A stretch of DNA of 64,000 nt from Halichondria panicea (lineage: Eukaryota > Porifera > Demospongiae > Suberitida > Halichondriidae). Shown here one piece after another: positions 1 through 64,000 of the stretch. Below the pieces are notes generated by a model, which saw only the letters and a program-made list of their open reading frames with translations, was not told the DNA's origin and made no database searches. The stretch lies in contig NC_087387.1 of assembly GCF_963675165.1 (NCBI RefSeq), positions 3,151,501 to 3,215,500 on the forward strand, read 5' to 3'. Position 1 is the first letter of the stretch; each line of letters opens with the position of its first letter. Position numbers and translations under genes: made by a program.

Positions 1-2059
1 GGTTATGACTACTACAATAGGTATAGACCTTGAAATATAAGTGAGTTGCACGGACTAAGAGCACAGTTACTTGTAGTTTATTATGCACTGAGTGTAGAAT
101 AGATATTGTTGTGATGGCCTTGATTAAACCGCAGCGTAGCGCGGATGTTACTCGAGATACCAACTGTTTCCTATCCCTCTAACTCTTCAATCTATGATTC
201 TACACAAAGAATAAATAGTAGTGAGACTAGAACCAGTACAGTAGTGTCTGTGAGGGCGAGTAGCGCTGTTTATATAGAGGACCTTTGGATGCAAGTCAGA
301 GAAAAACTCAAAAGACCAAAATTTACTGTCTTGTGTCTTGGATGAGTTCCAGAAGGAGGCCTTTTCTACCAGCCAATCGTAATCCAGCTAAAGTATATAT
401 ACCATGCAGTCCATGTCTAATAAGTAGGAAAGGTGCTAATAAAACTTTCTGATGCATTTAGGCTAACACTATGACTGTTAAAAGTATAAAATTACATGAA
501 AAACAGTTGACGAACCTCGAAAATGTCTCCAATAACAACACGAGGCACTGGTAAAGACTTTTTATAAACAATACCTGCTGCATGGAATGGTCGTCTCCAA
601 GAGTAGATAAGATCTATTCTTGGCGTCTCCTATAGCAGAGTTTATCAAGCAGCTAAATAAACGCTATCGTTTCTACTAATTAAAAAGCGAAACGCAGATG
701 AGATCAAAGGGATGCTCATGGAAAAATTGCAGTAAATTGTGACGTCATCCACATCCGTTTCCAATCCCTCTAATTCTTTGATCTATGATTATAGTGAGCT
801 AGAGTTTACCGTATAGCGTGAAATGTTTGAAGGGCCGTTTTTGTGGGTTAGCAATGCTACACAAAAATTGTTCTTTAATTAGCTATAACATGCAAATATT
901 GAAGGCATGGTTGGGAGTATATAAGCAGTCAACCCACGAAGTCTTTTAAAGGCCATGCATACCATGGAATTTAAGTGCCTCAAGCATGTTGCGTCTTCAT
1001 ACGGCACCGGTACCACGCGCACTAGACCACATACAGGAAAGAAGGGATTGACAAAAAAGCGCCTGGAATAGCCATCCGTGCTTTCCAGCAGTTCAATTGA
1101 GGCCGCCTACTTTAATGTGAAAAAAAATTGCCCTGCTTAACTTGCGGTTTGATTCCATATCAGACACACATTTCTTGTCATTTCCAAATGATGCCAAATA
1201 ACCAACAAGGAATATGGAATCTAAGTGGGGGGGGGGGGAGGTTTGGAAAATCTAACAGCTATTTTGTTGCGTTTGGCGGGGGAAGCACTGATGGAATTTA
1301 GCTCTGTATTCGTGTTAGGCCACTCCAAATCAATTACTTGTTTCTCATCCCCCCTCTACTATTCAGAGCACCCGTGCAGGCCGATACCGGAAGTTGTGGT
1401 CTATTAAGTATGACGTCACTTCCTGTTTGCATGGTTTTAAAATAAGTTGCTAAAATTTCAGGCATCATATACAGTAGACCAGTAGTGTACAAATGTACTG
1501 AGTGTCTGCAGGAGCGTCTGTAATCACGCAGTTCTTCTTTTGCAAGATAATTAGCAGCCAGTCTTCTTTTGATATTTACAGATAGCTATGGCCATGTGCT
1601 AGATCACGTGCTTGATTAGCCTCGATTCAAGGCCGATTAAAATACGGCCTGGAATCGAGGCTAGTGCTTGATTAAATCACTGCTAGTAGCAGGTCAAAGG
1701 TCAACAATGAGTCTTATGATGAGCATGCAACCGGTATGTTTTCAAGGTAATTAACCAGGCTCAAAGTAGGTACGGCAGGGGGATGAGAAACAAGTAATTG
1801 ATTTGAAGTGGGCTTAGCTCTGTATTCGTGATTTTATGAGCAGCTTTTGTGCGATGTGATGAGTTGTCAATCCCTCACTTTCCTGTATCCAGATTAGACT
1901 TGCGTTACAAAAACCACAGCTATTTAAATATGCTGAATATGCAACACAAGTCTCTACACATGGAATTTGACTAGTCTAGGTACGTGGCACTACGGGGAAA
2001 AAAACTGATTCACTGATTTTGAGGACAATCTAACTGTATGTATATCGTTATCAGTTCAC
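1..2059. other. Region without a recognised gene; repeat-derived
   Basis: I recognise no coding exon here. The stretch contains a decayed relative of the TACCGTATAGCG elements (from about 808), a 10-G run near 1227, the 47-bp element at 1617-1663, and two copies (about 165-200 and 760-790) of a CCAATCCCTCTAA-like sequence. That sequence recurs at the ends of the inverted-repeat elements near 3.2 and 13.0 kb. Later exons of the minus-strand gene that starts at 2298 could lie here or before the window, but I could not identify any. Confidence 0.5.
1617..1663. mobile_element. 47-bp TAG...CTA element with 9-bp target duplication
   Basis: The 47 bp begin TAGCCTCGATTC and end GAATCGAGGCTA, so they are almost only two inverted arms (about 18 bp each) round a short AT-rich centre. 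The direct repeat GTGCTTGAT is present on both sides, at 1608-1616 and 1664-1672. The termini match the longer TAGCCTC...GAGGCTA elements at 28.6, 34.0, 44.2 and 60.5 kb, which also carry 9-bp or nearly 9-bp duplications. It is therefore read as a minimal non-autonomous copy of that Mutator-like family. Confidence 0.85.
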
Positions 2060-2298
2060 CTGAATGTGTAGCGTGTCTTTTTCCTTGGGGTTGCACACTC
2101 TTCTGAGGCACTATCACCAGACTCCCTGCTTTCATCATCATCAGACCTCTTTCTGGGACGAACAGGTTTACTACTTCTTGTTGCCTTTCGACCCACAGAG
2201 AGACTGGTTCCTTCAGGAAACAGCTCCTCCAGCATCTGCTGGTTCTCCTTGATCCTCTCTAGTCGGGCAAGCTCATACTCGCTGAGCTCCTTAGCCAT
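2060..2298 (-). CDS. First coding exon of an unidentified nuclear-type protein (LSEYE motif)
   Basis: Reading from the ATG at 2298 (an in-frame ATG also lies at 2316) gives MAKELSEYELARLERIKENQ, then an acidic/serine stretch and basic clusters (RPRKR, PRKK) that look like nuclear localisation signals. The exon ends in a good donor, CAG|GTGAAC, at 2060 with two bases left over. An N-terminal motif of the form LSxYExxRLxxIxxN is known from chromatin-associated proteins such as WDR76/Cmr1 and from several uncharacterised families, so the motif alone does not identify the gene. I did not find the following exons. They should lie at lower coordinates or before the window. No function is assigned. 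Confidence 0.5.
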
Positions 2299-4141
2299 GT
2301 ATAACTTTATTGACACATAAAATTAATTGTTGAAAAAGACCGGGTAACTAATAACATTTTGCGCGCGTAGACTCACACGAGTGCTGCGCCAAACTGTGAT
2401 GACATAATTATCCTGGTGTTAGTTGGGCGTGGTCCGATCGTCCAGTGTCATGTGACTGTTTTTTTTTGAAAGCTAGCTCTGGCTGTGATCTTTGTGATTT
2501 CGATCTCGATTGTGCCCAGTCTTGTTGGACTTGCAACTTGTGTAAAGTATAAACTTTTGGTGAGTTCGTGCTTGAATTTTATCTAGAATGTTTATGGTAC
2601 GGTTAAATGCATGCCATTCATAATTAATTTTATTTATGTACATAATTAATTATTATAATAATTGTTATACAGTATGACTAGAGTTTGTACGCAATTAATC
2701 CCGTATCACATTCGATCCAGTAATTGCACGTCGTCGTTGACAGCGCTTGCGTGCATTGACAGTGCTAGCGTGCAATTACTTGTTGAGTAATTACACCATA
2801 GATTTAGATAGAAGAGAAAGGGATTGGCAATGGAAGCGGTTCATGTGATGCTCTACAATGAAGTCTACCTAGTAGCTCTGAAGTAATCCGTGTTTCACCT
2901 CTAACCAGGAAACTTATTGCATGCGTCTCAAAGACTCCTCCAACACTTAACAAATGCCCCCCAATGATGAGTATCATTTGGAAACGAAGAAAATATAATC
3001 TTGGTTGTTGTGAAGTAGCTAGTCTGATTTTTCATGCTTGTGTTAGTCTAGCTACTTATAGCTAAGGTTGCGTCACTAAGTAGTGTGCTGTGTCCCAAAT
3101 ATTGATGAAGTTGATGTTCAGCAGCAGAACTGCAGCAAAAACAATTCTCATGAATTATTCATGTTAGACTCCCACGTAAGCCTCGATTAAAACCGTGGGG
3201 GAACACGGATGGTACATGTACTTTGAGGGTATTTCTGTTTCCAATACCTTTCTCTTCTATCTATGATTGCACGTTGTCAACGACAACATAATTATTGTTT
3301 TCGAATAACGGCCGCAGCTGAAAATGTGCAGGGAACTTAGTATAATTATAGTTATACCCATGCAATAAAGGATGAATACACCCACAACCATACTATTAAT
3401 TATACTAACGATAATGCCCAAGCTGGTGCTTAGTTGTTCCATTCAAGGCGACACCAAAAGTATAATAATTACTAAGGGTACACCGGTGCAAGGTTCTCAC
3501 TCAGTCCATTTGCTTGACTTTGATGTCATTCAATGATTTTATAATGATCGTCCTAATCTAATGATCGGCACTAAAGAAAGCTAGGTTTGTGTATTCAATG
3601 AAGACCAGAAGTGGGCCAGAGTCTCTTGAACCGGATTATAGCCTTGCTTTGCTCGTAATTATGCCCCAAGTGCTTTATATCGAATCAGGACAAAATGTCG
3701 CATACCGTACAGCAGGAAATGTTCGTGAAGTACAAAATTTTGCGTTTTTTTCGAGGGCAATTAAAACTGAGATAAACTCCCACGCACCGATATTTCACTT
3801 GCAAAGCTATTGGTGGGTGGGTGGGTGGGTGTGGTTTCCTGGCATTGAAACACGAATATTAGAACCCACAAACATTTCTGCTGAGGGCTCTAGAGCCAAT
3901 TAGCGAAAATTTGCACCAGCGAAAATTTCCCGCTATACTGTGTTTAGAGTGTATACGGCACACAGAAAGGCTAGTTTAAACAATAATTATTGGTGTATTC
4001 TTTACTATTAGCTACATGTAGCTGTGGCTAACTGCTGGCATTGTGGCTATTAGAAGTGCCCTACTGCTAGATTGAGCAATCTAGCAAGGCATCTCAACTC
4101 AGCAAGGTAATTTGACTGTTTTCCTGTTTCCATAGTGCATC
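2299..4141. other. Intergenic region between the LSEYE exon and the AKIP1-like gene
   Basis: No coding sequence was recognised. The stretch should hold the promoter of the minus-strand gene and the promoter of the AKIP1-like gene, but no clear core-promoter motif stands out. It contains the inverted-repeat element at 2797-3265. Confidence 0.5.
2797..3265. mobile_element. Inverted-repeat element (GATAGAAGAGAAAGGG family)
   Basis: The left end reads ATAGATAGAAG-like sequence followed by GAGAAAGGGATTGGCAATGG. The right end (3233-3265) is its imperfect inverse, CCAATACCTTTCTCTTCTAT. The sequence next to the right arm (AACACGGATGGTAC...TTTGAGGGTA) recurs near 5.62 and 12.97 kb next to the same terminal motif, so this is a repeated family. 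No coding capacity is seen and no certain target duplication was found. Confidence 0.6.
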
Positions 4142-7100
4142 ATGGAAGAGAGAAACTGGCTGCACTGTACTCTATGTCGGTCTGGAAGGGAGGGAGCTAG
4201 CACACTGCAGAGAGCTCATCTCAGAAATGTGACCTGGCCTGAGCCAAACACTAGTCTGGCGGCCCCGATTCAGGTATGTGTTCAATGCCTGACTTCTGTC
4301 CGTTACTTAAACGTTTTAAGTGGTCAAATTTTGCAAAATGAAGCCCATACAACAGTAATACGTACAGTAGATGTACGTAATTATGCCTCGGTGCACATGC
4401 ACAAGCGAGGTATACAGTAGTGTGTGTCTGTGTATGTGTCTGTAGACTGCTACAGCTGCTCAAGGATCGATGAACTGTAAGTAAGAGTTTATAGGCTTCT
4501 AGTAACGTTTCCTTGGATTTTAATTCGTGGATCTGCAAAATAATGCTTTGTTCTCTAGTTATGCCTACTTTACTTACTTGGCACCCATTGCAGCCTTTTT
4601 AGAAGAGTGCGTAGCAAACTTGTCAGAGTGTTGCTACTTCACTTAGTAGTTATGCCTCGGTGCGCATGCGCAAGCAAGGTATACGATAGTGTGTGTGTGT
4701 TGTGTCTGTCTGTCTGTGTAGACTGCTACAGCTGCTCAAAGATTAATAAAGTGCAAGTAAGAGTGTCTATAGGCTTCTAGTCATTTTCTTTTAGATTTGC
4801 AAAATAATGCTTGGTTCTCAAGTCTAGTTTTGCTTACTTGGAATGCCATTGCAGCCTTTTCAGAAGAGTGCGTAGCAAATCTTGTTCATGGAGTGTTGCT
4901 ACTCTACTTAGTAGTTAGCTCTGCACTAGAACGCTAGCTATTGGTAGCTGCAAGAGTCAGAAGAGAGCTGCAGTGCAAGGCTCTGCGGCCCAATACATCC
5001 AGTGGCTGGTCACAATTCTCTGCTAGGGCTGAAAACTTAATAGCTGCCTTCAACTCATCTGCTGAGCCAATATAATTTTAGACTTGAACTTTTGGCATGG
5101 ATTGTTTTTAACAATATTCATGGTTGATCATTACTCTTAAATTTGAGTTTTCCCTGTGATTCTGGATTCTCTGATTTATAGGCGTTACTATATAAAAATT
5201 TTTTCAGAAATAATCTCAGGCTCTCTTATTTTCCCTGCGTGGGCATTCCCCCAGACCCCTCTAGTTGGTAAGCGGCAGGGGCTTCGCCTCACTTTTTCAT
5301 TTGTTCAATTTGCTCCCCCTGGCCACGAACCCTGGATCGAATGGCTCTTCTAGGCTCTTTTTTGCATCCGTAATACATGTACCTCTAATTAAAGCGAAAC
5401 TTTTTAATTAGTTACAAAGCCAGAGGTCGCTTCTTTCAGAGGTTGAAAAATTATGTACATGAAGAAGTCCTGGTGTCGCATATTTAGAGGGTCGCATCTA
5501 ATTGGAGATTGGAGGTACATGTAGCTCCACTTATAGTCTATACTCATAGATAGAGTAGAAGAGGAATAATTATTCATGGTAGCCCTCGTGTTAGCCTTCC
5601 ATGACCTCGATTAAAACCACGGAGATACACGGATGGTACTTCAAGGGTACATGTACTTTCATTTCAAGTTCCTCTACTGTAGTACTTGCACGTCGATTTC
5701 AGGCCGCTTAAAAACTTGTATTTTCCAGTGGGCTAGTATCGAGGCTAGGGGTGGCTACATTTATTGGCAGCTGCCTTTAATGTAAGTGAAAGCATACAGC
5801 CATAATTATCTTGGGGCACAAACATCCACGAATCAAGTAGTAGAAAATGTGTCTATGAAAGCTCCTCCTGCACTTCAACTGTTGATACAGCTAGCTGGAA
5901 TACACACACTCACGCGCACACACAATAAGCCAATTATATACCTCTGGTGCCTATGCCATAATAAATGGGAAGAGTGAGGAGGCGATAGTGGGAAAGAAAG
6001 GGGGAAGAAGGGGGATAGCTGGAAAGAAAAATAGATTATCAGGGGGATCAGTTTGCAGTTGTGCACTTCCTATGTGTACACTACCGTATAGCGGGTAATT
6101 TTCGTGGGGTAAAATATTCGTTATTTTCGTGGGCAAGCTGACCTCCACGAATTTTAACGTAGGCGTGGCTTTACCTGAACGTAGGAATGCAGTGCAGGCA
6201 ACGAGACTAAACGAAATTTTTTACTCACGAAAACCACCGTTTCTCGAGTTGAACGATTTTTTACCCCACGAAACTTACCCGGTATACATTGTTGTGTTTT
6301 TAGCAGCTGCTCCAATTACTGTAAGGGCCAAACTAGACTATAAAATAAATGATGTGGTACGTACTAGAAAAAAAGTTTATTATCCTTTTTCTGTTTTTCT
6401 ACTGTTGTGCTCTAGGGACCTGTGGTGTACACAAGTCTGGATGATGCCTTTGCCAGTATGATGCAGCTCATGTCGATCAGCACAAGAAAGTGTAGTGTAA
6501 GTAATTAATTACTATCAGTCACTGCAGGAGTGCATGAATGTTATACTCGTTCCTCAATTTTGTACTGTCATAAGAGTCAAGGTCATTTGCATGCATGCAT
6601 GATGGGATGGCTAGCGATGTATTTATGAGGAAATAGAAGTTGTTTTGTACCAAATGCGATTTCAGGGTCAGTCTGGCTATTTTCCTCGCCAGTAATTCCC
6701 TCTTACTTGCTCGTCCATTGCAGAGATATCACAACAGTCACAAGTCAGAACATCGTTCACAATCACAGGCTGTCAAGCATAGACTTAAGTATCATTCTCC
6801 TCGACCGGTGGACCCAACACTTTCTAATCCTGTGAGTTATTATGATCGACTTACATGTACTTGTATGTCGTTTTACACGTATACTTTCGTACCATGTACG
6901 TACCGCAAGGATAGTAGAGGCCACACTCACTCCATTATACATGTATGCACTGTGATAGTGCAAAGATGTTAGTATAAATATTGCACTTTAACTATGGTTA
7001 CAGGTTACATGTACTGGGGTCACAATAATCAATGGGCGGCCACGGGTATAGCAGTACTTTGGTTTGTTTGTCTGTTTGTTTGTGATCTGTGAGTCTACTC

Positions 7101-8282
7101 ACCTGGATGCTATAGCACTGCGTTCATCATTAAACCACAACAATTTGGGCCGGGGAAGATTCACCCCTGCCCCGCACTAGATTAAGTAAACATTACTTGG
7201 CTTCTGTATCATAGCAACTGGTGATCGATGTTTAGCTGTCGTAAATTCCCAGCCCTAGAGCACATTCCTCATAAACTCCCTTTCTTTGAGGACACACCGA
7301 TCTTTAATGAGCACGTTCATTCATAGTTAGCGTTGGGCCTAATTTAGCAAAAATCCCCCCTTTGGATCTCACCCAAGACATGAAATAGATTTACGTTGAA
7401 TTTATGTGATTGGCCGTTATTATCATTTGGGAAAGTACAGTATGCATTGAATTGAACACTATAAAACAAGTTATATAACAACATAAAATGTTCAAAGATA
7501 CATACATTTACATTGTATCATTTATCATCCCGTTCTTCAGTGAGATAATCTAGAGTACTGTAGGTCCACTGGACAAAGTACTGTCCATGTCATCTTGGAT
7601 ACATCCCTAGCAGTAACATAATTGCATGTATGACTACATGTAACTATTACAGTTATGGTACAAGTGTTATTGTATATTCAAAACCCGATATACAGTAGTT
7701 GCATTGCACATCACAAACTGACATGTTACTCTTAATCGGAGCTTATTGTTTATTGCATGCACACCAGAACAGATGATATCATGATACATTACAAAAAATA
7801 GCAACATTGCTGATAGAAATTCAGTACCACACACTTTAGAACTACACCCCCTAGTTACAATAATAGATGCAACGTACCACACCCCAAGCTTTAGACCATA
7901 TGAAACACTTTCAATACTCTCCTAGTGCTAATACATGGCCTGCTCTAATTATAGTCTAGCTGGAACGCTGAGGGTTTTGCACTTTGGCGCTCTAGTTAAT
8001 TCATAGTGTGGAGTTGCTTTCACTACTGAGTTGAGTCTTGCCACGTTCCCATTACGTTGCATCGACCTGACAGACTATATATATAATTATGTATCTAAAT
8101 GCCTCCACCACACTACGTGTTCCCCTGTACAGCTCTCCAAGACTCCCTCTGTCCACGTGAACACAGTGCCTGGAACGTACGCTATCACTGCTTCCAGGTG
8201 GGGAGGAAACTCGAGCACCACTCATGTCATCAGAGTAGACCCTGAACAATCTGTCAGTCTGACTTTTGATGTGAATCTGTAG
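4142..8282 (+). CDS. AKIP1: AKIP1-like protein (A-kinase-interacting protein 1), 4 exons
   Basis: Exons 4142-4273, 6416-6496, 6724-6831 and 8133-8282 are all phase 0 and encode about 156 residues (human AKIP1 has 210). The match to AKIP1 rests on three parts. The middle VYTSLDDAFASMMQLM followed by RYH resembles the conserved central segment. The C-terminus, PGTYAITASRWG...THVIRVDPEQSVSLTF, fits the family's PGTYxVTV...THVVxVDxGQSVDLxF ending. A weaker resemblance in exon 1 is RAHLRNVTWPE. AKIP1 binds the PKA catalytic subunit and influences its nuclear retention and NF-kappaB signalling in mammals; that role is inferred here, not shown. Splice sites are consensus GT/AG. Exon 1 is the least certain part because its similarity is short. 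Introns 1 and 3 hold repeats. Confidence 0.8.
4383..5010. repeat. Two partial copies of the ATGCCTCGGTG repeat family
   Basis: In intron 1 of the AKIP1-like gene, TATGCCTCGGTGC occurs at about 4384 (a short copy) and again at about 4650 (a longer copy). Each is followed by a GT-rich run, CTGCTACAGCTGCTCAA and a shared body ending near GAGCTGCAGTGCAAGGCTC. The same body is found in inverse orientation at 16.0, 24.2 and 63.0 kb. Confidence 0.7.
6083..6286. mobile_element. MITE with TACCGTATAGCGGGTAATTT terminus
   Basis: The left end TACCGTATAGCGGGTAATTT is followed by TCGTGGGGTAAAATATTCG. The right end, CCCCACGAAACTTACCCGGTA, is its inverse. The element is about 204 bp with imperfect terminal inverted repeats. 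Related copies lie at 15.53-15.74, 25.54-25.71 and 60.07-60.29 kb. It sits in intron 1 of the AKIP1-like gene and has no coding capacity. Confidence 0.8.
7034..7135. repeat. Fragment of the GGCCGCCCA...CGGGTA repeat family
   Basis: The sequence CGGCCACGGGTATAGCAGT, a (TGTT)n run, then GAGTCTACTCACCTGGATGC matches, in inverse orientation, the family seen at 25.08-25.15, 45.2-46.8 and 59.55-60.06 kb. The copy is truncated and lies in intron 3 of the AKIP1-like gene. Confidence 0.65.
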
Positions 8283-8920
8283 CACTTCTAGGGCTACATG
8301 TACGCGTATCATTTTTACTTCAACTTTCACTATTTTTTTCCCCCGATCATTGTAGTACATGCCATGTACGTACCTTGCTCATTGCGTATAATTATTATCA
8401 CAACGAGAATGTTGTGATGAACTTAAGTGGCAATTTGTAATTAAAGGATAGACATAACAATGTACCTTGCTCATTGTGTACAATTATTACCACGATCAAG
8501 AATGTTGTGATGAACTTAAGTGGCAAGGATAGACATGACATGTTACCGGTAATAATTATGGTGTCAGGTATAAAATTAGACTATCTAGGTTAATTCTACA
8601 TAATTATTATGCCAGCACGTACTAGATCTAGTTAATGCATGCGTTAATTATCTTTGTGCTAATTAAGTTCGTGCACTTATTAATGTGTATGCATGGGTAC
8701 TCATTTTTTGTCAATTCGCTCTTGTGGAATTCCTTACCAGTACAATTATAGGCCACATGCATGCATGTGCCTTCGATCTGTACAACCCATCCTCTCACAA
8801 ATTTGAAAATTGATAACATGCATGTCATAATTAATTTTGATGTTTGAAGCCTCAAAAATGTTTGGAGTGGGTGTGGCTTGTTTTCAGGAGAAGTCCAGTC
8901 ATACTTTTAGTAACTGAACT
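8283..8920. other. Intergenic gap between AKIP1-like and CH-SH2-SAM genes
   Basis: Both genes run on the plus strand, so this holds the AKIP1-like 3' end and the promoter of the fusion gene. Two similar stretches (about 8370-8440 and 8461-8530, sharing TGTTGTGATGAACTTAAGTGG) form an imperfect tandem duplication of about 90 bp. No other feature is seen. Confidence 0.6.
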
Positions 8921-11900
8921 ATGATGGCTAGTCAAGCTAACTCACTTCGTCGAAGCTCCTCAGTTTCCATCGGAGAGCAGTCTGAAACAGCCTACGAGTA
9001 CCTTTGTAGGCAGGAAGAAGCAAAAAGGTAGAGATATCTACTTGGATAGCTAGCTAGCTAGCTATTAAAAAGCACAAGCTGCTGATTTTATTGTCTTTGA
9101 TCTTTGATTAATAGACAACCGCTATGATTCTAGTTTTACCTACAAACTAGATGGTTGGAGAGTGTGCTGAGCTGTGAGCTCCCTGGTGCTCCTGCCCTTG
9201 AAGAAACGCTTCAGAATGGGGTAATCCTCTGTAAGTTGGGTATGAAGCTTCTACCAGACGATCAAATGTGGAATAGGGTATATGACCTTGATCAGTCCAA
9301 GTTCAAGGTTAGTTTTGCCAACAGTTCTCATTCCTCAAATTCTAGCTTGTGTGCCATTGGACGTTTCTATGATACTGACGTTTCTATGATACTGAACCCG
9401 TACATGTATTAAAGATCGGAAAATGGAGGCCTCCTCGCGAAAGTCATCCGCGTCATGTTTTTTTTACCCTCTGCCCAAACACATAATCTAGTTTAGGCGT
9501 GTCAGTATAATTAACTGTAAGGATGGAACCAGTTTGTAGTACATTTTTTAAGTTCTGCATTTCTTTGGTTATAATAGGCTTTATTTTTATGCCAACTACA
9601 GCAAACAGTCCATGTCTTGTTATAATTAGAAGAGGTTCACGTGTTTATCCCAACAGTATACATGTATGGCACTGTTATAAGTATGACAATTAAAACAGCT
9701 GTAACTTACCTCGAAAATGTTCCAATAACAGTACGAAGCACAATCTCTTGCAAAACTAACATTAATGAACCACAGATGAACCAAAGAGATGATGACTAAA
9801 ATGTTCATGCTTCATTTAACAAGGCTACACAGACTTGGGAGTTGGCTCCTAATGTATTGTGCTCTAATTTTCCTCATACCATTGCACTGTACAAGTTCAT
9901 TCCTAATTAGTCCATGCTCAATCTAGAGAGTTGCTTGTATCTGTGTCTGCACTGCACATTGCACTCTAATTTAGACACTCCTAATAATATGCCTCGAGGC
10001 GTAGCCGCACGAGGGATTCGGTAAAGCTGACTGTGTGTGTGTGTGTGTGTGTGTCTGTCTGTCTGTTCCAGCTGTAACTGCTCAACGGTTGCAATGCGCC
10101 AAAAACTGAAAACTAACAACGGCTTCTATAGGCTTCTAGCCACGTTCTCTTGGATTTTGTTTCGTGGATTAGCAACTTCTTTCTCGAGTTATGGCTAGTT
10201 TGACTCACATTGAAGGCTGTGCAGTCTCTTCAGAATCTTTCGTAGCATCATCTGTTCGCATGAAGTTTCTATTCAACTTATAAGTTAGTCTTGCACTAAA
10301 GCGCTAGCTCTTTGTTAGCTACAAGAGTTAGAAAAGAGCTGTAAAGCTATAGCTATACCATTAATTCTGTGAAATTAACCTCTTGCAGACACACCCCTTA
10401 TTCCTATGTAATGCGCATGCACGCTCATCCCCACGTGTGAGAGAATATCCAGATCATCCTGGCAGAATCTTCTTTTTGTTGAGGCCTGGTAAACACGTAC
10501 AATATAATTATGATAACAATATGCATGTACACAAGTCTTTTCTTCTCAGTTATGATAAATATAATTATTATATACACTGAGCCCCAGATCCTGGCAGAAT
10601 CAATTTGCTTCTCTCTTGAGGTCCACAAACACTACAATGATACCATAATACAATATTATAGATGTATGTACATGTCAGTGAGTTTATATAAGCTGACTTA
10701 ATTCATTATAGAAAAAAATACTTTTTGAGCGAAAGCATAACATGGCGAGAGGCATTAGCACACCCTGGAGTGCCCTCCCCATTGGCGGCAGCGCAGCTTG
10801 CAACACTCGTTAAGCATAGGGTTGTTATCTAACCATAAAATTATACATGCCGTGCCATAATTATACAGAACAGGTGCATGTTCAGTTTGTGTGTAAGTAA
10901 TAATTTTATACATATATATCTTGTACAGAATAAAGGACTTGACTACCGCTACACAGACAATATAAACTTCTGGTTGGCTTCTCTTCAAAAGCTTGGGCTT
11001 CCAAAGGTACATGTACATACACAAGTTTCTCTTGTTTATGAATATACAGACATTGTGCAGTACGTGTATGAAGGCCGGGCACGTGCATGTGTTCTATAGC
11101 TGGTATTTAGAAAAATTTAAGTTAGGATGAGCATTAGCCTTGGAAGGCATCTGCTACGTGTAAAAGTGTTTGCTTGTATAGTTTTGCATAGAGTATACTG
11201 TTTGTGTTTTTGATAGTTGAAAGTATCATTTTCACTTTCCACTTTGTTAGGTATTCTACCCTGTAATGACAGACATTTACCACAAGAAAAACATGCCAAA
11301 ACTCTTCTACTGTTTGCACGCATTGAGGTAAAGGATCTTCACACCGTAAAATTGTTAATTTAAAATGGAATATCTAGCCCACATTTCATGCATGGTACAT
11401 GTACAACGTCCCATGAACGCTCCATGTGTGGCCAGGGCCTTGAATTTAGGCTGTACTTAGACCCGGCTTTTGAAAATCTTTTGCAGCAAGTTGAATATCA
11501 GATGCATACCCTATTTAGTACTTTTTAATGGTGCATGCATAATTGTGACAGTCGGAGATATTTATATAGTTACAAGTGCTATATATAATAATTGTTGTCC
11601 TAAGTTCTGTAACTCCTCTGTAGCCATTTGCTGAAAGGAAAAGGGATGGTGCCAAAGGCAGTGGATGACCTTTATGGCACTGCTAAGTTTCCACGTAGGT
11701 TAATCTGATACCGTATATATAACTGGAAAATTTGGCGGGTATTATGTTTGGCGAATAAACCATTTTGAACCTGACTTAGCGGTTTTTATTGTCGCAGGCT
11801 AGCTGTAAAGAGTATGCAAAAGAGTAATGTGGGAGGGTCTGCTTGTACATGTGTAATTTTGCTTTAGTTTGCACCATTGCACAAGTCAAACATGTACTTA

Positions 11901-14900
11901 CTTTGCACATAAAATTTATTCACGTATGTTAACTTCTGAATTTTCTTGTCTTAGACGATGCTATTGTGCTGACAACTCAAACGCTGAGGGCCGGTGACAG
12001 AACTATGCCCACATTTGGTTTGGTCGAAAATCTCGTAGAGGAAGAGGTAGTTTCCTTGTGTAGCCGACTCACATGCAATAGCTTACTCAGTCAATAGTCA
12101 TGTGCTCATTAATGTACCTCGTAAGCAAGCCAAGCAGTTCGGATATGATTCGCAGCTGTCATTACCTATACAGGGGCCTTGTTGTACATACATGTACATA
12201 ATATGTACATGTACTACATTGATAATTGAGAACTCAGATAAATTTACTAGTTACAGTCACCCTTACACAAAATGTAGCTTCAATACATGTCGATGGGACT
12301 GTGTGAATCGTATGAGGAGGAGTTGCCTGCTTCCCCAAATGATGTGCGTGTAGCTCCATTGGCAGGCAGGCCACTCTTCGATGATCCCAAGTACATGACT
12401 ACCAATCAAGCCAAGCAACAAGTGAGTACACATGGTCATCATTCAAAGAGTTAGACCAAGCACGTGTTCCACGGTGGATGTCAGATTTAGGTTAAAAGCA
12501 CATTGTTCATTTGTGTAATTTGATCTCCATATCGAATAGACATGAGAAGTTAAATGATGTCATTCAGCATACAATGATCATACAGTTATCATAGTGATAC
12601 ATCTACATGTTTGTAGTACTGGTAGTGTTGATGACACTCTTGACACTCTTACAATCAGGTTGTTGAAGATGAGGATGGGCTGATTGGGACAGTGCCGTGT
12701 GTATCTGCTCAAATCACTGCTAGTCTCTACGTCAGGCGAAGTGCTATAAGAAAGAGCTCAGCCAACTTTACTTCATGTGTGTGCATGCACTGTACCTATA
12801 GGTGTTATTTTATCAATGGTAGTTTTGATATATCAGCGTAGTTACAGAATGTACCTCTGATCATAGAGTAGAATAGGGATGGAAACGGAAGTGATTCGCC
12901 AAAACAATTCTCATGAATTACTCATGTTAGCCTCCTCATGTATTAAAAGTAAGCCTCGTTAAACCGTGGAGATACACGGATGGTACTTTGAGGGTACTTC
13001 CGTTTCCAATCCCTCTTCTACTCTATCTACATGTATGCTCTGACTAACACAGCTATACCATGTCAGTGAATATACAATGAACACAGCTATGCAATTATGT
13101 TTACACATAACAAAAAATTATCATTGTCACACTCCCTGGATAATAATTATTAATTTGGTCCATAATTATGCAGTGGAAAACAGCTTGAGCACCTTGAATA
13201 TCACATTGGAGAAAGATGACCCTCAGGAAACATTGAAAGCATTGCAAAATCCTGATGCTAACTTTCCCTTTGTGTATCGTGACAAAGAAGCAGACAAATA
13301 CCACAAAGCATTGATAGAACAGAAGAAATGTGGAATGCCACAATGTTTGCTGGTAAGAATCTGACACTATGCGTTGTCACGTGTCTCCTATACGTACTAT
13401 TGGTTGAACACATGCATGCACACAGCCTGTGTTTGCTGGTGTGGACAGAGAAATGTGTGAGAACCTTTTAGAGAAAATGAGGTATGATGTATAATTATGT
13501 TGGTCACCATTACGATTGTTTATTTTGGTGTGGCTACTTTGTGTACTCTAGCCCCGGGGCTTTTGTTGTGAGAAGCAGCCAAACAGTTAATGGAGCATAT
13601 GTGTTCTCTTTCAAGTAAGTTTTTCGCTCGTACAATTTAAGTCATGCTACATGTATAATTATAATGTATGCATTATAGTGTAATAATTATGTATACATAG
13701 TGTAATTGCATGGCATGCTAAAATAACTTCCTTGCGTGTTAATAGTTAAGTATTCAGCCATGACGACTCGTTTCTTCCTAGTAGACATGTACATGCATGC
13801 AATGATAATGTTATAACCTCCTGAAATGTCTTATTGTCAGGAACCTTACTGGGATTAAACATTGGAAATTATCAACAAAAGCTGGAAAATTCTACTGGGG
13901 CACAAGTTCACTCCATGCATCTCTAGAGTCATTCATAGAGGTGAGTGTTGTGTGTATTAATTAAGTTATTGTTTATGTGCACTATACGTATAAGTATAAA
14001 GGTTGGTTATTGTTCTGGCTATAATGACCATTTCTGGTCGTGTGATAATTATAGTGTGTAGGAAAAGAGAATGACATAATTAATGTGGCTTATCATGTGA
14101 CTAGTGCACTGTGCTGTGCATGAAGTTCTAGTTTTTTTTTGTGCTTATAAATTATGTGTAGCTTTCATTACTGTACATGTAGAGTTTTGTGAAGGCTCTT
14201 GCTGAAGCTACCAAGTTGCTCATCTATTGTGGGATGACCTCTGTATTACAACCAGTGTTCACATCCACTGACTGTGAAGCTGTGAGTTGCTTGAGTAGTT
14301 AATTATATACATTCAGTTATGGTAAACAGGACTACTAGCTTAATTGTACCGAGACGTACAGCCTGATTGAGATATTAGAAGTGTGCAGTAGTTTGTTTTA
14401 TGGAACTAGAAATAGATACACACTTACTCAAACCAGGGTTAGCGTAGGCATAGAATAGGTACATGTAGGTTATGAAACGTCTGCAGTTATTGGGGAGAAA
14501 CATATAATTATAATTATCCATGCAGTACTTCAAATTTGTTGCATTTGTATACAGACAGTAACTTCCATGAGGGATTCCGACGACTCTCTGTCCTACGGCC
14601 AAGTCTGCCATGTCATCAAGGAAGTCAATAACTCCATTCGGAGGGGAAGAATATCAGTGAGTTAATTGATTAAACCCCTTATAGTCCTGCATACCAAAGT
14701 AACCCGATCAAGTCTTTAGTCATCATTACAATGTAAGATGAACAGTATGGATGAGCAACACACGTGCACTCATAATTATTATGTAGAGATATCTGTGTAG
14801 AGATATCTGGCATTTGGCTTGTATGTATGCTAGCTGCATGGTGATATTTGAACACACAAGGCGCCGGACTAGGGTGACTATAGCTGTGCGTGTTAATGTA

Positions 14901-17900
14901 TAGCATATTACTAGAATGTTTTGCGAGCATCAAACATTTGCGAATTTTGCGAGGGTTGATCAATTCGCAACAATAAAATCCGCAAAACCTAAATTATTAC
15001 TAGTAAATACACATGATCCTTTCCAGAACGCAATAGTTAGATCGCAAAGGGTCAAATTTTCTGCTGATTTGGCTCATTTGCAAAGGTTTTTCACTTGCAA
15101 AATATTCTAGTAATACGGTACTGTATAATTATAATTATGTGCTTGGTGTACATGTATGTATAGCCTGCTCTTTTAATGTTATGTGCTACACACAATTTCC
15201 AGCATGTGCACACAATAATATGATTGGTGCTTTCGTATCAAGCATGGATGCTGCTCATATTGTATATTGGGTTTTGCTTGCGAATTGTCGCATAGATTGC
15301 AAACGAAAGACATGCAAAGAGTGCATGAGCATGCGATTCGCAACAGTTTAGGGCATGTACCTTGTACATTGTCATTCGCAGATGATTTGAAACACGATAC
15401 CAATGTACGGTATAATGTGCCATTATAAAAAAGTATGCTAGGGAAATCCACCACTAAACATGATTGTGCATGTAATTATGTATCTTCAGCCAATTTTGCT
15501 ACATTGTCACTTTAAGTTAGTTCAAACTACCGTATAGCGGGTAATTTTCGGGGGACAAAATATTCGTGGTTCAGCAATATTGAGACATTTCGTGGGTAAT
15601 ATTTTCGTGGTTGCTGTTTGCACTTGCAGGTAAAGGTAGGCAAGGTCGCTTCATTCGTGGGTAAAATATTCGTGGTCAGACCTCCAACCATGAAAACCAC
15701 AAATATTTTACCCCACGAAAATTACACGCTATACGGTACCTCTTCAAATAGCGTTCACATTCATAGAATTTTGTCACTATAATAATAGCGCAGTAATTTT
15801 TGTTTCGACTACAGACTACAATGTAAGTAAGTAAGTAAGTTTCTCGCAACGCTTTTCCTCTGTCTATGAGGATTTTCAGGACATAATGCAAACAATTTCT
15901 AACCAACGTCAAGCACAGGAGCCAATATACTTTTGTTTGGAATTTAGTCTGTACTACATATAGCTCTCGTTAGTTTGGATCTAGATTCTAGAACCAGTTA
16001 TTTAATGAAAGCACCACGTCCGAGTGCTGATACCTCGGTGGAGGTGTCAAAGCTACATAACATAAAGCTACTAGCTATTAGCAATAGCTTACATGTATAT
16101 CATGATGAACATTTTTGCAAGTCATAAAGAGTCCCATGGGAAATGATCGACCATGATTGTTGTTCAAAAGGATCGATGCCAAAAGTCCAAGTCTAACTGC
16201 TACATCAGCAGAGCCTTGCAGCTCTCGCAGCTACCAATAGCTAGTGTTCTAGTGCAGAGCTAACTATTAAGTAGAGTAGCAACACTCCTACACACTCTTC
16301 TGAAAAGGCTGCAATGGCATTCCAAGTAAGCAAAACTAGGCATAACTCTAGAACCAAGTGCAAATCTACGAATTAAAAGTCTATAGAAACTCTTACTTGC
16401 ACTTCATTGATCATGGAGCAGCTGTAGCAGTCTACACACACAATGTACAAACTACGGTACCGTATACCACGCATGCGCAGCACCGAGGCATAATAATTAA
16501 TGCTAAACACGGTGTTTTACCCATTGTCCACTCTAAAAGAGCGTGCAGAGGTTCAAAACATTGAGGAGTTTTCAGCTCAAAAGATGTGCAGCTGTCGAGT
16601 CCTTGTATGACCGTTTTTGGTACATGTATATACAAGTACGTGTTTTTATTGGGTGTAGCATGTATGCTACATATAGACGTACATTATTCAGTGGAACCCC
16701 TCTATAACGGACACCTTTGGGGAACAATGTTTTGGCCTTTATACAGAGGTGGCCTTTGTTGAGAGGTTGTTTTGTACACAAACTGTTCATTTGGGACCTG
16801 AGTGCCTGGCCGTTATAATATAGCAAATGGCCTTTATTCGAAGGTGGTTGTTAACAGAGGTCCCGCTGTATCAGATTTCGCCTTAATTTTTGGCTTGCAT
16901 GCTTGCTGCACTCATTTTTTTTTGTAAGGGCTATAGGCAAACAGTACATGTGGTATATCTACTTGAAGTTTAACTATAATTATTGTTCCAGAATAATTAA
17001 TTATCTGTTTCAGGTAAATGAGTCCAGTCTTACACACAGCAGTGTCCGTGACGATGCTTGGGACGAGTCGGTAAATGTCTACTACCATTAGCCTTAATGA
17101 AAATCATGATTAATTTTGCACACACTACAGATGATCGTCAGTCTCAATAGATTGGAGGCAGAGGCAGAACTTGAGCTCAAGGGAAAGTGAGCAATTCTCA
17201 GCAGCTAGACAAGCATGAATATAATTATTGTACTGCTATTATTGTTAACAAATTAAAACCAAGTCGCCATAATTATATGGGTCTACGTTCCCACAGACCT
17301 GGGTCGTTCCTTGTTAGACCTAGTGAAAGATCTCCAGGGGATTATGCACTAGCATTCCGTACAAATACAGACACAAGACACTGGAGAATTGTCAAGAACA
17401 GCGGACGGTTCTATGTGCACCCAAGACCAAATCCGTATAACTCACTGCCAGAAATAATACAGGTTGGCACAGCGTATGCATGTCAACATTATATAAGTGA
17501 CATAAATATTATACGTACAGTAGCATCACCTTCAAACGTCTGTTAATACATTGTTGATACATACATGTACATCGATAGACATAATACCTTATCTGTAATA
17601 AAATTATACTGACATTGCATTGATTTCTAGCACTTCAAAGATGCAGTAGGCCAAGAAACCGGCTTGAATATGGTACCTTTGAGCCCAAAACAACCTTCAC
17701 CTCAGCATATTGGAAAATCTCAAACATTGCAACCCCCTTCTATACAAAGGCCAATTAGTAGTAAGGAAGACGTACTGCTGATCTTTACTTTTCCGTATAG
17801 CCACTTAACCATTAGATATCTACCATTTATTATATTATACTCATTTTCACATGCAGCTGTTGGTATTCCTTCACTGTCACTGTCCAAGTTGAATCCTGCA

Positions 17901-18128
17901 AACCTGACAAGCTGGAGTGTAGATGACGTGAGTTGCTGGTTGACTCAGCAAGGGTTGGGACGGTTTGTAGAAGTATTCCAGAACAATGCAGTGGATGGAG
18001 AATGTCTACTAGCTCTTGACAATACGTTGGTGAAAGATGACCTTGGCATAACTGCATTGGGACATAGATCAAGGATACTGAAAAGAGTTCAAGACCTGAA
18101 AGAACAATTTCATCCACAGCTGAGCTGA
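8921..18128 (+). CDS. CH-SH2-SH2-SAM fusion protein with IQGAP-like N-terminus (19 exons, 707 aa)
   Basis: Exons: 8921-9027, 9151-9307, 10929-11006, 11251-11327, 11624-11694, 11955-12046, 12278-12421, 12659-12776, 13174-13352, 13426-13481, 13552-13614, 13841-13940, 14183-14281, 14555-14656, 17014-17070, 17131-17186, 17297-17462, 17631-17760, 17857-18128; 2124 nt, in frame throughout. Residues 27-165 follow the IQGAP calponin-homology domain closely (AYEYLCRQEEAKRWLE, YTDNINFWLASLQKLGLPK, TDIYHKKNMPKLFYCLHALS). Similarity to IQGAP continues past the CH domain (MPTFGLVENLVEEE; ETLKALQNPDANFPFVYRD, to about 335). Residues 342-447 form an SH2 domain (FVVRSS, Arg367; HWKLS). Residues about 490-590 form a second SH2 domain (FLVRPS, Arg526; HWRIV). 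Residues 634-703 form a SAM domain. IQ motifs, WW, GAP-related and RasGAP-C domains are absent. Predicted role, by inference: an actin-binding adaptor recruited to phosphotyrosine. The start has two adjacent ATGs. Confidence 0.88.
9988..10813 (+). repeat. Full-length copy of the TATGCCTCGAGGCGTAGCC family
   Basis: It starts TATGCCTCGAGGCGTAGCCG, passes through a GT-rich microsatellite and CCAGCTGTAACTGCTCAACG, and ends with GAGCGAAAGCATAACATGGC, GAGAGGCATTAGCAC and CAACACTCG. Similar copies occur at 27.74-28.57, 29.99-32.29 (interrupted) and, inverted, 50.56-51.26 kb. TGCCTC near the start and GAGGCA near the end form a short inverted pair. No coding capacity was recognised. It lies in intron 2 of the fusion gene. 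Confidence 0.75.
12866..13028. mobile_element. Short inverted-repeat element (ATAGAGTAGAATAGGGATGG family)
   Basis: The left arm reads ATAGAGTAGAATAGGGATGG then AAACGGAAGTG. The right arm is the inverse, CTTCCGTTTCCAATCCCTC then TTCTACTCTAT. The element is about 163 bp and lies in intron 8 of the fusion gene. The centre shares the ACACGGATGGTACTTTGAGG sequence with the copies near 3.2 and 5.6 kb. Confidence 0.75.
14907..15115. mobile_element. MITE with TACTAGAATGTTTTGCGAGC end
   Basis: The left end TACTAGAATGTTTTGCGAG is matched by the inverse CTTGCAAAATATTCTAGTA at the right, giving about 209 bp with roughly 20-bp imperfect terminal repeats. A diverged relative with TTTGCGATCTAACCTTTGCG lies near 47.47-47.64 kb. 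It lies in intron 14 of the fusion gene. Confidence 0.65.
15528..15738. mobile_element. MITE of the TACCGTATAGCGGG family
   Basis: The left end is TACCGTATAGCGGGTAATTT and the right end is CGAAAATTACACGCTATACG followed by GTA. The 211-bp element is a relative of 6083-6286 and lies in intron 14 of the fusion gene. Confidence 0.8.
16005..16491 (-). repeat. Copy of the ATGCCTCGGTG repeat family (inverse orientation)
   Basis: It begins AATGAAAGCACCACGTCCGA and GATACCTCGGTGGAGGTG and ends GCATGCGCAGCACCGAGGCAT. The outer motif CCTCGGTG/CACCGAGG forms a short inverted pair. Nearly the same sequence occurs at 24190-24660 and 62989-63530, with partial copies at 4383-5010. No coding region was recognised. 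Confidence 0.75.
16690..16869. mobile_element. Decayed pogo/Tigger-like MITE
   Basis: CAGTGGAACCCCTCTATAAC at the left and AACAGAGGTCCCGCTG at the right are imperfect inverses. The body repeats 'ggccttta..gaggtgg' phrases several times. CAGTGGAACC(C/T)CT termini are typical of pogo/Tigger elements. The TA duplication is not clear on the left side, so the copy is diverged. Confidence 0.5.
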
Positions 18129-19357
18129 TTTAACTCTTTCGCTTTGTATTCTGAGTGTTTTTTGTATTAAATTTTAGTGTGTTAATTTTTGTAGTTCTGT
18201 TTCCTTTTTATAATTTGTAATAATAATAATTATTATGCACTAGAATATAATTGTAGTGCTTTGTAGATCTATATAGAGCTGCTGTAACATGATAGTTATA
18301 ATTGTACCATTAATTATAATGAAGAGCTGATGTAAAGAACATAATAATTAGTAGATTAATCAATCTACAGCTATAAGTATAATTATAGCGCTAGCTATAA
18401 TTATTATTATTATTATACGCATGCATCAAAAAAATTATATGGCTCAGCTCCCAAAAACTAACTATATGTTTTTGGGAGCTGAGTATGTTTTTAAATCTTG
18501 TATATGGCAGTCATAATTATTTTATACACACTACCCCATACAAACATAATTATAGACGATCTTTTTGGAAAAACTATTACCTGTCACATAAATTCGATCA
18601 TTACCGGTATAACATATAGACTATATATAATCAATTTATTAACGCATTCATAATTATCATCAAAAATACCGCTATTTTATTCTGCACAAAAACAGAGCCT
18701 AAAGGTGCGATTGAAAGACAACAGTGTCAGCTTTTTTTATACCAGGTGGCATGTACACACTCTCAGGGGTATTAAGGACTGTCCAAATTAAAATGACATG
18801 GAATTTTGTTATAATGATATTCATGTGCGCGACGTCATCGCTTTGGAATGTTTATCACGTGCGTGGGTGGCAAACGTCTGCAATTACTAGTGAGGGCGGA
18901 GCTTGGGTCACATGACACTGTACTTAATTTATTAAAGTTGACCGTAGCTAGTTGATCGAGTAAAACCCTGAAAGCATTTGTTGTAGGCTACCTAGTAGCT
19001 ATTAAAGGCCTTAACTAAGACTATTAGATAGTAGAGAACTTGTTTCCTGCTGCGCAAGACAGAGTGCAGCCAAGCAAGGAAGTTAGGAGGAGAAATCAGG
19101 GACAATTCAGGTAAATATTAGCTTGTTATTTGTATAGACCATGATTACCTATGAATCTGCTTTTGCGCAGCAGGATTTCATCAGTATATGATATGTACAT
19201 CAGGATTCCTGGAAAAGATAGGATCTAACTAACCTGGAACAAATGCTTTATTTATAATTAGTTTTACAATGAAATTTCATGTTAATTGGTCACATGATAA
19301 TCACATGATCTTTATTTTTGATTAAGGAAACTTAAATTTTTATGAGAAAACAAAATG
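18129..19357. other. Intergenic region downstream of the fusion gene
   Basis: This is a tail-to-tail interval between the plus-strand fusion gene and the minus-strand DUF1254 gene. It is very AT-rich, with many ATAATTAT words, and contains the perfect hairpin at 18443-18483. A stretch at 18.83-19.2 kb is less AT-rich but shows no coding similarity that I recognise. Confidence 0.6.
18443..18483. repeat. Perfect 16-bp hairpin
   Basis: CTCAGCTCCCAAAAAC is followed by a 9-base loop and then the exact inverse GTTTTTGGGAGCTGAG. It lies 315 bp after the fusion-gene stop codon and could fold in a 3' UTR or be a very small foldback element. The stem is too short for a typical microRNA precursor. Confidence 0.7.
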
Positions 19358-22139
19358 TCAAATTGATATGTTTAATATCGCACACTTTTCAACGTATGTG
19401 ACGTTGGTCTTTTCTTGATTCTGGACGTGCCTTAATGCACCTGAGCTATCAACGTTTTGCTTTGTTGGCCAGTAAATTCGCATGATAACATTAAACAGCC
19501 CTGACTTGTATCCTTCGTGACTTGGATCGGGAGCTGGTAGCCAGTTGGCAGCCTTGGCATCTGTATCGGGCTTATCTTTTTGAATATACAAGGTTAACGA
19601 TCCGTCATTGGCATACACCAAACCTTGAGTGCGATCACCAATGGAATATCGATCAATTGGATTCTGCACAAGTAGCCTCTCAGGCAAACGGTACATGGTC
19701 ACCGACCAGAAACCGGCTTCTCCAACTACTGGAAAACGGCCTGCTGGAAAAGTAAGGGTGAAGTTGTTTTTCGTACTATTGAGTGTGTCGCCATCGATAT
19801 CTTTGTTGGCAGAGGGATAGTAGGCTTCCTGAGGATCGACCCCATACAAACCTACTTTGGCAGCAAATGCTCGAGTGGCATACTTCCCTTTGAGAACAGT
19901 CCTTGTACCAAATATTGGCGGGTTAATAGCAGCTATCCACCCGTCTGATACGTTCCCGAAATGTTCGGTAATTGGTGCTAAATCAATCTTCTTCGCACCT
20001 ATTGTAACTCCAACGTTGATTTCTTCATACTTCACCCTGCTCATGGTTTGACCGTTAAATGTCATATTCGGTCCCACACAGATTTTGTTGAATTGCTGCA
20101 TGAGTTCACTCTCATCACTATACACGGATACGTAATTCATTATGAAGTTCACATACGTGAAAAAGAGTTGAGGCTCGGGAGTATCTTTGGAAAGTTCAGC
20201 GCTGTCAATGAAAGGGAACAAAGGAACATCTGCTGGACCTGCTGCTTCTCCCTGAGCTAGTGGAGTAAGGGTGTACCCTTTCTGAATTGCCTCCACATTT
20301 TGGATGTCTTCTTCACAATACACACCAGTGCGACCAAGCACAAACGTAAAACGGCTAGTAGACGTGATAATGTGGTCTTCGTCGAAATTGCTAGGTATAT
20401 TTCCATTGAAGGATGGACCAGTGATGAGGTAAGAAGCTGCATCCCAGCTGCCAGTTGTACGTGGGGAGATGATCTTCATGTTGTACGTGTACCCGTCCAC
20501 AATTTGAAAGCTGTAGTAACGCTGAAAGGAAAATTCCCAAAATGATTTTCTACACTTGCAATCATCGAAAGTAACGACTTTCACAGAAAACCAAACAAGA
20601 CAGTATTGGTTGTTACATGTTATGTCCTAAGAAGCAACCTGGCGTCGCGTATTCATGAGAAATGGCAAAAAGGCTAGCTACTTCTTAAGTTATTCTATAT
20701 CCAACAGATAAAAATACACGAGTTAGCTAGTGACATCCACACTTTTTTTAGCATTCTATTACGTTATACAGTAGACTCTCGTTAATCCGGTCACCCTTGG
20801 GACCATGCAGCTTGGCTGGAATAGCGAGGTGGCTGTATCTCAGGAAATAGCCGCGGCTTAAAAACGTCCTTACCTCGAATCTAATGACTACTTCTGCGGT
20901 TCTTGTCTCGAGGATAATGAATCATACCCAAAATGTCATATTCGGCCGTAATATACGTATAAAATTACATTGAAAACCTTGTTTGGGACAGCCAGCACTA
21001 GCCGGTAAACGGAATAGCGAGTGGCCGTACTTCAGGGTGAGTTTTGTGCAGTAAACATATAGCTAGCATTCCGTGCCAAGCCAAATGGCCGGTATATCAA
21101 GGTGGCCGTACTTCAGAGAGCCGGAATAGCGAGAGTCTACTGTACAGCGAACTGTCAATTAAGATGCACTTAAATTGTGGCACGTCTCTGTTTGACATGC
21201 ACACACGCGCAACATGTCCCATAGTAGTACATGTATTATTCACTACAGTACATTACTTCCTAAGTCGAATCTAGTTGGGTGGAGTCCAACCCTCTGCGAG
21301 TGGTTGGGTATCATGACAATAATAATTATATGTTTTTGTTCCACTGGTTTGGGCAGAGTATGAATATTGTTTATTCTTAAGTGGCTGACAACCGCATAGC
21401 CTCCCTTCACCGACCCACTTCCCTGAATGAAGTGCGGCCTGGGATCGAGGCTAACAACCACCTGGCTCAGGGGTGCGATATAAAGTAGACTACATCGATC
21501 TAGCTATAACTGTTTTAGGATGCAATTAGAGAAAGTAGAAGGATACTGCAGCCTGTAATACAACATGTACAAGATTTAGCAGAGGCAGAAATAATTATTG
21601 CCTTGTCAGCTAAATTGAGCTGTAAGGTTTCCCAACCTGAACGCTGCAAGCTGCAAGTTTTCTGCAGTTAGAACAAAAACGTATATTGTCATGATACCCA
21701 ACCACTCGCAGAGGGTTGGACTCCGCCCAACTAAGTCGAATCATCGTTCGTATCAATAGCGAGAGGGTCATTCTCAACATTGCTTTTAAGCTACGTACAT
21801 GTCATGCATGTATATAGAATGTACTATAGTACAGTCATGTAATTGTACAAAGGCAGGAACCTTTTTGTTATTGTCCATCACAGGAACCGCTGGTAGCCCT
21901 AGAATCATTGGAGTCTTGTCCAAGTCTAGCCAGGCTCTGGAGTAGAGAGTATCATTGTTGGGAGACACCACACTTGTGAACCTCCAGTCCACCAACGTGG
22001 TGCTATGCCTAAACTGGTTCAAGGGCGCAAAAGCAGGGCTGTGTGGCCATATGGAGGCCTGAAACAAATTCTTGAGGTTCTGGACTACTGGGTAGAAGTA
22101 AACATAGGCGTCACTTGCTACCTCTACTGTCTCCATCAT
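19358..22139 (-). CDS. DUF1254/DUF1214 domain protein (bacterial-type), 2 exons
   Basis: Exon 1 is 22139-21861 (93 codons) and exon 2 is 20521-19358; together they give 480 residues, joined in phase 0 at AAAAAG|GT...CAG|CGT. The N-terminal half has DUF1254 hallmarks: VVSPNNDTLYSRAWLDLDKT and, across the junction, RYYSFQIVDGYTYN. The C-terminal half has DUF1214 hallmarks: FWSVTMYRLPERLLVQNP, RYSIGDRT, and NWLPAPDPS followed by MRIYWP. The biochemical role of the family is unknown. Most members I know are bacterial, with scattered eukaryotic ones, so ancient lateral transfer is plausible; the intron shows residence in a eukaryotic genome. An upstream exon encoding a signal peptide cannot be excluded. 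The intron contains two transposons (20769-21142 and 21272-21733). Confidence 0.85.
20769..21142. mobile_element. pogo/Tigger-like MITE flanked by TA
   Basis: The ends CAGTAGACTCTCGTTAATCC and GGAATAGCGAGAGTCTACTG are near-perfect inverses. TA lies on both sides (20767-20768 and 21143-21144), as expected for a Tc/mariner-superfamily insertion. The body has several 'gtggccgtacttcag' repeats and no transposase. It lies in the intron of the DUF1254/1214 gene. Confidence 0.8.
21272..21733. mobile_element. Mutator-like non-autonomous element, 49-bp TIRs and 9-bp duplication
   Basis: It starts TAGTTGGGTGGAGTCCAACC (21272-21320) and ends with the inverse arm at 21685-21733, differing at one position over 49 bp. 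AGTCGAATC flanks both sides (21263-21271 and 21734-21742). TAG...CTA termini, long inverted repeats and a 9-bp duplication fit Mutator-like elements. It is 462 bp, has no transposase, and sits in the intron of the DUF1254/1214 gene. Confidence 0.88.
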
Positions 22140-22292
22140 TGACTTGTCTACTGTACCACTACTCCGGATCGCGGAGTGTAGATTCTATGTCTCTATCTTC
22201 AAATGTTTGTTTTAAAATCGACGATTTGTACCTAAAAGGGCCTACACAATTTGGCCAGCTAGCTCTGGACAACTGGTTACTGGTCCGTAGTT
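22140..22292. promoter_or_regulatory. Short divergent promoter region, DUF1254 gene / TIMM10B
   Basis: Only 153 bp separate the two start codons, which point away from each other, so the 5' control elements must be shared or interleaved. CGGATCGCGG at about 22165 is the only GC-rich patch. No TATA box is obvious. Confidence 0.5.
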
Positions 22293-22562
22293 ATGTCCAT
22301 TCCTAACTCCCGACTAGAGGAAGAATATATGATAAGGAATATACGTCAATACGCCCTTGTGAACAATGAACTGGCTAATCAATGCTTCTGTAGCTGTGTG
22401 GGTTCCCTTACAAGTAGGAAACTGACGGTAAAGGAGCAAATATGTGTTGATGGGTGTGCATCCAAGCTCATCAAGGCCACAACCAGGATTGTGATAAAAG
22501 TAGCAGAACAAAATCCTATGGGACTTGGACAACAAAACTCTGTCCCTTCTGGTTCAAGATGA
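22293..22562 (+). CDS. TIMM10B: TIMM10B-like small Tim chaperone (Tim9b), single exon
   Basis: The intronless gene encodes 89 residues and carries the twin CX3C signature of the small Tim family: Cys31/Cys35 in QCFCSCVGSLTSRKL and Cys51/Cys55 in ICVDGCASKLI, with 15 residues between the pairs. The order of the flanking helices and the serine-rich tail resemble TIMM10B more than TIMM9 or TIMM10. Known role: intermembrane-space chaperones that hand hydrophobic carrier precursors to the TIM22 complex; TIMM10B is a TIM22-associated subunit. An extra cysteine (Cys33) lies inside the first pair. The stop codon is 92 bp from the convergent tafazzin stop codon. Confidence 0.88.
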   Translation: MSIPNSRLEEEYMIRNIRQYALVNNELANQCFCSCVGSLTSRKLTVKEQICVDGCASKLIKATTRIVIKVAEQNPMGLGQQNSVPSGSR

Positions 22563-22654
22563 ATACGACTTGTACGCATACAAAATGTGTCAACATTGTT
22601 GTGGAACACGTTGATTTACGACTGAGTGCATAATTATAATCATCCTAATACTAA

Positions 22655-25600
22655 CTACACTTTTTTGAGGGTATGCAGTGTTTCAGCATGTGCTTTCAGT
22701 TCATACATTTTTTGCTGAATTATGTCTGTTATCTGTTTTCTTAGCTCCACAGCATTAGCATGGAAGTCTGTATGACATCGCTGGTAATGAGCCTTTATTA
22801 TTGAAGATACATCAATGGGGTCACCAACATAGACTGTCAGCTTCTATTCAGTGAGTGCATGTTGTAAGAAACATTTTTAATTAAGCACACTCATAATACA
22901 TGTATACATGCATGTTTAAATGTACCTTAAAAAAACGTGGTATGTAGGGTGCTGAATTTGGCAATATATCATCCATTCCTGCATAGAAGATGTAGAGTTT
23001 AGGAATGTTTGAGCAGTGTTTTTTTAGCTGCCCCAGCAACAAAAGTTTTCCACAAATTAAGGCAAGCAGTGATGGGGCAATATCATAATTATAGAGAGCA
23101 TTTTTAATTTGGGCCAACGGGATCAGGGGTTTGTGCTACTTATAGACTTCGTATAATGGAAATACTTATTCAGTAATTATTATAACCAAGGCCGCCTTGG
23201 GTATTGCCAATGCAGACCTTTGTCTTTTAAAGTGCAAGCCCCCCTGATCTGAATTGAGATTGCACTGTGTACTTACCAACATGCCACAAAGGAAGAACAA
23301 GTGGAATTTTAGCTGATTCAGCAACCATTCGTCCAACACCTGCATACACAAATCAAGTCGTTGCAGTGTACGTACATGTATTCAACCAATAAAAGTGCAC
23401 GACCAAAGTTTAGATCAGCTGCACAAAGCTGATTTGAACCCGAGGCACAAGTCTGGTTGTCACATGCACAAACAGGCTGAGCATTTTGTACTTTTACGAA
23501 TGTTCATCTCTTACCCGATCGCCAAACCGCCACATTTTATACGTTTACCGAAATTATAACAGCCATTAGACTAAATTAGTGCGTACTAGCTACAACGGCA
23601 CTCACCCCACTTCAAGCGCATTGTATTGCCATTCATATTCACTTTGCCTGCACAAAGTAACATTGGATTGAAAAGTGTTAACAGAGCAATTAATGCTCAC
23701 CTTCTGGGAACACATGGATCCAATTTCCTTCGTTAAGCAATTGCAAACAAAAGTTCACTCCTTGCTGATAGACACCATCACCTACATTCCCATACGGTTA
23801 CTTACAACAGTTTCTAATTACATCAAGGATATGGCTATACAAGTCTTCTATCAGACGAACGATAGCAAAACGTCAAATTTGATGAGGTAGACCTCTAGCA
23901 ACATGTACGCATATATAGTTACATGTATGTATAGTCATACCTCTAACCACAGGCACGAGCTGGCTTCTGGAAAAAAAAGATGACAGAAGCTTGTTGGGGA
24001 AAACTAACTCCTTGGCAGCAGGAACCCTGAAAACGGCTCATAAATGTACACACACAATAATTATAGTCCTTACCATCTTGACATACGTTTAGTAGTACAC
24101 AACTTCAATGGAAGAACACCTACATGAACATGTATACACATCATGAGAAGAGGGAACACGCTATTGATCATAATCATCACAGCACTTATAATGAAAGTGC
24201 CGCGGGTGCTGATGCCTCGGTGGAGGTGCCAAAGCTACATAACATAAAGCTATACTAATAGCTTTTATACACACATTATAATTATCATGATGAATATTTT
24301 TGAAAACTCAAAGAGTGGGTAATCGACCATGATTGTTGTTAAAAACGATCGATTCAACTCTAAAATTAATGGCTGCATTAGAAGAGCTCTCTTCTCACTC
24401 TTGCAGCTACCAATAGCTAGCGTTCTAGTGCAGAGCTAACTACTAAGTAGAACAAAAATTTTGCTACGCACTCTTTTGCATTGTCATTCCAAGTACTCGA
24501 GAACAAAGCATTATTTTGCAAATCCATGAATTAAAATCCAAGACTAGAAGCCTACAGAAACTCTTACTTGCACTTCATTGATCCTTGAGCAGCTGTAGCA
24601 GTCTATACACACACAGACACACAAACACACTACCTCACTTGTGCATGCGCACCAAAGCATAATTATGTGATGTAGTTATACACTATGACACACGTAATAA
24701 ATAACTATAATTTATAGACACTTACTCCAAATAGCAGGGTCATCAATGCAGGAGGCATGATTGCTCACTGTCACTAGTGGAGTTCCTTTGGGTCGGCCAG
24801 CAACTACCTTAACAAGCTGCTTAACGTTTCTTGTTTGAACCCTCTGGCCTACAGCTACATTTGATATAGAGAAACATGTAGTAAGCATGGATTATTGCGA
24901 GAGTCAGCAAAGAAGCCCTTCCAAAACAACTAAATAATAAGTGCCTCGAATCAAGGCAGCGTGTAGTTAGCCTACAGACAACGTGCAAATTGCTTTTATT
25001 TGACAACGAAGCTTTAAACACCACTATTAAAAACTAATAACTTGTTGTGTGAAGGCTATCTGGCCATGCTATAAATGCAGCGCTGTGCATCCAGGTGAGC
25101 AGACAAACCAAACCAAATGACTACTATATTGTGGCCGCCCATGCGCCTCGGGTAATTATGGTTACAGTTCTAACATGCACACCCACATTTTATAGCTACA
25201 ATTATATATACCGTACTTATTCGATTTAAGGGGACCCTCTAAATATGCGACACCCTCATCTTAGGCAATTTTCTGACCTCTAAAAGTAGCAACTGCTGTG
25301 TCGACAATAAATTGTTTTATGTCCTCGATCCAGGCCGCTAGTAATTTAAGCGGCCTGTAATCAAAGATACCGTCTTTCTTATAATTACAGCGCCACTAAA
25401 AATTAATTACGATTTTCAAGAAAAAACATAATTCCAGTTAGACACACTTATATTAGAGTGGTACTTAGCAATAGAACGTAGAGTACTAGTAGCTGTTTCC
25501 ATGAGCACCCTTGATATCCATGGTACAACTATTACATGCACTATCGTATAGCGGGTAATTTTCGTGGGGTAAAATATTTGCTATTTTCATGGGCAAGCTG

Positions 25601-26470
25601 ACCTCCACAAAATTTTAACGTAGGTGTGGCTTAATTACCGGAACGTAGGAATGCAGTGCAGCCATGACACTAAATGAATTTTTTACCCCAGGAAAATTAC
25701 CCACTATACGGTATCAATTAACGATATACAAATTTATAGATCAGTTGTATGTGTAGCCTCAATTTAAGGATAATCTAATTGCCTAAGCGCCAGCAAAAAA
25801 TAATTCCGTAAGTTACTTGGCGCTCAAATATTATTTTGTGGACTTGGCGCTGTAATGAAGAAAGACGGTAGTAGAGTAACCCTTTAGATATACCGTACTT
25901 GTTCAATTTAAGGCGACACTTTTAAATAATTACGAAGCCAGAGGTCGTTTCTTTTGTATGTTGAACAATAATATTGAAGTCTTGGTGTCACATATTTAGA
26001 GGGTCGCATCTAATTGGAGATTACTCTACTATCCTCGATTACGCGATTATAGGCCGCTTAAAATAATTTATACATTGTTTCTTACAGCCTGGAATCGAGG
26101 CTATGGTTTGACCTCTATTTAGGACGAAAGTTGTTGTTAACGCAGGAGTTGCTACTTTTAGAGGTTAGAAAATTGCCTAAGATGAGGGTGTCGCATATTT
26201 GGAGGGTAGCTTTATATCGAATAAGTACGGTATGCACATAATTATATTATGTGACACCAGGACTTCAACACCATCTTCAACAAACAACCTCTGGCTTCGT
26301 AATTATTTACACAATTCAAGTCTAAAAAACGTATAATTTAGTAATACACTGTACTTACAAATTAACAATTTCATAACCAGAGAAGTGCATAACTTCACCA
26401 TCACTGAACTAGACCTCCATCCTAAGCCACGATGTTTTGGGAACGGCCAACCATCCATATCCACGGTCAT
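22655..26470 (-). CDS. TAZ: Tafazzin, cardiolipin transacylase, 9 exons (264 aa)
   Basis: Exons: 26470-26359, 24848-24726, 24119-24074, 24026-23941, 23781-23701, 23647-23606, 23339-23277, 22978-22926, 22843-22655. Phases close exactly at 264 residues (human about 262-292). Features: N-terminal WPFPKH followed by the hydrophobic membrane-associating stretch; acyltransferase motif HX4D as His68/Asp73 in [22 protein letters not shown]; motif FPEG at 147-150, followed by [30 protein letters not shown]; and a C-terminal helix. Known role: remodels cardiolipin acyl chains at mitochondrial membranes. Intron 1 is large (1.5 kb) because it holds the 25209-26232 element; intron 2 holds another repeat. 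It is head-to-head with SSBP1, 181 bp between start codons. Confidence 0.95.
24190..24660 (-). repeat. Copy of the ATGCCTCGGTG repeat family
   Basis: It begins AATGAAAGTGCCGCGGGTGC and GATGCCTCGGTGGAGGTGCC and ends TTGTGCATGCGCACCAAAGCAT. It has the same orientation and content as 16005-16491 and 62989-63530, and lies in tafazzin intron 2. Confidence 0.75.
25209..26232. mobile_element. TACCGTAC...GTACGGTA inverted-repeat element with nested insertions
   Basis: The left end TACCGTACTTATTCGATTTA, followed by about 90 bp (including CACCCTCATCTTAGGCAATT and ACCTCTAAAAGTAGCAAC), is mirrored at the right end, which finishes TATCGAATAAGTACGGTA. Inside lie a TACCGTATAGCG-type MITE (25542-25713) and a second terminus-like sequence near 25894 (TACCGTACTTGTTCAATTTA). 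A related segment lies near 5.37-5.52 kb (GGTGTCGCATATTTAGAGGG). It accounts for most of tafazzin intron 1. Confidence 0.75.
25542..25713. mobile_element. MITE of the TACCGTATAGCGGG family
   Basis: The left end TATCGTATAGCGGGTAATTT and the right end GAAAATTACCCACTATACGG then TA are inverses. The element is about 172 bp and is nested within 25209-26232 in tafazzin intron 1. Confidence 0.75.
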
Positions 26471-26651
26471 AGCTAGCGTAGCTACCTACAATTTAATACA
26501 ATCCAAGCAAAATTAAATCCTAACTTCTTGTTTTGATTTTGGATCAGCCACGCCCATTTGTAACTGTCACGTGTGTACCTATACCGCACCAGGTACCCAC
26601 GCACCCACGTGGAAATAATGAGTGCCAGAAATAAAAGCTAGAGCTAGAGAG
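26471..26651. promoter_or_regulatory. Bidirectional promoter region, tafazzin / SSBP1
   Basis: The start codons of two nuclear genes for mitochondrial proteins are 181 bp apart and diverge. The interval is locally less AT-rich, with TCACGTGTG and CCCACGTGG E-box-like CACGTG palindromes near 26570 and 26607. Shared regulation is an inference. Confidence 0.55.
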
Positions 26652-29600
26652 ATGTTCTGTAGAGGTTTCAGCAGTATAGAGGTTTGTGTGCGTTCCACAA
26701 AAAGTACATGATTGAGTTATTACCAATTTGTATCGAAGTTCACAAAGCTTTAAATATTTGAAAGTTTTGTAAGTGGTGGGTCTAATAAAACCGGGATTGA
26801 GTTAGTTTTCAGATGACATTTACTATAATATTATACTATGAAATGTATTATATACCAAAGTAGATCTAACCCTAGCTGTGGAAGTGTGGATAGCACGTCC
26901 ATGCAAGAAAGTAGAATCACTAAATTGACTTAATTCGATTTCACAGGGTCTCACACGGCATGGTGTACGAAAGATAAGCACTAGTCTGAGAAGGCCAGGA
27001 GAGAGATGTGAGTGTAATGTTTATCAGATTATCCATTCTCATCCCATGCTCGCATTAGTGTTACTACCCTTATTTGTAAAGAAGATGGCTTCTAGACTAA
27101 TTGCTTTGCTCGTCCCGACTTACTGAGTGTGAATTGAAATTATTATTTTGTTTACGTATAGGTATGAATAAAGTGCAACTACTCGGAAGAATTGGAACTG
27201 ACCCAAAAATGCACGGCACAGAACGAACTATGGTTTCATTCCCGCTTGCTACGCACTACTATTTTAAAGTCTCAAATGAAGACGGGTCAAGTAAGTTTAA
27301 TGTACACACAACTGCATTGCTAGAGTGTTTCCTCTATAACCGGACATGAAAACTTTGAGCTCCTGTTGTATAAGCTTTCACAAAGCAAACGGCTATGAGA
27401 TAGGATCTATGTACCTTGCTTAGCATAGAAAGCAAGTAGAATAGCTTGTCTCTCTTTCGTTATGGAGAAGCAAGTCTACCAGACACTCAATTATCGTGTC
27501 CGGTTAAAGTTGTTCACACTATGTAAAACCACACCTACTAATTACCGGACATAATCTTCAATGTAACATTACACGCATATGCAGAACCCCTTGTGGGTGT
27601 GTTCACGCAAAAATATCAGGCAATAGATATATGTTCAGTACAGTAGCTGTACTTCATTCATTTTGCTAAAGTCTGGACAGCGTTCGGACAGTGTCCGATA
27701 ATAGTAAGTGTCCGGTGATAGAGGTGGCACTCTATGTCATTATTATGCCTCGAGACGTAGCCGCACGAGGGATACGGTAAAGCTGACTGTGTGTGTGTCT
27801 GTCTGTCTGTGTGTGTGTGTGTGTGTGTATTCCAGCTATAACTGCTCAACGGTTGCAATGTAACGAAAACTAACAGCTTCTATAGGCTTCTAGCCACGTT
27901 CTCTTGGATTTTGATTCGTGGATTAGCAAACTAAAGCTTCTTTCTCGAGTTATGGCTAGTTTGACTCACATTGAAGGCTGTTGCAGTCTCTTCAGAATCT
28001 TTCATAGCATCATCTGTCCGCACAAACTTTCTATTCAACATATGAGTTAGCCTTGCACTAAAGCGCTAGCTTTTTGTTAGCTACAATACTCAGAAAATAT
28101 CTTTTAAAACAGCTAGCTAGCAGTAGCCATTTGTGAAATTGATCTCTTTGGACACACCCTTTAATTATTCCTGTGGATGTAATGCGCATGCGCGCTCATT
28201 CCCCATGTGTGAGAAAATAATATCCCAAGATCCTCCTGGCAGAATCATCTTTGTCTTGAGGGCCTGGTATATAAGCCACAAAACACTACCATATAACAAT
28301 ATAGATAACAATATGCATGTACACAGGTCTTTTCTTCTTAGATATTATATACACTGAACTACAGATCCTGGAAGAATCAATTTTCTTCTTTCTTGAGATC
28401 CTGGTAAGCCACATAATACAACAATAGATGCATGTAAATAAGTCTTTTCTTCTCAGTGACTTTATATAGATAAGCTAACTTTAATACTAATATAACACTC
28501 TAATACTTTTAAGCGAAAGCAAAAACATGGCGAGAGGCATTAGCACAGCGCCAGCTTGAACACTAGTTATAATCAGTGCCACTTCCTGGTTTCATTCATA
28601 TCGTATGTTTATGTAGCCTCCTTCGCAGGCCTTCAAGAGAGAAAAGAAGGCCTGCTACTGACTGCTTGCTCATGCGCAATATTTTTCCCGTAACATTTCC
28701 AATGATACTGACATTTTATCAAAAAAATATCCTTAATCAATATACGGACAAAGAAGTCATAATAATTTATACAGAGCTATAGCTAGCTAGTGACAGAGCT
28801 ATAGGTTTGTTACACAGCTCTGTATGTAGACAGGTGAGATTAGCGTATGCGCAAGCAGTCGTTACCAGGCCCACTCTCAGAAGAAGTGCGGCCTGGGATC
28901 GAGGCTATGTTTATGTGACTAATTATAAGGTGATTAGTTGTAGTTAGCAATTTTGTCTTTGAATAAATCTTAATGTACTACCTCCGTTGCAATTTAGCAA
29001 CCGAGAAATCAAGAACAAACTGGCACTTGATCAATGTCAGACAACCAAGTACTCAACAGTATGTAATGAAGTATGTGAAGAAAGGATCTCGAGTGTTTGT
29101 AGGTGGGAGAATTGAGTATTTACGTTCTCAAGACGAGCAAGGACACACTAAAGATCTTGCAGTAGTTATTTCTGGTAAAAAATTAATGTTCAAGTGTTAT
29201 ATTCATTATACATGTATTAGCTGGTACTGTAAATATTTTGTTTTACAGCCTGCACGTATAGTAATCATATAATTATTACAGGCGGGCGTAGGCCTTTTTG
29301 GTCAATTTTCACCCATTTTGCTCGCTATAATATTATTGTGTGAGACTAGGGGAGTGGCTCTAGTGTATGTAGGGGAAAGGTTGTATATAAGAAGAAGTTG
29401 TTGCAGCGGTTGTCTAGTGAAACTGGGGGGAGAGGCTTTAGTGAAGTTGACTTTCGGTTAATACCGCATTTTCGAATTATTGGCGCTTTTGATGCACAGT
29501 GGTCTGTGTTTTTAGTGTCTCAATCTGTCTATGTTCTCAATCTGTCTATGTACTATACATGTCATGTTCTGTTTATGGAGTGCATAAAGTAATTTTTAAT

Positions 29601-29728
29601 GTTTTTATTTTCTCCCAGATGAAGTTATACTTTTAGCTACTCCTAGGACAGCAGCAGAGAAAGAGGAACAATTAAAGGAGGACAATAATCAAGCAAGGGA
29701 AGACTTTGATGCAGTGGATGAAATTTAG
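26652..29728 (+). CDS. SSBP1: Mitochondrial single-stranded DNA-binding protein, 5 exons (168 aa)
   Basis: Exons: 26652-26681, 26947-27007, 27162-27290, 28998-29174, 29619-29728 (507 nt, in frame). The N-terminus MFCRGFSSIEGLTRHGVRKI, with its RRP stretch, is a plausible mitochondrial presequence: basic, hydroxylated, no acidic cluster. From residue 31 the OB-fold follows SSBP1/bacterial SSB: CMNKVQLLGRIGTDPKM, VSFPLATHYYF, TNWHLINV, YVKKGSRVFVGGRIEY, DLAVVIS, then an acidic tail ending DFDAVDEI. Known role: a tetramer that coats single-stranded mtDNA during replication. The start was chosen because the two short 5' exons join in phase and supply the targeting sequence. Intron 3 (1.7 kb) is almost wholly transposon-derived. 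Confidence 0.92.
27321..27734. mobile_element. Inverted-repeat element, TAGAGTG...CACTCTA
   Basis: TAGAGTGTTTCCTCTATAAC then CGGACA at the left is the imperfect inverse of TGTCCGGTGATAGAGGTGGC then ACTCTA at the right. Internal 'gtgtccg' motifs are repeated. No matching direct repeat was found outside the ends. It lies in SSBP1 intron 3. Confidence 0.6.
27743..28570 (+). repeat. Copy of the TATGCCTCGAGGCGTAGCC family
   Basis: It starts TTATGCCTCGAGACGTAGCC, has a TG/TCTG microsatellite, and ends AAGCGAAAGCAAAAACATGG, CGAGAGGCATTAGCAC. It is collinear with 9988-10813 and lies in SSBP1 intron 3. Confidence 0.75.
28614..28907. mobile_element. TAGCCTC...GAGGCTA Mutator-like element, 294 bp
   Basis: It begins TAGCCTCCTTCGCAGGCC and ends GGCCTGGGATCGAGGCTA. 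The direct repeat TGTTTATG flanks it (28606-28613 and 28908-28915); this is 8 bp rather than 9, or 9 if one terminal base is shared. It shares its right-hand body (GCGCAAGCAGTCG...CCAGGCCCACT) with 44153-44774. It lies in SSBP1 intron 3. Confidence 0.8.
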
Positions 29729-29992
29729 TTGAGCTTCATATAATTATTGTTGACATTTAATATGGAGAGTATCATATGGGTGGGTGGTACTCGGTGGCAC
29801 AAACTAACATTGTATAATTACTGGAGGAATACACAATTATCTAGGATGCTTCAAAGTTGGGATGGGTCTGTGCATATAACTCATAACCGTATGCATCAAT
29901 CATGTATGCATGATAGCAAGTTACAGCTTGCAGTGTTAGTTTTAGTCAGCTTGATTTATGGGTATGTACTCAGTACAAACTAACATTGTAAT

Positions 29993-32290
29993 TATGCCTC
30001 GAGGTGTAGCCGCATGAGGGTAATATAAAAGCTGACTGTGTGTGTGTGTGTGTAGGCCCGGATAAGTTATGCTTTTTTTCACCCATTATTCGAAAAATGT
30101 GAATTCTTGAAAAATGTGCCTATTATTCTCATGAAAAATTCGATTATTCTATGACATAATTATAGACAAAATTTAAGACGTAGACATAACCAGTACATGT
30201 ACATGCACAACTGACACAGACTTAATTGATTTTTGCCGTGAAAACGTTGTTATGCAAAATTTGATGCAATGATTTTTACCAAAAATAGACAGTGATTCCT
30301 ATTGTGCTAAAATTATTCCCAGCATAATTTATCAGGGCCTATGTGCATGTGTGTCTGTTCCAGCTGTAACTGCTCAACGATTGCAATCCGATGAAAACTA
30401 ACAACTCTTGGATTTTCATTCGTGGATTTGAAAATTAAATCTTCTTTCTCGAGTTATGACTAGTTTGACTTCACATTGAAGGCTGTTGCAGTCCCTTCTG
30501 TTCTCACAAATATTCTATTCAACTTATGAGTTAGCCTTGCACTAAAGCGCTAGCTGTTTGTTAGCTACAGAGTCAGAAAAGAGCTGCAAAAGCCATGCAT
30601 GTACGTATAGTCTCACGAATCAGCCGCACCTCTCAGGGAAGAACTTCCCAAAAGAAGGGCGCATACTGAACGAAAAATTGTTACGCTAAGGAACCTGCAG
30701 ATGGCTGACTAGCTCATTGTGGTATATCGGTTTGACCAACAAGTCCGAACATATTTCACATTTCTCGTATAAGCAGCAACTATCTTTTGTGATCTGTCAG
30801 TGTTTGACCTTTGCAGTACTTCGTACTAACAGTTTCTTCAGCCTTCACACTGCTTTCCATACATTCAGTGGACAGATTAGTAGCAACATGTATATCATAT
30901 CTGCTTGTATATGCAAGCTAGTCCCAGCCCATTCTCCACTTGTGAGTTTCCATACCACCAAGAGTAGATCGTGAGAGCATTTATGATAGCACCTTATAGC
31001 AGGTAATTTTCGAGGGTGTCGCAGATTAGCCGTTTTTGTAGCCCTAGAAGCCACCATTGCTTAGGACTACATGTTGTTTGCATAGCAACATTGTAGGGTG
31101 GTTTTGTGGTAATGCAGTGAGCTGATTTAATGCAAACAGCTGTAATGACTGTGTGGTTCAGTGCAGTGTCAACAATTGCATAAATAAATACCGTATTCAC
31201 CCGAATTACCGGGACACAGAAAAATAATTACGGCTTGCAGTGTCCCTTGGAGTAGAGCAAGAAAAATTACGTTAAAGTCGAAGTGTCCCTTGTATTAGGG
31301 TGTCCCGTAGTAATTAGAACGAATATTTCCCCATTTAAGGTACGTACACGGCCTCGATTCCAGGCCGAGGCTAGCTCTGCAGCTAAAATGTCTTTCGTGC
31401 AGTTTAGAAGCTGTGTACGCGGGTTCCATGTCTACAAAGGTGTCTTCAACCGTCAGTAACATATTACGGTGCTAGAGAGTAGAATCTAGAGAGTTTCTAA
31501 GAGTTTTGAGTCTCTATCGAGCTAACATGCTCTTTTTCGTTCTAATTAGATAGGGACGTCTAAAAATATTTACATTTCCTGTTGTTCCTTAATAATAATA
31601 ATAATAATAATGAACACACCAGGAATAGGTGTACATAATTATTATATTACATGTATATAGTAATAGTATAGAACTATAGTGCAAGAATAGTTAGTCCAAC
31701 TTAAAGTCAATCGCAGCAGATAGAGTTAATTATCATTGATGTATCTTCACGCGAGTTGAAAGAAATGCGGCCAAGCCTGACATCCCGAACGAAGTCCGCA
31801 CAAACCATGTTGTCACTGCTATAAACTTTAATAAAATTCCTTTGATCAGGTTGTTAGCCCCGACTGCTGTGAATGCATGGCTAGATGCCCATGAGAAAAC
31901 TGATCTAATGAGGGTGGATTTAGATGTTAAAGCACGTGAAATGAAGTTCGAAAAAATATCTGGTATTCAAACTCTGAACTCCAGCAACACAGTGGAGAAT
32001 TCTTGTGTGACATTGACAAGGCAATCTCCAAATTTTCCTCAAAAAAGCGGTTTCAAGAGCACGAATTTTCTTACTGTCAATTCTCCACAAAACACAATTA
32101 TATAGAATGAAAAAAATTACGTAAGTCCGAAGTGTCCCTTAGAATAGAGTGTCCCGGTAATTCGGGGGAATACGGTAAACATACAAAATTAATTAGCTAC
32201 TTCTTCTATATACACTCTAATACTTTTCGAGCGAAAGCAAAACATGGCGAGAGGCATTATAGCACAGCACAGCTTGCAACACTCTTTACT
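29993..32290 (+). repeat. TATGCCTCGAGG-family copy split by another element
   Basis: The left part starts TTATGCCTCGAGGTGTAGCC and is recognisable to about 30600. The family's right end (TTTTCGAGCGAAAGCAAAAC, GAGAGGCATTATAGCAC, CAACACTC) reappears at 32220-32290. The inverted-repeat element 31189-32177 lies between them, so this is probably one copy interrupted by later insertion. Confidence 0.55.
31189..32177. mobile_element. 989-bp element with TACCGTATTCACCCGAATTA ends
   Basis: The left end TACCGTATTCACCCGAATTA then CCGGGACAC is matched by the right end GTGTCCCGGTAATTCGGGGG then AATACGGTA, with one mismatch over about 29 bp. Subterminal 'agtgtcccttg' phrases are repeated. An open frame of 87 codons (31842-32105) starts upstream of the right arm and has no similarity that I recognise. 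The element is probably non-autonomous. Confidence 0.8.
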
Positions 32291-32939
32291 TCAAAAGTTG
32301 GGATGGGTCTATGCATGTATATAAGGCCACGCCAAATTAATCTTATGTTTCACGGATTTTCCGGGTCATATTTTCAGAATGCCACCAAAAAACCAATTAG
32401 TGGTCCAGGTCAGAGGTCAGAATGGCCACCACATGACTATCAGTAATGTTTTGCTAATGCGACTTTATGTGGTTTGTTGTGATTCTGTTTGTGGTTTTAT
32501 AATGATATTCATTGATTTCCCCCCTTTTTTGCCTGCCACCCGGTCTGTTTTTGGGGATTAAATGTCCGTGAAAATAAGATCAATTTGGTGTGGCCTAACT
32601 CATAACTGTATGCATTGATCATGTATAATGCATGATAGTAAGTTACAGCTGCAATGTTAGTGCATAGCTTTTAGTCAGTTTGATTTATGTGAAAAGTGGG
32701 AACAACAATTATAATGCACAGTGCCCGGTTTATGACAGTAAACTGTACTTTTGGTCACCATCTAGATGGAATTAGGCGCAGATAATTGGGATACTGATAT
32801 ACCCGGTAGGAGGAGTACATATTCATGAGTTGAGAGTAAAGTTTTATTGAGTTCTTCCATTATAGTTTAGAGCAGATTAAGCTTTAGATTTCCCCAAAAG
32901 ACCAGTGACAGAGCACACTCAGATTCGCCGAGCACGATT

Positions 32940-32977
32940 TAGCCTCGAGACCAGTAATCGGCCAGGATTCGAGGCTA
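32940..32977. mobile_element. 38-bp TAG...CTA element with 9-bp target duplication
   Basis: The sequence begins TAGCCTCGAGACC and ends GGATTCGAGGCTA, with only a few bases between the arms. AGCACGATT is present on both sides (32931-32939 and 32978-32986). It is the smallest member of the TAGCCTC...GAGGCTA family seen here. Confidence 0.85.
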
Positions 32978-33270
32978 AGCACGATTTGGGCTGTATCTCC
33001 AAGCGCCAGAGGAGGTCCGACAGGCGCAGTGCAGCTCAAGCAATTAGCCTCTGATTACTCTCAGTAAAAACATACGACATGGGCGGATAATTGGGGCGAG
33101 CGAAGCGAGTCCCTTAGTTAGTCATGCACGTGGTCCGGGTGGTGTATGTATGTATATATGTCGTGGACCGGCAGACTGGCATGGACCGGCATACGATAAT
33201 TATTTGCTTTTGTGACTCGTGATTCTTTACCAATTTCTATGTGAGTCAATAACTTTAGCTCGATAAAGAT

Positions 33271-33321
33271 TAGCCTCGATCCCAGGCTGCACTTCCCACT
33301 CAAGGCCGGTGAAGGAGGCTA
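33271..33321. mobile_element. 51-bp TAG...CTA element with 9-bp target duplication
   Basis: The sequence begins TAGCCTCGATCCCAGGCTGC and ends CCGGTGAAGGAGGCTA. GATAAAGAT flanks both sides (33262-33270 and 33322-33330). The left and right halves resemble the opposite ends of larger copies (TCGATCCCAGGC versus GAAGGAGGC), as if a long element had lost its interior. Confidence 0.85.
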
Positions 33322-33330
33322 GATAAAGAT

Positions 33331-33456
33331 ATGAATAGCGACAAAACTAGTGATAAGGAGGGAGCGGGAGCGACAGGCAAGATCCTCAGAAACAGGGAAA
33401 GGAGGCTTGCTACCCAGAGAAAGATACAGGGCACACAGGAGCAGCAGGAAGTGAAG
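33331..33456 (+). other. Possible small coding exon, unidentified
   Basis: An ATG directly behind the 51-bp element opens a charged reading frame (MNSDKTSDKEGAGATGKILR, then RNRERR-type basic sequence) that ends at a good donor, GTGAAG|GTAACT. A possible next exon follows GTGTAG at about 33512 and closes after some 26 codons. No family is recognised. It could be a remnant exon or chance, given the surrounding mobile DNA. Confidence 0.25.
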
Positions 33457-33983
33457 GTAACTGACTCAAACGGTTCTGCAGGAGTTTGCCTAACACAAAT
33501 AAATTTTGTGTAGAAACTGCACAAGTCAGCAGAAAGTGGCCAAATTATGTTATTACACTTACAGAGACTCCAGAGGCCACACAGGCACGTTTGAAGCAAT
33601 ACATGCAAGGCAGAGGCATACAGAGTGAAGCCTCTATTCGAACAATCTGCTGTTTAATCCAAGATGCTGTTTATATCTGCAGTCATGCCAATAATGTCCA
33701 TCTATCGATTACCACTTGGACAATATGAATACGCAGGCCATGTCATTAACCTGCCACAAGATGTGGTGTCATTTGCATAAATCTTTCAGCAGAGTTGGAT
33801 GCGTCGCTTGCCCCATGGCGCTTGCCCCTATATTAATTGCCTGAGCTGCACCGCGCCTGTCGTACGCCCTCCTCTGTTCAAGCGCGCAAGAGAATTGACG
33901 TGTCTGCAACAGAGGAGGGTGGACAGGGTCAAAAGGTCACTAATGAATCATCACGTGAGCTTATGTTTTGTGCAGTAAATTTG

Positions 33984-34703
33984 TAGCCTCCTTCGCAGCA
34001 GCCTCTCCTTTTTCTGTTCTTTGTCATATATAGTTCAATAAGATAAAATACGGGACTAATTGGAGGAACAAAGAAAGAAAGAAGGAAGAGACTAAGAAAA
34101 AGGAGAGCCTGCCTTGCTAAGTCGCGTGACGGTAGAGGAGTGGTAGACGAGTGAAAATGAACGTGGGCAATCACTAGCTGGGCGGAGCCTGACAGAGCAA
34201 AAAGCTACAGCATGCCTACGCATTGCAAACTCTAAATAAAAGCTGTTAGCATCGTAGATAGTAAGCCAGAAAATCAACATCGTAGACGAGGGCTTACCTA
34301 GTAAAGACTAAAGAGACTAAATATCTAAATTTAGCTCAGTTTTTTTTCCTGAGTTCAGAACAGACCCACTTGATTAGTAGATATAATTATTACAGCAGTA
34401 TAGTCTACTCTACTCTAGTCTTTCATACTTCCTCTACTGACTAAAGGTCTCACAAAGGCTGACTCTACTGCACTGTACTGTACTGTTCATAACAGATTAT
34501 GTTCCTGGTAAATGCGCTCCAAGTACTGTGTGGGAGGACAGTTATTGAGGTTTTCTCTCGCCCACGCTCGTTAAAATTTGTCTACGTCAGTAGGGGATCA
34601 CGCGACTTAGCGAGGCAGGCTCTCCTTTTTCTTAGTTGCTTCCTTCTTTCTTTCTTTGTTCCTCCAATATTTCTCTTCTGTGACGAGGCTGCGAAGGAGG
34701 CTA
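33984..34703. mobile_element. 720-bp TAGCCTC...GAGGCTA element with 9-bp target duplication
   Basis: It begins TAGCCTCCTTCGCAGCAGCC and ends GGCTGCGAAGGAGGCTA. GTAAATTTG is duplicated at 33975-33983 and 34704-34712. Long inverted arms continue inward (CTCTCCTTTTTC; GGAACAAAGAAAGAAAG and its inverse). No transposase was found. Confidence 0.87.
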
Positions 34704-35101
34704 GTAAATTTGCAAGTTTGACTGCACATCGCGCCCTGATTTTTTTGATAAAGTAGCCCCTTCATGTTACTGCTGCAAGTTAGTTAACTTTTAGCTACTG
34801 CGCCCCTCCAGAGAAATCGTGCAGTCCCTAAAAGGGGTGACCTCTCACAAAGGTCGTAGTTCTGTCATGTCAAACTGACCTCTGACCTTTATAAAGTAGG
34901 AGCTACCGTGCTGTAGAGTGAATGTATAGCTCAGCTATATCATCATCTAAGTATACTCTTGTTTCCAGAATGAAAAGGTGGCCTGCTGGCTAGAAAAGAG
35001 CTTGTTAAAGTAGGTTCAAGGTTCAAGTATTTTAATAAAGACTACGTCATTATTAACTTTTTGGACACGCATCATCATGACGCCTTCAGTCATGTGATAA
35101 T

Positions 35102-35491
35102 TACCGTATATCTTCTAATTTATCGGATAGCAAAAAATAATTATTTTGGAAATTGTCCGGGTATAATTGGAACAGAGCATGCGAAGTGTCCGGAATAATT
35201 AGAACAAGCAAGCAGCTGCATGCGAGCTAGCTAAGTTTAATAGAACAAGGTACAACTGAATAGTTGCACTAACTATCTAAAACTAGCTACTCAAAGCTAT
35301 CTAACTGCAGCACTCCAAGTCTTACTTGCCGTCTACGAATGGTAACTCAACTTTTCAAGATATTGTCCGGATATTTAGAACAAATGTAATATTAAAGTAC
35401 TGGAGTGTCCGTTGTATTAGAACAACGAAAATTGCCCAAAAGAGTGTCCGGGGTAATTAGAAGTGTCCGATAAATTAGAAGATATACGGTA
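35102..35491. mobile_element. 390-bp element with TACCGTATATCTTCTAATTT ends
   Basis: TACCGTATATCTTCTAATTT then ATCGGA at the left is exactly mirrored by TCCGATAAATTAGAAGATAT then ACGGTA at the right. The interior repeats 'gtgtccgg..aattagaac', as does 31189-32177. The two look like members of one diverged group. Confidence 0.8.
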
Positions 35492-35811
35492 TACACCTTT
35501 ATAGAATTCCTTTGAGGTCAAAGGTGAGAATGTAAAAGCTTATCAGTGCAAGTAAGAGCTAGAGAACGCTAAAGAGAAACAGATTAATGGTGCTCTGACC
35601 TCCTCTGCTCATATAGATCTAGATCATAATCCTGTTAAATAAAAATTGGAAAAGTGTCAAAAAAATCTAAATACTAGTCTAGATCCATCTTGGAATCTTT
35701 TCAGCAGTGTAGGGAAGGTGAGAGGGCGGTGGGAATGCTCCTAGACCACTTCTGGCTACTTGCAGTGTCTCTGTACAGCCTACAAAACAGTGGAGCATCG
35801 AGGTGCCTAAT

Positions 35812-36138
35812 TAGACTGGCGGCGACAGCCCCTCGTGTACCGCGAGGGACTGGCAAACTGTCTATCAGTCACTCGTCTCAGCTGCAACGAGCATTGCAGC
35901 CTATCAGATTGCTCAACGTCATATTAGCCCTGTAATTGTAACCGCACTTACACTTCAGGGGATTCAGTGCATTCCATAGTAGCTGAATCTCATAGCAAAA
36001 TTTAACCACATTATCTATAACGATATTCATGTTTAGTAGTGTCATACGATCTATTACACTTCCGCTGAGACGAGTGACTGATAGGCAGTTTGCCAGTCGC
36101 TCGCGCTACACGCTCGGGCGGCTGTCACCGCCAGTCTA
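35812..36138. mobile_element. 327-bp TAG...CTA element with 9-bp duplication (GTGCCTAAT)
   Basis: It begins TAGACTGGCGGCGACAGCC and ends GGCTGTCACCGCCAGTCTA, with imperfect inverted arms of about 75 bp. GTGCCTAAT lies on both sides (35803-35811 and 36139-36147). It directly abuts the next element of the stack. Confidence 0.87.
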
Positions 36139-36260
36139 GTGCCTAATGTAGTCTGGGGGCCAGACCTTTTTCTCAGAGGGGGGAGGGGGAAGAGAGAAAG
36201 AAGCTAATCCTAGCTCTCTTGATTTTGCCCCCGAGCTATTAGGTCTGGCCCCCAGACTAG

Positions 36261-37633
36261 TAGACTCGCAAGCCACTCCCTTTTCTCTGATTGGACGGGG
36301 GCGGGAGAAAAGGGACTGGTGACTCTGGGCTACAGCTTGTGTAAATCAGGAATGCTATTAAATATTAATGTCACGTGCAAATTATCCAATTTATTCTGAT
36401 GCGTCAAAAGCTAAAGACACACAGAAGACAAGTAGTCTCGAATACCCGCCTCAACCTAAAAGCTTGAGTCTGGTCAAACTCACATTGAGGTTTGGTTCAA
36501 GTGTGTCCAGGAATTTCTTGGACATTTAATTGACCACAAGTGGGTGTGGAACATGAATAAAATTATAGTCTACATGAATATCATTATAGCTAACCGCCAC
36601 GGCAGCATGGATTGTTACTATATAGTAGAAAGAATTAGCCCCTGACAGAAGGCGACATAGGAAAATTCATGGAGAGAGTTGTAAGGATGTGATACTAGAA
36701 CTCTCCAGACTAGCAACAGGACCTTTGGAACACCTTGTTGAAATTGAATGTGACCGTCGACCATGGTTTCATGGCCCTCTAGCTCTGTGCAATGATGGCT
36801 TCAAGCTCAGTGTTTTTCTTGTAGGCTTTCAACTCCTAGCCTTAATTGATACACTGTCTGATATAGCCCTCTGTGTATGTTCTGTCCCTAACATGCGGTG
36901 GCTTGTGGCTTTATCACTATGCTTGTGGGCGTGTAGCCCACTTGACTTTGCTGACTGTGCAGAACAAAGTTCATATGTGAGTTTGACCAGACTCAAGCTT
37001 TTAGGTTGAGGCGGGTATTCGAGACTAGAAGACAAGTATACAGATCTATCTAGCCAGCCTTTTGATTTTATAGATCCTTGTACCAGTGTCTGTTGTGCCA
37101 CAACTTGTGGATTAGCATGGAACAGCTGATGAACGTAGAAATCTTGGCAGTCCTTCTTTGAACCGAGGAGTACGAGTGGCAGCGATTTAAGACAGCTTGT
37201 ACAAGTCTGACTACTCTCAATTCAACTGCTGCCGTCTGCCATTATCTGTCTTGTATTATACAGGTTATTAAAAGCTTTAGGCAACCAATGACTTTCGGCT
37301 GCCAGTTCTCATCACGTAAAACTAAAACAAGCTAATCTCTGCTGGTGTCTTAGATGACTATATCCTAGCTGAATGCCTGATGATGTTATTACTCCATCAT
37401 CTTCTCTTTTCTAGCACTAGCATCCATTCTTAAACTGTAGCTAAGAAGCCCGCGATCACTTTTGCAGGCTACGCAATTCTACTTAACCTCACGCAATTTT
37501 TGGATCACGTGGAAAAATCAATGAATAATCTCTACCCAAATTCTGGTAGAGACACAAAATGTGTCCCAGAGTCACCAGTCCCTTTTCTCCCGCCCCCGTC
37601 CAATCAGAGAAAAGGGAGTGGCTTGCGAGTCTA
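36261..37633. mobile_element. 1373-bp Mutator-like element, 9-bp duplication CCAGACTAG
   Basis: It begins TAGACTCGCAAGCCACTCCC and ends GGGAGTGGCTTGCGAGTCTA. The inverted arms match over about 66 bp without a difference that I can see. CCAGACTAG is duplicated at 36252-36260 and 37634-37642. The near-identity of the arms suggests a recent insertion. It contains the element 36433-37027 and no recognised transposase. Confidence 0.88.
36433..37027. mobile_element. 595-bp TAG...CTA element nested in 36261-37633
   Basis: It begins TAGTCTCGAATACCCGCCTC and ends GAGGCGGGTATTCGAGACTA, with inverted arms of about 52 bp. GAAGACAAG is duplicated at 36424-36432 and 37028-37036. It is the innermost layer of the stack. 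An open frame of 106 codons (36689-37009) has no recognised similarity. Confidence 0.87.
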
Positions 37634-37869
37634 CCAGACTAGTGCCTAATGGTGCCTAATCTTATGAGCGCACGTGATAAAACCTGACGGTGGATGACGC
37701 GCGTCCAACCTCCTCTGGTGTCTGCAATAAGTGTGTCAGCACGTGATGTTGAGCCGCTATTAACAGGTCATGTGACAAGAAGCATGCTGGCTCATTTCTG
37801 AGCTAGCTCTTTGTTCCAAACGATAGCACCAGATACCAATCGATAATCAGCTCTGGGAAAGCATTTATT

Positions 37870-40800
37870 ATGAGCAGTGACAGGCTCAGAAGTAGGAGAC
37901 ATGGCAAGAACAGACACTTCACTACCAGTGGACAGTATTCTCTGAGAAATGAAGGTAGGTAATAATTGAAAACACACACAATACCACTGTCAATCTTATG
38001 TACAACCTACTGGCTGTACTATAACTAGCTAGGATACTTGAACCAGTTATATTGCTTGTGTATTATGTTTGTTGGCAGGTGCTCGGGCCTGTGATCGAAG
38101 GACCGATATCGATAGCTCTAGCAATTATAGAACCACAGGAAGCTCCTACTATGAAGGGGATGACTCAGTGAGTGTGAGCAGCCACCCTCTAATTCAAGAA
38201 GGTCATGTGTATTATTCAGATGAGGACTACGTTGAGAACTTGGATAGATCTAGTTACCAACTGTGTGATCGAAGGCCGGATCTCAGATCAGATTATGGAC
38301 ATCATGACTACCACCAACATCATGATTACAAGCATCACCAGTATGCAATGCCTCGAAGGAGGCTGTATGATGGTGAAGATCCAATAGCTGATTCTCGATC
38401 CCATTGCAACTCATTGTATGAAGAAAATGATCGCGACGAGTGTCGGCAACCTGGTCCTAGTAGGCACACTTCACGTTCTGACTTGCCCAATGACCAAGAT
38501 GTTAGTACGAGCCAACAGTACAGCCCACTTTTAATAAATGAAGTTATCAATCAAGAAAGCTTACATAGAGATCGTGACAATTGGACATCCTCTGAAACGG
38601 GCGGTCCTTATGATAATCATGAAAGTCATTTTTGGTCAAAAAGGAATGAAACAAGTTCTAGATATTTGCCACAGGTTGCGCCAGATGATGTCCAACACCC
38701 TCCTTCGTTAATGTCTCTCAACTGTAACAGTGAAGCTTTGCAACACCCGGTTATGTCCTCGAGTAGGTACAGTGAACAGTTTGGACATCCAACACAAGTT
38801 AAAGTCGAAGAATGTAACAACCATGTGCGTGCCGAAAGGATGCCGCCAGAACCTTTAATGTCACTTCCTGTAAAAAACATTCATGCATTGAGATTCTATA
38901 GAAAAGACAATCTTCAAAAAGGGTACAGGGACAATGATACTAGCTTGCAGCCATTAATGTCCGTTTCTAATGAAGATTATCCGTCGAGTAGCTACGAGAG
39001 GTCAGATGTTATGCATGGTTTTGAAAGAGAGCCAACCTTTGTGTTTTCTCGTCTTGGACGAGAAACTCCTTACACTAGTGCAGACGAGTCCGATTACTTT
39101 TCTACGAGCATGCGAGAACCTAACCCTAACAACTCCTTCTCTGACCTGCGCTGCACTCCAATTGATTACGGAACAGGTAATTCTGAAGCAGGAACATACC
39201 CTCCACAAACAGATGTTCTATCAACATACCCTCCAAGAGCAGATGTTCTATCTAGGCTTGGCCCTGAAAATCTACCTACTGCAAGTATTCCCAAACAACA
39301 TGAAGATTTGCGGCTGTCGCTACGTCACTCAACCATAGCAAATACCGAACATATAGACTTGCGCATGTCTCTACCCCTAACACATCAAATATTACCTAGC
39401 AAATTTGAAACTGATTCTGCAGGGAGAAGTATTGCATGTCCCACTAACACTGGACCGTCTTTGTTGTCGTCTAGACTGAGCTCCTTAGTTGATGTTCTAC
39501 CGAATGTTAAAGAGTTTGTTAGTTCAGAGGTGGAGCCTTCATCATTTGACTTACCTTTCAGCAAAATTGATGGTTCAACTGTAGAAAAAACACGCATGTT
39601 GCAATCTGCTATTGAAAGTGACTTACCCCTAAAGTATTCATCTCTGCAAAAGCCAAGTGTAGTTCCTACTACTTATCCAAAGTCTTCCTCAAGGCGAAAA
39701 CCTAAAGGTTTGATTTCTAAAAATTCTTCGCAACACTGTGTTTCTCGTACAAAACGAAGTACAGTATCTTCTAAGCGTACTAAACATCGAACTAGATCGC
39801 ATGGATCTCTTGAAATGTGGAACAAAATGTCCTCGTATTCGAAACCATCTAACAAAACACCAGTTGATAAACAAAAGGTACACATCCGTAGACTTTCAAA
39901 AAGTGTGATCGGTAATATAACCGAGCATCTCTACGTTTCCAGTGATTCTAAAAGCTGTTTGCTTACTCGTCTCTACAATGCATGTGCTGTGGTGGTTGAA
40001 GTCTTGTCGAAAGAAAATAATAATGATATAAAATGTCTCCAAACTCTATGTCATCACTTTTCTGGATTTTTCTGTGCCACCCTAGTATCAACGCACCTTT
40101 TACCAGTCAGTAATGAAGATCTTTTCACAAAAGAATTGAGTCACCTTCGAGCGACTTGTGGTAATAATATCACTAAGTGGAGAAAAGAAATCAATAAATT
40201 TGTGTATTTAGCAGGAACAATTGCTAATTTAGTGAAGGATATTACTGTTCTCGATGAAAGGAGCCTGTCACCCAAATCGCTAATGCTCGATATCAGCAGT
40301 GCTGATTTTGTTGGATATAGACCACCGAAATCTGAACCTAATGTAAGTCCAGCTGCTCAGGCCAGGGAGAAATGCGACAATGGAGACAAGAACCGGTGTG
40401 TGGCTAAAAGGTTAGAAACTGTTGCTTCTCAACCCTCACAGCATCCTTCTCTGACAACTAGCACTGTTGAAGTAACGAAACCCACAAATCTCATTAAAGA
40501 TAGCGTCATTGTGCAACGATCTGGACATGCTGTTAGCACATCTGTTAAGTTTATGAGCCCCAACAAAGGGTCTAGTGGAGATTTTCCCGAGGTAATAAGC
40601 ATGCTAAAAGAGGTTAAGCCTGCAAGTGCTGAAGAGAGCGGTGCACACCCGGTAAATGGAAGTGACCCTGTACAAACACAGTCTCTATCAAGACAGTCCT
40701 TGGTACCATCCTCATCGGAAGATATTCAACCGTCCAAACCGATTTCTAAGACACCAACTCCTCTGGACAAAACCAATCCCATGGACAATGGAAGTCAACT

Positions 40801-43800
40801 ATCACCCCGTGTTAAAGAAATATCCCCGTTACCCGCAAATCATGTGGAACAGTTCAAATGTCATTCTGCGCCACCAAAATCGCTGGAAGATGAAATATTG
40901 TTGCTTCAAAAATCCTATTCTTCTCAAGATGAAGAGGCAGTTTACTTACCATTAAATCCAACTGAGGTATGTAGTCCTGAAGATGTACAGACAGGTCAGT
41001 CTGTGCATCGTCCTAGTGTGCAAGACGGACTGTGCGATGATATGCACCCTGTTCACCCTGTTCAAACAGCCATCTCTCTAAAAGAGGACCAGAAGTCTTG
41101 TGTGAAAGAACGGAAAACTCAGAAACAAGACAATCAAACTTCTACTACTGATCGTCAACTCGGCAGTATCAAAGATCAAGAATATCATGACTCAATCAAT
41201 GACAAGCAGCTACCCGTTTTGGTTACGTCGAACATTCCTGTTGGCTCTCTAAAAAGAACAGACAAAGGGCTAAAATCTTTGCTTGAAATTGTGATGTGTG
41301 GTGCTGTGCATACTGATTCTACAAAGCAAGATAATACCCCTCCGCTTGACAACTCGAAATTGCTTCCTCATAGCCAGAAATTGTGTTTAGTCAGCACCAC
41401 TACAAGTATAGTACCTTCTGAATCGCATTTAGTGGGATCGAGCACTGTTAACCTTTCTGGTCCAGACTGTAAAGGAAAGTGCTCTCCTGATAGAGCTAAA
41501 AATGTAGTCAGCAAACGTTTGGAAAGAGGTAGTCTTAGTCCAGGAGAAATTGTCAGCACTTCACCATCTCCAAGTCCTCCTCCTCCTCTTCCTGAACAGA
41601 ATAATGGTGGTAGAAAACTAGATTCCCATAACAAAATCCGACTTCATGAGAGTCAGCCTTCACTTAGCAGTAACGAAAGGAACAGTAGAATGAGAAGCAG
41701 TTCAGAGAAAAACAGTTATAAGAGAAGGCCTTATGTTCAACAACCCAGCAGGCGGAAAGTTTCTCGGTCAAGTGTAGTTAGCAAATCTAGGAAGAAAAAC
41801 CCCCTGAAAAAGATCAACTCAGACAGCGATGACGAGCTTGAGTTGTTGGATCTGCGAAAGAAAGCACTAATGTCAATGATTCAAGATAAGAAGTCCAGCG
41901 CACCTGTGTCAGCGCAGGGGTACGTAATACATGTTATTTGTCCTTTAGCTATAATTTTACTACTAATTAATGGTATCAATGCCAGCATTAGAAGTTAGAC
42001 TGTAAATATGGCACACGAATTTTTGTATTGTGGAACTTTTCGTATCTTTCGTATTGTAGAGCATCATCCAAAAATTAGAGCTATTACAGTTGAGCCTCGG
42101 TTATCCGAATCCCGGTTATCCGAATCCTCGATTATCCGAATGCTAGAGCATAGTGCAATCTGAGCATGCGCAGTAGGAAATTGCCCACGTGGCTGGCAAA
42201 AAGAAGCCAGCTGGCATGTTTTGATTATCCGAATATTTCACTTATCCAAATGGGCCCGGGGACAAAGGTGTTCGGATAACCGAGGCTCAACTGTATACGA
42301 CATTAGTAGTCCATACAGTACGTAGTTCATATATACGAAAATGTGCACAAACCTATATGCCGTTTGATTATGTCAGTACCTGTGATGTGCACAAGCTTCT
42401 CCATTTTTGTAGGAAATTGACTAGTCCTGGGAAACCAAGTGGTTTTACTCCTTTTGGACAAGACGTCTTTGAAACTATAGACATGGAAATTTGCAGTGAG
42501 TCTGACACAGATGTCGAATTGCCTACTAACACAGAATTTAAGCGTACGAGTGACAGCTCCCAGCTAGTCAATGAAATAGATAGTAACAAATTAGCGACTA
42601 TTAACACTGAAGGTAAGTTTGGGTTAGATAGAAAACAAAGCTCAGTAACATCTCTAGATGAAAGCAGAGACAAAGCGGCATCCAGCGAAGCTAGTGTTAG
42701 AGCAGCTGTTGAAAAAGAGAAAGCCAAGAACCTTCCCATGGAAAGAAAACCTTCCACCGATGCTACTGTTGTTCCACCTTTAAAATCTGTTCCAGTACAG
42801 ATACCATCGTTTGTTGTCAAGGTTTGTAATGTAGCTCGCTATGTAAGTATTATATAATTATATTGATTTTCTGTAGGTCTTGCCTGGAAATGAAAAAACC
42901 TGGAATATCGAGCCAGTCCATATCATGCCACACAATGACAGTGATAGCGAAGAGCAAGACTCTGAATTGCAACAAAAGAAGAGCCCCCAGAAAGCTGTGT
43001 CTCGTGTTAGCCAGTTTCTAATTCAAGCAAGAAATGCTTCACTTGAGCCCAAGGATGTTAATGTATGCAGATACTAGATATTTACTTTATATTGAAGTAA
43101 ACAACTTTTTTAAATTAAATTTTGTGCCTTTGCAGGTTGTGCAGCCAAACCCAAGATCTATTCCGAAGTCTATGCCTTTATTGTTGCCGACTCCAAAGAA
43201 GAAAGAATACTTGCAGCTGAAGATGAAACTGGAGATGCATGAGAGAAAAAAACGCCTAAGAACACACTCCAGTAAAAACTGTCTTTCCACCAGCAGCTCT
43301 CCAGAAAGAAGTAGACAGCCTACTCCTGAAAAGGTACCCACATTTTTTTTGTTAGAATGTTTGTAATCTTTTTTTTTTGCTTTTAGTCTAAATCATTAAT
43401 GGAGTCTCCTGGACGTAAGAGTGTGAACCACAAAGCGATTGATCTCAGTCTACATGTAGCTTTGAAGAATTACGAAAACCAGCTTCAAAGTTATCAGTAA
43501 GGCAATACTTTTTGTCATAAAGCTTATCATTCATTTCCGGTCGTTACAGGAATGTGCAGGAGGGTAATCTTTCTGACCTTAACTCTTTGACGGAAAAACT
43601 CACCGACTGTGAATTGAATATTGAAGAATGTGATGTAAAGATAGTTGAATTAGAGGCACAACAGAAACACTTGCAAAACAAAATTTTGGTAAGTTGTCTT
43701 CTACAGTACAATTACATGTATGCACGTATGTTCTACGTTCTTCTATGTATTGTAATTAGTAATAAATTATTATAGTAATGGTCAATGTACATTAAATTGT

Positions 43801-46800
43801 TATCAAAAGGCGTGCGCATATCTTAATTTGTATAACAAGCACATGAGTGCAAGGGTGTTATGGAAGAAGAACAGAACTGCCATGACTAGAGATGATCTTG
43901 ATGGATACCGATAAATAAACGTATAGATGTATGACGTACATTGTGCATTTCCTGTCAACTAAAAAGGTGTTGATTGGCTGAGAATTCCCAATGGCTTGCT
44001 GCAAACGTTTTCAGAGAGCATGCATCTGTGGAATTACCTGTAACGTAATAATTCTTGTGAGTGATCTGCATTGAATTTGTTGCAGAACATGTGAAAGTAA
44101 TACCAAAATATCATGTGACAGGTACTTCCGCTCTTTTTTACTAGGCAGATGCTAGCCTCCTTCACTGGCCTTTGAAAGAAGGCCTGCTATCGACTGCTTG
44201 CGCATGCGCCAAATTATTGGATTTTTTTCCCGTAAATATTTCTATAATACTATAATATTGGAATTTTTCCCCGTAAATATTCCTATAATACTGGATACAT
44301 CAGAGAAAATATCCTAAAAGTCATACACAGAGCTATATAGCTAGCTAGCTAGAAACAGAGCTGTGTAGGTTTGTTGTACTGCTATTTTCTTCTGATAGAA
44401 TCAGTATCAGTAGTATAGTAGACTTTCACCAAAGTTAGTGTTAAATGGGCGTGGCCTGTCCATATAGGCTCTTATCAAGCCGTCACTCCTTTCAGACGAT
44501 CGTCATCCACACTGTTGCAGGCTGTGAGTCTTTTGTTAACATAGCAGGCTAAGGATAGCTATCAGAGAATGCTATCCGATGGGCTAGAAACCTTCAATCG
44601 AACTTTCTATCTACTTCCTTCAATCCACTTCCTTTCGTTGTGATGTCATAGTTTTACTGAGCATAAACGATGTTATCCAAAGCCCCCAGATACCGGGGGG
44701 ATATTAGCGCATGCGCAAGCAGTCGATACCAGGCCCACTTCCCTAGTGGGAAGTGCGGCCTGGGATCGAGGCTAGGCAGATGCAAGCTAAAACTCTGAAA
44801 ACCGCTGTATACAGTCATTTTAGTAAAACTTGCAATATTCTGATAAACTTTGCTGCAACCACAGTTGTATGTAACCACATAGATGATAATGAATACCATT
44901 AAGCATGGAACGTTCAAACATCTAACAGCAAGCACTAGTTTTTCTGCACTGCATGTACACTGTACACCATAATGACTTCGCACAGCCTCAGAGAACAGCT
45001 CAAAGATGCCAATGAAGAGAATGTTGTATAAGTGTCCAGGGTTCTCATTAATTCGAGATAACACTATAATTATATACATGTACATATACCCATGTAACTT
45101 ATTTTCAGCATGCTGTAATGCATGTTGCTTCCCTTCTCCACTAGCCTACAACACGGACACTGCCACCCTGCGATGTATATAATTATAGGGAAACTCGCAA
45201 ATTAATTATAATTAAACTAGAGCACTAAAGTGCAAACCCTCGGCTGGTGACATGATTATAAAGAAACCAGAAGACTGATATAATGCAGTGCATAATTATA
45301 GTGATGTTGTTATCATCATCATGCATGACTTGCACAGCAACTCAGGAGCAATAAAACTAAACCAGACTGGAGGCATGCTGAAACATTTGAGAACAGGTAG
45401 TAGTACTATAAATATATGCACTGTGGATTAGGATCACAGCAAAGAAGCATGGAGTCTCAGAGAAGTATGGCTCCAGGTCCTGCATGGATCCCAGTCAGCT
45501 AAAGCAAGCTTTCTGCTTTAGTGACCCTGTTCCAATATTGTTCCTGGACCTGGTACAGGATCACTTCAGTTATAAGTAACGCATGTGCAAGTTCTGTTCA
45601 AGCTACATTTTGCTCGCTTTTATTAGACAACGAAGCTTTAACACCGAAAGCTGCCACTATTAGAAGTACTGACTTGTTGTGTGGAGGCTACCCATGCTGT
45701 AAACGCAGTGCTAGAGCATCCAGGTAAGCAGACCCAGTCACAAGCTTCTTAGCTTTTGCTTGTTTTTATTTGACAACGAAGGTTTAACATGAAATTCTGC
45801 CACTATTAAAATTAATAACTTGTTGTATGAAGGCTATCCATGCTGTAAACGCAGTGCACGCAGTGCTGTGGCATCCAGGTGAGTAGATTCACCTGTCACA
45901 AACAAACAAACAAACAAACAAACAAACTAGAGCACTAAAGTGCAAACCCTCGGCTGGTGACATGATTATAAAGAAACCAGAAATATAATGCAGTGCATGT
46001 AGTGATGTTGTTATCATGTATGACTTGCACAGCAACTCAGGAGCAATAAAACTAAACCAGACTGGAGGCATGCTGAAACATTTGAGTACTATAGATATAT
46101 GCACTGTGGATTAGGATAACAGTAAAGAGAAGCCTGGAGTCTCAGAGAAGTATGGCTCCAGGTTCTGCATGGAGTAGGATCCCAGTCAGCAGCAGGAGCT
46201 ATAATTCAAGCTTCTACTTTAGTGTTCCATGTTCCTGGTATATACAGCTTTCTACTTTAGTGACCCTGTTCCATTGTTCTTGGTACAGGATCACTTCAGT
46301 TATAAGTAACGCATGTGCAAGTTCTGTTCAAGCTACATTTTGCTCGCTTTTATTAGACAAAGGAGCTTTAACACCGAAAGCTGCCACTATCAAAAGTACT
46401 AACTTGTTGTGTGGAGGCTACTCATGCTGTAAACGCAGTGCTAGAACATCCAGGTAAGCAGACCTAGTCACAAGCTTATTCAAGCTTCTTAGCTTTTGCT
46501 CGACAAAGAAGCTTTAACATCAAAATCTGCCACTATTTAAATCAAGATATTGTTCTGTGAAGGCTACCTATGCTGCAAACGCAGCGCTATGGCATCCAGG
46601 TGAGTAGATATACTCGTGACAAACAGACAAACAAACAAACAAACAAACAAACCAACAGACTACTATACCCGTGGCCGCCCACGCGCCTCGGGTAACAAAC
46701 CAAACGACTACTATAACCCGTGGCCGCCCACGCGCCTCGGGTTAACAAACCAAACGACTACTATAACCCGTGGCCGCCCATGCGCCTCGGGTTAACGAGT

Positions 46801-49800
46801 TTTATTGGCATATGGAGCTGTTTTCTGAGGCTGTGCTGAAGTCATTCAATGTATGCTTGCTGTTACATAACTTATATTTGACTTGGTCTTGCTGCTTACT
46901 GCATGGTTTAATTATATTCATAATCATGTCCTTTCCGTGGTTACTACTGTGGTTGCAAGCCAAATTACACATGCAAGTTTTACTAAAATGACTGTATCAT
47001 TGACAAGGCTTTAGTGCAATCTTAACTAATGTTGAATGGGAATGTGCAAATAGATGAAATTGATGCTACAAACGATTCAAAAGAGGCCTTCTCTGTACAT
47101 CTGTAAAAGTAACCGTAACTCGAGAAAAAAGCGAATCCACAAATCAAACAGAAAATTTTTGCACTTTTTTTTATCAACAGTCGTAGTCAATTATTCCCCA
47201 CTTCTTTGTCCCTGAAATTAAGTACCATAATTATAATTATGGTTCCATTAGCTAGGTGTAGCTATGCCTCAAGCTATTGTGCTTGGATTTTTGTATGTTA
47301 ACTTTTCAACACGACAGTGCACGACAAGAAGTAATGTAAAGATATAATTCCACTGTACAGGAATACAGGGATACAGGGGTATACAACTCAGTACTCTGAT
47401 GTTATTGTGCATAATTATTATATACATCTAGTCCGTACATTTCTTCAGCTATGCAATTTAGGTGTGGAAGATCGTGTTAGCAACTTTGCGATCTAACCTT
47501 TGCGTTCTGGCAAGGATAGTGATGTCATAGAAGTCTGGTATAGGTATTAGCGATTTTACGATTTTGTTTTTGCGAAGCGCTCAAATGCTAATGTTTGATG
47601 CTCGAAAAACACTCCTGTGATTAATACGGTATATTTATAGTGGTGGTGCCAATTTATAATCACGTTTTGGAGCATCCAAATAATATTATATAGTGGACAT
47701 ACACTTTGGAGCAAGCGGTTTTAATGGTGGTTTTATTGGTTGTCTCCAGTTTCAGTGAACAGAATGTCCAGCATGGGGTTTTGTGTCAGTATAATGTTGA
47801 GTGTAGGGGGTCTTAATTCATTATGCTCTGTATACTATAGGCTGCGAAAACTATTCAAGTTCAAGCTGTAGAAAACAAATCTGTGCTGCAAACTGAAGTG
47901 AGAGCTGTGAAGAATAGTGTCAGTGCAACAGGGAGAAAGATTGAGCATGTCAAAAGTGAAATTAAACTAACGAAAGCCTCATTGTCTTGTTTAAATGAGT
48001 TATCGCCAATATCCACGAGCACTGCTTTGATTTCCTTAAAAAGTTTTAAATCATCAAATACCAAAGTTGTATCTCCATTTCCAAGTCAGCATACACCAAT
48101 TCCTGACATTCTAATTGAGCCTGTGTCTCAGCATCATACACCAATTCCTGACATTCTAATTGAGCCTGTGTCTGATTGTGATGCCAGTACATGTAACTCT
48201 GTTTTAGAGATAGAACCAATTTCTGACAGTGAAGTAAGTGAAGAAAGTCTATCTAAAGCTGCAAACCTGATAGTTGTAGAAGCAATCAGCGATACAGAAA
48301 TGGATACATCTAGTGCTCACCACACAGACAATCGATCTAGTGCATTTGAAAGTGCTTCTGTTGCTGAGGAAAACCGCTGTATCAAACCAGTCGGGAACAG
48401 TGTCGATGAATTGCATTCTACCTCAATAATTACTAAAACCTGCCAAATCGATTGTTTTAGTAACCTGTCTCAGTCCACTACTAGCTGTGTATGTCTTCCT
48501 GAAACCATTGTGAATGCTCAGGCTGCATCAGACTGCTTTGGTAGTGCACAGATTATTGGTTCATCAAAAGGTGTAAGTGTAAAAACTGCTGATTACAGTA
48601 CGTCTGAGAGTACTCAAAGTCCAAAACCTGAACCTGTTTTTGTGCAGGAAGAACGCTCTATGCAATGTTCCCTTCCCCAAACACCAATTACCGGTAATGC
48701 TATTGCTTGGAGTACATTGCAGCTCAAACCTCAATTATGCACACCTGTTACCAAAACTGGAAGTGTGCCAAATCTTGTTCCTGTCAATAAGATATTTTAC
48801 AACGGAACGAATAACCTTTTCTCATTAGGAAATGAACCACCTTGTTTGGCTGTTTCAGTGAATAATCTTGAGTCGCTTGATGTTGAATCTGCTTGCATTA
48901 ACGAATCTTTGCTGAAGGACATTCAACAGAAGGCTACACTTCCGGATGCTACACATTCCTGTAATCCAACTTCATCTTCTGTTTGCTCTCAGCAAAGTAC
49001 TTTGTTTCGAAACAGAAAACAAAAAAAACCCTTACACATGACCCTCAAACGTAAAGCAGAAATGCTCAGTAAAGAACGTGGTATAGATCTTGCAAAAGAA
49101 GTATCGGCATTAAAAGTCCCTACAAGCTCAAATGATATTAAAACTGCTGCATGTGGAAAACTGCAGGGTGCTAAAAAGCGAAAGCGATCACTTAAAAATA
49201 TGAGTTTCAAAATTCTGGATTCGAAACGTATGAAATTAGTTAATAATCAAGCTAAGACGTGTTTCCAAGTCAAGGATGTAGCTGATGTAGATAGCCGTGA
49301 TTCAACCCGTACATCTTCTGGTGTAGACAAAGTAACTGTTACCTTGCAACAGGCTTTCGAATCAGTTGCTCAAGAAAGCAGAACTGTGAAATCTACTCAA
49401 GTTTTGAAATTATTACAGGCTACTGGTGCTTTTCCTGTGAGTCAAGCAACCCATTCCATATCAACATGTAGTCAAGTGGACATCTCTACAATCTTCAGTC
49501 GTACCAAACTACGTACAGATCAGTCCAGCTCCTCAGTTGTGAAAATGTCAGCTACCTCCTTGGATGTTCCTCGGAGAACTAGCTGCACTAAAATAGGTAA
49601 AGTGTATACTCCATACTCGTCTCCTCTTCTCTCATTCAGCTCCTACATGTTAAGCCCCGCCTATCGGCAACAGGAGAAACTACAGCTTAGCTCTATCACG
49701 CACTCATGTAAATTGAATCCGAAGCAAGTTTTGTGTAAGTTTGAATTGTTAGGGGTGTGTAAAGATCCTAAGTGCGATTCTCAGCATTTGCGACAAGTGG

Positions 49801-51144
49801 TACTGTCTAATAAAGAGATTGTCACCAGGCTTGTTACCCATACTCCCAAAATGGCACAGTGCACACCAGCTGAACTTGAAATTGCTGAAGTAACTCAGCC
49901 AGAGTATAGGAAACTCATTGTAAACAAGATCTCAAAGTATGCATCGTCAGTGGTGGAACGTTATTCCCCAAAGCTTTCTGACGAGGAGATATACCAATTT
50001 ACAGCACATGAAGTCAATAAAGCAATGGCGGTAGATGATCCAAAACATGGCAAACATCATTTTGTTAGTTTTAGTGATAGAGGCTGGTTAGTCAAAACCA
50101 ATGTAGAGAGTCAGTTTAGCCCTGCTGTTGGAGTCAACGTGCCAGAGCTGGGTGTGTCTTATCCAGAACGAACTGACATTGCATTGTCTGGTGACAATAA
50201 TGACACACCCAAAAGGTATTCCATCGTTAATCTGGTTAATTGTCATTTAACCCTTTTTTTCTTTTGATAGGCGATACTTCAAATCCTGTGTTGAGAAACC
50301 CCACCCAGATACGTTTGCTGAGGACGGTGTGAAGCACTGGCTGGAAAAGGCTGATAACTGTATTTCACAGAACAAATGGGACGAGGCTCTAACGTCCCTA
50401 AGTGAAGGGCTTAAGAAGCACAATAAATCGGTGGTATGTTGAATATATTTTGCTGAATATGTTCGTAGTGCTAGCTTTAGCTGTTACTATAGTGGCAGTA
50501 TATTGAATGCCACAAAAATTTAAGTAGGCCCAAACCCTTTTCAAAACCGAATATAACGAGTGTTGCCAGCTGCGCTGTGCTAATGCCTCTCGCCATGTTA
50601 TGCTTTCGCTCAAAAGTGTTATAGTAGTTAGAGATGAATTTTACATTAAAAATTGCATACAAAGAAAGCTAAAAACTCTGTGTACATGCATCTATTGTAT
50701 ATGGTACCATTGTTACATGTAGTATTGTTTTGTGGCTTACCAGCCTCAAGAAAGATGAAAATTGATTCTGCTAAGGGTTCAAAATGGATTGTCTCACACA
50801 TGGGGATGAGCGCGCATGCGCATTAGATCTGGAATAAGGATGTGCCTGCAAGAGGTCAAGTTCCCAAAAATTAAATTGCTAGCTGCTTTAGCAGCTCTTT
50901 TCTGACTCCTGTAGCTAATAAAAAGCTAGCGCTTTAGTGCAAGGCTAACTCATAAGTTTAATAGAAACTTTGTGCGAACAAATGATGCTATGACAGATTC
51001 TGCAACAGCCCTCAATGTGAAGCCATAACTCGAAAAAGAAGCTTTAGTTTGCTAATCCACGAATCAAAATCCAAGAGAAGCCTATAGAAGCTGTTAGTTT
51101 CGTCGCATTGCAACCGTTGAGCAGTTAGATGTACAGCTGGAACA

Positions 51145-51193
<49 letters not shown>

Positions 51194-53235
51194 CACACAC
51201 ACACACAACACACACACAGTCAGCTTTACCGTATCCCTCGTGCGGCTACGTCTCGAGGCATAAATATGTCACAAGCTTACAACAACTCTTTTAATTTTTA
51301 TGTGCGCATTTACATCATACGTATACAACACATCAATTGTAGATCAGTACCGATTTCAGTACGCTGTTGCATGTATAATTGTACAGGAATTGTGGCTGTG
51401 CTGGCTTCGTTTGCATTCTTACCTTCACAAGATAAATGCTGCACCACATTCGGAAAGCTCTCTGAATGATGCTTGTACAATAGCTCTTGAGTCGACACAG
51501 TCGTACAAACTTCTGTTGGAGGTAATTCTAAAAAATATTTATCTGCATAAAAATTATGTGAATGCAACTGCTTTTACTTTTGTAGTGCATTCGAATTGGG
51601 GTAAAGTATGACTGGAAGCAAAGCTGGATTGTAAAAGGATTGGAGATGATATCTTGTGTCCCATCCAACAATACCACCTCTCACCAGAGTCTGGAGCTGC
51701 TCCTAAATAGTGCTCTATTGAGTTTGACTGTTGGGAAAGTGGATATGGCATTAAGGACAGTAGAAGTAGCACTATTTGGATCATCAGAAAGGCCGTGCTC
51801 TAGCTCTCTGGGTAATAAGTCTTTAATTATAGTTTCGTACGATTTTTTTTATTATTGTATTGTATGTACAGACCTGTCTCCACGACTAACAGTGCAGGAT
51901 AGGCTGTGTGCTTGCCTGTTTTTTCTTCATGTTTTGTACTGGCGTGAAATCCCCTCATTTATATTCAACAGTGCAAGTAGTACACACATTCCTTTCCAGC
52001 TTGTGTCTAAGGTAAATGAACCACTGGTACCATTGCTGATTATTATTAATTTTATATGTTCAGGTATTTTTCCTTGAGTGGGATGAGGGCAAAACCCTCT
52101 CAGGGCCAAAACTTGAAAGCATCAGGTCTTACTTCAAGAGTACGTTTTTAGCTTCAGGGTACTGTATATAGATATACATGCATAGATATACATGCATGTG
52201 TCTTTGATGTGGTAACATCTTGCAATACACAAACATAACGCTGCTATGTTTAGTACATCTATCATTCGAAGGCCACTGTCAGGCCACTTTCAGTTTAAGC
52301 CCATATTAAGTGCAATGTATAAACCTTGTGTGAAGTATGTTTTGTGTGAAGTTTTTACAATAAAATCCAGAACAGAAGGATTTTATTGTCTATCTGCTTT
52401 TGTCTTGGATACAGAGTCAATACAGCTGTGTGCGTTTGATGTTGGCGAGACGACTAAGGCTTGTCTGCCCTTGTTGGTAAGCATGGTCAGTTTTGAAGCC
52501 ACACATGGGGACTCTCAAAGAGCGATTTGTGAAATTGAGTTACTGGTTCAGAAGTATCCCAACAACGTGGAGTTGTGGTTATTGTGCGCAAGGTGAGAGT
52601 GAACAAAATGTATATGCATTATATACTCCTCGATTCCTATACAGCTGCTCATTAATGTTTCCAGCAAGTTGTGCGTTGTGCCCCTAACATGTAATTATTG
52701 GTTACGATACACAGGGCTATGGTGCAAGCTGGGCAGTCTCCTGTTTCATGTCTAGAAAGGTCCGTCACTGCCTGCCCTAGCAACGCCTGGTTGTTCTATG
52801 CCGCAGCTCAATTAGCACTCTCTCCACTGCATCAACTACCCAATCACAATGTGACACAACGCAAGAAGCAGGCAATAAATTGGTTGGAGATATGTATCAA
52901 GTCATTTTACAAAGAAGATCCCTCGGTTAAAATTGAACCACTTTTCCTCTACCGGTATGGTATAATTATACATGTGTAATATTATTGTATACATGTATTC
53001 ATGGAAAGTGGCTGAGTAAAAAAAAAATGCACTACCCCTACCCCACTCATTTGTGTAGAACCTCCATAGATTTGTACTACCTGACTTTGCTTTCTAGGAA
53101 GTTGCTTGGCCAGATGGTGCCGTACACTCTCAAGTCACCTTTGTTTGCTAATGATGTTGACCCAAACAAACTAGGCACACAGCGTGCTGCACTATGGATG
53201 TGTTATTGGTATGTGTGCTGACTCTACTCTAGGAT

Positions 53236-53290
<55 letters not shown>

Positions 53291-54481
53291 ATTCTCAGCC
53301 TTCTTGTTGAGCTAGCTGAACCCAGCTCAGTCAGTACTGGGTTTCACCACCAGTCGGCTGTCGATGCTTTTGAGTCTGCTGTCCACTCTCTCCTGGACCG
53401 AGAAAGCTGTATTATGTTGTGGCGAGGGTATCTGTTGCATCTCAGATCGAATGCCATCCAAAAAAGTGAAAGGTTGAGCTCCTATCTATCGTGCACAAAA
53501 AGATGTCTGCAAGCCATTGACTACAAACTGGTGTATCTCGACACATATTCTGGACAGCCGAGACACTATGATGATTACTCCTTTCATAATGAGGTCAGAT
53601 GTGCCACTCTGGTTGTATTTCATTAATGTGTTTTGTTACCACAGACTATCGATTTATTCATGAGCAGTTTGGATTGCACGTTGCCCCAGAAGCTGTGTTT
53701 GCTACAGAGCTTCGGTGCTCTCCTGCCCAATAATGTTGACCTGACAGCCAAGTACGAAGTGGATATATAATTATGGTTGTATGAATATTAATTTTGCTAT
53801 TTAGATAATAATAATAATAATAATAATCTGACTGTTATTTCAGGATCGTTAAGTGTGCCGTACAACAAGAAACACCTTGCACAGAGATTGCCCAGTCGTT
53901 ATTGGCCACACACCTTGCAAAATTCCCTAACAATGCGCCCTTGTGGAGAATGTATGTTGTTGTATAATTATAGTGCATGATTGGGTGGGTTAAGTGCATA
54001 ATTTATTCTTGTCGAAATTATGTCCTATTATGATAAGGGCTGCTTCAATTGAAGTGAATCTCGGACATACTAGGGAAGCACGATGGACGTATCAACAGGC
54101 TACTGATGCTTTACCCCACTCCTTATCCCTCTGGATAGATGTGAGTCCTGCCTTCAAATAAATTACAGGATGTCAAATTAATATTATTGTGACTGTGTGT
54201 GGGTGCTGTTTTATGTTCACTCCCGTGTATTATTGTTGTGTTCACATGCATTCTGACTCTTTGTACACAACTAATATAATTATTGGTTAACGATTGTTTT
54301 GACCCCATAAGCTCTGTAACTCCCTCACATACACACCAAACAGTTTTTGATGTTCGAAGTTAAGAATTACGTTGACAATCCTGGCGTTGACCTGCCTGCG
54401 CTACTAGTGACTAACATATTGTCGAAGGCACATGGGTGTGGTGTAGACCTTTACACAGCATTCAATCATCATTCCTCGTAG
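37870..54481 (+). CDS. ZFC3H1: ZFC3H1-like nuclear RNA exosome adaptor, 21 exons (~3133 aa)
   Basis: Exons: 37870-37954, 38079-41919, 42413-42821, 42877-43062, 43136-43333, 43387-43496, 43550-43688, 47841-50215, 50271-50433, 51387-51521, 51586-51811, 51872-52011, 52064-52139, 52415-52592, 52715-52954, 53059-53208, 53299-53593, 53645-53751, 53844-53951, 54038-54140, 54344-54481; 9402 nt, in frame. Key evidence is the ZFC3H1-specific zinc finger LCKFELLGVCKDPKCDSQHL (Cys2288, Cys2296, Cys2301, His2305; CX7CX4CX3H). About 700 residues of HAT/TPR-like helices follow (CISQNKWDEALTSLSEGL; ELWLCWLRLHSYLHKI; LVQKYPNNVELWLLCAR). N-terminal parts are low-complexity, Ser/Asp/Arg-rich, with a coiled coil at 1611-1656. 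Known human role: scaffold of the PAXT complex linking polyadenylated RNA to MTR4 and the exosome. It is about 1100 residues longer than human (1989). Exon 14 could be split at TTGTTG|GTAAGC. Confidence 0.9.
42087..42293. mobile_element. pogo/Tigger-like MITE with perfect 23-bp TIRs
   Basis: The left end CAGTTGAGCCTCGGTTATCC and right end GGATAACCGAGGCTCAACTG are exact inverses (23 bp with the adjoining GAA/TTC). TA lies on both sides (42085-42086 and 42294-42295). CAGTTGAxCCTCGxTTATCC is a classic Tigger/pogo terminus. The 207-bp element has no transposase and sits in ZFC3H1 intron 2. Confidence 0.92.
44153..44774. mobile_element. 622-bp TAGCCTC...GAGGCTA element with 9-bp duplication
   Basis: It begins TAGCCTCCTTCACTGGCC and ends GGCCTGGGATCGAGGCTA. 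GGCAGATGC is duplicated at 44144-44152 and 44775-44783. It shares GCGCATGCGCC/GCGCATGCGCAAGCAGTCG and the right body with 28614-28907. It lies in ZFC3H1 intron 7. Confidence 0.88.
45216..46640. repeat. Tandem duplication of a ~710-bp repeat unit
   Basis: AACTAGAGCACTAAAGTGCA starts one unit at about 45216 and the next at about 45925. Both continue through GGCTGGTGACATGATTATAA, CAACTCAGGAGCAATAAAAC, TACAGGATCACTTCAGTTAT and GTGGAGGCTAC to an (AAAC)n run. The same sequence, inverted, occurs at 59550-60060. It looks like a dispersed element that has been duplicated in place within ZFC3H1 intron 7. Confidence 0.8.
46645..46796. repeat. Three tandem ~50-bp units containing GTGGCCGCCCACGCGCCTCG
   Basis: Three consecutive units of 49-50 bp each have the form AACAAACCAAACGACTACTA, then TAACCCGTGGCCGCCCACGC and GCCTCGGGT. 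Single copies of the unit end also occur at 25.13 and, inverted, at 7.03 and 59.55 kb, where it forms the end of the dispersed repeat. It lies in ZFC3H1 intron 7. Confidence 0.85.
50556..51262 (-). repeat. Inverted copy of the TATGCCTCGAGGCGTAGCC family with a long CA tract
   Basis: Read on the minus strand it starts TATGCCTCGAGACGTAGCCG and ends GCGAAAGCATAACATGGCGA then GAGGCATTAGCAC. The internal microsatellite is an (AC)n run of about 75 bp at 51145-51220. It fills most of ZFC3H1 intron 9. Confidence 0.8.
53236..53287. repeat. (CA)n microsatellite
   Basis: About 25 CA repeats lie at 53236-53287 in ZFC3H1 intron 16, ending 12 bp before the acceptor of the next exon (53299). The CA run occupies the place of a normal polypyrimidine tract, with only CCTATTCTCAG between it and the exon. 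Confidence 0.9.
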
Positions 54482-54775
54482 TTTCATACATGACTCATGT
54501 TCACACACAATCACAATAATTATAATGTTATGGGTAAGTTACCTCTAGGCCATGTACGTAGTTATAATCATGATGCTGACTTTTCCTAGCTACATTGACA
54601 TTGTGTTGTGTATGAAATTTTGACATTGTACGTATACCTCCACCAATCACTATTCCAATATTTATTAATCCTGTTGTTGAAGTGTTGACATACAACTTTT
54701 TGAGTAATGACTGTAATATAATTATAGAGTTGACATTAACTGACTATTGTACATTGTAGGTAATTGTACGCTAGC

Positions 54776-57700
54776 CTACATAGTGTTGCTTTTGTGTCTT
54801 CTCCGTGTTTTAACATGAGGGTGTGGGATAAGCTTGTGCCAATGACTAATTGGATGCTGCGGGCTTGCCAACATTTCTTGGTAGTGAGTCACACCCAGTT
54901 CAGTATGCACGTTTGGACCAATGTACGCCATGCCTATCACATCATTTCGACGGAACATGTCGTGGTCCATTACAAACAATTCAATGCTAATGTCCTGTGG
55001 GTTCATTCCAAGGATATTGAATTCGAACGCATCATTAAACACTGGTGCCAGTGTGCTTTTCTTCATTGTTGACTTCCACTTGCTCATTCGTTGCTGTTTG
55101 TGTAGAAGATAGACTTTGACGTATGGATCTGTGTGCATGCAATAATTTATGAACATGAGAATTATTGTTCGAGTTATTATATATACCTTGAGAATATTAT
55201 TTTTGGTCAAATGATTATTGTTAGGGAGTAGATCATCAATCATAAGTATAATTATGTCGACATTCAAATCCCTGTATAACAGAGCCCTGGTACATTGGGG
55301 AGGGGGGGGGGGGGGGAGCAGTAGGTTTGAGCAATGAATGAAAAATACTGTAGAATGAAGTTTTGAGTCCAATTATGTGCGGCCATGCAGGCCGGGCGTA
55401 TATTTAATTGTACAATGTATACTAGTATAATAATTGTCGTCTATAACATAATGATATTCGGCCGTACCTGCTAGTCCCCATTTGTGAGGCCTGGGAAGGT
55501 TGGAGGCCTTCAATACAATGCCATGAATCATGTTACTCTGAGGGATGTAGCATAGGGACAGAAGTAGATCTCCAGTAGCAAAACGCTGAGAAGGTAACAG
55601 ACAATAAAGTCTCGTTAGTAACGTGCATGTATTTGTGAATATAGCAGTTTAGTTTCTGCAGTCAATACATGCAGAACAAGTATTAGTTATTGCCCAGCCA
55701 GAGTGCAACATGCCATATATTGCACTGGAGCAATAATTATTATAATGCCCGAGGGCATTATGTCATCCAGTGCAATATATGGCATGTTGCACGAGGGCGC
55801 CTGCAATAACTAACTTGTTGCCCAATGACGTTAAACTCGTAACTGGTCATATAAGTCGTAATAAAAGACATGTGTTTTGAAGGAATTTAGTGTATTCATT
55901 AGTTTTGCTGAATTCCATAGTAAATTTTTAGGTTTTCTTCCCACTAGTAGTTATAAAAGTAGTAGCCTATAAAAGGGTGGGATGGTGGGGCATAAGTGAC
56001 AAGTCCCAAATGGATATCTCTTAAAGAAATCTACTGCATTTATACACAGTGCAAGTGCATATAATCCAGTGCATTAGTTATAGTTGTGACACATGCACGA
56101 GTGCCACATGGGATATATTGGCTCAGTAGTGACTTAGTCTCATGATCAGCCCTCCTGAGAAGGGGTCTGTCTTGAGGTCATTTTACAGTGGAATGTGCCA
56201 GACCAATGGAATGTAATCAATTCCTGACCTTACGCTCCCACGTATTTGTTAATTGTACAAAGCATCAAGCGCAGGCATCTCTCGCTTCAATCTATGTCTT
56301 TTGCCTGTGGTGCTAACTCTCTGTGCCCAAGGACCCCTGCTTGACTTGCTTATGCTTCGTAGCAGCGTCTATGTATGAAGCGTTTACCATGCGTTAATGA
56401 TTATCCAAATGCGTTGAGCAATGTGCAGTTCTTTATTGCCTCCTATAATATCACCTGACTAGAATAAGTCAATCTGATTGAGCCGCTGGAATTCCAGCGT
56501 GTGCAACAAAACTACATCAAGAGTGCTCAGACCCCTTCTCAGGAGGGGGCTGATCCATGAGACGAGTAGTGACTTTAGGCCCGAGGGCTGATCCATGAGA
56601 CTAGTAGTGACTTAGGCCGAGGGCCGCAGGCCTCGAGGGAAACGGCACTACTGAGCCAATATATCCCATGTGGCAGGAGTGAGCTGTGTAACAACTGCAT
56701 TCCTTGTGCATTCCTTTCTGTGCACACATCACTCCTTTTATAGGACAACTAGTTTCAACTACTTGTGGTGGCTGTGGAATGCACCAGACGCATGAAAAAC
56801 GTTTTCTGCCTACCACTGAATCTGTTTAACACTATAAAAGGGACCGTTTCAGGTTTCAGGTTACTGGGTGGAGGGTGGGCTTTAGGTAACTTCAGCCATA
56901 CTATGCCAGTATCTAGATATTGGCACAGTTCAAGGCTTGACCTGTGCCATATGGCAGATATTGGCACAGTGTCTCATTTGATCTGCCCACTCAAAATGCA
57001 ACAATGCCATATAATGCAGTGCAATATAATATGGTAGCCATGGCAGTGATGCAACATGCCATATACTGAGCACTGGATTGCTTTGATCTGCCCACTCACT
57101 GGGCAACAAAGATCAATAATGAACAAATTTATTTAGGGTGTTAGTAATTGTGTGGTGTGGTGTACGGTTTTACACATAATAATTGACCCTTGCTGAGAGA
57201 GATGTGATCTATACATATATCGATCTATATACAGTGTGATAATTAATATATACCTGCAACAACTCTCTCCCTTCCCCCACTTTCTTCACCATGCTCACTC
57301 CAAACAGGTCAGCCTCTGACAGGGGAACAATAACAGATCCCACCAAGTGATCTCTGCTAAACTTGTCATGAGAAAACAATTGGAAAACCAGCACATGCTC
57401 GTACAATTCTTCAGAAACTAGACTATGAAACTCAAACTCTTCATTGAATATAGGATTTGTTGCTTTGGAGGAAACATTGGTTTGGTATATTTTATCTCGA
57501 CTTGGCAGAATAAACACGGAGAGGAAAAAATATGTTGATCCCCATATCTCACTTGTCAAGTTGTAAGCGCTCACAAGGCGAACAGACAGCACTCTCTTCT
57601 GGATGTCATAGTAGAGAGAGAATTCGACCGCGGGCTCAGATTGAGTATCCTTGACAGAGTGATGAATTAGCGGCGGTGGAGTAAACGGTGGTGATTCTGA

Positions 57701-58036
57701 TTGAGACATTTCCGAGATTGTTCCAATAGTTCTACCTTTGTCAGATATATACATGGGCTCACAGTCTAATTCTCGTGATGTTGGCTGCTGAGTCACTGGC
57801 ATTATCGCACTATCAGATGTATATGCTCTCGGTCTCATGTACGAGTGTTGTCGAAACTGTTTTGTCTCTTGTGGGAAGTCGAACATCTTCTTCATGGGAA
57901 CACCAACTACAGGCACATCAGTATCAATAGTTTTAGAAGGCTGGTAGTATTCTATGTGTGAATACCTATCCTTCTGTCTTCTGCCCTTGAAGCAGGGATC
58001 ACAGCAGCATTCACAGCACAACTGTGAACACTCCAT
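54776..58036 (-). CDS. Synaptotagmin-17-like double C2 protein A, 3 exons (417 aa)
   Basis: Exons 58036-57254, 55585-55468 and 55128-54776 join in phase (1254 nt). There is no transmembrane segment. The N-terminus has a cysteine cluster (MECSQLCCECCCDPCF) that is a likely palmitoylation site, as in synaptotagmin-17 (B/K protein). After a Ser/Thr/Pro-rich linker come C2A (about 136-250) and C2B (about 262-400; RFATGDLLLSLCYIPQSN, ADPYVKVYLL, VMDHDMFRRNDVIG, HWHKLIPHP). C2B keeps ADPYVK and DHDMFRRND acidic residues but has RPHKWG where the first calcium ligand is expected. C2A lacks most loop-1 ligands. Calcium-independent membrane traffic is therefore the more likely role, by inference. It is tail-to-tail with ZFC3H1 (294 bp). 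Confidence 0.85.
55682..55815. repeat. Foldback repeat around GTGCAACATGCCATATATTG
   Basis: AGTTATTGCCCAGCCAGAGT and GCAACATGCCATATATTGCA are followed by CTGGA. After a short centre come the inverse TCCAGTGCAATATATGGCAT, GTTGCACGAGGGCGCC and TGCAATAACT. It is a foldback of about 134 bp in intron 1 of synaptotagmin A. GCAACATGCCATATA recurs at 57050, within the larger repeat-rich stretch to 57.1 kb. Confidence 0.7.
56090..56700. repeat. Inverted-repeat element in synaptotagmin A intron 1
   Basis: GTGCCACATGGGATATATTG then GCTCAGTAGTGACTTAGTCT and CAGCCCTCCTGAGAAGGGGT (56102-56170) has its inverse pieces at 56523-56675 (ACCCCTTCTCAGGAGGGGGC; ACTACTGAGCCAATATATCC, CATGTGGCA). The right side contains a short extra duplication of CTGATCCATGAGAC. 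It is non-coding and looks like a rearranged foldback transposon. Confidence 0.6.
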
Positions 58037-58346
58037 TTTACGTCCACGGTTCGATCTTCAGAGATGTCAGGTTATATAACTGTAGCTGTAATAATAATAA
58101 TACTGTAGCTATCTATATAGCCTACATAATTATATGTATTGGACTTTTAGTCAACACCTTGGATCTAATTGCGTTTCCGCTTTGATTCATTAAAAATTCA
58201 CATCTGATTTCATTTTCAACCATTACATCCGGTCATGACCCGACTGTTTCACCATCTATGGTTCACATGCACAATGCAATGATACACATTGTCATTGAAC
58301 AGACAATGATACAATTTTACTACAAAAGTCATATCAAAGTTTTTAC

Positions 58347-61300
58347 TTATTTGCTAACTGTACTAACACAAAAAACAGGTGATTTTTTGCGGGAACGAGC
58401 AGGGGATCTTAGCAGTCGACTGGTTAGGGGTTCAGAGGTAGTGATGGCGTGCCAGCGCAGATGACTGATGTTTGGATTGCTGATCACTTCATTCCAGTAA
58501 GTTTTCCCATTTCGAGTAGCTACATCACAGCCAAATGCAACACTACCCAATTCACTGTTACGTCCGAAACGATCATAGTCCATCACCAATATTTCCATTT
58601 GTAATTCGTTGACGCTCATTGATCCTATGTCCAGAACACACAACTCGTTGAAGACAGGGTTTAAGGTATTTCTCTGTGCACCAGTTTTCCACTTAGATAT
58701 TCTAGTGCCTTCAAATATTGTGTTCACCTTCATATATGGGTCTGTAGAGAATGACAAATAATATAAGAACAGTTTTTTAAAGTATAATTATACTGGTCTG
58801 TGGCGCATGTGTACCGAGGCGAATAATAACGAGGTATACAGATATCTTCTATAGCATCAGTAATAATTATTATTGGTAAGCGGTAAGTAAGACACATAAC
58901 TACACAAGCGCTGCTGATTGTAAATGTCTGGTCGTACGTACTACCTATAATTAAGATGAGCGCAGTTAGAAACTACGTGGCAATTTATCTGTTTTTCTAA
59001 TGAATCGGCACGATAATTAGTTTGGGGCGATCACAATCCTTGCCTTACCTCATCAGAGTGTAAAACTGCATACTAACTGGTATCAATGAATAGCAACAAT
59101 CCACGCAAATTAGAACTGATTCAAAGAGGAGGTAGCGAGAAACAAGAGCCAGGGAATAATTATTAGCAGAACAGTGAGAGACTGCCAGACGCATAGAAAG
59201 CTACTGTAACAACTGAAACTGTATAACTGATAAATTGTGTGTTCAAATTTCAAATGCTCCTATAATCCTTTATAGTGAGCACATTATAATTATGGTCCCT
59301 CTCATGCAGGAGCATTATTCTGATTGTAGTCCTCAAGCTGGTATACACTTCTTTAGAATCCTTACCAATTACATTTTTATGTGGAGACATTTACATAAGT
59401 CCACTTGTATACTAAAGTCTATTTGTGTAGGAGTTGGCCAGGCCCCCCCTCCGAAGTTCTGTGAAAAAATTATGTGGTTGACAAGTATGCCAGGGACTTC
59501 TGCATGCAATGTTAACCTTTGGGTGGTTAAAGCTTGTCAGCTCTATAGCTCGAGGCGCTTGGGCGACCATGGGTATAGTAGTCGTTTGATTGTTTGTGAC
59601 ATCTGAGTCTACGTACGCACCTGGATGCCATAGCGGTACGTGTGTTTTACAGCATGGATAGCATTCACACAATAGGTATAATAGTGGCTTGATGTTAAAG
59701 CTTCGGTGTCGAATAAAGCTGAGATAGAAACAACACGCGGCTTGTATTTGAGGCACTTATATGCAGCTGAGGTGATCCTGTACCAGGAGCAATGGAAAAG
59801 GGTCACTCCAATAGAAAACTTGCTTCTTTACTGATCCTAGCCCCAGAACATAATTATCAGGAGCCATATTTCGAAGACTCCAGGCTTCTTTGCTGTGATT
59901 CTAGTCCACAGCGCATGTCTCGTGCACCACTAAAACACCGTTATCAGCCTCAAGTCTACTTTAGTTGCTGTGCTGCCCACAAATACATTATTTCACTCCT
60001 GGTTTCAATGCAGATGTATGTAGATCTTTATTACATGTCACCAGCACTTTAGTGCTCTTGTTTATTATACCGTATAGCGCGAAATTTTCACTGATTTCGT
60101 GGGTTAGCAACCCTACTACACGACAATTAAGTCCACGGAAAATTGTTCAGAATTGTCTGCTATAACATGCGAAGATTAACGGCGTGGCTTCCAATAAGCA
60201 TGCAGTCATTCCACAAACATTGTGCAACGAAATGCTTTTAGAGGCCATTCCACGAAATATAAGTTCCCTCGAAAATTTCACACTGTACGGTAGATTGAAT
60301 TTTTAACTAATGATTATATTATGAATTTTGTGCACAACTATGACAAAGTTGTCATTATGAAAGCCAAACTGTACAAAACATGTGCATTGTAGCCTTTCCT
60401 AACAAGGCAAGTTTCAAAAGGTTGTTTCATGCTAATGGTACAACTGTATATTGCCATAATTATCCTCTCCAAGCATGCAGCAAGGGTAGCCTCGTTCCCA
60501 GGCCGATCCTTCTCCAATTGAACGCTAGATTGACTCCTAGGCCTGGTGTTGATTGTATCTGGGCGTGGTTGGAATTCGCTCGTTTGAGCGAATTCCTAAG
60601 CGATTAAAACTAAAGGTGTTTACATTAGCAAGCTAGCTAGCTACCTGTGACTCGACCATGGAGACTTCAGTTCTGGATTTCGATGGACAAGGGGAGCGCC
60701 ATGTACCAAGCTTGTAGCCCATAAAAAAATGGTCAACTGGTAGCAGAGAGACTTGCCATACCCTGTTGGGAACCACACAAACACTTCCCTTCCCTCAGAC
60801 AGGAGCTTGAGCGCCTGGGCCTGTTCCTTCAAGAGAGTAAGGCCTTCCAGAACTGAAGTCTCCATAGTCGAGTCACAGGTAGCTAGCTAGCTAGTTGGCT
60901 TAGTTTGAGCGAATTCCAACCACGCCCAGATACAATCAATACCAGGCCTAGGAGTCGACCTAACGTTCAATTGGAGACGGATCGGCCTGGGAACGAGGCT
61001 AGCAGCAAGGGTAGAATTCCTACTCAGTCAAAAATAGATTTTTAATTATGTTTTAGACCCTAATTCACACACAAAACTGTGTGCTAAATTCCAAGAAACG
61101 CCTGTGGTCACAAGTAATGAATAAGACATGCGATTAGCCAAACAGTCTGCGCTTCCATGGGTTAGGCCCATTAGGGTCAAATTTCATGTCACTATTAATG
61201 GTAACAAAACAATGTACATGCCATGTAACAAATAACCTTCTACCCTACCGATCAACTCACTAGGAAGGCCAATGAAGTCCTGCTTTTTGAGATTGCTTGC

Positions 61301-62696
61301 TTCTAGCACAAGAATATCCAGAGTCCCTGCATCCGGGTGATACGTCATTGAGAGCAGTATGTTCCCTTTGCACTTGTCCTGTCGAACAAAATAATAATGA
61401 TTTTCTGTACTTCAAACCAATACGTATGTTACGTTAGCTCACCTGCAAGCCTTCTTCTTCGTCATACACTGTCAGTTCAGTTGTGTTGGAGGCCCCATAC
61501 AAATTAGCATTCCCAAGAGAAAACAGCATGCCACCTATAAAGTGATGCTTACCGTGGAGATATATTTTAACGACTAACAATTGTTCCTTAATATCATCAA
61601 TGCTCACATTACAAAATTTAAATGCTTGATCAAAAGCAGGATTCAGAGTCTCCCGTAGCACACGTGTTTCAAAAACTTCAGATTTATTTGGTAGCAAGTA
61701 AACCTCAGCAAATGGATTGCTTGTAGAACCAGGTCTCTTGGTTGGCAGATTGAACGCTTTAAGTAAGTGTGCGATAAGAAGATTGTGCTTTTCATCAAAA
61801 TAAACGGAGAATTGCATGGAAGGCTTGTGAGGGTCAGTGATAGGGTCTATCTGAAAAGATCTCATCCCTATGGGCTGCTCACAGCTTGGAATACTCTGTG
61901 AACGGATCAACATTTGATAATCTTCCGAGCCAGAATCATACTCGGGGCAATTTTTTTCCACATATACTTCAGGAGTTTTACAAATGTGAATATCTCGACC
62001 AATACGTCTCTCAACGTGTTCATACTCGACAAAGCCTAATTCCACCCCTAAGTCATCCTGGCTATCGTAAGGAGACGAGAGATCTTCTTCCGGTGACTTT
62101 GATCTACTGTAAGAAGTGGAGTACGTTAAGGACCTAGAGTGGTGCTTCAGTGTAGGAAGTGATTTTGGTTCCTCTGTGACTACCGAGTTTGATAAATAGT
62201 CTTCAACATCTTCTTCAACACTCGGGCCAGTGATTCTTCCACTCATGTGGGGAAAGTAGTGAGTAGGCATAGATATTGATTTCCGAGCTGCAGACAACGA
62301 TTGATGTGTCAGAGGGGGTCCTTCAATAGGTGAATACTCCACACCAGCATACGGGTCTTTGCTAGCTAGATAGGGACAACAGGAATGACAAATCTTGCTC
62401 AAGCAAGTCCGACAAATTGCACATGTGCAACAAACACCTGAAAAAGAAGATGGACCTGTTGAAAAATAAAACAATGTTTAACAGACTAGATCTATATAAA
62501 AATAATTATGTGACGAAACCTGTACCAAAATACAAAGCAAACTCTAGCGAGTTCGAGTATAGTCTAGCTATATATCTAAACTCTAGTCTTGTCGAACTTC
62601 CTGTAATAATTAATTTTAGATCTACCATAGATTATAACATAGATACTATCTATGATTATAATAAGTATCTATGGATCTACCTTTGTTTGAAGACAT
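58347..62696 (-). CDS. Synaptotagmin-17-like double C2 protein B, 4 exons (513 aa)
   Basis: Exons 62696-62681, 62455-61443, 61378-61261 and 58741-58347 join in phase (1542 nt). The 118-bp third exon has the same length and phases as the middle exon of gene A, which fixes its donor at CCTA|GTGAGT and gives FIGLPNPYMKV. The N-terminus has eight cysteines in 19 residues (GVCCTCAICRTCLSKICHSC and one more) and no membrane span, so palmitoyl anchoring is likely. C2A (about 216-340) lacks the acidic calcium ligands (TKRPGSTSNPFAEVYLL; YLHGKHHFIGG). C2B (about 345-480) keeps VMDYDRFGRN but has Asn in place of the DPY aspartate. The start is a 5-codon first exon and is the least certain part. The last intron (58742-61260) is full of transposons. 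Likely a tandem duplicate of gene A. Confidence 0.82.
59550..60060 (-). repeat. Inverted copy of the 45.2-46.8 kb dispersed repeat
   Basis: It runs from CGAGGCGCTTGGGCGACCAT, GGGTATAGTAGTCG through CACCTGGATGCCATAG and GAGGTGATCCTGTACCAGGA to TCACCAGCACTTTAGTGCTC. This is the inverse of the intron-7 unit of ZFC3H1, truncated inside. It lies in the last intron of synaptotagmin B. Confidence 0.7.
60068..60292. mobile_element. MITE of the TACCGTATAGCG family (CGCGAAATTTTC type)
   Basis: The left end TACCGTATAGCGCGAAATTT and right end GAAAATTTCACACTGTACGG then TA are near inverses; the element is about 225 bp. The decayed copy near 808 has the same variant (TACCGTATAGCGTGAAATG, GTGGGTTAGCAA). 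Confidence 0.8.
60487..61001. mobile_element. 515-bp TAGCCTC...GAGGCTA element carrying a gene fragment
   Basis: It begins TAGCCTCGTTCCCAGGCCGA and ends GGCCTGGGAACGAGGCTA. GCAGCAAGGG is repeated directly outside both ends (60477-60486 and 61002-61011), one base longer than the usual 9. The outer inverted arms extend about 110 bp (CCAATTGAACG; CTCCTAGGCCTGG). A second inverted pair inside (ACCTGTGACTCGACCATGGA; its inverse at about 60855-60882) surrounds the RecQ-like fragment. It lies in the last intron of synaptotagmin B. Confidence 0.87.
60716..60865 (-). pseudogene. RecQ-type helicase fragment (Q-motif/Walker A region) inside a mobile element
   Basis: From the ATG at 60865 about 50 codons read like the start of a RecQ helicase core. 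LTLLKEQAQALKLLSEGREV is followed by FVWFPTGYGKSLCYQL; GYGKS is the Walker A region and the preceding Gln-rich helix fits the upstream Q motif. The frame then runs into the element's own inverted arm and loses similarity, so motifs II-VI are absent and it cannot be a working helicase. The fragment is best read as host (or other transposon) coding sequence captured between the arms of the Mutator-like element. Confidence 0.75.
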
Positions 62697-63735
62697 AACG
62701 GCACGGATAACCAAAAACGATTTAGCGGTTACAACCAGGTCCACACATACATAGATTGAAGACTTGGCAGGTTGGCTGGTCACAACTTAACTAATCTTCT
62801 AATTTTATTTGTAACCTCCATTCCTAAACCCCAACCCGCTGAGTCAGCACTTTATCAGTTTTGCATTCTTGAGCTGTCTCATAATTATATGTCTTGATCC
62901 TTAAACTATGCGCTGTAGACTACCACCTTAGTCAAGTAGTGGGTAGTCATCACCAATTGTCCAATCACTAGTTATCAGTAATAATTCCAATGAAAGCACC
63001 GCGGGTGCTGATGCCTCGGTGGAGGTGCCAAAGCTACATAACATAAAGCTACTAATAGCTAGCTTTTATACACACATTCATGATTGATTATGATTAATTT
63101 TGCTGCATGCATCCAGGGAAACTCAAAGAGTGGGTAATGATCGACGATGATCGTTGTTAATTAAAACGATCGATACCAAAAGTTCCAGTCTAAAATTAAT
63201 GGCAAGTAAGCAGAGCCTTGCAGCTCTCTTCTCACTCTTGCAGGTACCAATAGCTAGCGTTCTAGTGCAGAGTTAACTACTAAGTAGAGAGCAACACTCG
63301 GTGAACAAGTTTTGCTACGGACTCTTCTGAAAAGGCAGCAATGGTAAGCAAAACTAGGCATAACTCGAGAACGAAGCTTTATTTTGCAAATCCACAAATA
63401 CCAAGCCAAGAAAACATGACTAGCAGCCTATAGAAACTCTTACTTGCACTTTATTGATCCTTGAGCAGCTGAAACAGTCTACACACACACAGACACACAG
63501 ACACACTACCGTATATCTCACTTGCGCATAATAACTGAACACCATGACATTTACTACAAAGTGAACATTGAGCTGTTATTGAGTAAATAAATGAGTAAAT
63601 AAATGAGTATAGATCTAGATATATATCTACTAGGTGAACACAAAACGTAAGTGATAGCTCAGAAACTTAGAACAATCTGTTTAACATAATATTGAGCATT
63701 TCCACTGTTCCGAGCATTTCCACTGTTCACGGATG
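62697..63735. other. Region upstream of synaptotagmin B; mostly a repeat
   Basis: It contains the synaptotagmin B promoter on its left side and, over half its length, the repeat copy at 62989-63530. No further gene was recognised. A downstream exon of the minus-strand PHD gene could lie here but was not found. Confidence 0.5.
62989..63530 (-). repeat. Copy of the ATGCCTCGGTG repeat family
   Basis: It begins AATGAAAGCACCGCGGGTGC, GATGCCTCGGTGGAGGTGCC and ends in a CA-rich run then TATCTCACTTGCGCATAAT. It is collinear with 16005-16491 and 24190-24660. Confidence 0.75.
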
Positions 63736-63759
63736 TCATGCATGTTGGTCAATCCTCAC

Positions 63760-63960
63760 GCAATTAATGTGGAACCAACGTGGACAATAATCACATCCCA
63801 CCCAATTCTCCTCGTCTCCTGCCTGCTGGCACTGCTGACAAATGTTTGTGTCGATCTTTTTGTTGATCTTTTTGTTCATGCGTCTGCGTTTCACTACAGG
63901 GGTGGTACTGTGTCTCCCCTTCATCCGTTTGCTGCGCTTCAACACAGGAGTATTAATTGT
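63760..63960 (-). CDS. Internal exon of a PHD-finger protein (partial, window edge)
   Basis: Sixty-seven codons read on the minus strand: a lysine/arginine-rich segment with two similar phrases (TPVLKRSKRMK and TPVVKRRRMNK), then the first six ligands of a PHD finger, ICQQCQQAGDEENWVGCDYC followed by PRWFHINC. The exon ends at AATTGC|GTGAGG, so the last CxxC pair must come from the next exon, which I could not locate. PHD fingers usually read histone H3 tails; the aromatic WVGCD...WFH is compatible with that. The upstream boundary (CTGAAG|ACAATT) has a weak polypyrimidine tract, and the exon may instead continue beyond the window. The whole protein is unknown. Confidence 0.6.
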
Positions 63961-64000
63961 CTTCAGTGCAAAGTGTAAGAGCACGCTTTAGTTGTTTTAT

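Follow-up and report, generated by a model that had tools for sequence, protein, structure and literature searches.

A predicted sponge gene joining an IQGAP-type N-terminus to two SH2 domains and a SAM domain

Gene model and domain content

The locus lies in a stretch of 64,000 nucleotides of Halichondria panicea DNA (contig NC_087387.1, forward strand, positions 3,151,501 to 3,215,500; hereafter referred to as the window, the numbering of which is used below). Nineteen exons at 8921-18128 on the plus strand, rebuilt from the sequence, join into a single reading frame of 707 residues. The 18 introns are all of the GT..AG type, their phases are consistent across the predicted gene, and the stop codon occupies positions 18126-18128. 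An initial annotation of this DNA had proposed one unbroken frame of 19 exons and 707 residues, and the same exons and phases were recovered on rebuilding. The features of the model are as follows.

8921-9027, 9151-9307, 10929-11006, 11251-11327, 11624-11694 and 11955-12046, plus strand: exons 1-6, IQGAP-type N-terminus (CH domain at residues 29-142, IQGAP homology to residue 194)
12278-12421 and 12659-12776, plus strand: exons 7-8, linker (residues 195-281)
13174-13352, plus strand: exon 9, IQGAP repeat core (residues 282-341)
13353-13425, plus strand: intron 9, at the CH/SH2 joint (73 bp)
13426-13481, 13552-13614 and 13841-13940, plus strand: exons 10-12, first SH2 domain (SH2-1; motifs FVVRSS and HWKL)
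14183-14281, plus strand: exon 13, linker
14555-14656, plus strand: exon 14, with an IQGAP-repeat-like helix at residues 457-478
14657-17013, plus strand: intron 14 (2357 bp)
14901-15120: second inverted-repeat pair in intron 14 (spanning 220 bp)
15528-15738: high-copy inverted-repeat element within intron 14 (211 bp)
17014-17070, plus strand: exon 15, 57-nt linker (phase 0 at both ends)
17131-17186, 17297-17462 and 17631-17760, plus strand: exons 16-18, second SH2 domain (SH2-2) and linker (Pfam match at residues 505-576; motifs FLVRPS and HWRI)
17857-18128, plus strand: exon 19, including the stop codon, with the SAM domain at 17910-18101 (SAM_1, 1.2e-14)
18166-18171, plus strand: possible poly(A) signal ATTAAA shortly 3' of the stop codon (consensus match alone)

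A Pfam scan of the 707-residue protein identified a CH domain (residues 29-142, 2.8e-13), two SH2 domains (5.3e-26 jointly; 1e-9 for SH2-1 and 4.3e-16 for SH2-2 taken alone) and a SAM_1 domain (residues 636-699), all with matches above the Pfam gathering score. The SH2-SH2-SAM order that the initial annotation had assigned to the remainder of the protein, and for which it had proposed a domain search, is thus borne out. The nearest solved SAM structure was that of tir-1/SARM1 (3.5e-8).

In a codon-usage test, in which each exon was scored against stop-free intron windows of the same gene, fewer than 1% of the intron windows equalled the scores of exons 1, 2, 6-10, 13, 15-17 and 19 (12 of the 19 exons), and 1-5% equalled those of exons 3, 5, 14 and 18, giving 16 of 19 exons equalled by fewer than 5% of windows. 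The small exon 15 was matched by 15 of 1934 windows, and exon 19 by none, in a comparison set of 16 windows. Codon usage did not distinguish exons 4 (43%), 11 (11%) and 12 (20%), which are supported by homology instead, as CH or SH2 sequence lies within them.

An IQGAP-derived N-terminus

The closest solved structure for residues 20-194 was human IQGAP1 (2rr8, 8e-43); three IQGAP1 chains headed the list of structures, followed by the yeast-type Rng2 chains 1p5s and 1p2x. The precedence of IQGAP1 over this whole stretch indicates that the CH domain is of the IQGAP type, as first annotated, and that the likeness extends beyond it. We searched the Halichondria panicea genome (131 Mb, 39 contigs) and found a full IQGAP on contig C7, with CH, repeats, IQ, WW, RasGAP and RasGAP_C domains. 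It has six repeats (counted by eye), and its WW domain scores slightly below the Pfam cut-off (26.2 versus 26.9). Both of the RasGAP_C matches found in the genome are on C7, as is the best RasGAP match (C7:3406491). The N-terminus of the 707-residue protein is identical to this IQGAP at 83 of 184 aligned residues, and, with the splice sites of the C7 gene assigned by eye, all six introns of the shared stretch fall at the same positions and in the same phases (2, 0, 0, 2, 1, 0).

The linker encoded by exons 7 and 8 matched only itself in the genome, with no relative at E≤10; no intron window equalled the codon scores of these two exons (305 and 508 windows compared, respectively). IQGAP-like sequence resumes in exon 9, a feature absent from the initial annotation. 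A hidden Markov model of five C7 repeat cores (repeat 4, the most divergent, was omitted) scored exon 9 at 41.6 bits (residues 287-329), a value reached by none of 2000 shuffled sequences, the best of which scored 4.4. A phase-1 intron opens repeats 2-6 of the C7 IQGAP, eight residues ahead of a conserved Asn (repeat 1 differs), and exon 9 likewise starts after a phase-1 intron, eight residues ahead of this Asn; both placements were made by eye. Exons 1-6 and 9 almost certainly derive from IQGAP, judging from homology and intron positions, such that the N-terminal half of the predicted protein would be a partial IQGAP paralog. The N-terminal third originally described as following IQGAP stands, although the IQGAP part is longer, reaching residue 194 and including the exon 9 repeat.

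Exon 14 contains a stretch that resembles the second helix of IQGAP repeats, likewise absent from the initial annotation; it would be a doubtful, partial second repeat, against the six repeats of the C7 IQGAP. With a BLOSUM profile of the six C7 helices, residues 457-478 were the top-scoring window of the whole protein, at 16 (the true C7 helices score 19-30 when left out); on shuffling, the whole protein reached this score in 17 of 5000 trials and the linker in 3 of 5000. HMMER gave this helix a non-significant -1.3 bits, with 91 of 2000 shuffles as high. On balance, SH2-1 would seem to be flanked by a repeat core of IQGAP type on one side and the corresponding helix on the other, which we treat as a lead. 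The WW domain of the C7 IQGAP sits between the final repeat core and its helix, so SH2-1 may hold the WW position. Repeat 6, which bears the WW, was rejected as the specific source of exon 9, because exon 9 scores higher with repeats 1 and 3 than with repeat 6; the idea that SH2-1 occupies the WW slot is thus an argument from position only.

Relationships of the two SH2 domains

Both SH2 domains retain the arginine of the FLVR motif (FVVRSS and FLVRPS) and, from the translation, the histidine of strand D, which we take to be the phosphotyrosine-binding positions; in the alignment, the usual Trp at position 1 is absent from both. Apart from its own exons, the genome's best match to SH2-1 was SH2-2 (35% identity, E 9e-4). 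When 27 SH2 domains from the genome were placed in a tree, the two came out as sisters (support 99/96), with SH2-1 a long row of the tree whose placement is unsure. Besides the two domains described here, the rows were a RASA1-like SH2 assembled from its exons and 24 of the genome's 71 Pfam SH2 hits, selected for being close to full length; C10:1971593, C2:1904568 and some other long hits lie outside this set. The exon structures are also similar: the first exon of each SH2 is 56 nt long and runs from phase 0 to phase 2, a phase-0 intron closes each domain, and an intron lies immediately before PG(A/S)F in both, SH2-1 having one extra internal intron. These features suggest, within the limits of such short domains, that the pair arose by duplication inside the gene.

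The top SH2 chain in a PDB search with the whole protein was that of RASA1 (p120RasGAP, SH2-SH3-SH2; 8dgq, 5.2e-19 for two stretches combined, the best being residues 505-597), which differs in having the SH3, PH and GAP domains that the 707-residue protein lacks. A RASA1 origin of the pair was rejected: the intron preceding the FLVR motif is in phase 1 in the RASA1-like C-terminal SH2 and in phase 2 here, and the pair did not group with the RASA1-like SH2 domains in the 27-row tree.

One gene or two

The integrity of the model depends on two joints. At the first, intron 9, the IQGAP-like exons meet the SH2 exons; translation carried on past exon 9 ends at a stop after three codons. A gene-model chimera might have been created at this joint from an IQGAP-like fragment and an adjoining, unrelated SH2 gene. 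The model is predicted from genomic DNA alone, no acceptors among the 18 score lower than those of introns 8 and 9 (-1.9 and -0.7 bits, leave-one-out), and prediction errors have been argued (PMC4967905) to produce false new architectures. Nevertheless, a chimera at this joint is highly improbable. At 73 bp, intron 9 is too short for the end of one gene plus the start of another, and it contains no AATAAA or ATTAAA. Exon 10 begins near the first SH2 position, in an open frame with no ATG upstream of a Met that already lies within the SH2 domain. Exons 1-9 are free of stops and frameshifts in the rebuilt frame, and the IQGAP-like helix, albeit a weak match, recurs beyond SH2-1. A gene break at intron 9 is, from this sequence evidence, very unlikely.

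Whereas the initial annotation considered a break after exon 9, the model is at its weakest across intron 14. Two adjacent genes could be envisaged here, one (CH-repeat-SH2) ending within the intron and the other (SH2-SAM) starting at exon 15 or exon 16, the latter of which opens with an ATG. The 2357-bp intron has three AATAAA/ATTAAA hexamers, versus 1.15 expected at equal base composition, an excess that is not striking, because the expectation ignores the high A+T content. Part of the intron's length is explained by the 211-bp mobile element, which has at least 40 full-length or near-full-length matches in the genome at 96-100% identity, its own copy included (40 of 1994 candidates were scored), and the second inverted-repeat pair spans a further 220 bp. 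Read-through beyond exon 14 stops after two codons and exon 15 is small (57 nt), points that count against a single gene; on the other side, exon 14 is closed by a GT donor and exon 15 is in phase 0 on both sides. In blastp comparisons, five other SH2 domains of the genome outscored SH2-1 as matches to SH2-2, as would be compatible with separate genes; set against this are the sister relationship and the matching exon phases of the SH2 domains flanking the intron, as expected for intragenic duplication, although tandem genes could give the same pattern. We regard the presence of two genes as improbable. The sister SH2 domains on either side of intron 14 and their common intron phases favour one gene, and a single gene very probably spans the region from CH to SAM, as predicted from the sequence.

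Comparison with known families and search for relatives

The predicted protein resembles IQGAP1-3 in its N-terminus, CH domain, neck (to residue 194), single repeat and introns shared with the C7 gene. It differs in what follows, where the IQGAP tail gives way to SH2, SH2 and SAM: the Pfam scan found no WW at E≤1 and no RasGAP or RasGAP_C, and no IQ motif was found by Pfam or by pattern. VAV proteins also have an N-terminal CH and a downstream SH2, together with DH, PH, C1 and SH3 domains; here, the CH is of the IQGAP type and the scan found no DH or PH between CH and SH2. In SHIP (SH2-5-phosphatase-SAM), an SH2 likewise precedes a C-terminal SAM, and the scan of our protein found no inositol 5-phosphatase domain. 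SLP-76 has an N-terminal SAM and a single C-terminal SH2, in contrast to the C-terminal SAM and two SH2 domains of the 707-residue protein.

Genome-wide Pfam lists, made exon by exon, contained 71 SH2, 47 SAM and 61 CH matches. Four pairs of different domains lay no more than 20 kb apart on the same strand, including those of the gene described here. The other three loci, on C9, C10 and C4, are presumably, from recognition of the sequences by eye, SHIP-like, VAV-like and p85 PI3K-subunit-like genes, respectively, the last with SAM upstream of SH2. Lists of this kind miss domains split between exons (the CH and SH2-1 of the 707-residue gene are themselves in neither list), so further fusions may have escaped. 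A whole-protein search of the genome (31 matches) revealed no second copy of the gene. A match on C6 across residues 307-382 was considered as a paralog of the CH/SH2 joint and rejected, only its SH2 part, which we take to be tensin-like, being convincing. The whole protein gave six pattern-matching stretches in prokaryote contigs and its C-terminal 366 residues gave three in viral contigs, none of which was confirmed.

The order CH-SH2-SH2-SAM had been annotated as previously undescribed. Among the literature matches listed, as far as their titles and the openings of their abstracts extend, we found no protein with this order, which agrees with that claim without establishing novelty: the newness of the architecture, judged from the literature and one genome rather than from eukaryotic proteomes, is provisional. 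The origin by exon shuffling also suggested in the initial annotation is supported, in the sense of a joining of exons from known kinds of gene.

Proposed origin and function

The explanation that we consider likely, taken as a whole, is that of one gene, in which a partial IQGAP copy (CH, neck and one repeat) was joined to an intragenically duplicated SH2 pair and a C-terminal SAM, yielding an adaptor of 707 residues. The SH2 pair would recognise phosphorylated tyrosines of receptors or adhesion proteins, the CH domain would bind F-actin, as in the IQGAP N-terminus, and the SAM domain would cluster the molecule. Such a protein, devoid of the IQ, RasGAP-like and RasGAP_C parts, might anchor actin to sites of tyrosine phosphorylation. 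For this function, a link from phosphotyrosine to actin predicted from domain content, we consider the chances evenly balanced. The same features may be read differently: the genome retains a full IQGAP, and a paralog without IQ, RasGAP and RasGAP_C might compete with it, having CH partners in common and no RasGAP-like tail, rather than tether actin. We consider this competitor role unlikely.

For the adaptor, related systems provide some context. PMC9913818 describes human IQGAP1 phosphorylated at Tyr1510 as binding Abl1 and Abl2, and PMC7139352 reports binding of IQGAP2 to SHIP2 through the PRD and SAM of the latter. The same parts are thus brought together by binding between separate proteins in those systems and in a single chain here. 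The fusion of parts that interact elsewhere is an argument for a common pathway, not proof of one. More tentatively, the gene may represent a second, phosphotyrosine-reading branch of the IQGAP family: an SH2 would have replaced the WW domain at its site between the final repeat core and the helix and then been duplicated, with SAM replacing the GTPase-binding tail. If so, the docking that mammals achieve by phosphorylating IQGAP would here be built into one chain.

These considerations concern one gene in one genome, predicted from DNA, and are of moderate interest for now. If there is indeed one gene, the fusion of an IQGAP front to SH2 domains would mean that a link between tyrosine kinases and actin has also been wired by gene fusion. 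IQGAP1 is described, in the papers cited, as a scaffold binding SH2 proteins via phosphotyrosine, and the parent IQGAP in the same genome provides a control. The introns held in common with this C7 IQGAP make the history of the gene readable.

A gene of candidate bacterial origin beside the fusion gene

The CH-SH2-SH2-SAM fusion gene is adjoined by an intronless ORF that, judged from its sequence, is a candidate gene of bacterial origin. In the prokaryote contigs searched, relatives of this ORF were encoded by 66 of the 84 pattern-matching stretches, and the top relatives by E-value were from Bradyrhizobium (35-37%).

Features of the window (protein features from domain matches)
14901-15120: span of a further inverted-repeat pair
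15528-15738: inverted-repeat element, 211 bp
19358-20626 (-): intronless ORF, 422 aa, DUF1254 and DUF1214
47841-50267 (+): open frame, 808 aa, zf-C3H1 motif
57209-58057 (-): open frame with C2 domain
61434-62477 (-): open frame with C2 domain

The 211-bp element, in intron 14 of the fusion gene, had at least 40 genome matches (96-100%, own copy counted), with 40 of the 1994 candidates scored. The two C2 frames possibly constitute a single gene or a pair, and the 1318-aa open frame at 38042-41998 (+) gave no Pfam match at E<=0.01.

Elsewhere in this sponge genome, G000:C4:1809001-1819000 (L047) carries what we take, on recognition only, to be a p85-PI3K-like gene, in which SAM and C1 seem to lie upstream of RhoGAP and SH2, a layout that, if it belongs to one gene, would be unusual for p85.
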